Positions 1 to 43,371 of a DNA stretch of 43,371 nucleotides are shown one piece after another (the stretch's first letter is position 1; every line of letters starts with the position of its first letter). Origin of the DNA: Eggerthellaceae bacterium (GTDB lineage Bacteria > Actinomycetota > Coriobacteriia > Coriobacteriales > Eggerthellaceae); NCBI GenBank assembly GCA_017459925.1, contig JAFUCC010000015.1, positions 1 to 43,371 of the forward strand, in the 5' to 3' direction. The position numbers were made by a program, and so were the translations under genes. The notes beneath the pieces were generated by a model. That model did no database searches. It was given only the letters and a program-made list of their open reading frames with translations, and was not told the origin of the DNA.

Positions 1-44
1 CGAAGCCGGATTGCCCGGTTGGATTTGACGTTCGCTTTGATCGG

Positions 45-91
45 GCGGGCAAAAGCCCGCGCCTCCAAAGCGAAGGGGCTTGCGCCCCTTC
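45..91 (-). terminator. Two hairpins downstream of the AAA_14 fragment
   Basis: Two short stem-loops lie just past the stop of the truncated ATPase. GCGGGC/GCCCGC with an AAAA loop is at 45-60. GAAGGGGC/GCCCCTTC with a 4-base loop is at 72-91. There is no clear U-tract on the minus strand, so termination is inferred from position only; they could be REP-like repeats. Confidence 0.35.
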
Positions 92-103
92 TTCCTGCAA
101 GAC

Positions 104-328
104 TTAACGCAACAGTGTTCGACCTACAAATTCAATTGAGCCGGAGGAGTTTATCTCGAGCGACGATTCGTACGTGGAGCGAATGAACTCGCGGATCGCG
201 AACGTCTTTCCAACTTGTCGGGCCCCAGTGACAAGCAAGGCTTTCCGCATCGGATCGCCATGCCACCGGGCCAGCTTGTCTGACACGCTCCTATACAGTG
301 ATATAACGCCCCTATCGCTCGCATACAT
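104..328 (-). pseudogene. Truncated AAA_14-type ATPase (N-terminal fragment)
   Basis: The 74-residue frame begins MYASDRGVISLYRSV and carries a good P-loop, GARQVGKT, near residues 35-42, preceded by KALLVT. This is the typical start of AAA_14/DUF4143 ATPases, which are normally about 400 residues. Homology stops after SSLEIN; a short unrelated tail (NSSGSIEFVGRTLLR) then runs into a stop. Walker B, sensor motifs and the DUF4143 domain are all missing, so it cannot be a working ATPase. It is read as a deletion remnant. Its neighbours, a Fic protein, an orphan peptide and a collapsed reductase, fit a decaying accessory region. Confidence 0.7.
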
Positions 329-409
329 GCCACGCGACCATTATGAGCCCGATTTAACGCATGGTTGCGACCGTATTTACCATTCCTATGCGTATGCTTG
401 CGACGTATA

Positions 410-1315
410 TTAGTAATAGCGCAAATGAATCGATTTCCCTGAATGCAAGATGCGGGTTTGCGCATCAAGGAGCAACGTGAGCAGGAAAGCACACATGCCC
501 TCGGCATCCTGGTGTTTTCCCGTCGTGGACCTGAACAGCGCCTCGATTTCCGTACGGCTCTTTTGGATATTGGCATCCAGGGCAAGCAAAGTGGGTAGCG
601 AATAAGCGGGAGCTAGCATGGCGCACATAAGCATGCGGGCGCAATGGCCGTTACCATCACGAAACGGGTGGATGGCACCAAGAGCGAAATGCGCAGCTGC
701 AGCACGGACTTCAAGCGGAAGAGCGTCCTCGGCAACAAGCTCGAGCAGCATATCTACCTGAGCGGGAATTTCTTCAGGCGGCGTTGTCTGATAGCCGGGG
801 AGCAGCGGAGCAGGCTCGAAAGGATTGGGGCCATGGGCAAAGGGGACTCCCTTCACGCGGAATTGCGGGGTTTCGCATTCGCGGTAGAGGGGAAACTCTC
901 CCTTGGTAGCGTGCGCCCAGAGAGTAAGCAGGTCGCCCTGCGTGCGCGGCACCCATGCGCCACGCAGGATTGCGTGCTGCCAAATACGCACGCGCTCGCG
1001 CATGTCTCTGCGCGCTCGCGCCTCGCTCCACGGCTCCCCCTTGAGAGAAAGGCACCAATCCCAGAACTCTTCACGGGATGCCGATGCACTGCAGGCGCGC
1101 GTGCTGGCCGCAGGCACATCGCATGTTGTCAGCTCGCGCAGAAGCGCCTCCGCGTCGATGTCTGCAAGGCTCTGCGCAGCCCTGATCTCCTGTTCACGGG
1201 CTTGACTGCATGCCTCTACGATACCGCTTGACAGCGTGAGCGCACACGAACACGGCAGCAAGTACCGTGTTCGCTCTGCCGGCTTTGTCGTGTCTGTTGC
1301 TCTTTCGCCTGTCAC
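410..1315 (-). CDS. Fic domain protein with altered active-site motif
   Basis: 301 residues from a GTG start (AAGG about 5 bases upstream). Fic proteins transfer AMP or another phosphate-containing group to target hydroxyls. The Fic motif is at about 216-227 and reads HPFRDGNGHCAR. The family consensus is HPFx(D/E)GNGRxxR, so the catalytic His and GNG loop are kept, but the arginine that contacts the nucleotide phosphates is a histidine (about 224). Near the N-terminus, SGIVEA (30-35) resembles the class II inhibitory motif (S/T)xxxE(G/N), with Ala in the last place. It may be an auto-inhibited, impaired or altered-specificity Fic enzyme. No antitoxin gene is adjacent. The low-complexity N-terminal 80 residues leave the start uncertain. 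Confidence 0.8.
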   Translation of the reverse strand: MTGERATDTTKPAERTRYLLPCSCALTLSSGIVEACSQAREQEIRAAQSLADIDAEALLRELTTCDVPAASTRACSASASREEFWDWCLSLKGEPWSEARARRDMRERVRIWQHAILRGAWVPRTQGDLLTLWAHATKGEFPLYRECETPQFRVKGVPFAHGPNPFEPAPLLPGYQTTPPEEIPAQVDMLLELVAEDALPLEVRAAAAHFALGAIHPFRDGNGHCARMLMCAMLAPAYSLPTLLALDANIQKSRTEIEALFRSTTGKHQDAEGMCAFLLTLLLDAQTRILHSGKSIHLRYY

Positions 1316-1392
1316 GATACCTTACGCAATCGATTCATGCTGGATGAGCTTATGCATGGCCACGTGCACATGACGAAGGTGCAGCAAAACCA

Positions 1393-1620
1393 TCACGATC
1401 CTGAGGGGTAATGATCATCGCAGACCGACTTAGTGCCACAATGGGGATTGCACCCTCCCCAAGACGCCCCGCCTGCAATGCCTTCGAGCTGATCTTCGCT
1501 CAGTTCGTAGCCTGCATCCTGCGCAAGTCGCAAAATATCTTCGGGCGATGATGCAGCCTTCACCCGCTCCTTTTGCTCGTCGCTCAAGCTGTCATACATT
1601 GCTTCTATAGACCCAGCCAT
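1393..1620 (-). CDS. Nif11-type leader RiPP precursor peptide
   Basis: A 75-residue peptide starting MAGSIEAMYDSLSDEQ; the start is fixed by AAAGGAGAG shortly before the ATG (a longer frame to 1794 has no such site). Residues 1-51 look like a Nif11-class leader: an acidic helix, then ELSEDQLEGIAGG ending in a double glycine at 50-51. The predicted core (52-75) is short, Gly/Ser-rich and has Cys at 57, 61 and 67. Such leaders are recognised by modification enzymes and cut after GG by C39-peptidase transporters. No maturase is adjacent. A C39 transporter is encoded 36 kb away in this window. Calling it a RiPP precursor is inference from leader form. Confidence 0.75.
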   Translation of the reverse strand: MAGSIEAMYDSLSDEQKERVKAASSPEDILRLAQDAGYELSEDQLEGIAGGASWGGCNPHCGTKSVCDDHYPSGS

Positions 1621-1680
1621 GTTCTCTCCTTTCGACACAGGGCAGGTTTGCACTCCAATCCCTTGTGATGCATCTGATTG

Positions 1681-1686
1681 ATTATA
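1681..1686 (-). promoter_or_regulatory. Candidate -10 box for the Nif11 peptide gene
   Basis: A perfect TATAAT reads on the minus strand about 60 bases before the start codon. No good -35 hexamer is visible 16-18 bases upstream, so this is a weak promoter call. Confidence 0.35.
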
Positions 1687-1802
1687 CGTTGGCAGTAGGG
1701 GTTTCATCTCGCACCGTTCCTCACCATGCGTAATTGCCGGCGGAGGAGGTTTCCCCGTCACCGAACCGCCGATGTTGGGACTTCCCCGCAGCACGGGGAT
1801 GA

Positions 1803-2053
1803 TTATCGGCGTTCTCCCCTCAGGTACTTGGCGTTAGCGAGCCACACGTGCTCCTTGCCTGCATCAGCGGGCCTGTTCTGCGCCATCACACCCACGATGG
1901 CGTGTGGAACGTAGGGCTCTTCCAGGTAAGCGATCTCCTCGTCGGTCAGCACGAGGTCGACTGCCCTTACGGCGCCATCGACGTGGCGCGCGACCTACGT
2001 ACTGCTCCGACGTACCGCCCTGGTAGGCGATTGCCGTGTCGAAGAAGTTGAAC
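1803..2053 (-). pseudogene. Aldo/keto reductase remnant (internal deletion and frameshift)
   Basis: Read on the minus strand from 2053, the first frame gives NFFDTAIAYQGGTSEQYVGR, the N-terminal NADPH-binding region typical of aldo/keto reductases. In another frame it continues as VDLVLTDEEIAYLEEPYVPH and ends ...NAKYLRGERR-stop, typical of the C-terminus. The roughly 200 residues between are gone and the two ends are out of frame, so the gene is dead. The left arm of palindrome C1 begins inside its 5' end, suggesting that the repeat insertion or a deletion at it removed the true start. Confidence 0.75.
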
Positions 2054-2147
2054 GGGGCGCCAGCCCGGGTGTTCCATAAAAGCCGAACATCTTAACAACC
2101 ACGTTGGGTCCCTCTTTTATGGAACACCCGGGCTGGCGCCCTGTTCC
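2050..2147. repeat. Palindromic element C1
   Basis: Two arms of about 33 bases (2050-2082 and 2114-2147) are inverted copies with one G:U-type mismatch, separated by about 31 unrelated bases. Each arm itself begins and ends with GGAAC/GTTCC. The right arm ends one base before the ATPase stop codon at 2149, so the element could act as its terminator. A single degenerate arm of the same family lies at 9731-9758, again directly next to a stop codon. Confidence 0.8.
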
Positions 2148-2148
2148 A

Positions 2149-2928
2149 CTATTCGTCTTCGAGACGGATGTTTCCGCTAATGGGGTCGAATACACCCGGC
2201 TCGAGGTCGTACAGCTCGTTGATGACCTCGGGCGTGAAGATTTCTTCGGGGGTGCCCTGCGCGCAGACGCAGTCACCTTTTATGCACATGACGTAGTCGC
2301 TGACCTTGCGTGCGAGCGGCAGCTCGTGCAGCGACATGATGACGGCGACGTCGCGCGTGCGCACGAGGCGGCGCAGCACGTTCAACAGCTCGATCTCGTA
2401 GTGGATGTCGAGGTAGTTCGTCGGCTCGTCGAGCATGATGATGTGCGGCTCCTGCGCGATGGCGCGCGCGAGCAGGATGCGTTGGCGCTGGCCGTCGGAA
2501 ATCTGCATGAAGTCTCGGTCGCGCAAGTCCCACACGTGCACCATGTCCATGGCATCGCGCACTTTCTGGCGGTCTTCGTCGGAAAGGATGCCGAGGCGAC
2601 CCGTGTACGGGTAGCGGCCGGTTTCCACGATATCGGCGCACGTCAGAAGCTCGGTGCGCATGCGTTCGGTCAGCATGACCGATAGTTCCAGCGACAGTTC
2701 GTGGGCCGAAAGCCCGCCCACGGGCTTGCCCGAGATGAACACCGTGCCGCCGAGCGATTCCAGATAACCCACGATGCTCTTCAGGATGGTGGACTTGCCC
2801 GCGCCGTTCGGGCCGATGAGCGTGAGGATCTCGCCCGCATGCAGCTGTATGTTCACGTCGTTGATCAGCGGCACGCCGTCGTAGCCGACGACGAGGTCCT
2901 TGGTTTCGAGGTAGACGGGACGTTCCAT
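2149..2928 (-). CDS. FecE/BtuD-type ABC transporter ATPase
   Basis: 259 residues. Walker A GPNGAGKST is at about 39-47, the signature ISDGQRQR (D replacing the usual G) at 143-150, and Walker B IIMLDEPT at 163-170. Length and sequence fit the ATPases of iron-siderophore, heme and cobalamin importers. The start ATG overlaps the permease stop by one base (TAATG), so the two are translationally coupled. It is the last gene of a minus-strand cluster that begins with a cobalamin riboswitch, so cobalt, cobalt-porphyrinoid or corrinoid cargo is more likely than iron. The substrate cannot be read from the ATPase itself. Confidence 0.9.
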   Translation of the reverse strand: MERPVYLETKDLVVGYDGVPLINDVNIQLHAGEILTLIGPNGAGKSTILKSIVGYLESLGGTVFISGKPVGGLSAHELSLELSVMLTERMRTELLTCADIVETGRYPYTGRLGILSDEDRQKVRDAMDMVHVWDLRDRDFMQISDGQRQRILLARAIAQEPHIIMLDEPTNYLDIHYEIELLNVLRRLVRTRDVAVIMSLHELPLARKVSDYVMCIKGDCVCAQGTPEEIFTPEVINELYDLEPGVFDPISGNIRLEDE

Positions 2929-3980
2929 TATCGCCTCGCCTTCTCGCGCTTCAGCAGGATGCTGATGACCACCGGCGCGCCGAAGATGGCCGTGACCGCC
3001 GAGATGGAAATCTCGGTCGGCGCGAACACCGAGCGGGCGATGAGGTCGCAGAACAGGCAGAAGATGGCGCCGCCGAAGAATGCGCCGGGAATGACCACGA
3101 GCGGCTTCGAGGTGCCGAGCATGCGCTTCACGATGTGCGGAACGGCGATGCCGACGAAACTGATAGGGCCGGCGAACGCCGTGACCGTTGCCGCCAGCAA
3201 GCTGGAAAGCAGGATAAGCGCGATGCGGAACACGCGGATGTTCACGCCCATGCTGCGCGCGTACTGCTCGCCGAGCTGGAAGGCGCCGATGGGCTTCGAC
3301 ATGCAGAACACTGCCACGGATGCGATGATCACCACAACTGTCATCATGCCGATGTCGTTCCAGTTCACACCCGAGAAGCTTCCCAACGACCAGTTCTTCA
3401 GGTTCACGATGTTGGCATCGGAAGCGAACGTGATGAGGAAGTCAGTAGCAGCCGAGCAGATGTAGCCGATCATGACGCCGGCGACGATGAGCATCGACAT
3501 GGAGTTGATGCGCCGCGACACGAGCAGCACGAAGAGCATCGCGATGAGCGAGCCGATGAACGCCGAGGCGACCATCATGCCGCTGGTCATGACGCCCGAG
3601 CCGCCCACGATGACGATCATGACGAGCGCCACGACGAGCTTGGCGCCCGAGCTGATGCCCAAGATGAACGGGCCGGCGATGGGGTTGTTGAAGAACGTCT
3701 GCAGCAAGAAACCCGAAAGCGCGAGCGCGCCGCCCAAGAGCGCCGCCGCAATGAGGCGTGGCAGGCGGATGCTCCAGATGACCTGGTAGTTCGTGCTGTC
3801 GGGGTTCTGTCCGAAGAGTATCGCCCGCACTTCGTCGATGGGCACGTTCAGGCTGCCGATGCACAGGTTCAGCGCCGACAGCACCACGAGCAGCACCGCC
3901 AGCACCGAGAACACGATGGTGACGCGCCGATGCCGCACGCTGCGGCCGAAGCCGTCGTCTATCTCGTTTTGCGAGCGCAC
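2928..3980 (-). CDS. FecCD/BtuC-type ABC transporter permease
   Basis: About 350 residues from a GTG start with GAAGGAGGT five bases upstream. A longer frame exists but its N-terminus is encoded by palindrome D and is not credible. The protein has about ten hydrophobic segments and FecCD-family sequence (RLPRLIAAALLGGALALSG; FVGIAVPHIVKRMLG near the C-terminus). It forms the membrane channel for metal complexes, heme or corrinoids delivered by the binding protein encoded upstream, and is coupled to the ATPase gene downstream by a one-base overlap. Confidence 0.9.
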   Translation of the reverse strand: MRSQNEIDDGFGRSVRHRRVTIVFSVLAVLLVVLSALNLCIGSLNVPIDEVRAILFGQNPDSTNYQVIWSIRLPRLIAAALLGGALALSGFLLQTFFNNPIAGPFILGISSGAKLVVALVMIVIVGGSGVMTSGMMVASAFIGSLIAMLFVLLVSRRINSMSMLIVAGVMIGYICSAATDFLITFASDANIVNLKNWSLGSFSGVNWNDIGMMTVVVIIASVAVFCMSKPIGAFQLGEQYARSMGVNIRVFRIALILLSSLLAATVTAFAGPISFVGIAVPHIVKRMLGTSKPLVVIPGAFFGGAIFCLFCDLIARSVFAPTEISISAVTAIFGAPVVISILLKREKARR

Positions 3981-4001
3981 AGTACCTCCTTCAATACTAC
4001 T

Positions 4002-4085
4002 CCCGATTTGAACGTCACCCCTGGGAAGATGTTCAAATTCGTACTTCAATTTGAACATCTTCCCAGGGGTGACGTTCAAATCGGG
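4002..4085. repeat. Palindromic element D
   Basis: A near-perfect inverted repeat with arms of about 38 bases (4002-4039, 4048-4085) and a loop of about 8 bases. Each arm is itself bounded by TTTGAAC/GTTCAAA, the same nested design as families A and C. It sits between the binding-protein stop and the permease start and could form a strong hairpin in the transcript that lowers expression of the distal genes. Confidence 0.8.
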
Positions 4086-4113
4086 ACAACGCTCAACTGC
4101 CCGCCGCGCTTTG

Positions 4114-5649
4114 CTATTTCAACTTGCTCACGTACAGCGTATCAGCTCCCGAGCCGGTGATTGCTGCGTTGAAGTCGGCGATGATGCGGCCGGTCTGCAT
4201 CATCTGCTGGTACATGTTCTGGTCAGTCGTCCACACCTCGCCGTTCTGCACGGCTTTGAAGTCGGCGAGCAGCGCGTTCTTCCCCACGAGGTCGGCCACG
4301 CTGCCAACGCTGCCGTCGATCGACGCGTTGTAGATGATGATGTCAGCGTCGCGCGCCTCGGCGTAGAAGCGCTCCATCTCGAGCGTCACGCTGGAAGAGG
4401 CGCTTTCGGCTTCGTCGAGCGAGTCGAAGATGTAGGTGCCTCCAGCCTGCTCGATCATCTTGGTGATGTAGTCGCCAGGCTTGCGCACGATGGCCGCACC
4501 GTTCGAGTTGATGTAGAAGAACGCGACCGTCTTGCCCGTCGGCGTGCTGTCGATGGCGCCGACCTGCGCAACCTGCTCGTCGAAGAGCTTCTGTGCCTCG
4601 TCTTCCTTATCGAGCATCGCGCCGTAGCATTTCACCCACTCGGTGCGGCCGAGCGGCTCCGACTCGTAGCTCGACATTTCGGTGAACACGGGAATGCCCA
4701 GCTCGATGAGCTTCTCGCGCACGGTTGGCGTATGGTTGATCATCGTCGACTCGATGGCCAGGCGCACGCCCTTGCCGAGCAGAAGCTCGTAGTCGGGCGT
4801 GTTGTACTTGCCGCCGTACACCATGGCGCCCGATTCCATGGCCGCCTGCGCGGCGGAAATGTACCAGTTTTCCTTCGAGATGCCCGACACGGTGATGCGG
4901 TCGAGCGCGTCGAGCGCGTCGAACAGGCACATCGTGTCGGAGGCGACCAGGTACACGTCGCTTAACGGCAACTGGATCGTGGTGATGTCGTCGGCGATGC
5001 CTGTCGGCACATCCGCCCCTTCAGGCACCGTGAGGTAGCGCTGGCCGTCCGACAGGCACAGCAGCTTGTAGCCGCCGTCGAAATAGTCGACCGTGAAGCA
5101 GGTGGCGTACTGCAGCTTCATGCTGTCAATCGGCTTCCATCCATTGCCCAGATCGGCGTTGTGGAAGTTGGCGACCTGGGCCGTCGTCGGCCCGTTGTCG
5201 ATATCGGCAACGTCATCGGCGTCGAAGCTGATGACGTAGTCGATCATATGCGGCGTGCTCATGGCCGTGGTCTCGGCCTGTATGGGGAAATCTCCGTCGA
5301 GCGAGGCCACGGGAATCTCGAACGTGGAATTGCCCGACTCGTTCACGGGCAGGTACTCCACGCCGTCGACGACCATCAAATCATAGTTCGAGCTCGACCA
5401 CACGACCGTGAGCGTCATCGAGCCGTCTGCGGCAACCGTCACCTTTGCGGGGCTCTCGATGCTCGCGCGACCCGAACCGCCGCTCAGCGTTACATCGACC
5501 TCGTACTCCCCCGCCTGAGAAGCGCTTGCAGACGAAGAGGAACCCGCCGTCGTGCCAGCACCGACGCCAGTCGCCCCGCATCCTGCACAGAGCACGAGGG
5601 CAAAGAGCAGCATGGCAGCCGAAATCACCGTTAAGAGCTTCTTGGACAT
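4114..5649 (-). CDS. Substrate-binding lipoprotein with extra N-terminal NEAT-like domain
   Basis: 511 residues from MSKKLLTV; longer frames run into repeat A1 and are rejected. The signal peptide ends in lipobox LCAGC, so the protein is membrane-anchored outside the cell. After a Ser/Ala linker, residues about 45-145 (GEYEVDVTLSGG ... PHMIDYVISFD) form a beta-rich domain resembling the small lipoprotein at 7167-7640. The rest is a Peripl_BP_2 (FecB/BtuF-type) fold, for example GKGVRLAIESTMINHTPTVR and GGTYIFDSL. It should bind a metal complex or porphyrinoid and pass it to the permease. The extra domain makes it longer than usual BtuF proteins. Ligand unknown; the riboswitch upstream favours cobalt or corrinoid. 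Confidence 0.85.
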   Translation of the reverse strand: MSKKLLTVISAAMLLFALVLCAGCGATGVGAGTTAGSSSSASASQAGEYEVDVTLSGGSGRASIESPAKVTVAADGSMTLTVVWSSSNYDLMVVDGVEYLPVNESGNSTFEIPVASLDGDFPIQAETTAMSTPHMIDYVISFDADDVADIDNGPTTAQVANFHNADLGNGWKPIDSMKLQYATCFTVDYFDGGYKLLCLSDGQRYLTVPEGADVPTGIADDITTIQLPLSDVYLVASDTMCLFDALDALDRITVSGISKENWYISAAQAAMESGAMVYGGKYNTPDYELLLGKGVRLAIESTMINHTPTVREKLIELGIPVFTEMSSYESEPLGRTEWVKCYGAMLDKEDEAQKLFDEQVAQVGAIDSTPTGKTVAFFYINSNGAAIVRKPGDYITKMIEQAGGTYIFDSLDEAESASSSVTLEMERFYAEARDADIIIYNASIDGSVGSVADLVGKNALLADFKAVQNGEVWTTDQNMYQQMMQTGRIIADFNAAITGSGADTLYVSKLK

Positions 5650-5664
5650 ATCCCAACCTTTTCT

Positions 5665-5750
5665 GATGAGTAGCGGGACGTTCCTCCTACTCATTTTCCT
5701 GAAAATGAGTAGGAGGAACGTCCTGCTACTCATCATCCTGCTACTCATCC
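5665..5750. repeat. Palindromic element A1
   Basis: Arms of 34 bases (5665-5698 and 5701-5734) with one G:U-type mismatch and a two-base loop, followed by an extra partial copy CCTGCTACTCATCC. Each arm alone is also a hairpin (ATGAGTAGC.GGA / TCCT..TACTCAT). It lies directly upstream of the binding-protein gene. Other copies: 8512-8610, 9612-9730, 18126-18236, 37220-37287. Confidence 0.85.
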
Positions 5751-5768
5751 TGTCATTTGTAAATAACC

Positions 5769-5846
5769 GGCGGGGCAGACGAGAATCCGTCCGCCCCGCC
5801 TGTAGGGAAAGGAAAGCGTTCACGGGGCGGGCGGACAGCCCGCCCC
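5769..5846. repeat. Two GC-rich hairpins between cbiK and the binding-protein gene
   Basis: GGCGGGGC/GCCCCGCC (5769-5800) and GGGGCGGGC/GCCCGCCCC (5824-5846) form strong stems in the 226-base gap after cbiK. Without a U-tract these look like REP-type or mRNA-stabilising structures more than terminators. Confidence 0.5.
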
Positions 5847-5875
5847 GCTTACCGCTCGAGAGAAACAACGCTCAC

Positions 5876-7087
5876 TTAGCCGATGACAGCCTTCACGTGA
5901 TCGACGTAGATCTGCTGGACCTCGGGAATCTCGCCCAGGCCGTTGATCTGGCAGTCGATGTTCTTGAACGCGCCAGAGGCGGTGAACTGGCTGAACCAGG
6001 ACTCCTCGTCCTCAGGATCGGCCATGTCGTTGTTGGCATGATCGCCAGCGACGACCATGAACGGACGCAGGATGACGTTCTCGTAACCGGCTTCCTTGGC
6101 CTTGTCGATGACGACGGAGCACTCGGTGTCCTCGGGCTCGCCCTCGACGGTGCCGATGAAGACGTTCGCGTAGCCGAGCTCGTTCATGACGGTCTGCATC
6201 TGGTCATAGGTGACGTTGGCGGTGTGCGACGTGCCATGGCCCATGAGCACGAGAGCGGTCTTGGCCTCGGCAGCGGCGGCGGCGTCAGCGAAGCCGGCTT
6301 CCTTCATGGCGGCAGCAACGGCGGCCTCGGCGACAGCCTTCTTGTCGTCGTTGATGACGGTGGCGTCAGCGCCCACCTCGCCCAGCAGCGGTTCGGCGAT
6401 CTTGATGGTCATCTTGTCCTCGTACGGCTTGCACGCAGCGACGAGCTCGTCGTACTCAGCGCCGTGCATAAGATGCGTCGGGGCGACGACGAGGTTCTTC
6501 ACGCCAGCTTCCACAGCCGCGTCGAGAGCCTGGTCAACCGTGTTGATCTGCTCGCCATCGCGGGCAGCGATGTGGTTGATGATGATCTGGGCCGTGAACG
6601 CACGACGGACAGCCCAATCCGGGAACGCAGCCTGGATAGCCTTCTCGACAGCGCCAATCGTGGCAACGCGGCTGTCGTTGAACGACGTGCCGAAGCTCAC
6701 GACGAGAATCTCGTTCTCCTTGTCGGGAGCAGTGGCCAGCGGGTCGTCCTTAGAGGCATCGCCCGTGTCGAGGCCGAAGTAGTCGGCTTCCTCGACGAGT
6801 TCCTGCTGGGCAGGGGTCAGGGCGTCCCACGCAGCCTTGGCGGCGGCGCAGTCAGCGTCGGTGGTGTCGGTGCGCTCCTGCACCTGGATGGCCGCGATGA
6901 GCTCGTCGACCTCGGCAGCGGCAGCGGCGTCGGCGTCAGCAGAAGCGGACGAAGCCGAAGCGCTGGCGGAAGCCGAGCTGGCGCTGGCGGAAGCGGCGGA
7001 GGAGCTGCTCGAAGAGGAGCAGCCGACGACGCCGAAGGCCAGGCAGGCCGAGACAGCCATCACGGCAAGCGGTTTAACAAACTTCAT
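5876..7087 (-). CDS. cbiK: Exported (lipoprotein) sirohydrochlorin cobaltochelatase CbiK
   Basis: 403 residues from MKFVKPLAVM. The signal peptide ends in VVGC, so Cys23 is the predicted lipidated residue. It is followed by a low-complexity Ser/Ala/Asp stretch (24-59). The CbiK fold occupies about 125-403: EILVVSFGTSFNDSR, APTHLMHGAEYDEL with His205, LMGHGTSH, and VVAGDHANNDMA with His350. These two His match the metal-binding pair of the CbiK family. CbiK inserts Co2+ into sirohydrochlorin for anaerobic B12 synthesis, normally in the cytoplasm; exported forms are known in Desulfovibrio. In a single-membrane cell a surface chelatase more likely works as a cobalt or tetrapyrrole handling protein feeding the adjacent ABC importer. 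Control by the upstream cobalamin riboswitch is probable. Confidence 0.9.
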   Translation of the reverse strand: MKFVKPLAVMAVSACLAFGVVGCSSSSSSSAASASASSASASASASSASADADAAAAAEVDELIAAIQVQERTDTTDADCAAAKAAWDALTPAQQELVEEADYFGLDTGDASKDDPLATAPDKENEILVVSFGTSFNDSRVATIGAVEKAIQAAFPDWAVRRAFTAQIIINHIAARDGEQINTVDQALDAAVEAGVKNLVVAPTHLMHGAEYDELVAACKPYEDKMTIKIAEPLLGEVGADATVINDDKKAVAEAAVAAAMKEAGFADAAAAAEAKTALVLMGHGTSHTANVTYDQMQTVMNELGYANVFIGTVEGEPEDTECSVVIDKAKEAGYENVILRPFMVVAGDHANNDMADPEDEESWFSQFTASGAFKNIDCQINGLGEIPEVQQIYVDHVKAVIG

Positions 7088-7166
7088 AGTACCTTCCCTT
7101 TCTTTTCCTATTGCCTTTCCCTTTTCCGTAAAGGCGGGCTGAAAGCCCACCCTGCGAAACCAAACG

Positions 7167-7640
7167 TTACAGTGCGACGGGGTCGGTGACGGACACCTTG
7201 TGGTCGTACCAGTTGCCGTGCTCGCCGATAATCGCGACGTTGAATTCCTCGTCGAGCGCCGGCACGGGAACGTCGAACCCGTACACCTCTTCAGTAGCCC
7301 CATCCTCGTACGTCACCGTGTCGGTCGTAGGCTGGATGAGGTTCGCCTCATCGTTTTTCGCGTCGGCTGCGGTTCCGTAGTAGAGGTTCGTGATCTTCTT
7401 CGAGGTCAGGTGGATGTGAATCGCCATGCCGTCATCGGAAACCGTGAGCACGCCCTTGCCGTCGTCGGCTTCGTTGATGTGGAACATAGTGCTGTCGGTG
7501 TGGAACGTGGCGGAGTATTCGCCATTGGCCAACCCCGAAGCAGATGCGGCGCTCGAGCTCGCTCCCGAAGAGCACCCGACGAGCGCCATGGCCATGACGA
7601 CCATTGCGGCGACGGCGATCATGCCGACAATGCGTTTCAT
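7167..7640 (-). CDS. Small lipoprotein with NEAT-like metal/porphyrin-binding domain
   Basis: 157 residues from MKRIVGMIAV, with an upstream GAGGGG. Lipobox ALVGC is followed by a Ser/Ala linker and one beta-rich domain (GEYSATFHTD ... FDVPVPALDEEFNV ... WYDHKVSVTD). The alternation, length and terminal strands resemble NEAT (iron transport-associated) domains, and the same module seems to be fused to the binding protein at 4114-5649. It is the first gene after the cobalamin riboswitch. A short hairpin (7136-7148) separates it from cbiK. Surface capture of heme, cobalt-porphyrin or corrinoid is inferred; the NEAT assignment is by eye. Confidence 0.7.
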   Translation of the reverse strand: MKRIVGMIAVAAMVVMAMALVGCSSGASSSAASASGLANGEYSATFHTDSTMFHINEADDGKGVLTVSDDGMAIHIHLTSKKITNLYYGTAADAKNDEANLIQPTTDTVTYEDGATEEVYGFDVPVPALDEEFNVAIIGEHGNWYDHKVSVTDPVAL

Positions 7641-7794
7641 ATACGTACGTCCCCTCCAAACGTAAACGTTGCGCACCCCTTGCGAGCGCGCAGCACATGC
7701 AGATGACTTGTTGTCGGGGACGTCAGGACACGCCTCGAAGCCGCATGAAGCGGGCTTCGATGAGCGTGTCGCCGGGGTTCACAGCGACAAGGCT

Positions 7795-7910
7795 CTGCTG
7801 AGCAGGCTGGGTATCCTGACTTGGCGACATGCGCCTAACAGTAATGGCCCTTGTCCGGGACTTCCACCCGGTTCCCCCAGCACGTCCGCATGCGCGGTAC
7901 GCTGGCTGCT
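7795..7910 (-). promoter_or_regulatory. Cobalamin riboswitch
   Basis: On the minus strand the core reads, in order: GGGGGAACCGGGTGGAAGTC, CCGGACAAGGGCC, TTACTGTTAGGC, then the B12-box-like GTCAGGATACCCAGCCTGC. These match the conserved cobalamin riboswitch pieces (GGGAA..CCGGTG.AA.TCCGG, ACTGT, AGTCAGGA.ACC.GCC). A downstream stem, TCGAAGCC/GGCTTCGA near 7735-7765, may belong to the expression platform. It precedes the NEAT-like lipoprotein gene by about 150 bases and would lower expression of the lipoprotein-cbiK-importer cluster when B12 is plentiful. Confidence 0.9.
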
Positions 7911-7936
7911 CATGTGCGTTTTCAAATAGCCTTGTA

Positions 7937-7942
7937 AGTATA
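7937..7942 (-). promoter_or_regulatory. Candidate -10 box for the riboswitch transcript
   Basis: TATACT on the minus strand lies about 27 bases upstream of the riboswitch core, which would place the transcript start just before it. No convincing -35 box is seen. Confidence 0.35.
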
Positions 7943-8165
7943 CGACTTTGGAATTCGCGCGTGGATGCCTTCAAAGGAATGCCGACCAACATCACGAAAT
8001 TTGTGCAAAAGGACGAACTTTCGCAAATCGCCGACCAGTACGCTAATTGATGGTGACAGGTCTGTTCAGCTCTTATAAAATCTTTTTATACCTATGGAAG
8101 GGTGGTAATAGGAAGTCCGCATTCGATATTCGACTGCGGGCGGTTTTATTAAGGGAGGGTTTACC
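7943..8165. other. Gap upstream of the HTH gene; possible coding remnant
   Basis: A plus-strand frame from about 7951 to the TGA at 8050 reads RVDAFKGMPTNITKF, then ELSQIADQYAN and stop, which has a natural protein look and could be the last 30 residues of a lost gene. There is no start or upstream homology, so it is not called a gene. Past 8050 there is only AT-richer sequence and the Shine-Dalgarno of the next gene. Confidence 0.25.
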
Positions 8166-8516
8166 TTGGCTCCCAAAAGCGGACGCGAATCCGCTATCGA
8201 ACAGGACCATGTGAACGCATCAGCCGCACTTGACGCTCTCGTGGCCAACATCAAATCGAACGTCAATCTAGATGGCGCGCTCCACCCCGCCCTCGACAAG
8301 CTGGCGGAATACGACCGTGCGAACTCATCCGATTTCCTGCTCACCTTGAAGGTGTATCTGGAAAACGACTGCAACGCGCAGAAGTGCGGCAGGATTCTGT
8401 TCCTGCACCGCAATTCGCTCGTGTACCGCATCCGCCGCATTCAGGAAATCGCCGGCTGCGACCTGTCCGATCCGGCCGAGCGCGCCTACCTGCGCCTGTC
8501 GCTGCTGCTGCGATGA
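8166..8516 (+). CDS. Small PucR-type helix-turn-helix protein
   Basis: 116 residues from a TTG start with GGGAGGG seven bases upstream. The C-terminal 75 residues (HPALDKLAEYD ... FLHRNSLVYRIRRIQEIAGCDL ... YLRLSLLLR) match the PucR C-terminal HTH domain that normally ends regulators of 400-550 residues. Here the usual sensory part is replaced by about 45 unremarkable residues. It could be a stand-alone DNA-binding protein or the surviving tail of a larger regulator. It is divergent from the riboswitch cluster. Its TGA lies inside the left arm of repeat A2. Confidence 0.7.
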   Translation: MAPKSGRESAIEQDHVNASAALDALVANIKSNVNLDGALHPALDKLAEYDRANSSDFLLTLKVYLENDCNAQKCGRILFLHRNSLVYRIRRIQEIAGCDLSDPAERAYLRLSLLLR

Positions 8517-8610
8517 GTAAGAGGACTGTCCTGCGACTCATTTTTCGTCGCGTTAACCTAGGCCGGACGTGTATCTGAAAATGAGTCACAGGACAGTCCT
8601 CATACTCATC
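8512..8610. repeat. Palindromic element A2
   Basis: Inverted arms of about 34 bases at 8512-8545 and 8577-8610 flank a core that includes TCGCGTTAACCTAG. The same core, with few changes, sits inside element A3. A2 and A3 share GGACTGTCCTGCGACTCAT and form a subfamily distinct from A1, A4 and A5 (GGACGTTCCTGCTACTCAT). The left arm supplies the stop codon of the HTH gene. Confidence 0.85.
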
Positions 8611-8640
8611 GCGCCCCTACGAATCAACCCGCAATAAGAA

Positions 8641-8664
8641 GGGCCGCAGCATGTGCTGCGGCCC
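8641..8664 (-). terminator. Terminator of the SDR gene
   Basis: A perfect stem GGGCCGCAGCA/TGCTGCGGCCC with a two-base loop, followed on the minus strand by TTCTTATT, 26 bases past the SDR stop codon. Confidence 0.85.
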
Positions 8665-8690
8665 TTCGTTTCGCATGCTGTTAACGTGCG

Positions 8691-9476
8691 TTACACGCAG
8701 GTGTAGCCGCCATCGACGGCGATGGCCTGGCCGGTGACGTAGCTGGATTCCTCGGCGCCCAGGAAGACCGCCACGGAATTGAGCTCGCCCTCATGGCCGT
8801 AACGCTGCATCGGGACCGTGGACTTCGCGAAGTTCTGGAAGTACTCGGTGTCGAGCGTCTCGGTGGTGAGCTCGGTGTAGAAGTAGCCCGGGCAGATGGC
8901 GTTGACCGTGATGCCCAGCGGAGCCAGCTCGGCAGCCGCGCCGCGGGTGAAGTTCACGACGGCGCCCTTCGAGGCATGGTAGGCGATGGTCGGGATAGCC
9001 GTGTTGCCCACGAGGCCGTAGATGGAGGCGATGTTGATGATGCGGCCGTAGGCCTGCTTGCCGGCCTCGATGTTCTTGGCCATGTAGGCAGCGAACTTCT
9101 TGGTCATGGTGAAGACGGAGCTGAGGTCGAGGTTCATGGTGAAGTCCCAGTCGCCACGATCGAACTCGACGAGCTTCGTACCCGTGCCCTTCTCGCCGCC
9201 AGCGCAGTTCACGAGGACCTCGATATGTCCGAACTTCTCATCGGCTGCAGCGAGGGCCGCGTCGATGACAGCCTCGTCAGTGACGTCGCACGCGAGCGGC
9301 AGCACTTCGACGCCGTACTTCTCGTTGAAGGCCTTCGCGCTCTCTTCGAGGCGCTCGACACGGCGGGCCAGCAGGATGAGGCTCGCGCCCTGCTGCGCAT
9401 AGCCCTCGGCCATCTGCTTGCCGAGGCCCGAAGACGCACCCGTGACTGCTACGACCTTGCCCGTGTAATCAAACAT
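8691..9476 (-). CDS. Short-chain dehydrogenase/reductase
   Basis: 261 residues, start supported by AAGGAGG. Classical SDR: cofactor loop TGASSGLG (12-19), NCAGG at about 90-94, catalytic Ser151 (NIASIYG) and Tyr166-x-x-x-Lys170 (YHASK), ending PGYFYTE ... VTGQAIAVDGGY. The family reduces or oxidises hydroxyl groups with NAD(P)H. The TGASSGLG loop followed by ARR near residue 39 is compatible with NADPH, but this is weak evidence. Gut Coriobacteriia have many SDRs acting on sugars, bile acids and steroids; the substrate cannot be told. Single-gene unit with its own terminator. Confidence 0.85.
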   Translation of the reverse strand: MFDYTGKVVAVTGASSGLGKQMAEGYAQQGASLILLARRVERLEESAKAFNEKYGVEVLPLACDVTDEAVIDAALAAADEKFGHIEVLVNCAGGEKGTGTKLVEFDRGDWDFTMNLDLSSVFTMTKKFAAYMAKNIEAGKQAYGRIINIASIYGLVGNTAIPTIAYHASKGAVVNFTRGAAAELAPLGITVNAICPGYFYTELTTETLDTEYFQNFAKSTVPMQRYGHEGELNSVAVFLGAEESSYVTGQAIAVDGGYTCV

Positions 9477-9611
9477 GTGAAACCTCCTTGATCGTTGCCA
9501 ACTTCTTGCATCTTACAAAGACATCTTTAAACCTACGAAGATTTCTTTTCAAAACTGTTAAACAATCCAGCGAACGGCCTTCACCGCGCTTTTGCGGTAG
9601 AAAGTCCCATC

Positions 9612-9758
9612 AAATGAGTAAGAGGACTGTCCTGCGACTCATTTTTTCCTGCGACTCATTTTTTCATCGCGTTAACCTAGCTCGGACGCGCATCTGAAAT
9701 TGAGTCGCAGGACAGTCCTCTTACTCATTTGGAGCACCCGGGCCGGCGCGCCGTTCCA
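9612..9758. repeat. Composite of palindromic element A3 and a single arm of family C (C2)
   Basis: A3 has arms at 9612-9646 and 9697-9730, an extra CCTGCGACTCATTTTTTC copy after the left arm, and the TCGCGTTAACCTAG core shared with A2. It runs straight into C2 (9731-9758), a degenerate single arm of the C family (compare 2114-2147). C2 abuts the NUDIX stop codon just as C1 abuts the ATPase stop. The rest of the gap (9477-9611) holds the SDR ribosome-binding site, an AT-rich stretch likely to contain its promoter, and a small hairpin ACCGC/GCGGT at 9585-9600. Confidence 0.8.
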
Positions 9759-10385
9759 CTAAATCCTGCCTTCAGCAGCTGAGGGGCCGAATATGGCCAG
9801 ATAAGCATCGGCCACGATCTCGGCATGGTCGAATGCGAACCCGTTCGATTCGATAACATGCGCACGGGCGGGCATATGCGCGTTGGAACGCTCTTGGAAA
9901 AGGCAGGTGAGCGTGTCTTCCCCAGCCTGGACGGTGAGCAAAGTGGCGCCTTCAGCACCTGGCGCAACTTCGAGGGCGCACCACTGGGCATCAGCGGCGT
10001 CATCGCCCGCCGTCGACGCCACAGCCTCGTCGAGGCAAGCCGCATAGGCCGCCGAAACCGTCCACCCACGTGGATCCCGTCCCGGGGCGCTGTACACCCC
10101 GAACTGCTCGATGGGCAGCCCCGCAACGCCCGTCTCTTCCCGAAGCTCGCGCGCGGCAGCGGTGTTGGCGTCTTCATCGGGCGAGACGAACCCGCCCGGC
10201 AGCGCCCAACAGCCCAGATAGGGGTGCCCGCCGCGCTTCACCATGAGCAGGCGCAAAGCGCCGTCCGACCCGTCTTTTGCGAACACGGCGACGTCGGCCG
10301 TGAACGAGGGGCGCGGATAATCCTTCTGCTTGTAAGCGGCTAGAAACTCCGCTTCCGTAAGTCCCTTCGCATCCCGCTTATCCAT
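9759..10385 (-). CDS. NUDIX hydrolase
   Basis: 208 residues, Shine-Dalgarno AAAGGGG. A complete Nudix box lies at about 65-87: GGFVSPDEDANTAAARELRE followed by ETG. Preceding text (LLMVKRGGHPYLGCWALPGG) is typical of the ADP-ribose/NUDT family. The N-terminal 25 residues (GLTEAEFLAAYKQKDYPRPS) are often seen in NUDIX proteins linked to NAD metabolism. It would hydrolyse a nucleoside diphosphate linked to another group; substrate unknown. It lies downstream of a terminator, so it is probably transcribed separately from the dehydrogenase gene. Confidence 0.88.
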   Translation of the reverse strand: MDKRDAKGLTEAEFLAAYKQKDYPRPSFTADVAVFAKDGSDGALRLLMVKRGGHPYLGCWALPGGFVSPDEDANTAAARELREETGVAGLPIEQFGVYSAPGRDPRGWTVSAAYAACLDEAVASTAGDDAADAQWCALEVAPGAEGATLLTVQAGEDTLTCLFQERSNAHMPARAHVIESNGFAFDHAEIVADAYLAIFGPSAAEGRI

Positions 10386-10407
10386 GGGATTCCCCTTTCA
10401 AACGAAA

Positions 10408-10431
10408 GGGGGCGAGCCTCTGCCCGCCCCC
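10408..10431 (-). terminator. Terminator of the iron alcohol dehydrogenase gene
   Basis: On the minus strand GGGGGCG ... CGCCCCC is followed by TTTCGTTT, about 35 bases past the dehydrogenase stop. Confidence 0.8.
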
Positions 10432-10466
10432 TCGATGTGCCAGCTTCAGCGGCTTTTCATCATAGC

Positions 10467-11684
10467 CTAGAAGTCGATCTCGGTATCGTAGAAGCACGCC
10501 TCGAGCACGGCCGTCATTTCCTCGGGCGAAGGCTGGCGCGGGTTCGAGCCCGTGCAGGCATCGCCGATGGCGTTCACGGCGATTTCGGCCTTCTTCGCCT
10601 CGAACACGTCGACGGGCACGAAGCCGGTCTCGGTCGGATAGGAGTCGGCGCCGTACTGCGCGATGCCGTGCGGGATGTTCAGCTGGTCGTTCAGGCCGCG
10701 CAAGAGCTCGATGAGCGCGCGCGTCTTCGCCTTGTCGTCGGCGCCCTGCAGGCCGAACGCTTCGGCAAGCTCGGCGTAGCGCGCCAGGGCGACCGGGTCG
10801 CTCGCGTTGAAGGCGACGACCTTCGGCAGGTACATGGCGTTCGCGGCACCGTGAATGATGTGCGCACCGTAATCGGTGAAGGCGGCGCCGGTCTTGTGGG
10901 CCAGGGAGTGCACGATGCCCAGCAGGCCGCTCGAGAAGGCGATGCCCGCCATGCACTGCGCGTCATGCATGGTCGCGCGCGCCTCGAGGTCGCCGTTGTA
11001 CGAGGCGACGATGGAGTCCTTGATCATCTTCGCGGCGGCGATGGCCATCGCGTCGGTGTAGCAGCTGCGCGCGGTCGAGACCCACGCTTCGACGCAGTGC
11101 GTGAGCGCATCCATGCCGGTATGGGCGATGAGCTTCTGCGGCAGCGTGGCCACCAGGTCGGGGTCGACGATGGCGACGTCGGGCGTGATCTCGAAGTCGG
11201 CGATGGGGTACTTGATGCCCTTGTCGTAGTCGGTGATGATCGAGAACGCAGTCACCTCGGTGCCCGTGCCGGACGTCGACGTGACGGCGCAGAAATGGGC
11301 CTTCTTACGCAGCTCGGGGATGCCGAAGACCTTGCACATGTCCTCGAACGTGCACTCCGGGTACTCGTACTTGATCCACATGGCCTTCGCGGCGTCGATG
11401 GGGGAACCGCCACCGATGGCGATGATCCAGTCGGGCTCGAAATCGAGCATGACCTGCGCGCCGTTCATGACGGTCGTGACGGAAGGATCAGCCTCGATGC
11501 CTTCGATAAGCTTGGTCTCGAAGCCCGCCTCGTGCAGGTAATCCTCGGCGCGTTGCAGGAAGCCGCCGCGCTTGATGGAGCCACCGCCGATGCAGATGAC
11601 CGCTTTCTTGCCCTTCAGGCTTTTCAGGTTCTCGAGCGCACCTGCGCCGAAGTAGATGTCGCGGGGATTGGTGAAACGACCCAT
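10467..11684 (-). CDS. Iron-containing alcohol dehydrogenase
   Basis: 405 residues, start supported by AAAGGTGG. Group III (Fe-ADH) family: cofactor motif AIGGGSPIDAAKAMW, TSTSGTGTEVTAFS, and metal ligands in VDPDLV, TGMDALTHCVEAW, HSLAHKTGAAF and HGAANA. These enzymes reduce aldehydes such as acetaldehyde, butanal or lactaldehyde with NAD(P)H. A perfect 9-base dyad lies upstream and closely resembles one upstream of metF, so control may be shared with C1 metabolism. A redox-sink role is an inference. Confidence 0.92.
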   Translation of the reverse strand: MGRFTNPRDIYFGAGALENLKSLKGKKAVICIGGGSIKRGGFLQRAEDYLHEAGFETKLIEGIEADPSVTTVMNGAQVMLDFEPDWIIAIGGGSPIDAAKAMWIKYEYPECTFEDMCKVFGIPELRKKAHFCAVTSTSGTGTEVTAFSIITDYDKGIKYPIADFEITPDVAIVDPDLVATLPQKLIAHTGMDALTHCVEAWVSTARSCYTDAMAIAAAKMIKDSIVASYNGDLEARATMHDAQCMAGIAFSSGLLGIVHSLAHKTGAAFTDYGAHIIHGAANAMYLPKVVAFNASDPVALARYAELAEAFGLQGADDKAKTRALIELLRGLNDQLNIPHGIAQYGADSYPTETGFVPVDVFEAKKAEIAVNAIGDACTGSNPRQPSPEEMTAVLEACFYDTEIDF

Positions 11685-11780
11685 GTGAAACCACCTTTCA
11701 ACACTGTTTCTTATGGCCTTGCAAGCGGAATCCGTCCGTTCGCTGATAGGGCGATTCTAGGCTCTCATCAGGCATTATTT

Positions 11781-11834
11781 CATTATGCGAAACGCATAAT
11801 GACAGCATGAACCAACTGGCCATTTCGCATAATG
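11781..11834. promoter_or_regulatory. Operator-like dyad upstream of the alcohol dehydrogenase gene
   Basis: CATTATGCG-AAA-CGCATAATG is a perfect inverted repeat (11781-11801). A third half-site, CGCATAATG, recurs at 11826-11834. A 21-base window at 22586-22606, before metF, matches the dyad at 15 of 21 positions. It looks like a regulator-binding site, possibly LysR-type. The rest of the 284-base gap holds only the focA terminator. Confidence 0.55.
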
Positions 11835-11882
11835 CATTTTGCCGAAAGTTTTAACAGCGCTTTCAGGGCCACGAAATAGAAA

Positions 11883-11905
11883 GGCCGCAACATCGCGTTA
11901 CGGCC
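11883..11905 (-). terminator. Terminator of focA
   Basis: Stem GGCCG(T)AAC/GTTGCGGCC with one mismatch, followed on the minus strand by TTTCTATTTC, about 65 bases past the focA stop. Confidence 0.7.
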
Positions 11906-11968
11906 CTGGTTCGAAATCATGTTTTTCGTTGTTCGGCTTTTGGGCATGCGGCGCGAAGCCAATTGACG

Positions 11969-12832
11969 TTACGCGGCCTTCTTATGATAGGCGACCCAGT
12001 ACACGAGCCCCACCATGATGGCGCCGCCGACGATGTTGCCGAGCGTTGCCAAGCCGATGTTGTAGCAGGCGCCTCCCACGTTGACGGCCTGCGTAATGGC
12101 GTCGAGCTTGGCGGCGTCGATGTCGCCGACGTATCCGTACGTGTTAAGCGCGGCGATGCCCATAGGCAGGAAGAACATGTTGGCCACGCAGTGCTCGAAG
12201 CCGCAGGCGACGAACGCCATGACCGGGAAGATCGACGTGAACACCTTGTCGATGACCGTACGGCCGGCAAAGCCCATCCACACCGCCAGGCACACGAGCC
12301 AGTTGCACATGATGCCGCGGAAGAAGATGACCTGAGGTGCCAGCGAGATCTTCGAATACGCCACGTTGATCATAGCGTTGCCCACCGCCCCGCCGTTCAT
12401 GCCGGCGAAGTTACCGCCGATGAGCAGCGCGACGATGATGAGCGAACCCACCAAGTTACCGATGTAGACGATGACCCAGTTCTTGATCATCGCGCCCCAG
12501 CTGATCTTGTTGCTGGCAGCAGCGCAGACCATCAGGCAGTTGCCGGTGAACAGCTCGGCGCCGGCCACGATGACGCACAAAAGGCCCAGCGCGAAGCACA
12601 GGCCGCCGAGCACCTGCGACGCTGCGAACGGCAATGTGGTGTCGCCCTTCACGAGTAGCATGAACGTCGCGCCCGTGGCGATCATCATGCCGGCCATGAT
12701 GGACAATGCGAATGCCGGGGCGATGTCGAGCTTGGTTTTCCCAATCGCAACGTTCTGCGCCTGGGTGAACAGCGCCGCAGCGCCCCGGCAATCGGGCTTC
12801 GCGGCGGCCACCTCTTTCTTCAGTTCTTCCAT
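11969..12832 (-). CDS. focA: Formate/nitrite transporter FocA-type channel
   Basis: 287 residues, six predicted membrane helices. Both FNT signatures are present: AGAELFTGNCL and FEHCVANMFFLPMGI. FNT channels move formate, nitrite, hydrosulfide or lactate as monovalent anions or acids. Its place directly after hydA and downstream of the Fhs-FchA-FolD genes makes formate by far the most likely substrate, importing it for Fhs or exporting it after CO2 reduction. Palindrome B1 lies between hydA and this gene. Confidence 0.9.
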   Translation of the reverse strand: MEELKKEVAAAKPDCRGAAALFTQAQNVAIGKTKLDIAPAFALSIMAGMMIATGATFMLLVKGDTTLPFAASQVLGGLCFALGLLCVIVAGAELFTGNCLMVCAAASNKISWGAMIKNWVIVYIGNLVGSLIIVALLIGGNFAGMNGGAVGNAMINVAYSKISLAPQVIFFRGIMCNWLVCLAVWMGFAGRTVIDKVFTSIFPVMAFVACGFEHCVANMFFLPMGIAALNTYGYVGDIDAAKLDAITQAVNVGGACYNIGLATLGNIVGGAIMVGLVYWVAYHKKAA

Positions 12833-12851
12833 GCCTCTCCTCGTTTCCTCA

Positions 12852-12878
12852 AATCAATTACCTCGGAGGAAATTGATT
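12852..12878. repeat. Palindromic element B1
   Basis: AATCAATT(A)CCTCGGAGG(A)AATTGATT, a near-perfect palindrome of the B family. It falls between the hydA stop and the focA start; the right half adjoins hydA's end. Confidence 0.75.
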
Positions 12879-12885
12879 CTCTTTC

Positions 12886-14604
12886 TTAGATATCCCACGT
12901 CTCCTGAGCGGTGTGCAGCCACTCGTGTGACGTGTGACCCAAAGGTTCGCCGAGGACGTCGGCGTACAGCTTCTGGATGTCCGGGTTCTCGTGCGAATAG
13001 CGCAGCGTGTCGGCCGCGTCGAGCGCGTTCAGGTTGGCGGCGCGCACCTGCGCGAGCTCCTGGTTGAACGCGATGGGCTGGCCACCGCCGCCGACGCAAC
13101 CGCCCGGGCAGGCCATGATCTCGACGAAGTCGAGGTCGACCTCCCCCGCCTCGATGGCGTCGAGCAGCTTGGCCGTGTTGCCGAGGCCGCTTGCCACGGC
13201 GATGCGCACGGGCGTGCCGGCGACGTTGAGCTCCTTCGTGACCCAGGGCTTCTCGGGCGTCGAAGCCGTCGTGTCGCATGCCGAGAAGTCGGGGTTCTCG
13301 CCCGTGATCAGGAACACGGCCGAACGCAGCGCGGCCTCCATGACGCCGCCCGTGCGTCCGAAGATCGTGCCCGCTCCCGTGGAAAGGCCCAGCGGGTTGT
13401 CGAACTCGGTTTCCTCGAGCTTCGCACAGTCGACGCGGAACATCTTCAGCATGCGGTCGAACTCGCGCACGGTCAGCACGGCGTCGACGTCGCGACCGGC
13501 ATCAGTCGAAAGCTGCGGCACGTCGCATTCGTACTTCTTGGCCACGCACGGCATGATCGACACGACGAACACGCGCTTGCCGTCTTCGTCGGCTGCGGCC
13601 TTCATCGTGTTCTTCACCACGGCGCCCATCATCTGATGCGGCGACTTGGCGGACGAAAGCTGGCCCACGAACTGCGGGTAGTGCAGCTTCGCGAAACGCA
13701 CCCAACCCGGGCAGCAGCTCGTGAACATCGGGCGCTTCTTCTCGGAGGACATGAACTGCACGAACTCGCTGCCCTCTTCCATGATGGTGAGGTCGGCCGC
13801 GAAGTCGGTGTCGAAAACCTTGTCAAAGCCGAGGGCGCGCAAAGCGGCCGCCATGCGGCTGGGCGTCGCCTCCTCGCGGGCAAGGCCGAGCGGCTCGCCC
13901 CAAGCGGCGCGCACGGCGGGAGCCACCTGCACGACCGTGATGACATTGGGGTCGGCCAGCGCGTCCATGACCTTGGGAATGTCGCGGCGCGCGGTCAGGG
14001 CGCCCGTCGGGCAGTGCGTGATGCACTGGCCGCAAAGCGCGCAGCCGGCTGTGTCGATGTTCAAGCCGTCCTTCACGGTGACCTTCATGTGCGGTCCGCT
14101 TCCCGTGAAGTCCCACACGGCGCAGTGCTGCACCTTCTCGCATTCGGCCACGCAGCGCATGCACTTGATGCACTTGCTGGAATCGCGCACGAGCGGGAAC
14201 TCCTCGTCCCAAACGCCTTTGGGCGGCTCGGCGTCGAACGGCAGCGTCTGGATGCCGAAATCGGCGGTCAGGTGGCGCAGCGCGCAGGTTTCCGAACGCG
14301 CGCAGGTCGTGCACTCGCTGCGGTGCTCGGAAAGGATCATCTGCAGGTTGGTCTGGCGGGCGCGCACCACGGCGGGCGTGTTCGTGCGGACGGACATGCC
14401 CTCGCGCACCGGCGTGTTGCATGCGGCGGCCATGCGCTCCTCGCCTTCGACCTCGACGACGCACACGCGGCACGCGCCGATGTCGTTGATCTTCTTCATC
14501 CAGCACAGCGTCGGGATGTCCACACCAGCGGCTTTCGCAGCGCCGAGGATGGTCATGCCCTCGCGGGCCTCGACAGTACGGCCGTCTATCGTCAGCGCTA
14601 CCAT
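12886..14604 (-). CDS. hydA: [FeFe] hydrogenase catalytic subunit HydA
   Basis: 572 residues from MVALTIDGRTVEA; a longer frame inside the upstream gene is rejected. Domains in order: [2Fe-2S] (Cys34, 45, 48, 62), His-Cys3 [4Fe-4S] (His94, Cys98, 101, 107), two ferredoxin [4Fe-4S] (Cys145/148/151/155 and 188/191/194/198), then the H-cluster domain with TSCCPGW (295-301, including the proton-relay Cys298), MPCVAKKYE (351-359) and MACPGGCVGGGGQP (497-510). All cluster ligands are intact. It interconverts H2 with protons and electrons in the cytoplasm. Its ATG overlaps the upstream electron-transfer gene by seven bases, so the two products very likely form one complex. HydEFG maturases are not in the window. 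Confidence 0.95.
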   Translation of the reverse strand: MVALTIDGRTVEAREGMTILGAAKAAGVDIPTLCWMKKINDIGACRVCVVEVEGEERMAAACNTPVREGMSVRTNTPAVVRARQTNLQMILSEHRSECTTCARSETCALRHLTADFGIQTLPFDAEPPKGVWDEEFPLVRDSSKCIKCMRCVAECEKVQHCAVWDFTGSGPHMKVTVKDGLNIDTAGCALCGQCITHCPTGALTARRDIPKVMDALADPNVITVVQVAPAVRAAWGEPLGLAREEATPSRMAAALRALGFDKVFDTDFAADLTIMEEGSEFVQFMSSEKKRPMFTSCCPGWVRFAKLHYPQFVGQLSSAKSPHQMMGAVVKNTMKAAADEDGKRVFVVSIMPCVAKKYECDVPQLSTDAGRDVDAVLTVREFDRMLKMFRVDCAKLEETEFDNPLGLSTGAGTIFGRTGGVMEAALRSAVFLITGENPDFSACDTTASTPEKPWVTKELNVAGTPVRIAVASGLGNTAKLLDAIEAGEVDLDFVEIMACPGGCVGGGGQPIAFNQELAQVRAANLNALDAADTLRYSHENPDIQKLYADVLGEPLGHTSHEWLHTAQETWDI

Positions 14605-16424
14605 TTGTCGGGCCTCCCTCCACGCAGCGGGCCCATGCCGAAGTGATCGCACCTCAGGCAACGACCGCATTCCTGTGCAGCCTCCTCATCGCGCAGCGGG
14701 ATCTCCACGCCGTCGAAATCGGCTCCGCGTTCGTCGGCCGGACGTTCATGAATGTTCACACGGCCGCACGCCAGCTTGCTGTCGAACACCGACCGCGGAA
14801 TGTGCACGTCGTCGAAGACGTCGTGGCCGTATCCCAGATAGGCGTCGATGTTGGCGGCCACGGCCTTGCCGGCGGCGATGGCGCGGATGACCGTGGACGG
14901 GCCCGTTTGGCAGTCGCCGCCCACGAACACGTTGTCGAAGCCCTTCGCCAGGCCATGCCCGTCGGACACGAAACGGCCGCGGTTCTGCTCGAGGCCCTTC
15001 TCGGCGAAATACTCGTATTCGATGACCTGGCCGATGGCCTCGACCAGGATGTCGCATTCGAAGACCTGCTCGCCGGCCTCGGTTGCTTTGGGCGCGGGAC
15101 GTCCGCCGCGGTAGAAGCTCGGCATCTGCGGCTGGCCCACGAAGGCGATCTCGTGATCGGTGCCCTTGTCGATGCGGACCGGGCTCATGAGCTCAACCAT
15201 CTCGCAGCCTTCGGCGATGGCGGCTTCCACTTCCTCGGGAAGGGCCGTCATGTCCTCGATGCGACGACGGTAGATGCAGCGCACGCTCGCAGCACCCAGG
15301 CGCTTGGCCGTGCGCGTGGCGTCCATGGCGACGTTGCCGCCGCCCACGACCACGACGTCCTTGCCGGCGACGTCGTCGGGACGGCCGTCAGCCACGCGGT
15401 GCAGGAACTGCACGGCGCTCATGACGCCTTCGCGCGTGGCGTACTCTATACCCAGATCCTTGAAATGGTGCGCGCCGATGGCAACATACACGGCATCGTA
15501 GCCCTCGACGAGCTCTTCCCACTGCACGCCGACGCCGACCTTCACGCCCAGCTTCACATCGATGCCGAGCGAGAGTATCGCGTCGATGTCGTACTGCAGG
15601 TTCTCTTCGGGCAGGCGGTAGCGCGGGATGCCGTAGTACATCATGCCGCCCAGATGCGCGTTCTGCTCGTACACGGTGATGTCGTGGCCCATGAGCGCCA
15701 GGTAGTACGCGGCGGTGAGGCCCGACGGGCCGCCGCCGATGATGGCAACCTTCTTGCCGGTCGCCGGCGCCTTCTCGGGCGCGTCAACCGCGCCGGCGGT
15801 GAGCACCGCATGCTGCTTCATGCCGCGGATGTTCACGGGCGCGTCGATCATGCCGCGACGGCATGTATGCTCGCAGGGATGCTCGCACACGAACGCGCAG
15901 GCGCTCGGGAACGGGTTGTCGTTGCGGATGACGCGCACGGCGTCGGCCGGGCGACCGTCGCGCAGGCACGCGATGTAGCCGGGGATGTCCACGTGGCTCG
16001 GGCATTCCTTCACGCACGGCACCGCGGTGAACGGCTGCGTGCACACGCCCTTGGCCAGGTGGCTTTCGGCGTCTTCCTTGATGAGGTCGGCGAAAGCCAA
16101 ACCCACGCGACCCGCTTGGAAGCCTATGGCGCAGTCAGCCGACTTGTACAGCGTGTCGCAAACCATGATGACCTGGTCGACGATGCCCTCGACATGCTCG
16201 CCGCGAAGAATCGACTCCAAGCCGTCGGCCAGACGCGCCAGGCCGATGCGACACGGCGTGCACTTGCCGCAGCTCTGCGAAGCGCAGAGCTTAAAGAAGC
16301 CCACGGCGGTTTCGAGCGGGCACGTGGAATTGCCATACACCGACACGCGGTTGATGACCGCGTCGGCGATGACGCGCGCTTGCTCATCGGCCTTCGTGGG
16401 TGCGAAAACAGGTAACCTGCTCAC
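14598..16424 (-). CDS. NuoF-stub/GltD-type flavoprotein, electron-transfer partner of HydA
   Basis: 608 residues from a GTG start (AAAGGGGAACC upstream). Residues about 25-120 match only the C-terminal [4Fe-4S] domain of NuoF/HydB (SCGKCTPCRIG, Cys52/55/58, fourth ligand Cys98). The FMN/NADH-binding core of NuoF is absent. From about 125 the protein is GltD/NfnB-like: Cys-rich segment (VPCVKECPSHVDIPGY; CAFVCEHPCEHTC), FAD loop GGGPSGLTAAYY, NAD(P) loop VVVVGGGNVAMDATR, and a C-terminal ECGRCLRCDHFG. It should oxidise or reduce NAD(P)H at FAD and pass electrons through its clusters to HydA. NADPH versus NADH cannot be decided by eye. Upstream is an inverted repeat GCCCGCAT/ATGCGGGC (16446-16467). 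Confidence 0.85.
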   Translation of the reverse strand: MSRLPVFAPTKADEQARVIADAVINRVSVYGNSTCPLETAVGFFKLCASQSCGKCTPCRIGLARLADGLESILRGEHVEGIVDQVIMVCDTLYKSADCAIGFQAGRVGLAFADLIKEDAESHLAKGVCTQPFTAVPCVKECPSHVDIPGYIACLRDGRPADAVRVIRNDNPFPSACAFVCEHPCEHTCRRGMIDAPVNIRGMKQHAVLTAGAVDAPEKAPATGKKVAIIGGGPSGLTAAYYLALMGHDITVYEQNAHLGGMMYYGIPRYRLPEENLQYDIDAILSLGIDVKLGVKVGVGVQWEELVEGYDAVYVAIGAHHFKDLGIEYATREGVMSAVQFLHRVADGRPDDVAGKDVVVVGGGNVAMDATRTAKRLGAASVRCIYRRRIEDMTALPEEVEAAIAEGCEMVELMSPVRIDKGTDHEIAFVGQPQMPSFYRGGRPAPKATEAGEQVFECDILVEAIGQVIEYEYFAEKGLEQNRGRFVSDGHGLAKGFDNVFVGGDCQTGPSTVIRAIAAGKAVAANIDAYLGYGHDVFDDVHIPRSVFDSKLACGRVNIHERPADERGADFDGVEIPLRDEEAAQECGRCLRCDHFGMGPLRGGRPDKW

Positions 16425-16474
16425 GGTTCCCCTTTCCCTCTCTCGCCCGCATCCCTCTTATGCGGGCCCCCAAA

Positions 16475-16566
16475 CAATCAATTTCCTCCGAGGAAATTGA
16501 TTGCCTTGCACTATCCTTGGCTTTTGTATGGCTTTCGCAATCAATTACCTCGGAGGTAATTGATTG
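16475..16566. repeat. Paired palindromic element B2/B3
   Basis: Two perfect 29-base palindromes (16475-16503 and 16538-16566) share CAATCAATT.CCT at their ends and differ only at the centre. They are 34 bases apart, forming a two-hairpin unit. The unit fills the 160-base gap between folE and the HydA-partner gene. Confidence 0.85.
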
Positions 16567-16584
16567 TCACAAGAGCAAGAAAAA

Positions 16585-17166
16585 CTACTTGAACAGCGAC
16601 AGCGCCTCGGCCCTGGTCTTCTCGTCTTCTTGGAAAGAGCCGCGCACGGCGCTGGTGATGGTTAGCGAGCCCGGCTTCTTGATGCCGCGCGCCGTCATGC
16701 AGCTGTGCTCGGCCTCGACCACGACGAGCGTGCCGAGCGGCTCGAGCGACTTCATGATGGCATCGGCAATCTGCGAGGTCATGCGCTCCTGCACCTGCGG
16801 ACGGCGGGCGTAGCCTTCCACGCAGCGGGCGATCTTGGACAAGCCGGTGATGCGCCCCTTGCGCGGGATGTAGGCGACGTGGGCCTTCCCCACGAACGGC
16901 AGCAGGTGATGCTCGCACATCGACGTGAACGGGATGTCGCGGACGATGACCATTTCCTCGTGATCTTCCTCGTGGAATTGCTTCAGCAGATGCTCGGCAG
17001 GATCTTCCTGCAACCCAGCAAACACCTCGGCGCACGCGCGGGCCACGCGCGAAGGCGTGTCGAGCAGGCCCTCGCGGTCGGGGTCTTCGCCGATGGCATA
17101 CAGGAATTCGCGGATCGCCGCCTCGGCGCGCGGTTGATCGAGTTTGCCATACGTGGATTCAGCCAT
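16585..17166 (-). CDS. folE: GTP cyclohydrolase I
   Basis: 193 residues, strong GGGGGG ribosome site. Contains the zinc and active-site pattern CEHHLLPF (Cys84, His87) and [12 protein letters not shown] (Cys156), plus [17 protein letters not shown] and [10 protein letters not shown], typical of FolE type IA. It makes dihydroneopterin triphosphate from GTP, the first step of (tetrahydro)folate synthesis. Placement among tetrahydrofolate C1 genes suggests co-control of cofactor supply and use. A GC-rich hairpin at 17215-17243 separates it from folD. Confidence 0.95.
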
Positions 17167-17214
17167 GGAAGACCCCCCTTATCGTCTTGATGATGCGACC
17201 ATCGTAAAGCCTGA

Positions 17215-17243
17215 CGGCGGGCGCAATCAAGCAGCGCCCGCCG
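17215..17243 (-). terminator. GC-rich hairpin between folD and folE
   Basis: A perfect 10-base stem CGGCGGGCGC/GCGCCCGCCG with a nine-base loop. No U-run follows, so it may attenuate rather than stop transcription. Confidence 0.5.
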
Positions 17244-17253
17244 AACGGAACCT

Positions 17254-18108
17254 CTACGCCAGCGTACGCTCAGCAGCCTGCACGATATGCGACGCGAGCA
17301 CTGCCGTCGTGACGCTTCCCACGCCGCCGGGAACAGGCGTGATGGCGTCGACGATGGGCTCGGCAGCGTCGAAGTCGACGTCGCCGCAAAGCTTACTCGC
17401 CTCTTCGTCCCAGTTGATGCCCACGTCGATGACGACCTGGCCCTTGCGCACCGCGTCGGCGCCCACCGTGCGCGCACGGCCCACGGCCACGACCAGCACG
17501 TCGGCCTCGGCGCACTTGGCGGCGAGCTCCCTGGTGCGCGTATGGCACATGGTGACGGTAGCGTTGGCAGCCTGCAGCATCATGGAGACGGGCTTGCCGA
17601 TGACGAGCGAGCGGCCCAGAACGGTGACGTTCGCGCCGGTCAGCTCGTAGCCGTAATGCTTCAAAACCTGCATGCAGGCGTCGGCCGTGCACGGCGGGAA
17701 GCCCACCGGCTGGTTGGCGAACACGCCGTACAGCGAGCCCTGCGTGATGCCGTCGGCGTCTTTCGCCGGGTCGAGGGCGGCGCAGGCCGCGACCTCGTCG
17801 AGGTGCTTGGGCAGCGGGCGGAACATGAGGCAGCCGTGAATCGCCGGGTCGGTGTTGACCTCGTTGATGGCGGCCATGAGCTCTTCTTGGGTGCACTCGG
17901 CGTCGAGCACGAACTTCTTTAGGCCCAGGCCCAGCGTCTCGCAGCGCTTCGTGGCGCCGCGCTCGTACGACAGGTCGTCGTCGCGCTCGCCCACGCGGAT
18001 GATGGCCAGCGTCGGCGTGACGCCCGCAGCCTTGCAAGCCTCGATACGCGGAGCCAGCTCTTCGTTGATGGCGTCGGCAACCGGCTTGCCCTTCAAGATT
18101 TCTGCCAT
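17254..18108 (-). CDS. folD: Methylene-tetrahydrofolate dehydrogenase FolD, probably lacking cyclohydrolase activity
   Basis: 284 residues, ribosome site GAAAGGA. FolD hallmarks: GCLMFRPLPKHLDE, FPPCTADACMQVL, the Rossmann segment GRSLVIGKPVSMML and PGGVGSVTTAVLASHIV. In bifunctional FolD the pattern is Y-x-x-x-K, with the Lys (K54 of E. coli, K56 of the human enzyme) essential for cyclohydrolase. Here it reads YERGA, so the position is Ala52, with a Lys two residues later. A separate cyclohydrolase, fchA, lies next door. I infer a dehydrogenase-only enzyme oxidising or reducing methylene/methenyl-THF. Confidence 0.92.
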   Translation of the reverse strand: MAEILKGKPVADAINEELAPRIEACKAAGVTPTLAIIRVGERDDDLSYERGATKRCETLGLGLKKFVLDAECTQEELMAAINEVNTDPAIHGCLMFRPLPKHLDEVAACAALDPAKDADGITQGSLYGVFANQPVGFPPCTADACMQVLKHYGYELTGANVTVLGRSLVIGKPVSMMLQAANATVTMCHTRTRELAAKCAEADVLVVAVGRARTVGADAVRKGQVVIDVGINWDEEASKLCGDVDFDAAEPIVDAITPVPGGVGSVTTAVLASHIVQAAERTLA

Positions 18109-18125
18109 AAAACGGTCCTTTCCGA

Positions 18126-18236
18126 GATGAGTAGCAGGACGTTCCTGCTACTCATTTTGTAGAACGGTTTCCACACATTAAAGAGATACTGCAAATGAGT
18201 AGCAGGAACGTCCTGCTACTCATCCTGCTACTCATC
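18126..18236. repeat. Palindromic element A4
   Basis: Arms at 18126-18159 and 18192-18224 with a 32-base spacer, then a partial extra copy CTGCTACTCATC running up to the fchA stop codon. It fills nearly the whole gap between fchA and folD. Confidence 0.85.
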
Positions 18237-18860
18237 TTACGCGCGGATGCCGGCGGCGACTTCGTCGGCCACGGCCTTGGCGCGGGGGACGTATGCGAGC
18301 AGCTCGTCAGCCTCGGCCTCGACCTTGGCGGCGTACTCGCGGTCCTTCAGGCCCTTGGTGTTGATGAACACGTTCATGGAAGCGGCGCGCATAGCGGCAG
18401 CGGCGCACACGGCACCGCAGCCCACGTCGCTGATCAGCATGCGCGAGCCCTTCACGTTCATCTCCTCGAGCAGCTCGATCGCCTTGGCGATCTGGCGCAT
18501 CATCTCGAGCGGGCCGGCCAGCGCGTCCTTGGTGCACTTTTCCAGCACCTCGTCGCGCGTCGAATCCTCTTTGGGGATGCCGTAAGCCTGGGACAGCGGG
18601 TAGAACGCGGCGGCGTCCTCCTCGACGAGCTCGAGCAGACGGGCGCGGACTTGCTCGCCTTCGGCCAGCATGCGCTGCACGTCTTCCTCGTACTCGGCGT
18701 ACTTCTTCTTGCCGGTGGTGAAATTGCCCACCATCGAGCACAGGGCCACGCCCAAAGCGCCCACGTAGGCGGCTGCTCCGCCGCCACCCGGCACGCTGAC
18801 CTTGCCGGCCAGCTCGGCTGCGAACTCGGTACAGCTCTTGTCCATCATCTTGTCAGTCAT
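18237..18860 (-). CDS. fchA: Methenyltetrahydrofolate cyclohydrolase FchA (cyclodeaminase family)
   Basis: 207 residues, ribosome site AAGGAG. All-alpha FTCD_C/FchA family: SVPGGGGAAAYVGALGVALCSMVGNFTTGKKKY near the start and SDVGCGAVCAAAAMRAASMNVFINTK in the second half. It hydrolyses methenyl-THF to formyl-THF or runs the reverse. Neighbours fhs and folD catalyse the steps on either side. The FolD here lacks its cyclohydrolase lysine, which makes FchA the necessary enzyme for this step. Confidence 0.93.
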   Translation of the reverse strand: MTDKMMDKSCTEFAAELAGKVSVPGGGGAAAYVGALGVALCSMVGNFTTGKKKYAEYEEDVQRMLAEGEQVRARLLELVEEDAAAFYPLSQAYGIPKEDSTRDEVLEKCTKDALAGPLEMMRQIAKAIELLEEMNVKGSRMLISDVGCGAVCAAAAMRAASMNVFINTKGLKDREYAAKVEAEADELLAYVPRAKAVADEVAAGIRA

Positions 18861-18878
18861 CTGCGCTCCTTACAGAAA

Positions 18879-18903
18879 GGGGCGAGCAAAGCCTGCCCGC
18901 CCC
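18879..18903 (-). terminator. Hairpin between fhs and fchA
   Basis: GGGGCGGGC...GCTCGCCCC on the minus strand followed by TTTCTGT. It is the same sequence type as the terminator at 10408-10431. Partial read-through is likely if the C1 genes form an operon. Confidence 0.6.
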
Positions 18904-18921
18904 CGTAGTAGCTTCTTTCCC

Positions 18922-20589
18922 TTAGAAAAGACCCACGATCTTGCCGTCAGCGGTGACGTCGATCTTCTCGGCAGCCGGGACCTTCGGGAGCCCTGGCATG
19001 GTCATGATCTCGCCGGTCAGCGCCACGATGAAGCCAGCGCCAGCGGAGATCTTGAGGTTGCGCACGGTGATGCGGAAGTCCTTCGGGGCGCCCAGCTTGG
19101 TCTGGTCGTCGGTGAAGGAGTACTGCGTCTTGGCAACGCAAATGGGCAGCTTGTCGAAGCCGTTGGCCACGAGCTGGTCGAGCTGCTTCTTGGCCTTCGG
19201 GGTGAAGTCGACGCCGTCGGCGTGGTAGATCTTCGTGGCGATGGCGTTGAGCTTCTCCTCGATCGTCTGGTCGACTTCGTAGCTGAACTTGAAGTCGTTG
19301 GGCTGGTCGCAGACGCGCACGACTTCCTCGGCGAGCGCCGTGGCGCCCTCGCCGCCCTTGGCCCAATGCTCGGCGAGCACGGCATTGACGCCGAGCTCCT
19401 TGCACTTGGCCTGGACGAGCTCGAGCTCGGCCTGGGTGTCGGTCGGGAACGCGTTGATGGCGACGACCGCGGGAAGGCCGAAGACGTTCTGGATGTTGGA
19501 GACGTGCTGCAGCAGGTTCGGCAGGCCAGCCTCGAGGGCCTCGAGGTTCTCGTTGTTCAGGTCGGCCTTGGCAACGCCGCCATTGTGCTTGAGGGCGCGG
19601 ACCGTGGCGACGATGACGACGCAGGACGGCTGGATGCCCGCATAGCGGCACTTGATGTCGAGGAACTTCTCGGCACCCAGGTCAGCGCCGAAGCCGGCCT
19701 CGGTGACGACGTAGTCGGCCATCTTCAGGGCCGTCGTGGTGGCCTGGACGGAGTTGCAGCCATGGGCGATGTTGGCGAAGGGGCCGCCATGCACGAACGC
19801 CGGGTTGTTCTCGAGCGTCTGGACCAGGTTCGGCTTGATGGCGTCCTTCAGCAGGGCGGCGCAAGCGCCCTCGGCCTTGATGTCGGCCACGGTGACGGGC
19901 TTGCCGGAACGGCTGTAGGCGACGACCATGCGGCCGAGGCGGGCCTTCAGGTCGTCAAGGTCGGTGGCCAGGCAGAACACGGCCATGACCTCGGAGGCGA
20001 CGGTGATGTCGAAGCCGTCTTCGCGGGCCACGCCGTCACCGGCGGTGCCGAGGCCGTCGACCACGTTGCGCAGCTGGCGGTCGTTCATGTCGACGCAGCG
20101 GCGCCAAATGATGTTGTTCAGGTCGATGTCGAGCTCGTTGCCCTGCTTGATGTGGTTGTCGAGCATGGCGGCGATGAGGTTGTTCGCAGCGCCGATGGCG
20201 TGGAAGTCGCCGGTGAAGTGCAGGTTGATGTCCTCCATGGGGACGACCTGGGCGTAACCGCCGCCAGCCGCGCCGCCCTTCACGCCGAACACGGGGCCCA
20301 GCGACGGCTCGCGCAGCGCGAGCATCGAGGACTTGCCAATCTTGCACAGCGCGTCATGCAGGCCCACCGACGTGGTGGTCTTGCCCTCGCCGGCCGGCGT
20401 GGGGTTAATGGCGGTAACCAGGATGAGCTTGCCCTTCATGGGCTTATCCTTGTAGGAGTGGATGTCGACCTTGGCCTTGTAGTGACCATAGGGCTCGCAC
20501 GTAGCCCAGTCGATGCCGGCCTTCTCCGCTACCTCTTTGATCGGCAGCATCGTCGCTTCCTGTGCGATCTCGATGTCGGACTTCGCCAT
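18922..20589 (-). CDS. fhs: Formate-tetrahydrofolate ligase
   Basis: 555 residues, the usual size, with ribosome site AAAGGAGG. P-loop-like ATP site [20 protein letters not shown] at about 62-81; also [20 protein letters not shown] and [20 protein letters not shown], all diagnostic of Fhs. It joins formate to THF with ATP, the entry step of the Wood-Ljungdahl methyl branch, and can run in reverse to make ATP. It is flanked by metF-V and fchA in the same direction. Confidence 0.96.
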
Positions 20590-20663
20590 CTTTCAAGCCT
20601 CCTTTAGCTCGATGTTCAGGCCCCCGCCCCTTGTAGCAGGCGGCCTTGTTTCCTTATCGGTCA

Positions 20664-20812
20664 GTTGCCCGGTTGCAGCCTATCGCATCGCAGCCGGGCA
20701 ACCCATACCCAAACTTACGTAGGTTGGATTCCAAACAATTAGAATCCGTAGGGGCGCGATTCATCGTGCCCGATTTCCTCGCTTGACGGGCGCGATGAAT
20801 CGCGCCCCTACG
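20664..20812. repeat. Two inverted repeats between metF and fhs
   Basis: First, GTTGCCCGGTTGC/GCAGCCGGGCAAC (20664-20702), one wobble pair. Second, 26-base arms at 20747-20772 and 20787-20812 (CGTAGGGGCGCGATTCATCG and its complement) with a 14-base loop and one wobble pair. Both are REP-like and could act as terminators or stability elements between metF and fhs. Confidence 0.75.
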
Positions 20813-20832
20813 AGGGGTCGGCGCCTTTGGCG

Positions 20833-22464
20833 TTACGGCAGCTTCGTGTCGACCTTCTTCAGCAGGTCGGTTTCCGGGATGATGCCGCCCGGCGCACCGG
20901 TTTCCAGGCCCAGCGACACGGGGATGCGGCCCTCGCAGTTGTCGCGGTGATGCGTGTAGGCGCTCCACGGGCTGGAGCTGTACAGCTCCCAGTGGTTCGG
21001 CGGGGTGATGTAGCTGGTGATGCGCTCCATCTCGTCGGACTTCTTCGCCTTGTGGTAAGCCTTGTACCAGATGCAGTAACGGCTGCCATCCGGGAAGACC
21101 TCGCAGTAGCCGTCGAAGGTGCCGCCGCACGGCCCGTTGCGCTGGCATTTGGGGCATTGCGTCATCGGGCACGTGTACAGCGTGGCTTCCAGACCGCAGT
21201 CGCCGCAGTCCATGCAGCCGTACATCATCGACTTGCCAGTATGCTCGAGGCCGTGGTGGCGGTACACGCCCTTCTTGTTGTCGAGCGAGTTCATGCGGCT
21301 GGCGAGGATCTTGTTGCCGCGCTTGCCGAGGGTGAGCACCCAGTGGTGCGCGAAGCGGGAGATGCCCCACTTGCTGAAGACCTTGCGCGAGCGCGCCTGC
21401 TCGGGCTTCGGGCTCTTAGCAGGCGTGTTCAGGCCGGTGAGGTTGCCCTCTTCGTCCTTCTCAGGCTGGTAGATGTAGTAGCCGTCCTTCTTGCCGAAGC
21501 TGACCTTCTTCACGCATTCGCGCCATGTCGGAGCCAGTTCCTCGGCGCGGTCGAGGATGCCGCAGAGCATCTCGGCCGTGACGCCGAAGCCGCCGATGTG
21601 CACGCCGGCGTAACCGAGGCCCTTGGCGATGGCGACCATCTGGGCGGCGCGCTCGATGCGGGCGCCCTTGCCCTTGTCCTCGGCCTTCGATTCCTCTTCA
21701 AGCTGGGCGAGCAGCTCGTCGCTGACGTAGCAGCCGGCGATGGTGCCCTTCTTCATGAGCTTGGCCGCGCCCTTGGTGATCAGGAAGATGTTAGCGATGA
21801 TGGGCGTGTCGTAGCCGCGCTCGTCGCGGTAGCGGATGAGCTCTTCCATCTTCCGCGCGTCGTAGCCGAGCTGCGTGATGAGGAACCTCGCGCCGCCGAT
21901 GATCTTCTTTTCCATCTTCAGGTACTGCGGGATGACCTCGCCTTCAAGGTACTTGAAGGGGTTCACGACGCCGCCGTTGTAGAAGTGCGTCTGCTTTTCG
22001 ATGACCGGACCCTTGCGTCCGGGGACTTCCAGGCCGTTGTTCATCTCGGTGGCGAGCATCTGCAGGTGCACCGAGTCGAGGTCGAAGACCGGGCGTGCGC
22101 GGCCGTCCCAGCCGGTGCCCTGGTAGTCGCCCGTCATGAACAGGAGGTTCTCGATGCCGGCGCGCTCCATGCTGTAGAGCTGCGAGATGATCTGGTTGCG
22201 CGAGCGGTCCTTGCACGTGAAGTGCACGAGCGGCACGATGCCCTCGCTGACGAACTCCTCGCCGAGGCGGTCGGCCAAAAGCGCCGGGTTGCCGCTCGGA
22301 TTGTCCGTGATGGACATCGCGTGAACGCGCCCCGTCGCATAGATTTTCTTGGCTTCTTCGATTTCCTTTTCCTGAGCTTCCTCGTGCGCGCCGCGCCCGG
22401 GAATGATTTCGCAGGTTACGACGAACTCGCCTCTCTCGAGCGCGTCCTTGAATCGATTCTCCAC
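20833..22464 (-). CDS. metF: Methylene-tetrahydrofolate reductase, MetF-MetV fusion
   Basis: 543 residues from a GTG start at 22464 with AAAGGGG seven bases upstream; an ATG 17 codons earlier has no ribosome site. Residues about 1-300 are the MetF TIM barrel (FVVTCEIIPGRGA, MSITDNPSGNPA, ENLLFMTGDYQGTG, GARFLITQLGYD, ANIFLITKGAAKLM). The C-terminal part carries a cysteine cluster (GCMDCGDCGLEATLYTCP, then QCPKCQRNGPCGG) typical of the zinc-binding MetV subunit, which acetogens usually encode as a separate gene. It reduces methylene-THF to methyl-THF, the methyl donor for corrinoid proteins. An operator-like dyad lies about 120 bases upstream. Confidence 0.92.
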   Translation of the reverse strand: MENRFKDALERGEFVVTCEIIPGRGAHEEAQEKEIEEAKKIYATGRVHAMSITDNPSGNPALLADRLGEEFVSEGIVPLVHFTCKDRSRNQIISQLYSMERAGIENLLFMTGDYQGTGWDGRARPVFDLDSVHLQMLATEMNNGLEVPGRKGPVIEKQTHFYNGGVVNPFKYLEGEVIPQYLKMEKKIIGGARFLITQLGYDARKMEELIRYRDERGYDTPIIANIFLITKGAAKLMKKGTIAGCYVSDELLAQLEEESKAEDKGKGARIERAAQMVAIAKGLGYAGVHIGGFGVTAEMLCGILDRAEELAPTWRECVKKVSFGKKDGYYIYQPEKDEEGNLTGLNTPAKSPKPEQARSRKVFSKWGISRFAHHWVLTLGKRGNKILASRMNSLDNKKGVYRHHGLEHTGKSMMYGCMDCGDCGLEATLYTCPMTQCPKCQRNGPCGGTFDGYCEVFPDGSRYCIWYKAYHKAKKSDEMERITSYITPPNHWELYSSSPWSAYTHHRDNCEGRIPVSLGLETGAPGGIIPETDLLKKVDTKLP

Positions 22465-22585
22465 CAGATCACCCCTTTCAATATGCTGATGATATACACG
22501 AATCTTATCCTGCATTATCTAACGAAAGAATAGGGTTTTTCTCACAGTTGGTCATTCAATGCTTTGCACAAACCGCACAAGAAGC

Positions 22586-22606
22586 CATTGTGCGAAATGC
22601 ACATGA
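22586..22606. promoter_or_regulatory. Operator-like site upstream of metF
   Basis: CATTGTGCGAAATGCACATG-A matches the dyad before the alcohol dehydrogenase gene (11781-11801) at 15 of 21 positions, including the central TGCGAAAYGCA. Nearby GCACAA half-sites at 22566 and 22576 add to the pattern. The 308-base gap 22465-22772 also contains the inverted repeat at 22617-22663 and the promoter of the next gene. Confidence 0.5.
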
Positions 22607-22616
22607 GCCAAAAGTC

Positions 22617-22663
22617 GCCTCGACAACGGGCGAATGCTACCGTGGAAGCACCGTTGTCGAGGC
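22617..22663. repeat. 13-base inverted repeat between divergent genes
   Basis: GCCTCGACAACGG at 22617-22629 and its exact complement at 22651-22663, with a 21-base spacer. It lies between the metF and HTH-HipA promoters and may be a terminator or insulating hairpin. Confidence 0.5.
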
Positions 22664-22702
22664 GTATGGGACGTTCTATATCTCTGCCAGTTTTGCGGTT
22701 TA

Positions 22703-22759
22703 ACTATTCGCTATAACGAATGGTATAATCTACGCAGAATAAAATTATTACTATTCGCT
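22703..22759 (+). promoter_or_regulatory. Promoter and repeated operator of the HTH-HipA gene
   Basis: A perfect TATAAT is at 22724-22729. An exact 10-base direct repeat ACTATTCGCT lies at 22703-22712 and 22750-22759, bracketing the -10 box and the expected start point. The first copy is part of a dyad ATTCG-N6-CGAAT. The layout suggests autorepression by the encoded HTH domain. Confidence 0.55.
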
Positions 22760-22772
22760 GCAAGGAAGGCTT

Positions 22773-24119
22773 ATGGGAGACAAGATCTCGAGCGAAGAGG
22801 CCGCACGCAGGCTGTCTATCACGCAACGCCGCGTGCAAGAGCTCGTCAAGGCCGGCTCGCTCAGCGCCGAGAAGGTGTCAGGCGTGTGGCTTATCGACGC
22901 AGACTCGGTCGACAAGCGGGCGCGGGAAGTCAACAAGCGGGGCGGAAGGCCAGCGCGCGGCAAGGGGGCGAACGAGGCCACCTTCACGCTGATGAACCGC
23001 ACCCACGAGATTGCCGAGGTTGTGTACGACGCCAAGCGCATGGAGTTCACCTCGTTCGGCGAGCTCGTCGATGAAGCGCGCGCTCCCATCGGGGTTGCCC
23101 CTGCCGGCGGCCGCATCTTGCTTGCCGACTTCAACCGTTGGTGGCGCAACCGGGGCATTCCCATTACGCGCCTCGGCCTCGACCGCCTGTTGCGCGATGC
23201 AGGGGTAGCGGTTCCCGAAGAGCTGATACAGCGAAACCTCGGCCTGTCCCTTTCCGACCAATACTGGATCCGCCCTGCGGAATCGCACCTTGCATGGGAA
23301 GAGGTCAATTTCTTCCACAACGACTTCGAAGAAGTCGCCGAGCATACCGCCCCCTACGCATCCTCCCCCTCCGTTCGCGCCGAGCCCGCGAACACGTCCG
23401 ATGGCAACCTGGAGAAGACGTGGATTGTGCGCGATGGAGCGCGCTTGCTGCAGAAAGGCAGCTCCCATAACGGGCAGGAGCCATATAACGAGGTCGTCGC
23501 AACGGCGCTTCACCGACGCCTGCTCTCGCCGGGCTGCTATGTCGAATACACGCTCGAAGGCGAAGGGGCATCGGCATTCAGCCTGTGCGCTGATTTCATC
23601 GCTGACGACGAAGAGTACATCCCGGCGATGTACGTGCAGCGGACTTTGACGGAGCAAGTAGGGCGCAACGAGTACGAGCACTACCTCGCCTGCTGCGAGG
23701 CTTTGGGCGCGCACGGCGCCAAAGAGGCGCTCGACCAGATGATCATCTGCGACGACATCATCGCCAACCACGACCGCCATTTCCGCAACTTCGGAATCGT
23801 GCGCAACGTCGAAACGCTGGGGTGCCGCCCCGCCCCGCTCTTCGACTCGGGATCGAGCCTCTGGTGCGATGTCGACGAGAAGACGCTCGCACAGGGGGAA
23901 CGCGGCTTTTCGAGCAGGCAGTTCTACCCCAACCCGGCACGCCAGCTGCTCCTCGTCGAGGACTTCAGCTGGTTCGACGCGTCGCGGCTCGAGGGCTTCG
24001 TCGACGAGGCGATAGCCATCTTGGCAGGCAATGAGGCACTCGAACGTCGCCTACCCTATATTCGCTCCGCCCTGGAGTGGCGCATCGGCCGCATGGCCGA
24101 CATCGCCGAATGGTCGTAA
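22773..24119 (+). CDS. HTH domain fused to a HipA-like kinase
   Basis: 448 residues, ribosome site AAGGAAGG. Residues about 5-50 are an excisionase/MerR-type HTH (SSEEAARRLSITQRRVQELV ... VWLIDADSV). Residues 65-170 hold a second conserved module of unknown function. From about 210 a HipA/CtkA-like kinase fold follows: LLQKGS (Lys228), ICDDIIANHDRHFRNFG with catalytic Asp334, and PLFDSGSSL with metal-binding Asp358. HipA toxins are usually paired with a separate HipB repressor; here the DNA-binding part is on the same chain. Direct repeats at its promoter support self-regulation. Target unknown, and toxicity is inference. Confidence 0.8.
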   Translation: MGDKISSEEAARRLSITQRRVQELVKAGSLSAEKVSGVWLIDADSVDKRAREVNKRGGRPARGKGANEATFTLMNRTHEIAEVVYDAKRMEFTSFGELVDEARAPIGVAPAGGRILLADFNRWWRNRGIPITRLGLDRLLRDAGVAVPEELIQRNLGLSLSDQYWIRPAESHLAWEEVNFFHNDFEEVAEHTAPYASSPSVRAEPANTSDGNLEKTWIVRDGARLLQKGSSHNGQEPYNEVVATALHRRLLSPGCYVEYTLEGEGASAFSLCADFIADDEEYIPAMYVQRTLTEQVGRNEYEHYLACCEALGAHGAKEALDQMIICDDIIANHDRHFRNFGIVRNVETLGCRPAPLFDSGSSLWCDVDEKTLAQGERGFSSRQFYPNPARQLLLVEDFSWFDASRLEGFVDEAIAILAGNEALERRLPYIRSALEWRIGRMADIAEWS

Positions 24120-24186
24120 GCGCAAAGCGCGTTACATAAGCTTCTGCGCAGATGATATGCGATTTCTTGCGGTACAATTTTATAGT

Positions 24187-24198
24187 TTAAGCGCTTAA
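24187..24198. promoter_or_regulatory. 12-base palindrome upstream of the LysR-corrinoid gene
   Basis: TTAAGCGCTTAA, followed by TAAGCGC and TTTAAG partial repeats, within 45 bases of the GTG start. A possible autoregulatory site for the LysR domain. Confidence 0.4.
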
Positions 24199-24230
24199 CA
24201 CCTAAGCGCGACGTTTAAGGAGGTGATGGC

Positions 24231-25787
24231 GTGGACATTTCGCAGATGCGCATGATGCTCGTGCTTGCCGAGTGCAAGTCGATGACCACCACTGCGAAGA
24301 AGCTGCACGTGACGCAACCCGCCCTCACCTACCAGCTGAAGGCCATTGAAAGCGAGTTGGGCTTCAAGGTGTTCAACCGCACGCGCACCGGCACGTCGCT
24401 GACCGCCGAGGGCGCGTTTCTGCACGAGACCATCAAGGGCATCGTGGCGGAATACGACGAGACCGTGCGCCTGGCGCGCGCCATGGCCAAGGGCGGTGCG
24501 GCCGGCACCATCCGCGTGGGCGTGAACAACTGCTCGCGAGACAGCATCTCGTTCTTGCTGAGCATGGCGCAGGCGACCGCGCAGTTCTCGCTGATTCCCA
24601 TCGGCTCGTCCGACCCGATTCGCCTGCTACGCGAAGGGGTCATCGATTTCTGGTCGACCTCCGAAGCGTCGATGGTCGATGCACCGCAGTCGCTGCGGTT
24701 CGCCGAGCTCAGCATGTCGGGGCAATCGGCGTTCGTGCCGAAAGACCATCGCCTCGCACGCAAGGTGGCGATAAAGCTTGACGACTTGGAAGGCGAGACC
24801 GTGTGGCTCTGGCCCCGTGGCACCACGTCGCTCGCGTCCGACCAGATTCGCGACCAGCTCGAGGAAACGGGCGCCGACATCGCGGACCTCATCTTCGGCG
24901 TTCCCGCGCTCGTCGCCGCGTTCATGGACGACGACGTGGTGGTCTACGACGACGGCTTCCTGCCGCCTTCATCTCAAGCGGCCATAAAGGTGCCGATAAT
25001 CGACGCGCCCCGCGACACGCTGGGGCTCGTGTACCTCGCCTCGCAACAGGAACGCCTCGCGCCCATCATCGACAAGCTGAAGAGCCGCACGCCCCATGGC
25101 AGGGGACGCACGGTCACCCAGTCGGAAATCGCGGCTGAGCGCATCGTGTCGGTGCTCGACGAGATCAGCGCCACGGTGCGGCGCGGCGGCATGAAGGACA
25201 TCGTGCCGCTCGTCGAATACGGCCTAGAGCTCGGCATCTCCGCGCACCATCTGTTGAACCGCGGCTTGCTGACGGGCATGAACGACATGGGCGACTTGTA
25301 TCGGGATGGCGAGGTCTTCATGGCGGACATGATGGCCTCCATCTCGACCACCAACCTGGCCATGGACGTGCTGCAACCGTATATCGCCATCGAGGACCAG
25401 CACCCGGTTTCGGGGTCGGCTGCCATCGGCACCGTCATCGGCGACGCGCACGACATCGGCAAGAACCTCGTGCGCATCATGCTGGAAAGCCGCGACATCA
25501 ACGTGACCGACCTGGGAACCGAGGTCGCTCCCGAGGCGTTCGTAGAACACGTGAAGAACAACCCGGACTGCAACCTCATCCTCATCTCGGTGAACCAATC
25601 CGAGCTGCTGGACGAGGGACGCAAAGTCGTGGAAGCGCTGAAGAAGGCGAAACTGCGCGACCAGCTGTTCATCATGGTCGGCGGCGCGGCAGCCGACGAG
25701 TCGTTCGCGGGCATCATCGGCGCGGATGCCTTCACGAGCAGCGCCGAAGACGCCGCCGAGACAGCGTACGAGTTCTTGAGCTTATAA
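24231..25787 (+). CDS. LysR-type regulator fused to a corrinoid-binding (MtaC/MetH-like) protein
   Basis: 518 residues from GTG, with AAGGAGGTGA upstream. Residues 1-60 are a LysR winged HTH (MRMMLVLAECKSMTTTAKKL, TQPALTYQLKAIESELGFKV). Residues 88-285 resemble a LysR effector domain (GTIRVGVNNCSRDS ... SAFVPKDHRLA). After a basic linker, 300-385 matches the helical cap of corrinoid proteins (LLNRGLLTGMNDMGDLYRDG, EVFMADMM). Residues 396-518 form the Rossmann B12 domain with GDAHDIG (Asp405-x-His407-x-x-Gly410; His407 would be the lower cobalt ligand), LISVNQS and MVGGAA. All modules appear intact in one frame. I infer a regulator that senses corrinoid or its methylation state; targets are unknown, but C1 genes are nearby. 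Confidence 0.9.
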   Translation: MDISQMRMMLVLAECKSMTTTAKKLHVTQPALTYQLKAIESELGFKVFNRTRTGTSLTAEGAFLHETIKGIVAEYDETVRLARAMAKGGAAGTIRVGVNNCSRDSISFLLSMAQATAQFSLIPIGSSDPIRLLREGVIDFWSTSEASMVDAPQSLRFAELSMSGQSAFVPKDHRLARKVAIKLDDLEGETVWLWPRGTTSLASDQIRDQLEETGADIADLIFGVPALVAAFMDDDVVVYDDGFLPPSSQAAIKVPIIDAPRDTLGLVYLASQQERLAPIIDKLKSRTPHGRGRTVTQSEIAAERIVSVLDEISATVRRGGMKDIVPLVEYGLELGISAHHLLNRGLLTGMNDMGDLYRDGEVFMADMMASISTTNLAMDVLQPYIAIEDQHPVSGSAAIGTVIGDAHDIGKNLVRIMLESRDINVTDLGTEVAPEAFVEHVKNNPDCNLILISVNQSELLDEGRKVVEALKKAKLRDQLFIMVGGAAADESFAGIIGADAFTSSAEDAAETAYEFLSL

Positions 25788-25800
25788 CCCCCGAAGGGGG
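25788..25800 (+). terminator. Hairpin after the LysR-corrinoid gene
   Basis: CCCCC-GAA-GGGGG starts directly after the stop codon. Further GC-rich hairpins, including CCCCTTCGGGGG near 25876, fill the gap to 25929. U-tracts are lacking. Confidence 0.45.
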
Positions 25801-25929
25801 TGTAGCCGCTTCCGCAGGCGGCGGTTAGCATTGGGGATGAGTGAGCGCAAATGCCGCCGAGGAGCTGTAGGCGAACCCCTTCGGGGGCTACCAGCGCCGT
25901 TAGGGCCATAGAACTAGAGGGGGAGCTTC

Positions 25930-27045
25930 ATGGCACAGACCGACCGCGAACGCGTCATCGTTCGCACGAGCATCATAGGCATCGTCGCCAACGTCCTACT
26001 CGTCGCCTTCAAGGCGGCCGTAGGCTTGGCGGCTAACTCCATCGCCATCGTCCTCGACGCCGTGAACAACCTGACCGACGCGCTGTCTTCGGTCATCACC
26101 ATCCTCGGTACGAAGCTGGCGGGCAAGAAGCCCGACCGCGACCACCCGCTGGGCCACGGGCGCTACGAATACCTGTCGGCCATGGTCATCGTGGCCATCG
26201 TGCTGTACGCGGGCATCACGTCGCTCATCGAGTCGGTGCGCAAGATCATCGAGCCCGAGGTTGCCGACTACTCGGTCGTCACGCTCGTCATCGTGGCGGC
26301 CGCCGTCATCGTGAAGATCGTGCTCGGGCGTTACGTCACCGCGAAGGGCAAGCAGGTTGGCTCGGGATCGCTTATCGCTTCGGGCAAGGACGCCCTGTTC
26401 GACGCCGCCATTTCCGCATCGGTTCTGGCTGCGGCCCTCATCTACCTCGGCACGGGCATCAGCCTGGAAGCCTACGTTGGCGTTGTCATTTCCATCGTCA
26501 TCATCAAGGCGGGCATCGACATGCTGCGCGAGACGCTCGACGACATCTTGGGCCACCGTCCCGAAGGCGAGCTATCCACGGGCATCAAGCGCACCGTCTG
26601 CGAAGACCCGGATGTGCTGGGCGCCTACGACCTGCTGCTCGACAGCTACGGACCCGACCTGACCATCGGCGCCATACATGTGGAAGTGCCCGACACCATG
26701 ACCGCCGCGCAGATCGACGCCATGACGCGCCGGCTGCAGGCATCGGTGTACGAGAAGCATCACATCGCGCTTGCCACCGTGGGCATCTACTCGCGCAACA
26801 CGACCGACGACGAGCTGGTCGAGATGCGCTCGGCAATCACGCGCGTGGTCATGGGCCATGAAGGCGTGCTGCAGATGCACGGTTTCTACGCCGATTCCGA
26901 ACAGCGTGTCGCATCGTTCGACGTCATCATCGACTTCGATGTAAAAGAGCGCGACGAGCTGTACGCCCATATCGTCCAGGACGTCCAAAATCTGTACCCT
27001 GACTATACGTTCAACATCACGCTCGACCGCGACCTCAGCGACTAA
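25930..27045 (+). CDS. Cation diffusion facilitator transporter
   Basis: 371 residues, ribosome site GAGGGGG. Six membrane segments in the first 215 residues, including the metal-site helices LDAVNNLTDALSS and GKDALFDAAISAS and the DHPLGHGRYEYLSAM loop. The C-terminal cytoplasmic domain is longer than usual (GAIHVEVPDTMTAAQIDAMTRRL, then an additional ~90 residues). It exports Zn2+, Mn2+, Fe2+ or Co2+ in exchange for protons. The metal cannot be assigned; co-location with a P1B ATPase suggests a metal-efflux region. Confidence 0.9.
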   Translation: MAQTDRERVIVRTSIIGIVANVLLVAFKAAVGLAANSIAIVLDAVNNLTDALSSVITILGTKLAGKKPDRDHPLGHGRYEYLSAMVIVAIVLYAGITSLIESVRKIIEPEVADYSVVTLVIVAAAVIVKIVLGRYVTAKGKQVGSGSLIASGKDALFDAAISASVLAAALIYLGTGISLEAYVGVVISIVIIKAGIDMLRETLDDILGHRPEGELSTGIKRTVCEDPDVLGAYDLLLDSYGPDLTIGAIHVEVPDTMTAAQIDAMTRRLQASVYEKHHIALATVGIYSRNTTDDELVEMRSAITRVVMGHEGVLQMHGFYADSEQRVASFDVIIDFDVKERDELYAHIVQDVQNLYPDYTFNITLDRDLSD

Positions 27046-27133
27046 ATTCCCGTTGACCTTACATGCAGAGTGCTGTACTATTCGCTTGAACATATGAACG
27101 AGTGCTCAGATGTGCAAATGTTAGGAGATACGC

Positions 27134-27352
27134 ATGCGCAAGGCATTTAAACTCGACGGCGAAATCTGCGCGAACTGCGCTGGAAAGATTCAGGCGGGCA
27201 TCGAGAAGCTCCCCGGCGTGAACAAGGTATCGGTCAACGCCATGACCTTGAAGTTCACGCTTGATGCCGACGACGATGCGTTCGACGAGGCCCTGGAAAA
27301 GTCGTTGAAACTGTTCGCGGACATCGAACCCGACTGCGAAGTGCTCGTGTAA
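27134..27352 (+). CDS. Heavy-metal-associated (HMA) domain protein
   Basis: 72 residues, ribosome site TTAGGAGA. Single ferredoxin-like HMA domain with EICANC (Cys12, Cys15) in place of the usual GMTCxxC, then KIQAGIEKLPGVNKVSVNAMTLKF. The adjacent P1B ATPase lacks an N-terminal HMA domain, so this small protein probably serves as its detached metal-binding domain or chaperone. Confidence 0.88.
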   Translation: MRKAFKLDGEICANCAGKIQAGIEKLPGVNKVSVNAMTLKFTLDADDDAFDEALEKSLKLFADIEPDCEVLV

Positions 27353-27389
27353 AAATCCTAAAAAGGCGCCTGGCACCTTTTTAGGATTT
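27353..27389. repeat. Perfect hairpin carrying the ATPase ribosome site
   Basis: AAATCCTAAAAAGGCGCC and its inverted copy (27353-27370, 27372-27389) with one mismatch and a one-base loop. It starts right after the HMA stop. The only Shine-Dalgarno-like AGGA before the ATPase ATG (27397) lies in its 3' arm, so folding would hide it. Confidence 0.75.
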
Positions 27390-27396
27390 CGCCAAC

Positions 27397-29301
<1,905 letters not shown>

Positions 29302-29309
29302 CCGCCACG

Positions 29310-29339
29310 AGCCCAAAGGGGACGTACCCCGTTAGGGCT
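29310..29339. terminator. Bidirectional hairpin between convergent genes
   Basis: AGCCC ... GGGCT with an inner GGG/CCC pair, placed between the plus-strand ATPase and the minus-strand kinase gene whose stop it overlaps. Confidence 0.45.
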
Positions 29340-29745
29340 AAAGGTGCTTTTGGATCGTGAGGGTGTTCTTGCCGCCTTCGTAGGCGTACGACACATCGTC
29401 CATCATCTGCTTCACCATGAAGATTCCGAGACCCCCCACCCGCTCTCCGAGGACTTCGGGCGAAATGTCGGGGTCTTCCTTCGCCAGCGGGTCGAAGGGA
29501 ACGCCGTTGTCGAGGAACTGCAAGACCACGCGCAGCGGATTGTCGAGCACCTCGCAGCGGATCTCGATGCCGTCGTCGGCGGATAGCTGGGCATAGCTCA
29601 CGATGTTGACCAGTATTTCCTCGATGGCCACCTGGATCTGGTACATCGTCTTGGGTGAACAATCATATTGGGCGAGCTGCTCTTCGACGAATTCGTCAAT
29701 CGGCGTAGGATCTTTGTCATTTGCGGAAACGGTGATGCTTTTCAT
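29338..29745 (-). CDS. RsbW-like anti-sigma/serine kinase (HATPase_c_2)
   Basis: 135 residues, ribosome site GGGAGGG. GHKL ATP-binding fold: N-box VAIEEILVNIVSYAQL, G1-type FLDNGVPFDPL, G2-type GGLGIFMVKQMMD. It would phosphorylate the STAS protein encoded upstream and/or hold a partner protein. It is the last gene of a phosphatase-STAS-kinase trio. No sigma-B-type factor is adjacent, so the output partner is unknown. Confidence 0.88.
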   Translation of the reverse strand: MKSITVSANDKDPTPIDEFVEEQLAQYDCSPKTMYQIQVAIEEILVNIVSYAQLSADDGIEIRCEVLDNPLRVVLQFLDNGVPFDPLAKEDPDISPEVLGERVGGLGIFMVKQMMDDVSYAYEGGKNTLTIQKHL

Positions 29746-29768
29746 GTCCGCCCTCCCAACTCATGCGG

Positions 29769-30071
29769 TTACTCGAATGTGAGCATCGCGGCGAAACCGG
29801 TCATCTCGAAGATGTCCATGACATTGTCTTGGACGTTTCTCACCGTCAGCGTCCCCCCGTTGTTGCGCACATTGCCGCGGAGCTGCTTAACCGCACGGAG
29901 CCCAGCGCTCGCGATATAGTCGAGCTCCGAAAAATCCAGCACGACGTTCGGCGCTGCAGCAGCGGCCTCGGTAAAAGCCTCTTCGGCCTCGCGCGCGGCT
30001 TTCGCGTCAAGCCTCCCCACGAGCTTGAGCACATTCACGTCACCGTTGACTTCGTTGGCAATCGTCAGCAT
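29769..30071 (-). CDS. STAS-domain anti-sigma-factor antagonist
   Basis: 100 residues. Typical STAS/RsbV pattern: VLKLVGRLDAKAAREAEEAF, then VVLDFSELDYIASAGLRAVKQL with the phosphorylatable Ser in ASAG. The phosphorylated form is expected to be reset by the SpoIIE-type phosphatase 12 bases upstream and re-phosphorylated by the kinase encoded downstream. Confidence 0.9.
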   Translation of the reverse strand: MLTIANEVNGDVNVLKLVGRLDAKAAREAEEAFTEAAAAAPNVVLDFSELDYIASAGLRAVKQLRGNVRNNGGTLTVRNVQDNVMDIFEMTGFAAMLTFE

Positions 30072-30083
30072 CCCTCACTCCGT

Positions 30084-32552
30084 TCAGTCGCTTTCGTGTG
30101 CTTCTCCGCTTGCAATCGTGCCCTTGTACATCAGCCCCAACATGGTGATGTCATCGAATTGCGGGGCGTCCGCGACGAATTCGTCTATGCGCCTGCGCAC
30201 CAAGGGTAACACTTCTCCGGGATTTGCACCCGAGGCTTCGTTCAAAGCGCTCACGAGCCGGTCCTCGCCGAAGATTTCGTCAGACGCGTTGGTCGCCTCG
30301 GTGACGCCATCGGTGTACTGGAAGATGCCGTCGCCCGGCTGCAGCACGACCGTGTGGCTGCGGTACTTGTACTTATCGGCAAGCTCTTCGAAGTCTTCCT
30401 GCGAGAACACCGCGAGGGCAACGGCCCCGTTTGGCTTGGGTGGCAGTTCCCACGAGCCGCCATGGTACAAGGCGAGCTTCTCGTGGCCTGCGTCGGCATA
30501 GGTGAGCGTGCCGGTGGAAAGCTCGAGTATGCCCAGCCAGGCGGTGGTGAACATGCCCTCCTCATTCTTCTCGGCAAGGTCCGCGTTTGCGCGGCGCATG
30601 ACCTCCTCGGGAGATGTGCCCGACAGCGCTTCCATCTTGATGACGATCTTCGACTGCATCATGAACAAGGCGGCCGGCACGCCCTTGCCGCTGACATCGG
30701 CCACGACGAGCGCCAAATGGTCGTCATCGACCAGGAAGAAGTCGTAGAAGTCGCCGCCCACCTCCTTGGCGGGCTCCATGGTGCCGAGCAGGTCAAATTC
30801 AGGACGCGCCGCAAGAGCCGACGTGATATCGGGCAACGTGTTCGCCTGGATGCTGGCAGCCATGTCGAGGTCGGCCTTCACGACGGCCAACGAGGCCTTC
30901 AGGGTTCCGACCGTCTTGTTGATGTCGTCGGAAAGCGACGAGAACTCCGAGGCCGTGCGCACGTCGACTTCCACGTCGAGATCGCCTTTCGTGATGTCGG
31001 CGAGCTGCCCGGTCATGCGGCGCACGCCGCGCACGACGACGAGCTTTATGACGGCATGGATGACGAGGAATAGCGCGGCAAAGACAAGCACTTCCATGAG
31101 CGCGACGATGAGCAGCGCCGAATCGCGCGACGAGTAGGCTTCGGCAGTGGGCAGAAGCGCGATGAGGCGGTAGCCTTCCACCTCTTGGAAAAAGGCGAAG
31201 CACTCCTCGCCGGCGAATTGCGTGGTGAAGACCCGGCCAGCACCGGCGGCTTTGGCGTCTGCGACGAGCTGCGCGCCCTGTTCGTTGGCGATGTCCTCGC
31301 GCGTGCTGAGCACCGTACCCGTTTCGTCGACGGCGACGAACGCGCCCGTCTGGCCGACGTGGCGGTTCCTCACCGATGCCTCCACCTGAGACGAAAGGTC
31401 GTCGAGGAAACTCGACGCGTCGTAGCCCACCTGCACGAACCCACCTTCCACAGCCACGCCGGCATACTTCATCGACGTACCCGCGTCATACGCGATGGGC
31501 TGGTAGCTTTGCACGAGCTGCGTTTGGCCGCCACCGGGGAGCAAGGCGAGGAACGCCGCCGACTGCTCGCCCGACGCCATGTCGAAGCCGATGAAGGCGG
31601 GGTTGTTGCTAGCGGTGATAATGCCATCGCCGTTAACGACGTTGATCTCGGCCACGTCGAGCTCGGCGGCGAGCCGCGCGCATTCGGCGTCGGTGGCGGT
31701 CGGCGCGTCCGGCAAGGCCGCCGCGGCGCGTTGCGTCAGCCCGAGCAGGTTCGCATCCGATGCGTCGACGATGTCCTCGTAAACATCTTCGACGCTCAGC
31801 TCCAGGAGCTCGGCGGCATCGGAGACGGAGCGGTTCGTCTGCACGATGGCCGTGAACCCCACGGTGAGCAAGAACGCCGCCACGATGGCGATAAGCATGC
31901 GGTTGTGCAGGATGCGGACCACGTTGCGCTCGCCGAGCGGCGTGAGCAAGGGCTTGCGGTTCATCAGATGCAGCACGAACGAGGAGATCAGCGTGGAAAG
32001 GCCGACGCACAGCGTCATGGGAAGCACGCAAAGCTGCACGACCTCGAATGCCCTCGCCGCTTGGTCGAGGTTCGTGACGAACACGAGCGTCAAGTGCAGG
32101 ACCTCGGCCACAACGCCCGTGGCGAACGCGAACGACAGGTTGGGGATGTGGTAGCTGAACACGTACTTGCGCAACGCCGCCGCGAACGCACCGGCAAAAA
32201 TGGTGCCCAGGGTGCAAGCCACTTGCGTGAACTGGCCGACGCCCCACATGACCGCGAGCCAGCGCTCCACGCCGCCGATGACGCCCGCGATGATGCCCGC
32301 CGGACCGCCGAAGAACAAGCCCGCCGCGATCGGCGCGGCGTCGCGCACGTTCATCATGGCGCCGTCCACGGGAATGCCCGCCTCGGTGCCGTAGATGGCG
32401 ATGAGGCCGAACACGACGCCCACGATTGCCTGCCAGTTGCGCTCGGGAAGCTTTGCAACGCCCGCGCGCTGCCGGAGCGCCGTCAGCACGGCGCACGCCG
32501 CTACGGGGAGCAGCGTTGCGATGGCGAATTGCGCGATGATGCCGATGTCCAT
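30084..32552 (-). CDS. Membrane-sensor SpoIIE-type PP2C phosphatase
   Basis: About 822 residues from MDIGIIAQFAI. Domains: 5TMR-LYT-like helices (DAAPIAAGLFFGGPAGIIAG; residues 1-200), a further helix pair around an extracellular sensor region (about 235-500), a HAMP-like segment (RRMTGQLADITKGDLDVEV), then the SpoIIE phosphatase with GGDFYDFFLVDDDHLALVVA, DVSGKGVPAALFM and ADAGHEKLALY. Signal at the membrane would control dephosphorylation of the STAS partner. The chosen ATG has no ribosome site, but a TATACT (32559-32564) sits six bases before it, compatible with a leaderless transcript. Upstream in-frame ATGs lie outside the family's usual length. Confidence 0.88.
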   Translation of the reverse strand: MDIGIIAQFAIATLLPVAACAVLTALRQRAGVAKLPERNWQAIVGVVFGLIAIYGTEAGIPVDGAMMNVRDAAPIAAGLFFGGPAGIIAGVIGGVERWLAVMWGVGQFTQVACTLGTIFAGAFAAALRKYVFSYHIPNLSFAFATGVVAEVLHLTLVFVTNLDQAARAFEVVQLCVLPMTLCVGLSTLISSFVLHLMNRKPLLTPLGERNVVRILHNRMLIAIVAAFLLTVGFTAIVQTNRSVSDAAELLELSVEDVYEDIVDASDANLLGLTQRAAAALPDAPTATDAECARLAAELDVAEINVVNGDGIITASNNPAFIGFDMASGEQSAAFLALLPGGGQTQLVQSYQPIAYDAGTSMKYAGVAVEGGFVQVGYDASSFLDDLSSQVEASVRNRHVGQTGAFVAVDETGTVLSTREDIANEQGAQLVADAKAAGAGRVFTTQFAGEECFAFFQEVEGYRLIALLPTAEAYSSRDSALLIVALMEVLVFAALFLVIHAVIKLVVVRGVRRMTGQLADITKGDLDVEVDVRTASEFSSLSDDINKTVGTLKASLAVVKADLDMAASIQANTLPDITSALAARPEFDLLGTMEPAKEVGGDFYDFFLVDDDHLALVVADVSGKGVPAALFMMQSKIVIKMEALSGTSPEEVMRRANADLAEKNEEGMFTTAWLGILELSTGTLTYADAGHEKLALYHGGSWELPPKPNGAVALAVFSQEDFEELADKYKYRSHTVVLQPGDGIFQYTDGVTEATNASDEIFGEDRLVSALNEASGANPGEVLPLVRRRIDEFVADAPQFDDITMLGLMYKGTIASGEAHESD

Positions 32553-32601
32553 GTCAGCAGTATACCGTTCCCAAGACATGAAGCATGCCTTGGGAGCTGT
32601 T

Positions 32602-32718
32602 TCACACGCGAATGCGCTCCAGCAGAACAGACGCAGGCGCATCACTCGGATCCTGCGGCACAAGCTTGCCCTGCACATCGAGCTGCAGAATCGAATTCTT
32701 CAGGTCCTTAGCCCTCAT
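32602..32718 (-). pseudogene. hsdS: N-terminal stub of a type I restriction specificity subunit (HsdS)
   Basis: A 38-residue frame, [20 protein letters not shown] continuing [18 protein letters not shown]-stop. This is the very recognisable start of many HsdS proteins ([31 protein letters not shown]), which are normally 400 or more residues. Its ATG overlaps the end of the RhuM gene. The DNA-recognition domains are missing, so it is a relic. Confidence 0.8.
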
Positions 32719-33763
32719 CGTCGTCCGTCTCGGGTCTATCGGGCTCCCCCTCGAGTAGGAACAGCTCCATCGCAGCATCGAAATCCGACCGATACTCCCG
32801 ATCCTGAATCACGCGATACTTCTCGAACTCGCTCTCGGCAAACGCCTTGGCTATCGCATGCGTGACCTCGCCGCTTCCGCTCAGTATCTCTTCGTCGTTG
32901 AACTGCAGGAATGCGTCGAGCCGATTCGCCCAGTCCTCCATGGTCATGGGGATGTGGCGCCGTGCCTGACGAGTCGCATAGTCGAGGTACATCGACACGA
33001 TCTCGTTCAGGTTGCGCAGCTCGTCTTCGCTCAGGTAGTTCTTGGCGATCGAGACGTCACTTTTCATGATCTTGCCGTTCGGCGCCTTGGCCCAGGTAGT
33101 CAGCCCCATGTGAGGCTTCCTGTGGTCCGCCCGACCATAGACAACCTCGGCGGCGGTGTTGCCATGTGCCGCGAAGTGCATCTTGTTCTGCACCGTCGCG
33201 AAGAAGCGGCGTGTCTGCTCGGAGGCGGAGTCGTAGTCGCACGCCGTCGCGTAGATGTCGGTCACCTTCTGGTAGAACAGCCGCTCGCTGGCGCGTATCT
33301 CCTGATATTCCTCGGTCAGACGGTCGAAGTACTCTGCGCTGAAGACCTGGCCGTTCTCGAGCCTCCTGCGGTCGAGAACGTAGCCCCGACGTGTGAAGGC
33401 GGACAGCACGCCCGTCGCCCACTTGCGGAACTGCGTCGCGCGCATCGAGTTGATGCGGTAGCCCACGGAGATGACGGCATCGAGGTTGTAATGCTTCGTC
33501 GTGTAGTTCTTGCCGTCGGCAGCAGTTATTGAGAAATCCTCAATAACTGTCGCCTCCTCGAGCTCACCAGATTCGAATACCGACTTCAGATGCTTGTTGA
33601 TGTTCCCCACCGTGCAGTCGAACAGCGTCGCCATGGCCTTTTGCGTGAGCCACACCGTCTCATCCTCGACGACGACTTGGATTCCATCGCCCTGACCGTC
33701 GAGGGCGAACATGAGAAAGTCCGCAGTGCTGTTCCGTATAGATTCGTTCCTCGGCTTCCCCAT
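32708..33763 (-). CDS. RhuM family protein
   Basis: 351 residues from ATG at 33763 with GAGGGGTGAT upstream; a longer frame is not supported. Whole-length match to the virulence RhuM family: [49 protein letters not shown], then [20 protein letters not shown] and an acidic C-terminus. Function is not known; the family frequently sits in type I restriction loci between hsdM and hsdS, and here an hsdS stub overlaps its stop. The region 33764-33986 upstream holds a minus-strand TATAAT (33854-33859) and a small inverted repeat CCATTCC/GGAATGG (33937-33956). Confidence 0.85.
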
Positions 33764-33986
33764 GAGATCACCCCTCGATTCCAAGGATCTCGCTCCATAC
33801 TCCACGCTCTTAAAGCAATTTCATGCTCGCCGGTTCGGTTTCCACACGTCGGGATTATATCGCGTCGACGCACTTGATACGCGCTGAGCGGTCCCTCCGT
33901 TCGTTCCATACGACTGGAAGCGGTTCGCCGGAAAGCCATTCCCGGGATGGAATGGCGAGTAACTTTCTGGTTAGTAGAGATGCGCT

Positions 33987-34463
33987 TTATTCAAGAGCTT
34001 TGCGCAAGGTCGCAAGCGCGCTCTGGTGTCGCAGCTTCACCACGCCGTAGCTCATGCGCATCTTGTCGGCGACCTCGGTGAGCGGCAGCTCATGGTAGTA
34101 GCGCAGCACCACGACGTCGCGTTCGTCTTGGGAAAGATGTCCCAAAGCGCGGGCCAGCTCTCCGAGCACCTCTTCCTTGAGTAAGCCATCGTCGAGCCGC
34201 TCGTCAGAGGCGACCGAGTCAGACAGCACGACGAACTGCCTCCGCTTGCGGAAGTAGTCCGTCATGGTGTTTCTCGCTATGGTGTAGACCCAGGTGGAAT
34301 ACGATGCCTTCGTCTCGTCGTAGCGCGGCAACGCGCGCATCGCCTTCTCGAACGTCTCCGCCGTGATGTCCTCTGCATCCTGACGGTTTCTCACGCGCGC
34401 TGAGACATAGGCGAGCACCCTATCCCCGAAGGTCGCGTACAGCTCGGCGCCGTCCATCGTCAC
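33987..34463 (-). CDS. ECF-type sigma factor (downstream copy)
   Basis: 158 residues if started at the GTG that overlaps the stop of the preceding peptide gene (GTGA), with GGAGAG nine bases upstream. Sigma region 2 reads RNRQDAEDITAETFEKAMRAL ... YSTWVYTIARNTMTDYFRKRR, and region 4 LPLTEVADKMRMSYGVVKLRHQSALATLRKAL. It is the last gene of the export locus, translationally coupled to a peptide gene, and probably directs transcription of locus or immunity genes. Its anti-sigma is unknown; the small membrane proteins of the locus are candidates. Confidence 0.9.
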   Translation of the reverse strand: MTMDGAELYATFGDRVLAYVSARVRNRQDAEDITAETFEKAMRALPRYDETKASYSTWVYTIARNTMTDYFRKRRQFVVLSDSVASDERLDDGLLKEEVLGELARALGHLSQDERDVVVLRYYHELPLTEVADKMRMSYGVVKLRHQSALATLRKALE

Positions 34464-34678
34464 TGAAAGCCGCTCTCCCCCCACTTCGCCCAGAACACGC
34501 TGGGGTCGCCCGCGGCGTTCAGCATGCCGAGCTCCTCGATCGAGAGCTTGCCTTCGCCATAGCGGGAATCGACATCATCGATGACCGATTGCAAGGCGGC
34601 ATTGCCAGCGAACCTCTGGAAATCGAAGAGGCCTTCGAGCGTCTTCTCGAATCGCTCCGCGTTCACGGTAGCCTTCAT
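34460..34678 (-). CDS. Candidate exported peptide precursor (RiPP-like)
   Basis: 72 residues from MKATVNAERFEKTL. The middle is helical and acidic; then comes KLSIEELGMLNAAGD, which resembles the end of NHLP/Nif11-type leaders (LSxEELxxVxGG-like), and a 14-residue tail PSVFWAKWGESGFQ rich in aromatic residues. It sits among export genes, 10 bases after a Cys-rich small gene, and overlaps the sigma factor start. It could be the cargo of the C39 transporter, or simply a small regulatory partner of the sigma factor. It lacks a GG cleavage site, which weakens the cargo reading. Confidence 0.5.
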   Translation of the reverse strand: MKATVNAERFEKTLEGLFDFQRFAGNAALQSVIDDVDSRYGEGKLSIEELGMLNAAGDPSVFWAKWGESGFQ

Positions 34679-34688
34679 GACTCGCGGC

Positions 34689-34877
34689 TTAGATAATGCG
34701 GACGGGATGCGACGGATTGACCTCGCTGAAATCATCAGGCGGGTTTGGCGGAATAGGGTCGCCGCAATAAGGGCAGTTGCTCATACCGGCATCAACCGGC
34801 ATGCCGCACGTCTGACAGCAGATATGATTGCCGTCATTGCAGTCCTGTGTGGATACAGCGCTTGGTCTGAAGCACAT
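34689..34877 (-). CDS. Small Cys-rich zinc-ribbon protein
   Basis: 62 residues from MCFRPSAVST, with AAAGGA eight bases upstream. Contains ICCQTCG ... NCPYCGDPIPPNPP, a CxxC-CxxC zinc ribbon, plus extra Cys at 2 and elsewhere. Unknown function. Its position immediately after the export ATPases and before the peptide gene suggests a locus-specific role (regulator or a second substrate). Confidence 0.6.
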   Translation of the reverse strand: MCFRPSAVSTQDCNDGNHICCQTCGMPVDAGMSNCPYCGDPIPPNPPDDFSEVNPSHPVRII

Positions 34878-35011
34878 GGTCTTATCCTTTCTTCCGTTTC
34901 GACCGCGGCGGTTCCTCCAAACGCCACGGCCTTCCATCAACTCTCTCTACCCTCTATACGTGCGAAAACCGAACCTGGCAGGACTTTTTTGCAATTCCCC
35001 GGAATCTCACC

Positions 35012-37192
35012 CTAAACATCCAGGCGCTGGCGCTCGACCAGGTCGGCGAAGAGGCCCCCTTTCTCGATAAGCTCGTCGTAGGTGCCGTCTTCCACGATCT
35101 TCCCATCTTCCAGGTACAGGATGCGATCGCAGTTCTTTATGGTCGAAAGCCTGTGTGCGATGACGATGCGCGTGCACTTCAGCGCGTCGAGCGCCTCCGA
35201 CACCTGCTTCTGCGTGCGGTTGTCGAGCGCGCTCGTGGCCTCGTCGAAGATGAGCACGCGCGGATGCGGCGCCACGGCGCGGGCTATCATGAGGCGCTGC
35301 CTCTGCCCGCCCGAGATGCCGCCGGCGCCTTCGGATATCATGGTCTGCATGCCCATCGGCATCGCCCTGATGTCATCGGCTATGCGCGCGACCTCCGCGG
35401 CTTCCCACGCGTCGTCCTCCGTCAGGTGCGGCGCCGATATCGTAATGTTGCTGAAGATGCTCTCGGCGAACAGGGTCCCGTCCTGCGTCACCGCGCCGAT
35501 GTGGCGGCGCAGCGAGCGCAGGTCGAGCCCGGCCATGTCCTTGCCGTCGTAGTAGATGGCGCCCGCATCCGGCGCCTCGAAGCCCAGCAGCAGCCGCACG
35601 AGCGTCGACTTGCCGCAGCCCGACTTGCCCACGATGGCCACGTACTGGCCGGGGCGGATGGCCAGGTTCAGGCCGTCGATGACGTAGGGCATGTCCTCGT
35701 CGTAGCGGAAGCGGACGCCGCTGAGCTCGACGCGGCCGTTGAGGCTTGCCAGGATCTCCTTGTCCTCGGCGACCTCGGGCTCGGCCTGCAGGATGGGCTC
35801 CACCATGTCGAGGTAGGGCCCGATCTGCGCCAACGCCTTCACCACGCTTGCCATCGAGGAGAACGCGCCCATCACCATGCCGTACGCAGCGAAGAACGCG
35901 ATGTAGTCCGACGGGGTGACGCCCGACGAGGCGGCGAGGTAGTACAGCACGATGGCGCCCGCGAGCGTGACGGCCGTGGCTGTGGCGCTGCTGAGCTTCA
36001 GGAACAGCGGCGGGTTGTACTGCAGCTCGGCGCTCTTGGTGTAGGCGCGCGCCCACTGCGCGAACGCGCGCTTCTCCGCGCCGGCCAGCTTGATCTTCTG
36101 CACGCCGCTAATCATGGCGAAGCTCTTGCCGTTTTCCTTGGCGGCGTATTCCATCTGCCGGCGCGTGATGCGCATCTGCACGAGCGTGGTGACCAGCCCC
36201 ACCGCGACCGTCGCAGCGATGATGATCACGGCCGGCCACATGAGCGCTGGCGCGAACTGCCCGATCTGCACGATGTAGAGAAGCGAGAACACGGCGGTGA
36301 TGCCGAGCGACAGCAGGTTCGACACGATGAGCTCGACGAGGTTCTTGGCGGCCATGCTGCGGCTCGCCAACTCGCCGGCGCTGTAGCCGCGGAAGAACGT
36401 GGCGGGCAGGCTGAGGATGCGCATCATGAAAGCCGCCGCGACCGACGTCGACGCCTTCGTACGGATGCGGTTGACCGCTATCTCGCGCGAGGCCGTCACG
36501 ATCTGCTGCGCCAGCGCGGTGCACAGCAAAAACGCCGCCGTGGACCACAGGACCGCGTAGCTGCCGGTGTCGGCCACGTACCCGGTGAGCACCTTCACGA
36601 TGGGCGGCATCAGCATGCCGACGAGCGTGACGAGCAGCGACACGCTCACGAGCACCGCGATATCGGCGGCGTTCAGGCATTCCCACATGTACGAGAGAAG
36701 ATCCCCCACGCCGATCTTCTCGAGCGGCAGCGGACGGTAGAAGCTGCGCGCCTCGCGGGTGAAGAGGCTGGCGTTCGACGCGTTCACGGTGGCCTTGCGG
36801 CCCGCCTCGTCAACGAACCAGTAGCCGCGGTACGGTTTCGGGAACAGGGGCACCGGCGCGCCATCGCTTGCGCGGTAGCCGATGAGCGGGCCGAAGGCGT
36901 CTTTGTACCAGCCGTCGTCGAGCGCCACCATGCGGTGCATGATGCCGTGGGGGCGCAGGGCGTATTCCAGCTGCTCGTCGTGATCGGTGACGCTGGCGGG
37001 GATGTCGACGGGGCTGATGCGGTAGAACTTCAGGATGTCGTCGATGGCTTCCTTGGTCACGACGCGGCTGCTGGCCATCGAGCCGGCAGCGTCGCGCCCC
37101 ACGACTGCCGAGGCCATGCGCAGGATGGAATCTTCGAACAGTTCCTGGTCGCCTAACTTGCGTTGGCGTATCTGGTCGTCGAACATGCCCAT
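35012..37192 (-). CDS. NHLP-type bacteriocin export ABC transporter (permease/ATPase)
   Basis: About 726 residues from MGMFDDQIRQ with GGAGGTG upstream; a 19-residue longer reading is encoded by repeat A5. The first 170 residues match the NHLP permease/ATPase N-terminal domain (no catalytic Cys of a C39 peptidase is seen), followed by a six-helix exporter (about 180-470) and an ATPase with GKSGCGKST, ISGGQRQR and VLIFDEAT. It would pair with the peptidase-bearing transporter encoded upstream to export leader-bearing peptides. Confidence 0.88.
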   Translation of the reverse strand: MGMFDDQIRQRKLGDQELFEDSILRMASAVVGRDAAGSMASSRVVTKEAIDDILKFYRISPVDIPASVTDHDEQLEYALRPHGIMHRMVALDDGWYKDAFGPLIGYRASDGAPVPLFPKPYRGYWFVDEAGRKATVNASNASLFTREARSFYRPLPLEKIGVGDLLSYMWECLNAADIAVLVSVSLLVTLVGMLMPPIVKVLTGYVADTGSYAVLWSTAAFLLCTALAQQIVTASREIAVNRIRTKASTSVAAAFMMRILSLPATFFRGYSAGELASRSMAAKNLVELIVSNLLSLGITAVFSLLYIVQIGQFAPALMWPAVIIIAATVAVGLVTTLVQMRITRRQMEYAAKENGKSFAMISGVQKIKLAGAEKRAFAQWARAYTKSAELQYNPPLFLKLSSATATAVTLAGAIVLYYLAASSGVTPSDYIAFFAAYGMVMGAFSSMASVVKALAQIGPYLDMVEPILQAEPEVAEDKEILASLNGRVELSGVRFRYDEDMPYVIDGLNLAIRPGQYVAIVGKSGCGKSTLVRLLLGFEAPDAGAIYYDGKDMAGLDLRSLRRHIGAVTQDGTLFAESIFSNITISAPHLTEDDAWEAAEVARIADDIRAMPMGMQTMISEGAGGISGGQRQRLMIARAVAPHPRVLIFDEATSALDNRTQKQVSEALDALKCTRIVIAHRLSTIKNCDRILYLEDGKIVEDGTYDELIEKGGLFADLVERQRLDV

Positions 37193-37219
37193 GGCCTCAC
37201 CTCCCCTTTCGACATCCTG

Positions 37220-37287
37220 GATGAGTAGCAGGACGTTCCTGATACTCATTTCGGGAAATGAGTATCAGGAACGTCCTGCTACTCATC
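37220..37287. repeat. Palindromic element A5
   Basis: Perfect 33-base arms (37220-37252, 37255-37287) with a two-base loop, the cleanest copy of the family. It lies between the two ABC exporter genes and is the source of a false MSIRNVLLLI extension on the downstream one. Confidence 0.9.
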
Positions 37288-37296
37288 TTCATCCCC

Positions 37297-39471
37297 CTAG
37301 TCATTGCTCACCAGCTCGGCGTACAGGCCGCCGGCGGCGTACAGCTCGTCGTGCGTGCCGCGCTCGACCGCCCGGCCGCCATCGAGCACGATGATCTCGT
37401 CGCAGTCGCGGATGATGGAAAGCCGGTGCGAGATGATGATGCATGTGACGCCGCGGTCCCTCACGGCTTGCACGACCTCGTTCTCGGTCTTGGCGTCGAG
37501 CGCGCTCGTCGCCTCGTCCATGATGATGACATGCGGATCGGTTGCGAGCGCGCGCGCAATCTCGAGCCGCTGGCGCTGACCGCCGGACAGGTCGCGCCCG
37601 CCCTCGGAGACCTTCGAGGCGTAGCCGCCCGGCCGCGCCATGATGTCGGCGTGGATCTGCGCGTCGTTGGCCGCCATGATGACCTCGAAGCCTTCAATCG
37701 ACTCGTCCCACATGCGGATGTTGTTCGCCACGGTGTCCTCGAACAGGATGATATCCTGGTCGACCACCGCCACCGAGCTGGTGAACACGCTGCGGTCGAT
37801 GTCCGCCGCCGGCGTGTCGTCGAACAGGATCTCGCCCTCCCAGGGCTGGTACAGCCCGGCGATGAGCTTGGAAAGCGTGGACTTACCGCAGCCCGACGCG
37901 CCGACGAGCGCCACGCTCGCGCCCGGCTCCACGACCATCGAGAAGTCCTTGACGACGGGATCGGAAAGCCGCGCGTAGCCGAACGTGACGTGCCGAAGCT
38001 CCACTTTCCCGTCGAGCTTCCCGTAATCGGCGTCGTCGTCGAGCGACTCGTCACGGTAATTGGGGTCTTGCTCGTATTCCATGACGTCGTCGATACGCTC
38101 CATCTGCGTGCGCATCTCCTGCAGCGTCTGGCTGGCCCTCACCGTGGTCATGGCGGGGTTCATGAACTGCTGCATGTAGCCTTGGAAGGCCATGACCATG
38201 CCGAGCGTGAACTGGCCCTGCATGACGAGGAACACGCCGATGACCAGCACGGCGTAGTTCGCGAGGCTCGCCAGGAAATTCGGCACGAGCCCCAAGTACA
38301 GGTTCAGGTTCGCGAACCGCGTGGTCGCCGTGTTCACCGAAGCCTGGTAGCCCGCCCACTTGGCGAAGTAGCCGTTCTCGGCACCGGAAGCCTTGATGGT
38401 CTCGATCATCTGGATGCCCGAGACGGTGGACGAATCGAGCTTTCCGGAATCGCGCATCTGGACGCGCGTGATGTTCACGCGCTTGCGCGAGATGTAGCTC
38501 GCGAGCAGCGAGTTGACGGCGATGGCCGCGATGCCCACGAGCGTGAGCAGCACCGAGTAGCGGATCATCACGACGAGGTAAAACACCATCATGGCGATGT
38601 TGAGCGCGAGCGGCGTGAACGTGTTCACGAGGGTCTCGGCGATGACGGCGTTCGTCGACTTGCGCTGGAGGATGTCGCCGGCCAGGCGCTGCGAGAAGAA
38701 CCCCATGGGCAGGCGCAGCACCTTCCACATGAACGTGGAAGACCCGACGATGGCCATCTTCCCGTTGATCTTGAGCGAGTAGATCGATCGTGCGGCCACA
38801 ACGATGACCTGCAGGACAGCCACCAGGCTCAGAAGCCCGATGAAGGGCATGAGCAAATCGGCGTTCTCGCCAGTGAGCAGGTGGTCCATGAAGAAACGCG
38901 TGAACGCCGGCGTGATCAGGTCGAAGAGGTAGGCGACCAGCGTGGTGAGCGCCACGAACGCGACGGCCGCGCCTGCGCCGCGCAGGCGGTTTCGGGCGAA
39001 CTCCCACGTGGATTTTCGGCTACCACCGGGCACGAACTTGTCAGTCGGCTCGAAGAACAGGGAGATGCCGCTGTAGGAGCGCTCGAACTCCTCCACCGTG
39101 ATCTTCATCGAGCCGCGCGCGGGGTCGTTGATGTAGGCGTGGTTTCCCTTGAAGCCGCAGACCACTACGTAGTGGTTGCCGTTCCACATGGCGATGCAGG
39201 GAAACGGCCCCTTCTCCCTCAGCGTTTCGGCGGAATAGCGCCAGCCCTCTACCTCGAGCCCGTAACTGCGCGCGGTCTTGGCCATGTTCTCGGCGTTCGT
39301 GCCGTCGCGCGACACGCCGCAGTCGGCCCGCACCTGCTCGAGCGGCAGCCACTTCCCGTAGTACGCCAGGACCATGGCCAGCGCGGCGGCGCCGCATTCG
39401 AGCGCCTCCATCTGCATGACCTGGGGCACCTTGGCAACGCCTGCGGTTATCGGCTGTTTAAGGGCGGTCAC
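37297..39471 (-). CDS. NHLP-type bacteriocin export ABC transporter with C39 peptidase
   Basis: 724 residues from a GTG 13 bases after the adaptor stop. N-terminal C39 peptidase: MEALECGAAALAMVLAYYGK with Cys26, His100 in NGNHYVVV, Asp116 in YINDPARG, so the catalytic set is intact. Then six helices (about 165-440) and an ATPase with GASGCGKST, LSGGQRQR and VIIMDEAT. It cuts leader peptides, usually after a double glycine, and exports the product. A candidate substrate with a classical GG leader is the Nif11-type peptide at 1393-1620; a less certain one is at 34460-34678. Confidence 0.92.
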   Translation of the reverse strand: MTALKQPITAGVAKVPQVMQMEALECGAAALAMVLAYYGKWLPLEQVRADCGVSRDGTNAENMAKTARSYGLEVEGWRYSAETLREKGPFPCIAMWNGNHYVVVCGFKGNHAYINDPARGSMKITVEEFERSYSGISLFFEPTDKFVPGGSRKSTWEFARNRLRGAGAAVAFVALTTLVAYLFDLITPAFTRFFMDHLLTGENADLLMPFIGLLSLVAVLQVIVVAARSIYSLKINGKMAIVGSSTFMWKVLRLPMGFFSQRLAGDILQRKSTNAVIAETLVNTFTPLALNIAMMVFYLVVMIRYSVLLTLVGIAAIAVNSLLASYISRKRVNITRVQMRDSGKLDSSTVSGIQMIETIKASGAENGYFAKWAGYQASVNTATTRFANLNLYLGLVPNFLASLANYAVLVIGVFLVMQGQFTLGMVMAFQGYMQQFMNPAMTTVRASQTLQEMRTQMERIDDVMEYEQDPNYRDESLDDDADYGKLDGKVELRHVTFGYARLSDPVVKDFSMVVEPGASVALVGASGCGKSTLSKLIAGLYQPWEGEILFDDTPAADIDRSVFTSSVAVVDQDIILFEDTVANNIRMWDESIEGFEVIMAANDAQIHADIMARPGGYASKVSEGGRDLSGGQRQRLEIARALATDPHVIIMDEATSALDAKTENEVVQAVRDRGVTCIIISHRLSIIRDCDEIIVLDGGRAVERGTHDELYAAGGLYAELVSND

Positions 39472-39484
39472 GGCTAGCGCCTCA

Positions 39485-39886
39485 TCAGTTGAGCAGCATC
39501 GAGATGACCTGCGTGGCGTTGTATCCCACGCGCACCTCGTACGATCCGTCGGGGATGTTGGCATGGGCCGACGCCACGAGCTGTCCGTCCGCGTCGGTGC
39601 CGATGGTGAGGACTTCTGCCTTCACGTCGCCGACTTCCATTTCCATGCCAGCTTGAACCTTGCTCGCCTTCGCGGCGTCGTCGAACGTGACCGTGAGCTC
39701 GCCGCCATCAGCAATGGCTGTACCCGTGGCGTAGCTTTCGACCGTGGTGAAGCCGCTCCACAGAAGCAGGCCCACGATAATCAGCGCCACCGCCAAAAGC
39801 AGCAGCCAGATTTTCGGCGTGGTGACCTTCAGGTAGTCGTTGAGCTGCTCGGGCGAGGCTATCCTGCGCGCACCTTGGCCTTCCAT
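39485..39886 (-). CDS. Short HlyD-like adaptor of the peptide export system
   Basis: 133 residues. One membrane helix (IWLLLLAVALIIVGLLLWSG) after a 27-residue cytoplasmic start, then a short beta-rich domain (GTAIADGGELTVTFDDAAKASKV ... SYEVRVGYNATQVISMLLN). This resembles the membrane end and barrel part of NHLM secretion (HlyD) proteins, which are usually some 400 residues with a long coiled-coil hairpin. Here the hairpin is absent with no sign of a broken frame. It is likely a genuine mini-adaptor suited to a single-membrane cell. Confidence 0.7.
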   Translation of the reverse strand: MEGQGARRIASPEQLNDYLKVTTPKIWLLLLAVALIIVGLLLWSGFTTVESYATGTAIADGGELTVTFDDAAKASKVQAGMEMEVGDVKAEVLTIGTDADGQLVASAHANIPDGSYEVRVGYNATQVISMLLN

Positions 39887-39893
39887 GTGACCC

Positions 39894-40235
39894 CTATCCC
39901 TTGGCGCCCTTCTTGGGCGCGTCGTCTTCGTCCTTGCGTGCAGAACCTCGCCTCGCCATGATGCAAACAGTCAGTAACGCTGCGGCTGCGAACGACACGA
40001 TTGCCACGATCACATATCCGCCAGCGCTCGGCCCGAGAAGGGACGAGGCCCCGAAAAGGCCCCCGGCTGATGCGGAGGGCATCGCAGGAGTGCCTGCAGC
40101 GAGCCGTCCCGCGAGGCCCGCGAATGGAAGCGCCGCAAGGCACACGAATACGGCAAGCGCTCGGTCGGCGCGCACCCGCCTCAGCCGCCTCGAACGGCTG
40201 CGAACTGCGACGACGCGCTCATCCACCGTGCGCAT
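39894..40235 (-). CDS. Small two-helix membrane protein, paralogue of 41758-42150
   Basis: 113 residues from MRTVDERVVAVRSR, with GGAGGG five bases upstream. A basic cytoplasmic start is followed by a helix, a Gly/Ser loop (SAGGLFGASSLLGPSAGGYV), a second helix and a charged tail. The protein at 41758-42150 has the same plan (MRSTDERMNEVLSRAR, SAGSLGLMGNVLSGGSALGY). Because that copy overlaps an ECF sigma gene, both may be membrane anti-sigma factors; other options are immunity or export accessory proteins. The gap 40236-40481 upstream contains only a 7-base GC hairpin (ATGGCGG/CCGCCAT) and a TTTCCC/GGGAAA dyad. Confidence 0.6.
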   Translation of the reverse strand: MRTVDERVVAVRSRSRRLRRVRADRALAVFVCLAALPFAGLAGRLAAGTPAMPSASAGGLFGASSLLGPSAGGYVIVAIVSFAAAALLTVCIMARRGSARKDEDDAPKKGAKG

Positions 40236-40481
40236 GGCGTCCCTCCTCTCGCTCTGCTCGCGGCTACACGTTTCCCAGATGCGCGAGCAGCGGGAAATCC
40301 TCACCTGTTTTCGAAAAAACGTGAGAAGGACGCAATGGTCGTGGTTGCTGGTGCGTATCGATGCAGCCTCGGTCGTCCTGCATTTTGGGTTTATATGGCC
40401 AGCGCCGCAGCTCCAGATCAGAGCACAACAGGTTGGCCTCTTAAGCTCTCGAACATGGCGGACGACCCCGCCGCCATCGTG

Positions 40482-41117
40482 CTACCTGCCCTCGGCGCGC
40501 TCCCGGCGGAAGCGGACGACGAGAAGGGGCAACAGGGTTGCGAGCGGCAAGATGACGGCTGCGATGCGCGCCGGGCCCCCTGCGGCCACGAGCAGGTTGA
40601 AGATGCCGTGGTAGGTTGACGCCAGGCACAGCAGCCCGAACGTGCCGGCGGCGCGCAGCCACGAGTACTTCCAAGCGCGCGTCAGGCCGAAGCCCACGAC
40701 CACGCCGCACACCACGTGCATCATCGCCGTGCTCAGGCCCCGCAGCAAGAGCGTCCCCGGGTCGGTAAGCCCACTGTCGCCCAGGTAGAACGCGCTCTCC
40801 ATCGTGGCGAAACCCACGGCCACCACAATGAACGCCAGGTCGACGTCCTCGACGTCGGGCTCGAACATCACCAGATAGAACAGAAGCGGGAGGAATTTCG
40901 CAACCTCTTCGACCGTGGGCGCGACCTCGACGGCCGTGTGCACCGCATCGATGCCGACCGCCTGGGCGATGAACGAGCTCACATAAGCTGACGCCAGGCA
41001 GGCGGCCATGCCGACGAGAAGCCCCGCCACCACGACCCTCGGCTTGCTGCGGACGCAGAACAGGCATGCGACGAGCGGCGCGGCGATGAGCACGAATATG
41101 TTCTCGATATACATCAT
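40482..41117 (-). CDS. PrsW-family intramembrane protease
   Basis: 211 residues from an ATG overlapping the previous stop (ATGA). Six or so membrane helices. Protease motifs: VAPTVEEVAKFLPLL (two Glu), FATMESAFYLG, MMHVVCG and STYHGIFN (His). In Bacillus PrsW starts the cleavage of the anti-sigma RsiW. Here the gene lies two genes after an ECF sigma and a probable membrane anti-sigma, so regulated proteolysis of that anti-sigma is a natural inference. Confidence 0.8.
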   Translation of the reverse strand: MMYIENIFVLIAAPLVACLFCVRSKPRVVVAGLLVGMAACLASAYVSSFIAQAVGIDAVHTAVEVAPTVEEVAKFLPLLFYLVMFEPDVEDVDLAFIVVAVGFATMESAFYLGDSGLTDPGTLLLRGLSTAMMHVVCGVVVGFGLTRAWKYSWLRAAGTFGLLCLASTYHGIFNLLVAAGGPARIAAVILPLATLLPLLVVRFRRERAEGR

Positions 41118-41761
41118 GCGTCGCCCGATTTCCACGCACACGCGAGGATGGCCGCATACACCAGGATGAGCACGCAGCTGAGCACGATATAGGGATTGAT
41201 TTCCGTAATCGGCCCCGGCTCCAGGAAACACGATGACAGCCACACCGCCTGCTCGACGGCGACGAACGCGAGCACGGCCCAATGGAACGGCTTGTTGTGC
41301 GCAAGACGGCCGTCCGTCTGGCTGCTCGTCGGTTCTGCGACGATGCCCCTGACGGCGAAGAACCCGATGGCGGCCAGCAAGCCGTTCTCGACGGTGTTAA
41401 GCAAGGGGCTTCCGCTATCCACGATGTAGAAGACGCAGAGGGCGGCGCAAGCGATGACGGGGATCCAGGCTGCCGGCACGGGAGCGGCAACCCCTCGCCG
41501 CTGGTCGGCCTCCACAACGAGCATGAGCAGGAACACGTAGCCGGCAATCCACGCCATGTCCGGCACGTACGAGTAATGCGGCGTCTCCCCGTAGACGACG
41601 AGGTACCCAAACCAGTAGACGCCTCCGAGCAGCACACAGGCCTGGAAGCACGCCAGCGTGACCCACGCCATGTTGCGCGCGGACAGAGCGCGCCAAAGGG
41701 ACGCCGCGAGGCATGCGGCCACCACGACCAGCTCTACCGCGTCGGTGATGCCCTCGATCAA
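41114..41761 (-). CDS. Multi-pass membrane protein of unknown function
   Basis: 215 residues from a TTG start inside TTGA, overlapping the preceding gene, with AGGAGG upstream. About seven hydrophobic segments and no recognised domain. Translational overlaps on both sides tie it to the sigma/anti-sigma pair and PrsW. It could be a signal sensor. Confidence 0.6.
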   Translation of the reverse strand: MIEGITDAVELVVVAACLAASLWRALSARNMAWVTLACFQACVLLGGVYWFGYLVVYGETPHYSYVPDMAWIAGYVFLLMLVVEADQRRGVAAPVPAAWIPVIACAALCVFYIVDSGSPLLNTVENGLLAAIGFFAVRGIVAEPTSSQTDGRLAHNKPFHWAVLAFVAVEQAVWLSSCFLEPGPITEINPYIVLSCVLILVYAAILACAWKSGDA

Positions 41762-42150
41762 GGTTCGCGCCGCCTCCTGCCGTCGATGACGCCATCCCGG
41801 CGCGCCCTCCCCGTTCCATCAGCGTGTTTCGAGCCGTGCGAACTGCGGCCGAGCTTGAAGGTCAGCACGGTCACCGCAACTCCGAGCAGAAGGCCCAACA
41901 GCCCGACGACGATATACCCAAGAGCCGAACCGCCAGACAGGACGTTTCCCATAAGGCCGAGGGAACCTGCCGAGTGCGATATGCCGGCGCCTGAAGCCGA
42001 TGCAAAACCCAGCCCAGCGACGGCCACGACGACGATGCTCAACGCCCCGCCGCCGATCGCGACGGCGCGCTGCCACTTGCGGCGCGACGCCACCTCGCGC
42101 GTGCGCGCACGGCTCAAGACTTCGTTCATGCGCTCGTCAGTCGACCTCAT
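41758..42150 (-). CDS. Probable membrane anti-sigma factor
   Basis: 130 residues. Cytoplasmic basic start (MRSTDERMNEVLSRARTREV), two membrane helices separated by a Gly/Ser loop, and a basic tail. The gene starts 14 bases inside the end of the sigma factor gene, the usual arrangement for an anti-sigma. There is no zinc anti-sigma motif. A paralogue lies at 39894-40235. Assignment rests on position. Confidence 0.6.
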   Translation of the reverse strand: MRSTDERMNEVLSRARTREVASRRKWQRAVAIGGGALSIVVVAVAGLGFASASGAGISHSAGSLGLMGNVLSGGSALGYIVVGLLGLLLGVAVTVLTFKLGRSSHGSKHADGTGRARRDGVIDGRRRREP

Positions 42151-42691
42151 ACGTCACATCCTCCTCGGCAAGCAGCGGCCGCATCGCCCTCTTGCCGCGC
42201 TGCACCAGGTTGTCCACCTGCTTGCGCGTCTTGCGCATGATCGCCCCAGCCTCGTCGTAGGTCATCTCCTCGATGTACACCAGGTAAAGGGCCTCGCGGT
42301 AATCGGGGCTAATTCTGTCCAGGCACCGGTAGAGCGCCCGCGATCGCTCGTCGAGCAAGACATCGTCCTCGATCCGGACACCGTCTTCCGGCTCGATACG
42401 CAGGTCCTCCATGCTCATGAACCTGCCGCGCAGACGACTGTGGCGCAGCGCCAGGTTCCGGGCGGTCTTGTAAAGGTACGGCTTGAAACCACCTGCATGA
42501 AGGCGAGGGCGTTTTGCCAGCATCCGGGAGAACGCCTCGATCATGATGTCCTCGGCTATGTCGATGTCGCGCACATACCCGTTGACGTACAAGGTCAGCG
42601 CGTCGCCGTGGCGCTCCATCAGCGGGCGCAGCGCCTCGCCGTCCCCATCGAGGAGCCGCTCGAACAACGTCTCGTCATCAGCATAGCGCAT
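42137..42691 (-). CDS. ECF-type sigma factor (leading copy)
   Basis: 184 residues. Region 2 reads YVRDIDIAEDIMIEAFSRMLAKR ... FKPYLYKTARNLALRHSRLR; region 4 reads DYREALYLVYIEEMTYDEAGAIMRKTRKQVDNLVQRGKRAM. First gene of the long minus-strand export locus and overlapped by the presumed anti-sigma. The start lacks a clear ribosome site. A minus-strand TATAAT at 42757-42762 is a candidate promoter element. Confidence 0.9.
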   Translation of the reverse strand: MRYADDETLFERLLDGDGEALRPLMERHGDALTLYVNGYVRDIDIAEDIMIEAFSRMLAKRPRLHAGGFKPYLYKTARNLALRHSRLRGRFMSMEDLRIEPEDGVRIEDDVLLDERSRALYRCLDRISPDYREALYLVYIEEMTYDEAGAIMRKTRKQVDNLVQRGKRAMRPLLAEEDVTYEVD

Positions 42692-42890
42692 CTATCTACA
42701 ATTGCCGTTCTATATCGGTAATGCACCATTGGTTTAGAATCTCGCCACATGCGCAAATTATAACCGCAGGGCAATTCGTTTCCGATTGCAGCACCGGCCT
42801 TAAGCTCATTTCGGCGGCAAGTTGCGTATGGCTCTTCGTGACGAAGCGGAGACGAATCCAATCGCCAGGCTTTACCCAGCGGCCTTGTGC

Positions 42891-42957
42891 TATAGTTGCC
42901 TAGCATCTCGCGCTTGGCGCGAGGGCAGCCAAGCGCGCGGGGATGTCCCCGCGCATT
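42891..42957 (+). promoter_or_regulatory. Promoter element and structured leader before the 42979 gene
   Basis: TATAGT at 42891-42896 is followed by hairpin CTCGCGC/GCGCGAG (42907-42923) and hairpin GCGCGGGGA/TCCCCGCGC (42935-42954) with ATTTTGTTT after it, like a terminator. A third pairing, GCGCTTGGC (42910-42918) with GCCAAGCGC (42928-42936), competes with both. This resembles an attenuation leader. Confidence 0.45.
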
Positions 42958-42978
42958 TTGTTTCTGGGAAGGATTGTA

Positions 42979-43221
42979 GTGGCAGGTACCTTAAGCGCGT
43001 TTTTCGACGAGACCCTGTCGGCCAACACCGCCGACTACAAGCGACTTCGTTACCAGGAGCGGCGCCTCGCCCAGACGGCGGACTACTTCTGCTCGATGGA
43101 GCTCGCCGCCCTGCGCTATGCCGACCATGAGAAGACGAGCACCTACATCAAGCTCTTCGGCGGCCACCGCGCCTTCAAGGCCAATCACTTGAAGCAGATG
43201 CGCAAGAAACTGCACGCATAG
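42979..43221 (+). CDS. Small conserved-looking protein of unknown function
   Basis: 80 residues from a GTG with GGGAAGGA upstream; begins MAGTLSAFFDETL when GTG is read as Met. Hydrophilic, rich in Tyr/Arg/Lys (YKRLRYQERRLAQTADYF; HRAFKANHLKQMRKKLHA), no membrane helix or known motif. The structured leader suggests regulated expression. No function assigned. Confidence 0.65.
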   Translation: MAGTLSAFFDETLSANTADYKRLRYQERRLAQTADYFCSMELAALRYADHEKTSTYIKLFGGHRAFKANHLKQMRKKLHA

Positions 43222-43268
43222 AGCCGATGATGGGGTTATGTTTCAAAAAGTGTGTCCGCCCGAATTAT

Positions 43269-43371
43269 TCACCGCCTGTAACCCGTGGGCATGTGGAACT
43301 CGCTCCAGACGATTCCCGATCCGTATTCCTCAGGCGCGCCGTCCTCGCGCTTCCGATCCGATGAAGCCGCC
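43269..43371 (-). CDS. C-terminal end of a gene continuing past the window
   Basis: The minus strand has an open frame to the window edge ending REDGAPEEYGSGIVWSEFHM then PTGYRR-stop. Only 33 or so residues are visible and I do not recognise the family. The sequence just past the stop (43231-43256, GGGTTATGTTTCAAAAAGTG) resembles an insertion-sequence end, so it could be a transposase tail; unproven. Confidence 0.45.
   Translation of the reverse strand, partial: AASSDRKREDGAPEEYGSGIVWSEFHMPTGYRR

What the first reader, a model, noticed from the sequence alone, without database searches (positions are those of the whole stretch)
12886..16424. [FeFe] hydrogenase paired with a GltD-like flavoprotein carrying only the iron-sulfur tail of NuoF
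Known bifurcating hydrogenases use HydABC with a full NuoF (FMN) subunit. Here the partner has the NuoF [4Fe-4S] domain fused to a GltD/NfnB-type FAD-NAD(P) module, and no NuoE or FMN domain. This implies FAD-based NAD(P)H coupling, either simple or bifurcating in the way of NfnB.
Basis: partly seen in the sequence, partly recalled or inferred. Interest (0 to 1): 0.62.

Follow-up and report, generated by a model that had tools for sequence, protein, structure and literature searches.

The report
NADPH-linked hydrogenase pair, maturases not found
A gut bacterium carries a hydrogen enzyme wired to an NADPH-handling partner that relatives also plug into formate dehydrogenase; the pair belongs to a known but untested class, and oddly this bacterium and its close kin seem to lack the genes known to build the hydrogen-splitting metal centre.

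Summary
A 572-aa [FeFe] hydrogenase (12886-14604, -) overlaps the stop codon of a 608-aa partner made of the NuoF [4Fe-4S] tail, a GltD/NfnB Fe-S domain and a FAD/NAD(P) module, with no FMN domain. It is an ordinary member of a widespread gut and rumen family matching HydDB group A2, whose role is unresolved.

Best reading: a non-bifurcating NADP(H):H2 oxidoreductase. The FAD-proximal cluster position is lysine in 57/57 relatives, as in non-bifurcating StnC, not the glutamate of bifurcating NfnB. The same module precedes formate dehydrogenases, and in Ellagibacter an FDH-type partner now stands before a HydA related to this one (AU p = 2e-5). The architecture is that described for Moorella NADP-dependent FdhB.

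'No NuoE' is wrong for the genus: sister genomes have NuoE/NuoF, but in an aldehyde ferredoxin oxidoreductase cluster, and other hosts of this hydrogenase lack NuoE altogether.

Unexpected: HydF is absent from 8/8 window-clade genomes and HydG from 4/4 tested, although HydA keeps every H-cluster motif and shows purifying selection. All are draft or metagenome-derived genomes, so systematic assembly loss is not excluded.

The parts
12886..14604 (-). hydA: [FeFe] hydrogenase, group A, 572 aa, NuoG-like N-terminus (2Fe-2S, His-ligated 4Fe-4S, 2x 4Fe-4S) plus H-cluster domain
14598..16424 (-). Partner (HydB-like): NuoF Fe-S tail + GltD-type Fe-S domain + FAD/NAD(P) module, 608 aa, GTG start
16059..16301 (-). 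NuoF-type [4Fe-4S] domain of the partner (PF10589; C52, C55, C58, C98)
15804..16025 (-). GltD/DPD-type Fe-S domain (PF14691) with the StnC-like lysine K203 at 15816-15818 just downstream ligand position
14868..15755 (-). FAD/NAD(P) Rossmann module (PF07992), YRR motif, R270
14649..14660 (-). C-terminal RCLRC cysteines (C589, C592), invariant; align with the RCLxC cluster motif of StnC/NfnB
16585..17166 (-). folE, GTP cyclohydrolase I
   Evidence: adjacency to hydB conserved in sisters
17254..18108 (-). folD, methylene-THF dehydrogenase/cyclohydrolase
18237..18860 (-). fchA, methenyl-THF cyclohydrolase
18922..20589 (-). fhs, formate-THF ligase
20833..22515 (-). metF-type methylene-THF reductase with C-terminal PF12225 domain
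11969..12832 (-). focA-type formate channel

Best explanation
The two proteins form an NADP(H)-linked, non-bifurcating [FeFe] hydrogenase (HydDB group A2 type). NADPH binds the second Rossmann fold and passes a hydride to FAD. Electrons leave one at a time through the Lys-ligated proximal cluster, the second GltD-type cluster and the NuoF-tail [4Fe-4S] cluster into the NuoG-like N-terminal clusters of HydA and on to the H-cluster, reversibly. The partner is a general NADP(H) entry module that evolution has plugged into either HydA or formate dehydrogenase. In this clade the operon ties it to the formate/methyl-THF branch, whose FolD step is usually NADP-dependent, so it probably exchanges H2 for NADPH there. 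Shown here: gene architecture, conserved cluster ligands, linkage to FDH or HydA, the partner swap, operon synteny, absence of ACS. Inferred: complex formation, electron path, NADP preference, non-bifurcation, physiological role and direction. Open: how the H-cluster is made, since the known maturases were not found in this clade.
For: Architecture. The partner model matches Nfn-ABC/StnC (VIA Z 46 and 45, about 440 residues at about 2 A) better than bifurcating NfnI (Z 37). K203 in 57/57 aligns with StnC K170, not NfnB Glu. R387 of the GltD-type YRR motif 57/57. Every partner with readable flank is followed by HydA or a NuoG-FDH fusion, ten of the FDHs with a Sec codon. Ellagibacter and L086 partners nest in the FDH-linked clade while their HydA is sister to the window-clade HydA; holding those partners with the window clade is rejected, p-AU 2.2e-5. 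The same domain set is described for Moorella NADP-dependent FdhB (PMC5736913). Synteny metF-fhs-fchA-folD-folE-hydB-hydA-focA in sisters; no ACS and no PF03063 match in own genome.
Against: No biochemistry for any group A2 enzyme turned up in the papers searched. NADP preference rests on homology. R270, which corresponds to the arginine important in NfnB, is conserved here as in StnC, so it does not discriminate. HydF (8/8 genomes) and HydG (4/4) were not found in the window clade, which casts doubt on an active H-cluster here.
Confidence: 0.6

Rival explanations
1. HydA in this clade does not carry the diiron subcluster and is not a hydrogenase. The pair works as an NADPH-dependent electron donor, for example to ferredoxin or to an unknown acceptor.
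For: HydF above cut-off absent from 8/8 window-clade genomes while Slackia, Ellagibacter and the L086 genome score 493-539 bits. HydG absent in four of four tested clade genomes, as is the weaker HydE-like cross-hit that appears in all four HydG-positive genomes. Published hydA without maturases, judged inactive or of other role: heliobacteria (PMC9147875), Rhodospirillum rubrum (PMC4967309).
Against: L1-L3 motifs and neighbouring residues are intact in 8/8 clade members; 3 of 118 otherwise invariant sites are broken, no more than in comparison clades (5/120, 4/119, 6/121); pN/pS 0.12-0.21, the same range as the partner.
Confidence: 0.22
2. An NfnB-like bifurcating hydrogenase: the partner's FAD bifurcates, coupling H2 or NADPH to ferredoxin.
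For: Fold and FAD/NADP sites homologous to NfnB; R270 conserved.
Against: No NfnA-like second flavin subunit, no HydC/NuoE, no C-terminal ferredoxin domain on the partner; lysine not glutamate at the proximal cluster; in StnC the same arrangement does not bifurcate by itself.
Confidence: 0.1
3. HydA works in a HydABC complex with the genome's separate NuoE/NuoF pair, and the GltD-type protein is a side player.
For: Sister genomes have NuoE and a full NuoF with C-terminal Fer4.
Against: That pair sits with an aldehyde ferredoxin oxidoreductase and its own short NuoG-like subunit. Slackia exigua, C. sporosphaeroides and Succiniclasticum carry HydA and the GltD-type partner without any NuoE. The overlap of partner stop and hydA start is conserved.
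Confidence: 0.03
4. HydDB's proposal for A2: a hydrogenase making reductant for glutamate synthase.
For: The GltD-like partner gave the group its name.
Against: Neighbours are folate one-carbon genes and a formate channel; the GltD resemblance is shared with many unrelated redox modules.
Confidence: 0.03

Closest known systems
HydDB [FeFe] hydrogenase group A2 ('glutamate synthase-linked', role undetermined; PMC5037454)
   Same: Group A HydA encoded next to a GltD-type protein without a full NuoF
   Different: Partner gene is upstream of hydA and carries a NuoF Fe-S tail; linked to one-carbon genes, not to glutamate synthase
Moorella thermoacetica NADP-dependent formate dehydrogenase, FdhB subunit (PMC5736913)
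   Same: Described domain set: 4Fe-4S, ferredoxin-type and NADP-binding
   Different: Catalytic subunit is an FDH; the FdhB sequence itself was not compared here
StnC and NfnA of StnABC/NfnABC (PDB 8oh5, 9bov, 9n5u)
   Same: GltD-like NADPH module, lysine at the proximal cluster, RCLxC after the Rossmann domains, joined to NuoG-type clusters
   Different: StnC is one fused chain feeding a separate FMN bifurcating module (StnAB); none is encoded here
NfnB (NfnL) of the bifurcating NfnAB transhydrogenase (PDB 4ylf, 5jca)
   Same: FAD/NADP fold and Fe-S domain
   Different: NfnB has glutamate at the proximal cluster and an NfnA partner
HydABC bifurcating hydrogenase (group A3; PDB 8a6t, 7q4v)
   Same: Closest solved HydA sequences, aligned over the full length
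   Different: HydB (FMN) and HydC (NuoE) are replaced by the GltD-type subunit

Membership tests
[FeFe] hydrogenase group A | TIGR02512 over cut-off, L1-L3 motifs | tested here: met
   443 bits against cut-off 406; motifs
HydDB group A2 | Adjacent protein with a GltD/GltA-type domain | tested here: met
   NF009410, NF009454 and TIGR01316 hits; it is upstream, whereas the HydDB rule reads the downstream gene
HydDB group A2 | No NuoF domain in that protein | tested here: inconclusive
   Only the NuoF Fe-S tail; weak TIGR01959 hit, 34 bits against cut-off 559. The HydDB server itself was not run
HydDB group A3 / HydABC | NuoF (FMN) and NuoE subunits encoded with HydA | tested here: not met
   No PF01512 or PF01257 in the partner; none in the operon
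NfnAB bifurcating transhydrogenase | NfnA subunit and glutamate at the proximal cluster | tested here: not met
   No such gene beside it; lysine in 57/57
[FeFe] hydrogenase with the standard maturation system | HydE, HydF and HydG in the genome | tested here: not met
   HydF 0 of 8 clade genomes, HydG 0 of 4; all draft or metagenome-derived; HydE tested only through cross-hits
NADP-specific GltD-type module | NADPH rather than NADH as substrate | not testable with these tools
   YRR motif kept; needs an assay

The most novel reading that the evidence does not exclude
The clade makes a catalytically active H-cluster without HydE, HydF and HydG, by an unknown maturation route, in an NADPH-linked hydrogenase embedded in the formate/methyl-THF operon.
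Probability: 0.15. Interest if true: 0.85.

Novelty: new member of a known kind. Interest (0 to 1): 0.5.

Why it matters
Group A2 hydrogenases are found and expressed in the rumen but described as functionally unresolved (PMC6776011). The lysine signature, the FDH/HydA exchange and the Ellagibacter swap turn 'role unknown' into a concrete testable claim: an exchangeable, non-bifurcating NADP(H) module. The missing maturases make this clade a sharp bacterial test of whether an [FeFe] enzyme can be built without HydEFG or has taken on another job.

Tried and rejected
NuoE absent from the genome: rejected as evidence, since NuoF lies at a contig end and sister genomes have NuoE. Acetogenesis: no ACS and no PF03063 match in own genome, so the folate operon is not part of a full Wood-Ljungdahl pathway there; PF03063 matches in some sisters were not sorted between hybrid-cluster protein and CODH. 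R270 as a bifurcation marker: conserved in NfnB, StnC and here alike, so not diagnostic. The palindromes flanking hydBA as operators: 79 places genome-wide, so more likely a repeat element. Searches for an earlier biochemical study of A2 enzymes found none; PMC7311640 and PMC6288185 do not mention GltD. Moorella FdhB itself was not fetched; only its published description was used. The 2Fe-2S regular expression returned nothing because my pattern was too narrow; the domain is found by PF13510.

Full report
Observation. On the minus strand the window holds a 608-aa protein (14598-16424) directly followed by an [FeFe] hydrogenase (12886-14604 after correcting the start). Pfam resolves the partner into the NuoF [4Fe-4S] domain (residues 42-122), the GltD/DPD Fe-S domain (134-207) and the FAD/NAD(P) module (224-519), with no FMN or NuoE-type domain. 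HydA has the expected cluster motifs. The ATG of hydA overlaps the partner's stop by seven or eight bases, here and in the relatives checked, which speaks for coupled translation.

How common is it. A scan of one genome per species for 84,980 species returned 108 relatives, of which the 80 best were fetched. They come from rumen and gut Eggerthellaceae, Slackia, Clostridia, Selenomonadales and a few others. Wherever the flank is long enough, the partner is followed at once by a protein whose first 200 residues resemble the NuoG-like part of HydA: a full HydA in about 55 loci, or a formate dehydrogenase alpha subunit in 22. In ten loci the FDH frame stops at TGA inside ARV-U-H(A/S)P(T/S)VAGL, the selenocysteine site. 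So the partner is a reusable electron-entry subunit.

Module exchange. In a tree of 83 rows the FDH-linked partners form one clade (SH-aLRT 99), but the partners of Ellagibacter isourolithinifaciens (L083) and of L086, which stand before a HydA, lie inside it (100). Their HydA, in contrast, is sister to the window-clade HydA (100). Forcing these two partners to join the window clade is rejected (p-AU 2.2e-5; the group was named after seeing the tree, so this p is somewhat optimistic). One lineage of hydrogenase has therefore exchanged its partner with the formate-dehydrogenase type.

Chemistry from sequence. AlphaFold2 with a 57-sequence alignment gave pLDDT 84.5, pTM 0.80. The best solved relatives are the NADPH modules of Nfn-ABC and StnC (Z 46 and 45), ahead of bifurcating NfnI (Z 37). 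In StnC the FAD-proximal cluster is ligated by K170, the FAD is described as non-bifurcating, and NfnB has glutamate at this place (PMC10482914). The window residue in that column is K203 (aligned to lysine in StnC and NfnABC, to glutamate in both NfnB-type structures shown), and it is lysine in 57 of 57 relatives, FDH-linked ones included. Together with the absence of any second electron branch this favours a linear path. The GltD-type NADP motif is kept (R387 57/57; R386 53/57); four FDH-linked rows have FTR instead of YRR, a possible cofactor switch there. Moorella's NADP-dependent FdhB is described with the same three domains (PMC5736913).

Is there a NuoE elsewhere. None is found in the own assembly, but a NuoF is truncated at the end of contig C77. 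Five sister genomes have NuoE beside that NuoF; in the sister genome read closely it lies in a cluster with an aldehyde ferredoxin oxidoreductase, a HydN-like ferredoxin and a short NuoG-like protein: probably a bifurcating tungstoenzyme of the Wor type (that name from general knowledge). Slackia exigua, Clostridium sporosphaeroides and Succiniclasticum have the GltD-type partner and HydA but no NuoE, so HydA does not need it.

Setting. In most sisters the order metF-fhs-fchA-folD-folE-hydB-hydA-(ABC substrate-binding protein)-focA is conserved as far as the contigs reach; L016 differs. The own genome has no acetyl-CoA synthase and no CODH-type match. The hydrogenase is thus tied to formate/methyl-THF interconversion rather than to acetogenesis. 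FolD is usually NADP-linked (general knowledge), which fits an NADP(H) hydrogenase. The direction cannot be told.

The unexpected part. HydG has no match in the own genome and three sisters, without even a weak candidate, while Slackia, C. sporosphaeroides, Succiniclasticum and Ellagibacter have it, each with a weaker HydE-like cross-hit as well, close to HydG in three of them. HydF is missing from all eight window-clade genomes (best 74-88 bits, read as ordinary GTPases) and present in Slackia, Ellagibacter and the L086 genome (493-539 bits). Yet HydA is not decaying: motifs intact in 8/8, 3 of 118 otherwise invariant sites broken against 4 to 6 in comparison clades, pN/pS 0.12-0.21. All eight genomes are draft or metagenome-derived (own: 94.8% complete, 8.4% contaminated), so chance loss in all is unlikely but a systematic binning loss is not excluded. 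hydA without maturases is on record in heliobacteria (PMC9147875), Rhodospirillum rubrum and Entamoeba (PMC4967309), where activity is doubted or unresolved.

Verdict. A real, well-conserved, known kind of enzyme (group A2) whose function was open; the evidence favours a non-bifurcating NADP(H)-linked hydrogenase with a swappable entry module. The lack of detectable maturases in this clade is the part that deserves a second look.

Noticed in passing
window 12853-12877, 16477-16501, 16540-16564: A 25-bp palindrome ATCAATTNCCTCNGAGGNAATTGAT flanks hydBA; 79 places in the genome with up to 2 mismatches, several of them in close pairs. Looks like a REP/REPIN-type repeat.
   Followed up: partly
window 5660-5742, 8507-8618, 9608-9737, 18121-18232, 37215-37295: A second palindrome family, ATGAGTAGCAGGA..TCCTGCTACTCAT, in pairs mostly between genes.
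   Followed up: no
window 24231-25787 (+): One ORF joins a LysR HTH and LysR substrate domain to two B12-binding domains, near the metF operon: possible cobalamin-sensing LysR-type regulator.
   Followed up: no
L104 5562-12179 (-): HydN-like ferredoxin, aldehyde ferredoxin oxidoreductase, NuoE, NuoF, short NuoG-like protein, ThiF: likely bifurcating tungstoenzyme cluster in the sister genome.
   Followed up: partly
L012, L013, L014, L016, L018, L022, L025, L026, L028, L109: An ABC substrate-binding protein (MqnA/NMT1-like) recurs beside this hydrogenase in Coriobacteriia and Clostridia; not seen there in the window or L011.
   Followed up: no
L077, L078, L087, L088 (partner residues 385-387 in window numbering): These FDH-linked partners have FTR in place of the YRR NADP motif: possible NADH preference.
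   Followed up: no

Follow-up and report, generated by a model that had tools for sequence, protein, structure and literature searches.

A LysR-type regulator joined to a corrinoid module near one-carbon genes in Eggerthellaceae

The fusion gene and its corrinoid module

The window, meaning the whole stretch of DNA analysed, comprises 43,371 nucleotides of an Eggerthellaceae bacterium (assembly GCA_017459925.1, contig JAFUCC010000015.1, positions 1-43,371, forward strand; genome code G000). Within it lies a gene for a LysR-type regulator joined, in one chain, to a corrinoid-protein module (Table 1). The reading frame is unbroken up to a stop codon ending at 25787, and its GTG start is preceded by a strong ribosome-binding sequence, aaggaggtgatggcGTG. 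A preliminary description had read the product as LysR helix-turn-helix, effector domain, corrinoid cap, and B12 Rossmann domain. The profile search bears this out: all four Pfam domains exceed their cut-offs, including the LysR_substrate match at residues 117-216 (2.8e-08, 33.8 bits versus a cut-off of 28). No MerR family is among the four Pfam families found at 0.001; the head is a LysR HTH_1.

Table 1. Features of the window, with coordinates, strand, and basis of assignment
Feature	Positions	Strand	Basis or remark
LysR-corrinoid fusion gene	24231..25787	+	518 aa, GTG start, stop included
LysR winged helix-turn-helix, residues 4-61	24240..24413	+	PF00126 (HTH_1), 8.1e-17, 61.4 bits vs cut-off 26.6
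LysR effector (regulatory) domain, about residues 91-285	24501..25085	+	PF03466 over 117-216; structural match 91-291
Four-helix corrinoid cap, residues 309-381	25155..25373	+	PF02607 (B12-binding_2), 2.5e-09; model helices 297-389
B12-binding Rossmann domain, residues 396-510	25416..25760	+	PF02310, 2.4e-13; Z 24.6 to 1y80
DxHxxG motif, Asp405-Gly410, with His407	25443..25460	+	D, H, G invariant in 12/12 fusions
metF (MTHFR + DUF5981), probable target, heads one-carbon run	20833..22515	-	Pfam; divergent from fusion in 8/13 loci
Interposed gene, excisionase-like HTH	22773-24119	+	Pfam: HTH_17 over cut-off, weak HipA_C under cut-off
Run downstream of metF	11969..20589	-	Pfam/NCBIfam for 5/7 genes
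Formate-THF ligase homologue	18922-20589	-	named from sequence
FolD homologue	17254-18108	-	named from sequence
TTTGCACAAA, candidate operator upstream of metF	22563..22572	+	exact copies at metF in 5 genomes
Second TTTGCACAAA, upstream of cobalt-chelatase/B12-uptake genes	8000..8009	-	only other exact copy in window
AdoCbl-riboswitch-like element before B12-uptake genes, not part of fusion	7759..7899	-	RF01482, under threshold

A split, mis-assembled, or chance reading frame is ruled out by 11 further full-length homologues, which share the layout and lack internal stops. In the two fusions from a second genus (G085 and G090), PF00126, PF02607, and PF02310 all exceed their cut-offs; PF03466 scores 38.5 bits in G085 and 25.2 bits, under the cut-off of 28, in G090. 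The window's own assembly has a second contig (G000:C101, L037) that repeats fusion residues 89-518 at 100% identity and the genes downstream of the fusion at 99-100%; this is probably assembly redundancy or a strain mixture.

The structure model was built from a 47-row alignment: 12 fusions, 1 truncated copy, 18 stand-alone corrinoid proteins, and 16 LysR proteins. Its mean pLDDT is 84.7, and because its pTM is low (0.48) the relative placing of the domains is unsure. Along the chain come the helix-turn-helix, a linker helix, a two-lobed effector domain that is complete, a poorly predicted inter-domain linker (residues 289-299), the four-helix cap, and the Rossmann domain. In structural alignments, which over whole chains give large rmsd, the N-terminal half matches CbnR and BenM (Z 16-17), and residues 91-291 match the effector domains of BenM and RipR. 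The C-terminal half matches 1y80 (Z 24.6 over 125 residues), MttC (23.4), and MtmC (22.7), and more weakly MetH (about 20), photocobilin (18.9), AerR (15.5), and CarH (15.3).

Among NCBIfam profiles, the C-terminal 200 residues are nearest MtgC (1e-36), TIGR02370 (1e-36), and MtbC (1e-32), with MetH weaker (3e-23). All four matches fall under the curated cut-offs. The scores are 126.2 versus 215.3 for TIGR02370 and 126.4 versus 370 for MtgC, a weak test given that a genuine stand-alone protein of genome G014 fails too (182.0 and 188.3). The solved structure that matches best in sequence is 1y80 (8.7e-30), followed by MttC (7xcn), 4jgi, and MtmC (3ezx); the N-terminal half is matched by LysR proteins. 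By sequence and by structural matches, the module is closest to methyl-carrying corrinoid proteins, and the methyltransferase-type cap first proposed is supported.

Conservation was judged across the 12 full-length fusions (the window's and 11 others, 49-95% identical to it). Asp405, His407, and Gly410 lie where they had been placed from the first reading, and they are invariant in all 12, as are Ser453, Gly484, and Gly485. His407 is presumably the lower ligand, a role carried over from corrinoid proteins. An SxL motif is a feature of methyltransferase corrinoid proteins; here the Ser (453) is always kept and the third residue is Asn, Ser, or Phe, with Leu in none of the 12, so tail binding may differ. 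Among the ten closer fusions, the helix-turn-helix has the highest mean pairwise identity (93%), ahead of the linker helix (76%), the cap and the B12 domain (73% each), the effector domain (62%), and the inter-domain linker (47%).

One-carbon and B12 genes, and regulatory DNA

Genes for LysR-type regulators are often divergent from their targets. In the window, metF and the fusion are divergent and 1.7 kb apart (22515 to 24231; 1.8 kb in the preliminary description), with one gene between. The link to metF proves stronger than was claimed, the two genes being divergent in 8 of 13 fusion loci: directly, at about 0.2-0.6 kb, in six (G007, G009, G005, G010, G006, and G058), and with genes between in the window and in G012 (2.6 kb). 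In G002, metF lies on the fusion contig about 6.3 kb off and is not divergent. The remaining four loci are unlinked: in G001 and G090 the two genes are on separate contigs, and in G014 (95% complete) and G085 the fusion is present without a metF match at 1e-60. Two further genomes lack the fusion yet have both metF and a stand-alone corrinoid protein: G089, and G008 (94% complete), which also has the window-type flanking metal-transport homologues. Across 19 genomes, 11 have both fusion and metF, 2 the fusion only, 2 metF only, and 4 neither (Fisher 0.046; descriptive only, for related genomes picked for the comparison, with G058 counted as fusion-bearing). The link is an association, not a rule.

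After metF, the run continues with the formate-THF ligase homologue, an FTCD_C cyclodeaminase, the FolD homologue, GTP cyclohydrolase I, a flavoprotein, an [FeFe] hydrogenase, and a formate transporter. Beside the hydrogenase, which is of the A6 type, a 608-residue protein (14598-16424, minus strand) combines an NADH_4Fe-4S region with a glutamate-synthase-like flavoprotein part. CODH/ACS (PF03598) was found in none of the 19 genomes, two control archaea being positive; these assemblies give no sign of a complete Wood-Ljungdahl pathway. A tblastn comparison with 11 loci at 1e-5 found no match to the gene interposed between metF and the fusion, and a 14-nucleotide perfect inverted repeat lies near this gene (22616-22664).

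Methyltransferase and transport genes appear in several of the loci. On the other side of the fusion, 4 of 13 loci carry an MTTB-family gene: G002 and G010 (within 0.1 kb), G006 (1.6 kb), and G012 (2.7 kb). Those of G002 and G010 end about 20 and 90 bp, respectively, from the fusion's stop, and none of the open reading frames called in these two stretches resembles a separate corrinoid protein. The window's own genome has no MTTB gene. BCCT transporters were confirmed in G010 (two genes), are represented by one partial gene in G005, and are named by sequence likeness in G012. A stand-alone corrinoid protein adjoins the fusion in G085 and lies 2.3 kb off in G090, where the fusion is also near genes that resemble, in sequence, those of cobalamin synthesis.

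Besides the fusion and its duplicate, G000 has a single cap protein (PF02607), and therefore no MetH by the cap test. Around the orthologous cap protein in G014 lie two URO-D proteins, a RACo-type activator, a hydantoinase-type protein, a pterin-binding protein, an MFS_2 transporter, and a PucR-type regulator; a partial run on a G000 contig resembles this one by sequence. Such a make-up would be expected for methyl transfer from methylated substrates to THF.

The window also holds a cobalt chelatase and B12-type uptake genes. The chelatase (5876-7303, minus strand) has its CbiK domain at residues 199-474, behind a 198-residue N-terminal extension without a Pfam match. Before the uptake genes lies the riboswitch-like element, which scores 32.5 bits versus a gathering score of 50 (E 3.2e-04 in a 501-base search); no riboswitch match reached the Rfam gathering threshold. 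G009 has a similar-looking sequence (L032, about 1120-1300). Also upstream of the uptake genes, at 8062-8095 (minus strand), an ATAAAAA-n2-TTTTATAA-like stretch followed by AGCTGA resembles, by eye only, an element just before metF in G012, G010, and others. Elsewhere in the window, at 35012-39564 (minus strand), is an NHLP-type bacteriocin export ABC transporter pair (NHLM_micro_ABC1 over its cut-off, ABC2 just under).

LysR-type regulators typically use a dyad operator of the T-N11-A type in the divergent promoter. A simple palindrome scan found no dyad or operator common to all loci. Binding sites near 24187, 22586, and 11781 had been proposed from the window alone. Of these, the inverted repeat around 22563-22596 is kept in G007; the palindrome at 24187 has no exact copy in the other loci (196 loci, the window's own L001 excepted).

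The shorter element TTTGCACAAA occurs exactly upstream of metF in G000, G007, G005, G010, and G012; the loci holding the metF promoters of G009, G006, G058, G002, G001, and G008 have no exact copy. Two exact copies in the window compare with a shuffle mean of 0.03, an expectation that overstates their weight for an element picked by eye after the promoters had been viewed; with one mismatch allowed, 30 of 100 shuffles match the observed count. Genome totals are six in G000 and five in G007, two of which are in corresponding places (upstream of metF, and between the same two genes as the second copy of the window). Against a reversed-pattern control, exact copies number 35 to 7 in the five genomes with the metF motif and 17 to 11 in the four others searched. 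Most of the other sites read have no evident one-carbon neighbour. (Six of the 14 copies in G012 fall into three pairs, each spaced by 148 bases, which probably belong to a repeated element.) As an operator, TTTGCACAAA is only a candidate.

Distribution and origin

The searches, which overlapped, extended to 61 relatives, 138 genomes of the family, 7 of the family of G058, and 395 of the order, and further even samples took in 346 genomes of the class and 296 of the phylum. In the order search, which like those of class and phylum scored only a few candidates per genome, 13 of the 395 genomes were positive: 12 with full fusions and G058, whose copy is cut by a contig end. Counting the window's own, 10 of the 15 genomes in its genus are carriers; the others are the two of a second genus in the same family, and G058. 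The class and phylum samples showed no further fusion; the profile survey covered Actinomycetota genomes only. None of 855 matching plasmid records had 80% coverage in one place. A contig scan with six short peptide patterns, which reaches close relatives only, gave six loci, all in Eggerthellaceae or Coriobacteriaceae assemblies (one from red deer, one from sheep ileum).

The corrinoid parts of the 12 fusions form one clade against 18 stand-alone proteins (support 100/100), and the LysR parts of 13 copies, G058 included, form one clade against 16 other LysR proteins (98/98), both trees carrying long-branch warnings. Each half being one clade, a single fusion event is the simplest reading.

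In G058, a genome from a different family of the order, a contig end cuts the copy off after residue 235, and a PF02607 search of the genome found nothing else. Over 299 residues, the formate-THF ligase of G058 shares 98.3% identity with that of the window, within the range of the window's genus (92.3-99.7%), while the LysR part of G058 is the most distant of the compared set (62%). The copy may reflect mis-binning, transfer, or a true presence.

Long frames matching the corrinoid half in two other genomes of the order, G024 (L013:1492-3267) and G667 (L194), are not regulators: by translation, each joins a methyltransferase-like protein to a corrinoid protein behind it.

Proposed function and known systems

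What can be claimed most safely is that the domain architecture has a single origin, is under constraint, and is tied by gene order to one-carbon genes. Beyond this, we lean toward a one-component LysR-type regulator of methyl/one-carbon metabolism that would sense either the methylation or the occupancy of its own corrinoid.

Three parts of this reading are inferred, namely corrinoid binding, DNA binding, and the signal, and they differ in strength. Sequence and predicted fold show that one chain supplies LysR DNA-binding and effector domains together with a complete cap-and-Rossmann module. Its invariant ligand residues and its kinship make it very probable that the module binds a cobamide through His407. 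Gene order makes it likely that the metF one-carbon genes are under the control of the fusion, as are neighbouring methyltransferase genes in some species. A change at the corrinoid would pass to the LysR regulatory domain and alter DNA binding by the oligomer. The signal itself can be named only tentatively: perhaps the state of the fusion's own corrinoid, methylated or not; or, a more doubtful choice, whether the corrinoid is occupied or empty, that is, corrinoid supply.

Stated in full, the methylation branch would have the fusion read Co-CH3 or its absence, and so act as a direct methyl-flux sensor, loaded by the same methyltransferases that supply the pathway, to switch the methyl-THF genes. 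This specific version is possible, though we would not call it probable. In the supply branch, the LysR protein would fold or oligomerise only when loaded, and metF and the uptake genes would follow cobamide availability instead of methylation. The cobalamin-synthesis-like genes near the G090 fusion fit such a sensor, as do the chelatase and uptake genes of the window, where TTTGCACAAA precedes both these and metF; we regard it as conceivable, with the balance somewhat against it. For the uptake genes there already seems to be an AdoCbl riboswitch, albeit below threshold. If real, that element already senses cobalamin at these genes, and this tips the balance slightly towards a methyl signal for the fusion. 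Moreover, availability alone would leave the recruitment of a methyl-carrier module, cap included, unexplained.

Rather than sensing for a regulator, the corrinoid half might be a working methyl carrier for a nearby methyltransferase, with the LysR half tuning expression to carrier load. The MTTB genes that end close to the fusion's stop in G002 and G010, with no separate corrinoid protein evident there, are what such a trigger enzyme would predict. Nevertheless, an MTTB gene is lacking in G000, the module stands apart from all 18 stand-alone proteins compared, and the Leu of SxL is lost, which together make this unlikely. It is similarly improbable that the module is a structural remnant or binds something else, such as haem, and leaves sensing to the LysR effector domain. 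That domain is complete in the model, and SCHIC domains of the B12-binding family do bind haem (available portion of PMC10734443); yet among the ten closer members it is the corrinoid parts that are better conserved, and the six invariant residues, from Asp405 to the paired glycines, are kept in every fusion.

A CarH-like light sensor using adenosylcobalamin is very hard to credit, light having been one of the signals considered in the preliminary description: cap and B12 domain in a transcription factor recall CarH, and one signature element, GxxH, is present (Gly404-x-x-His407, invariant in the fusions), but the cap stretch 300-392 has no Trp and no Glu-His in any of the 12 fusions, the fold is nearer methyl carriers than CarH, and the published B12-photoreceptor signature, in the accessible part of PMC11796333, includes GxxW and EH, with GxxH as third element and GxxxP as a further one (the comparison covered the first three).

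The preferred reading remains the one-component regulator that senses its own corrinoid. Its novelty as a sensor design, proposed at the outset, is supported only within the open-licence PMC literature that pairs LysR with B12 terms, where no LysR-corrinoid fusion was found described; the available portion of PMC10734443 is not about one, and a word search of the accessible text of PMC11796333 found no 'LysR'. The combination is that of a LysR-type regulator with a methyl-carrier type of corrinoid module, beside methyl-metabolism genes. If the reading is true, it would reveal protein-level sensing of methyl flux or cobamide supply by methyl-using gut anaerobes, and would offer a ready part for a methyl or cobamide biosensor.

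Four groups of known proteins invite comparison. CbnR and BenM share the helix-turn-helix, linker helix, and effector domain (Z about 16-17), and the fusion adds a 220-residue C-terminal corrinoid module. The AerR/PpaA antirepressors are likewise B12-domain proteins in gene regulation (Z 15.5 to AerR); AerR, unlike the fusion, is a co-regulator that acts on a separate DNA-binding protein, CrtJ (PMC9144470, portion available). CarH and LitR are transcription factors with cap and B12 domain in one chain (Z 15.3), and the B12-containing one-component regulators met in the literature are such MerR-headed light sensors (PMC11796333, accessible part). The fusion instead has a LysR head and an effector domain, lacks the light-signature Trp and Glu-His, and has one-carbon genes as neighbours. 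Finally, MtgC, MtbC, MttC, MtmC, TIGR02370, and 1y80 resemble the module in cap and B12 domain and in the DxHxxG and GG motifs. Methyltransferase corrinoid proteins are stand-alone carriers of about 210 residues, whereas the fusion's module, under the family cut-offs and without the Leu of SxL, sits behind a LysR protein.
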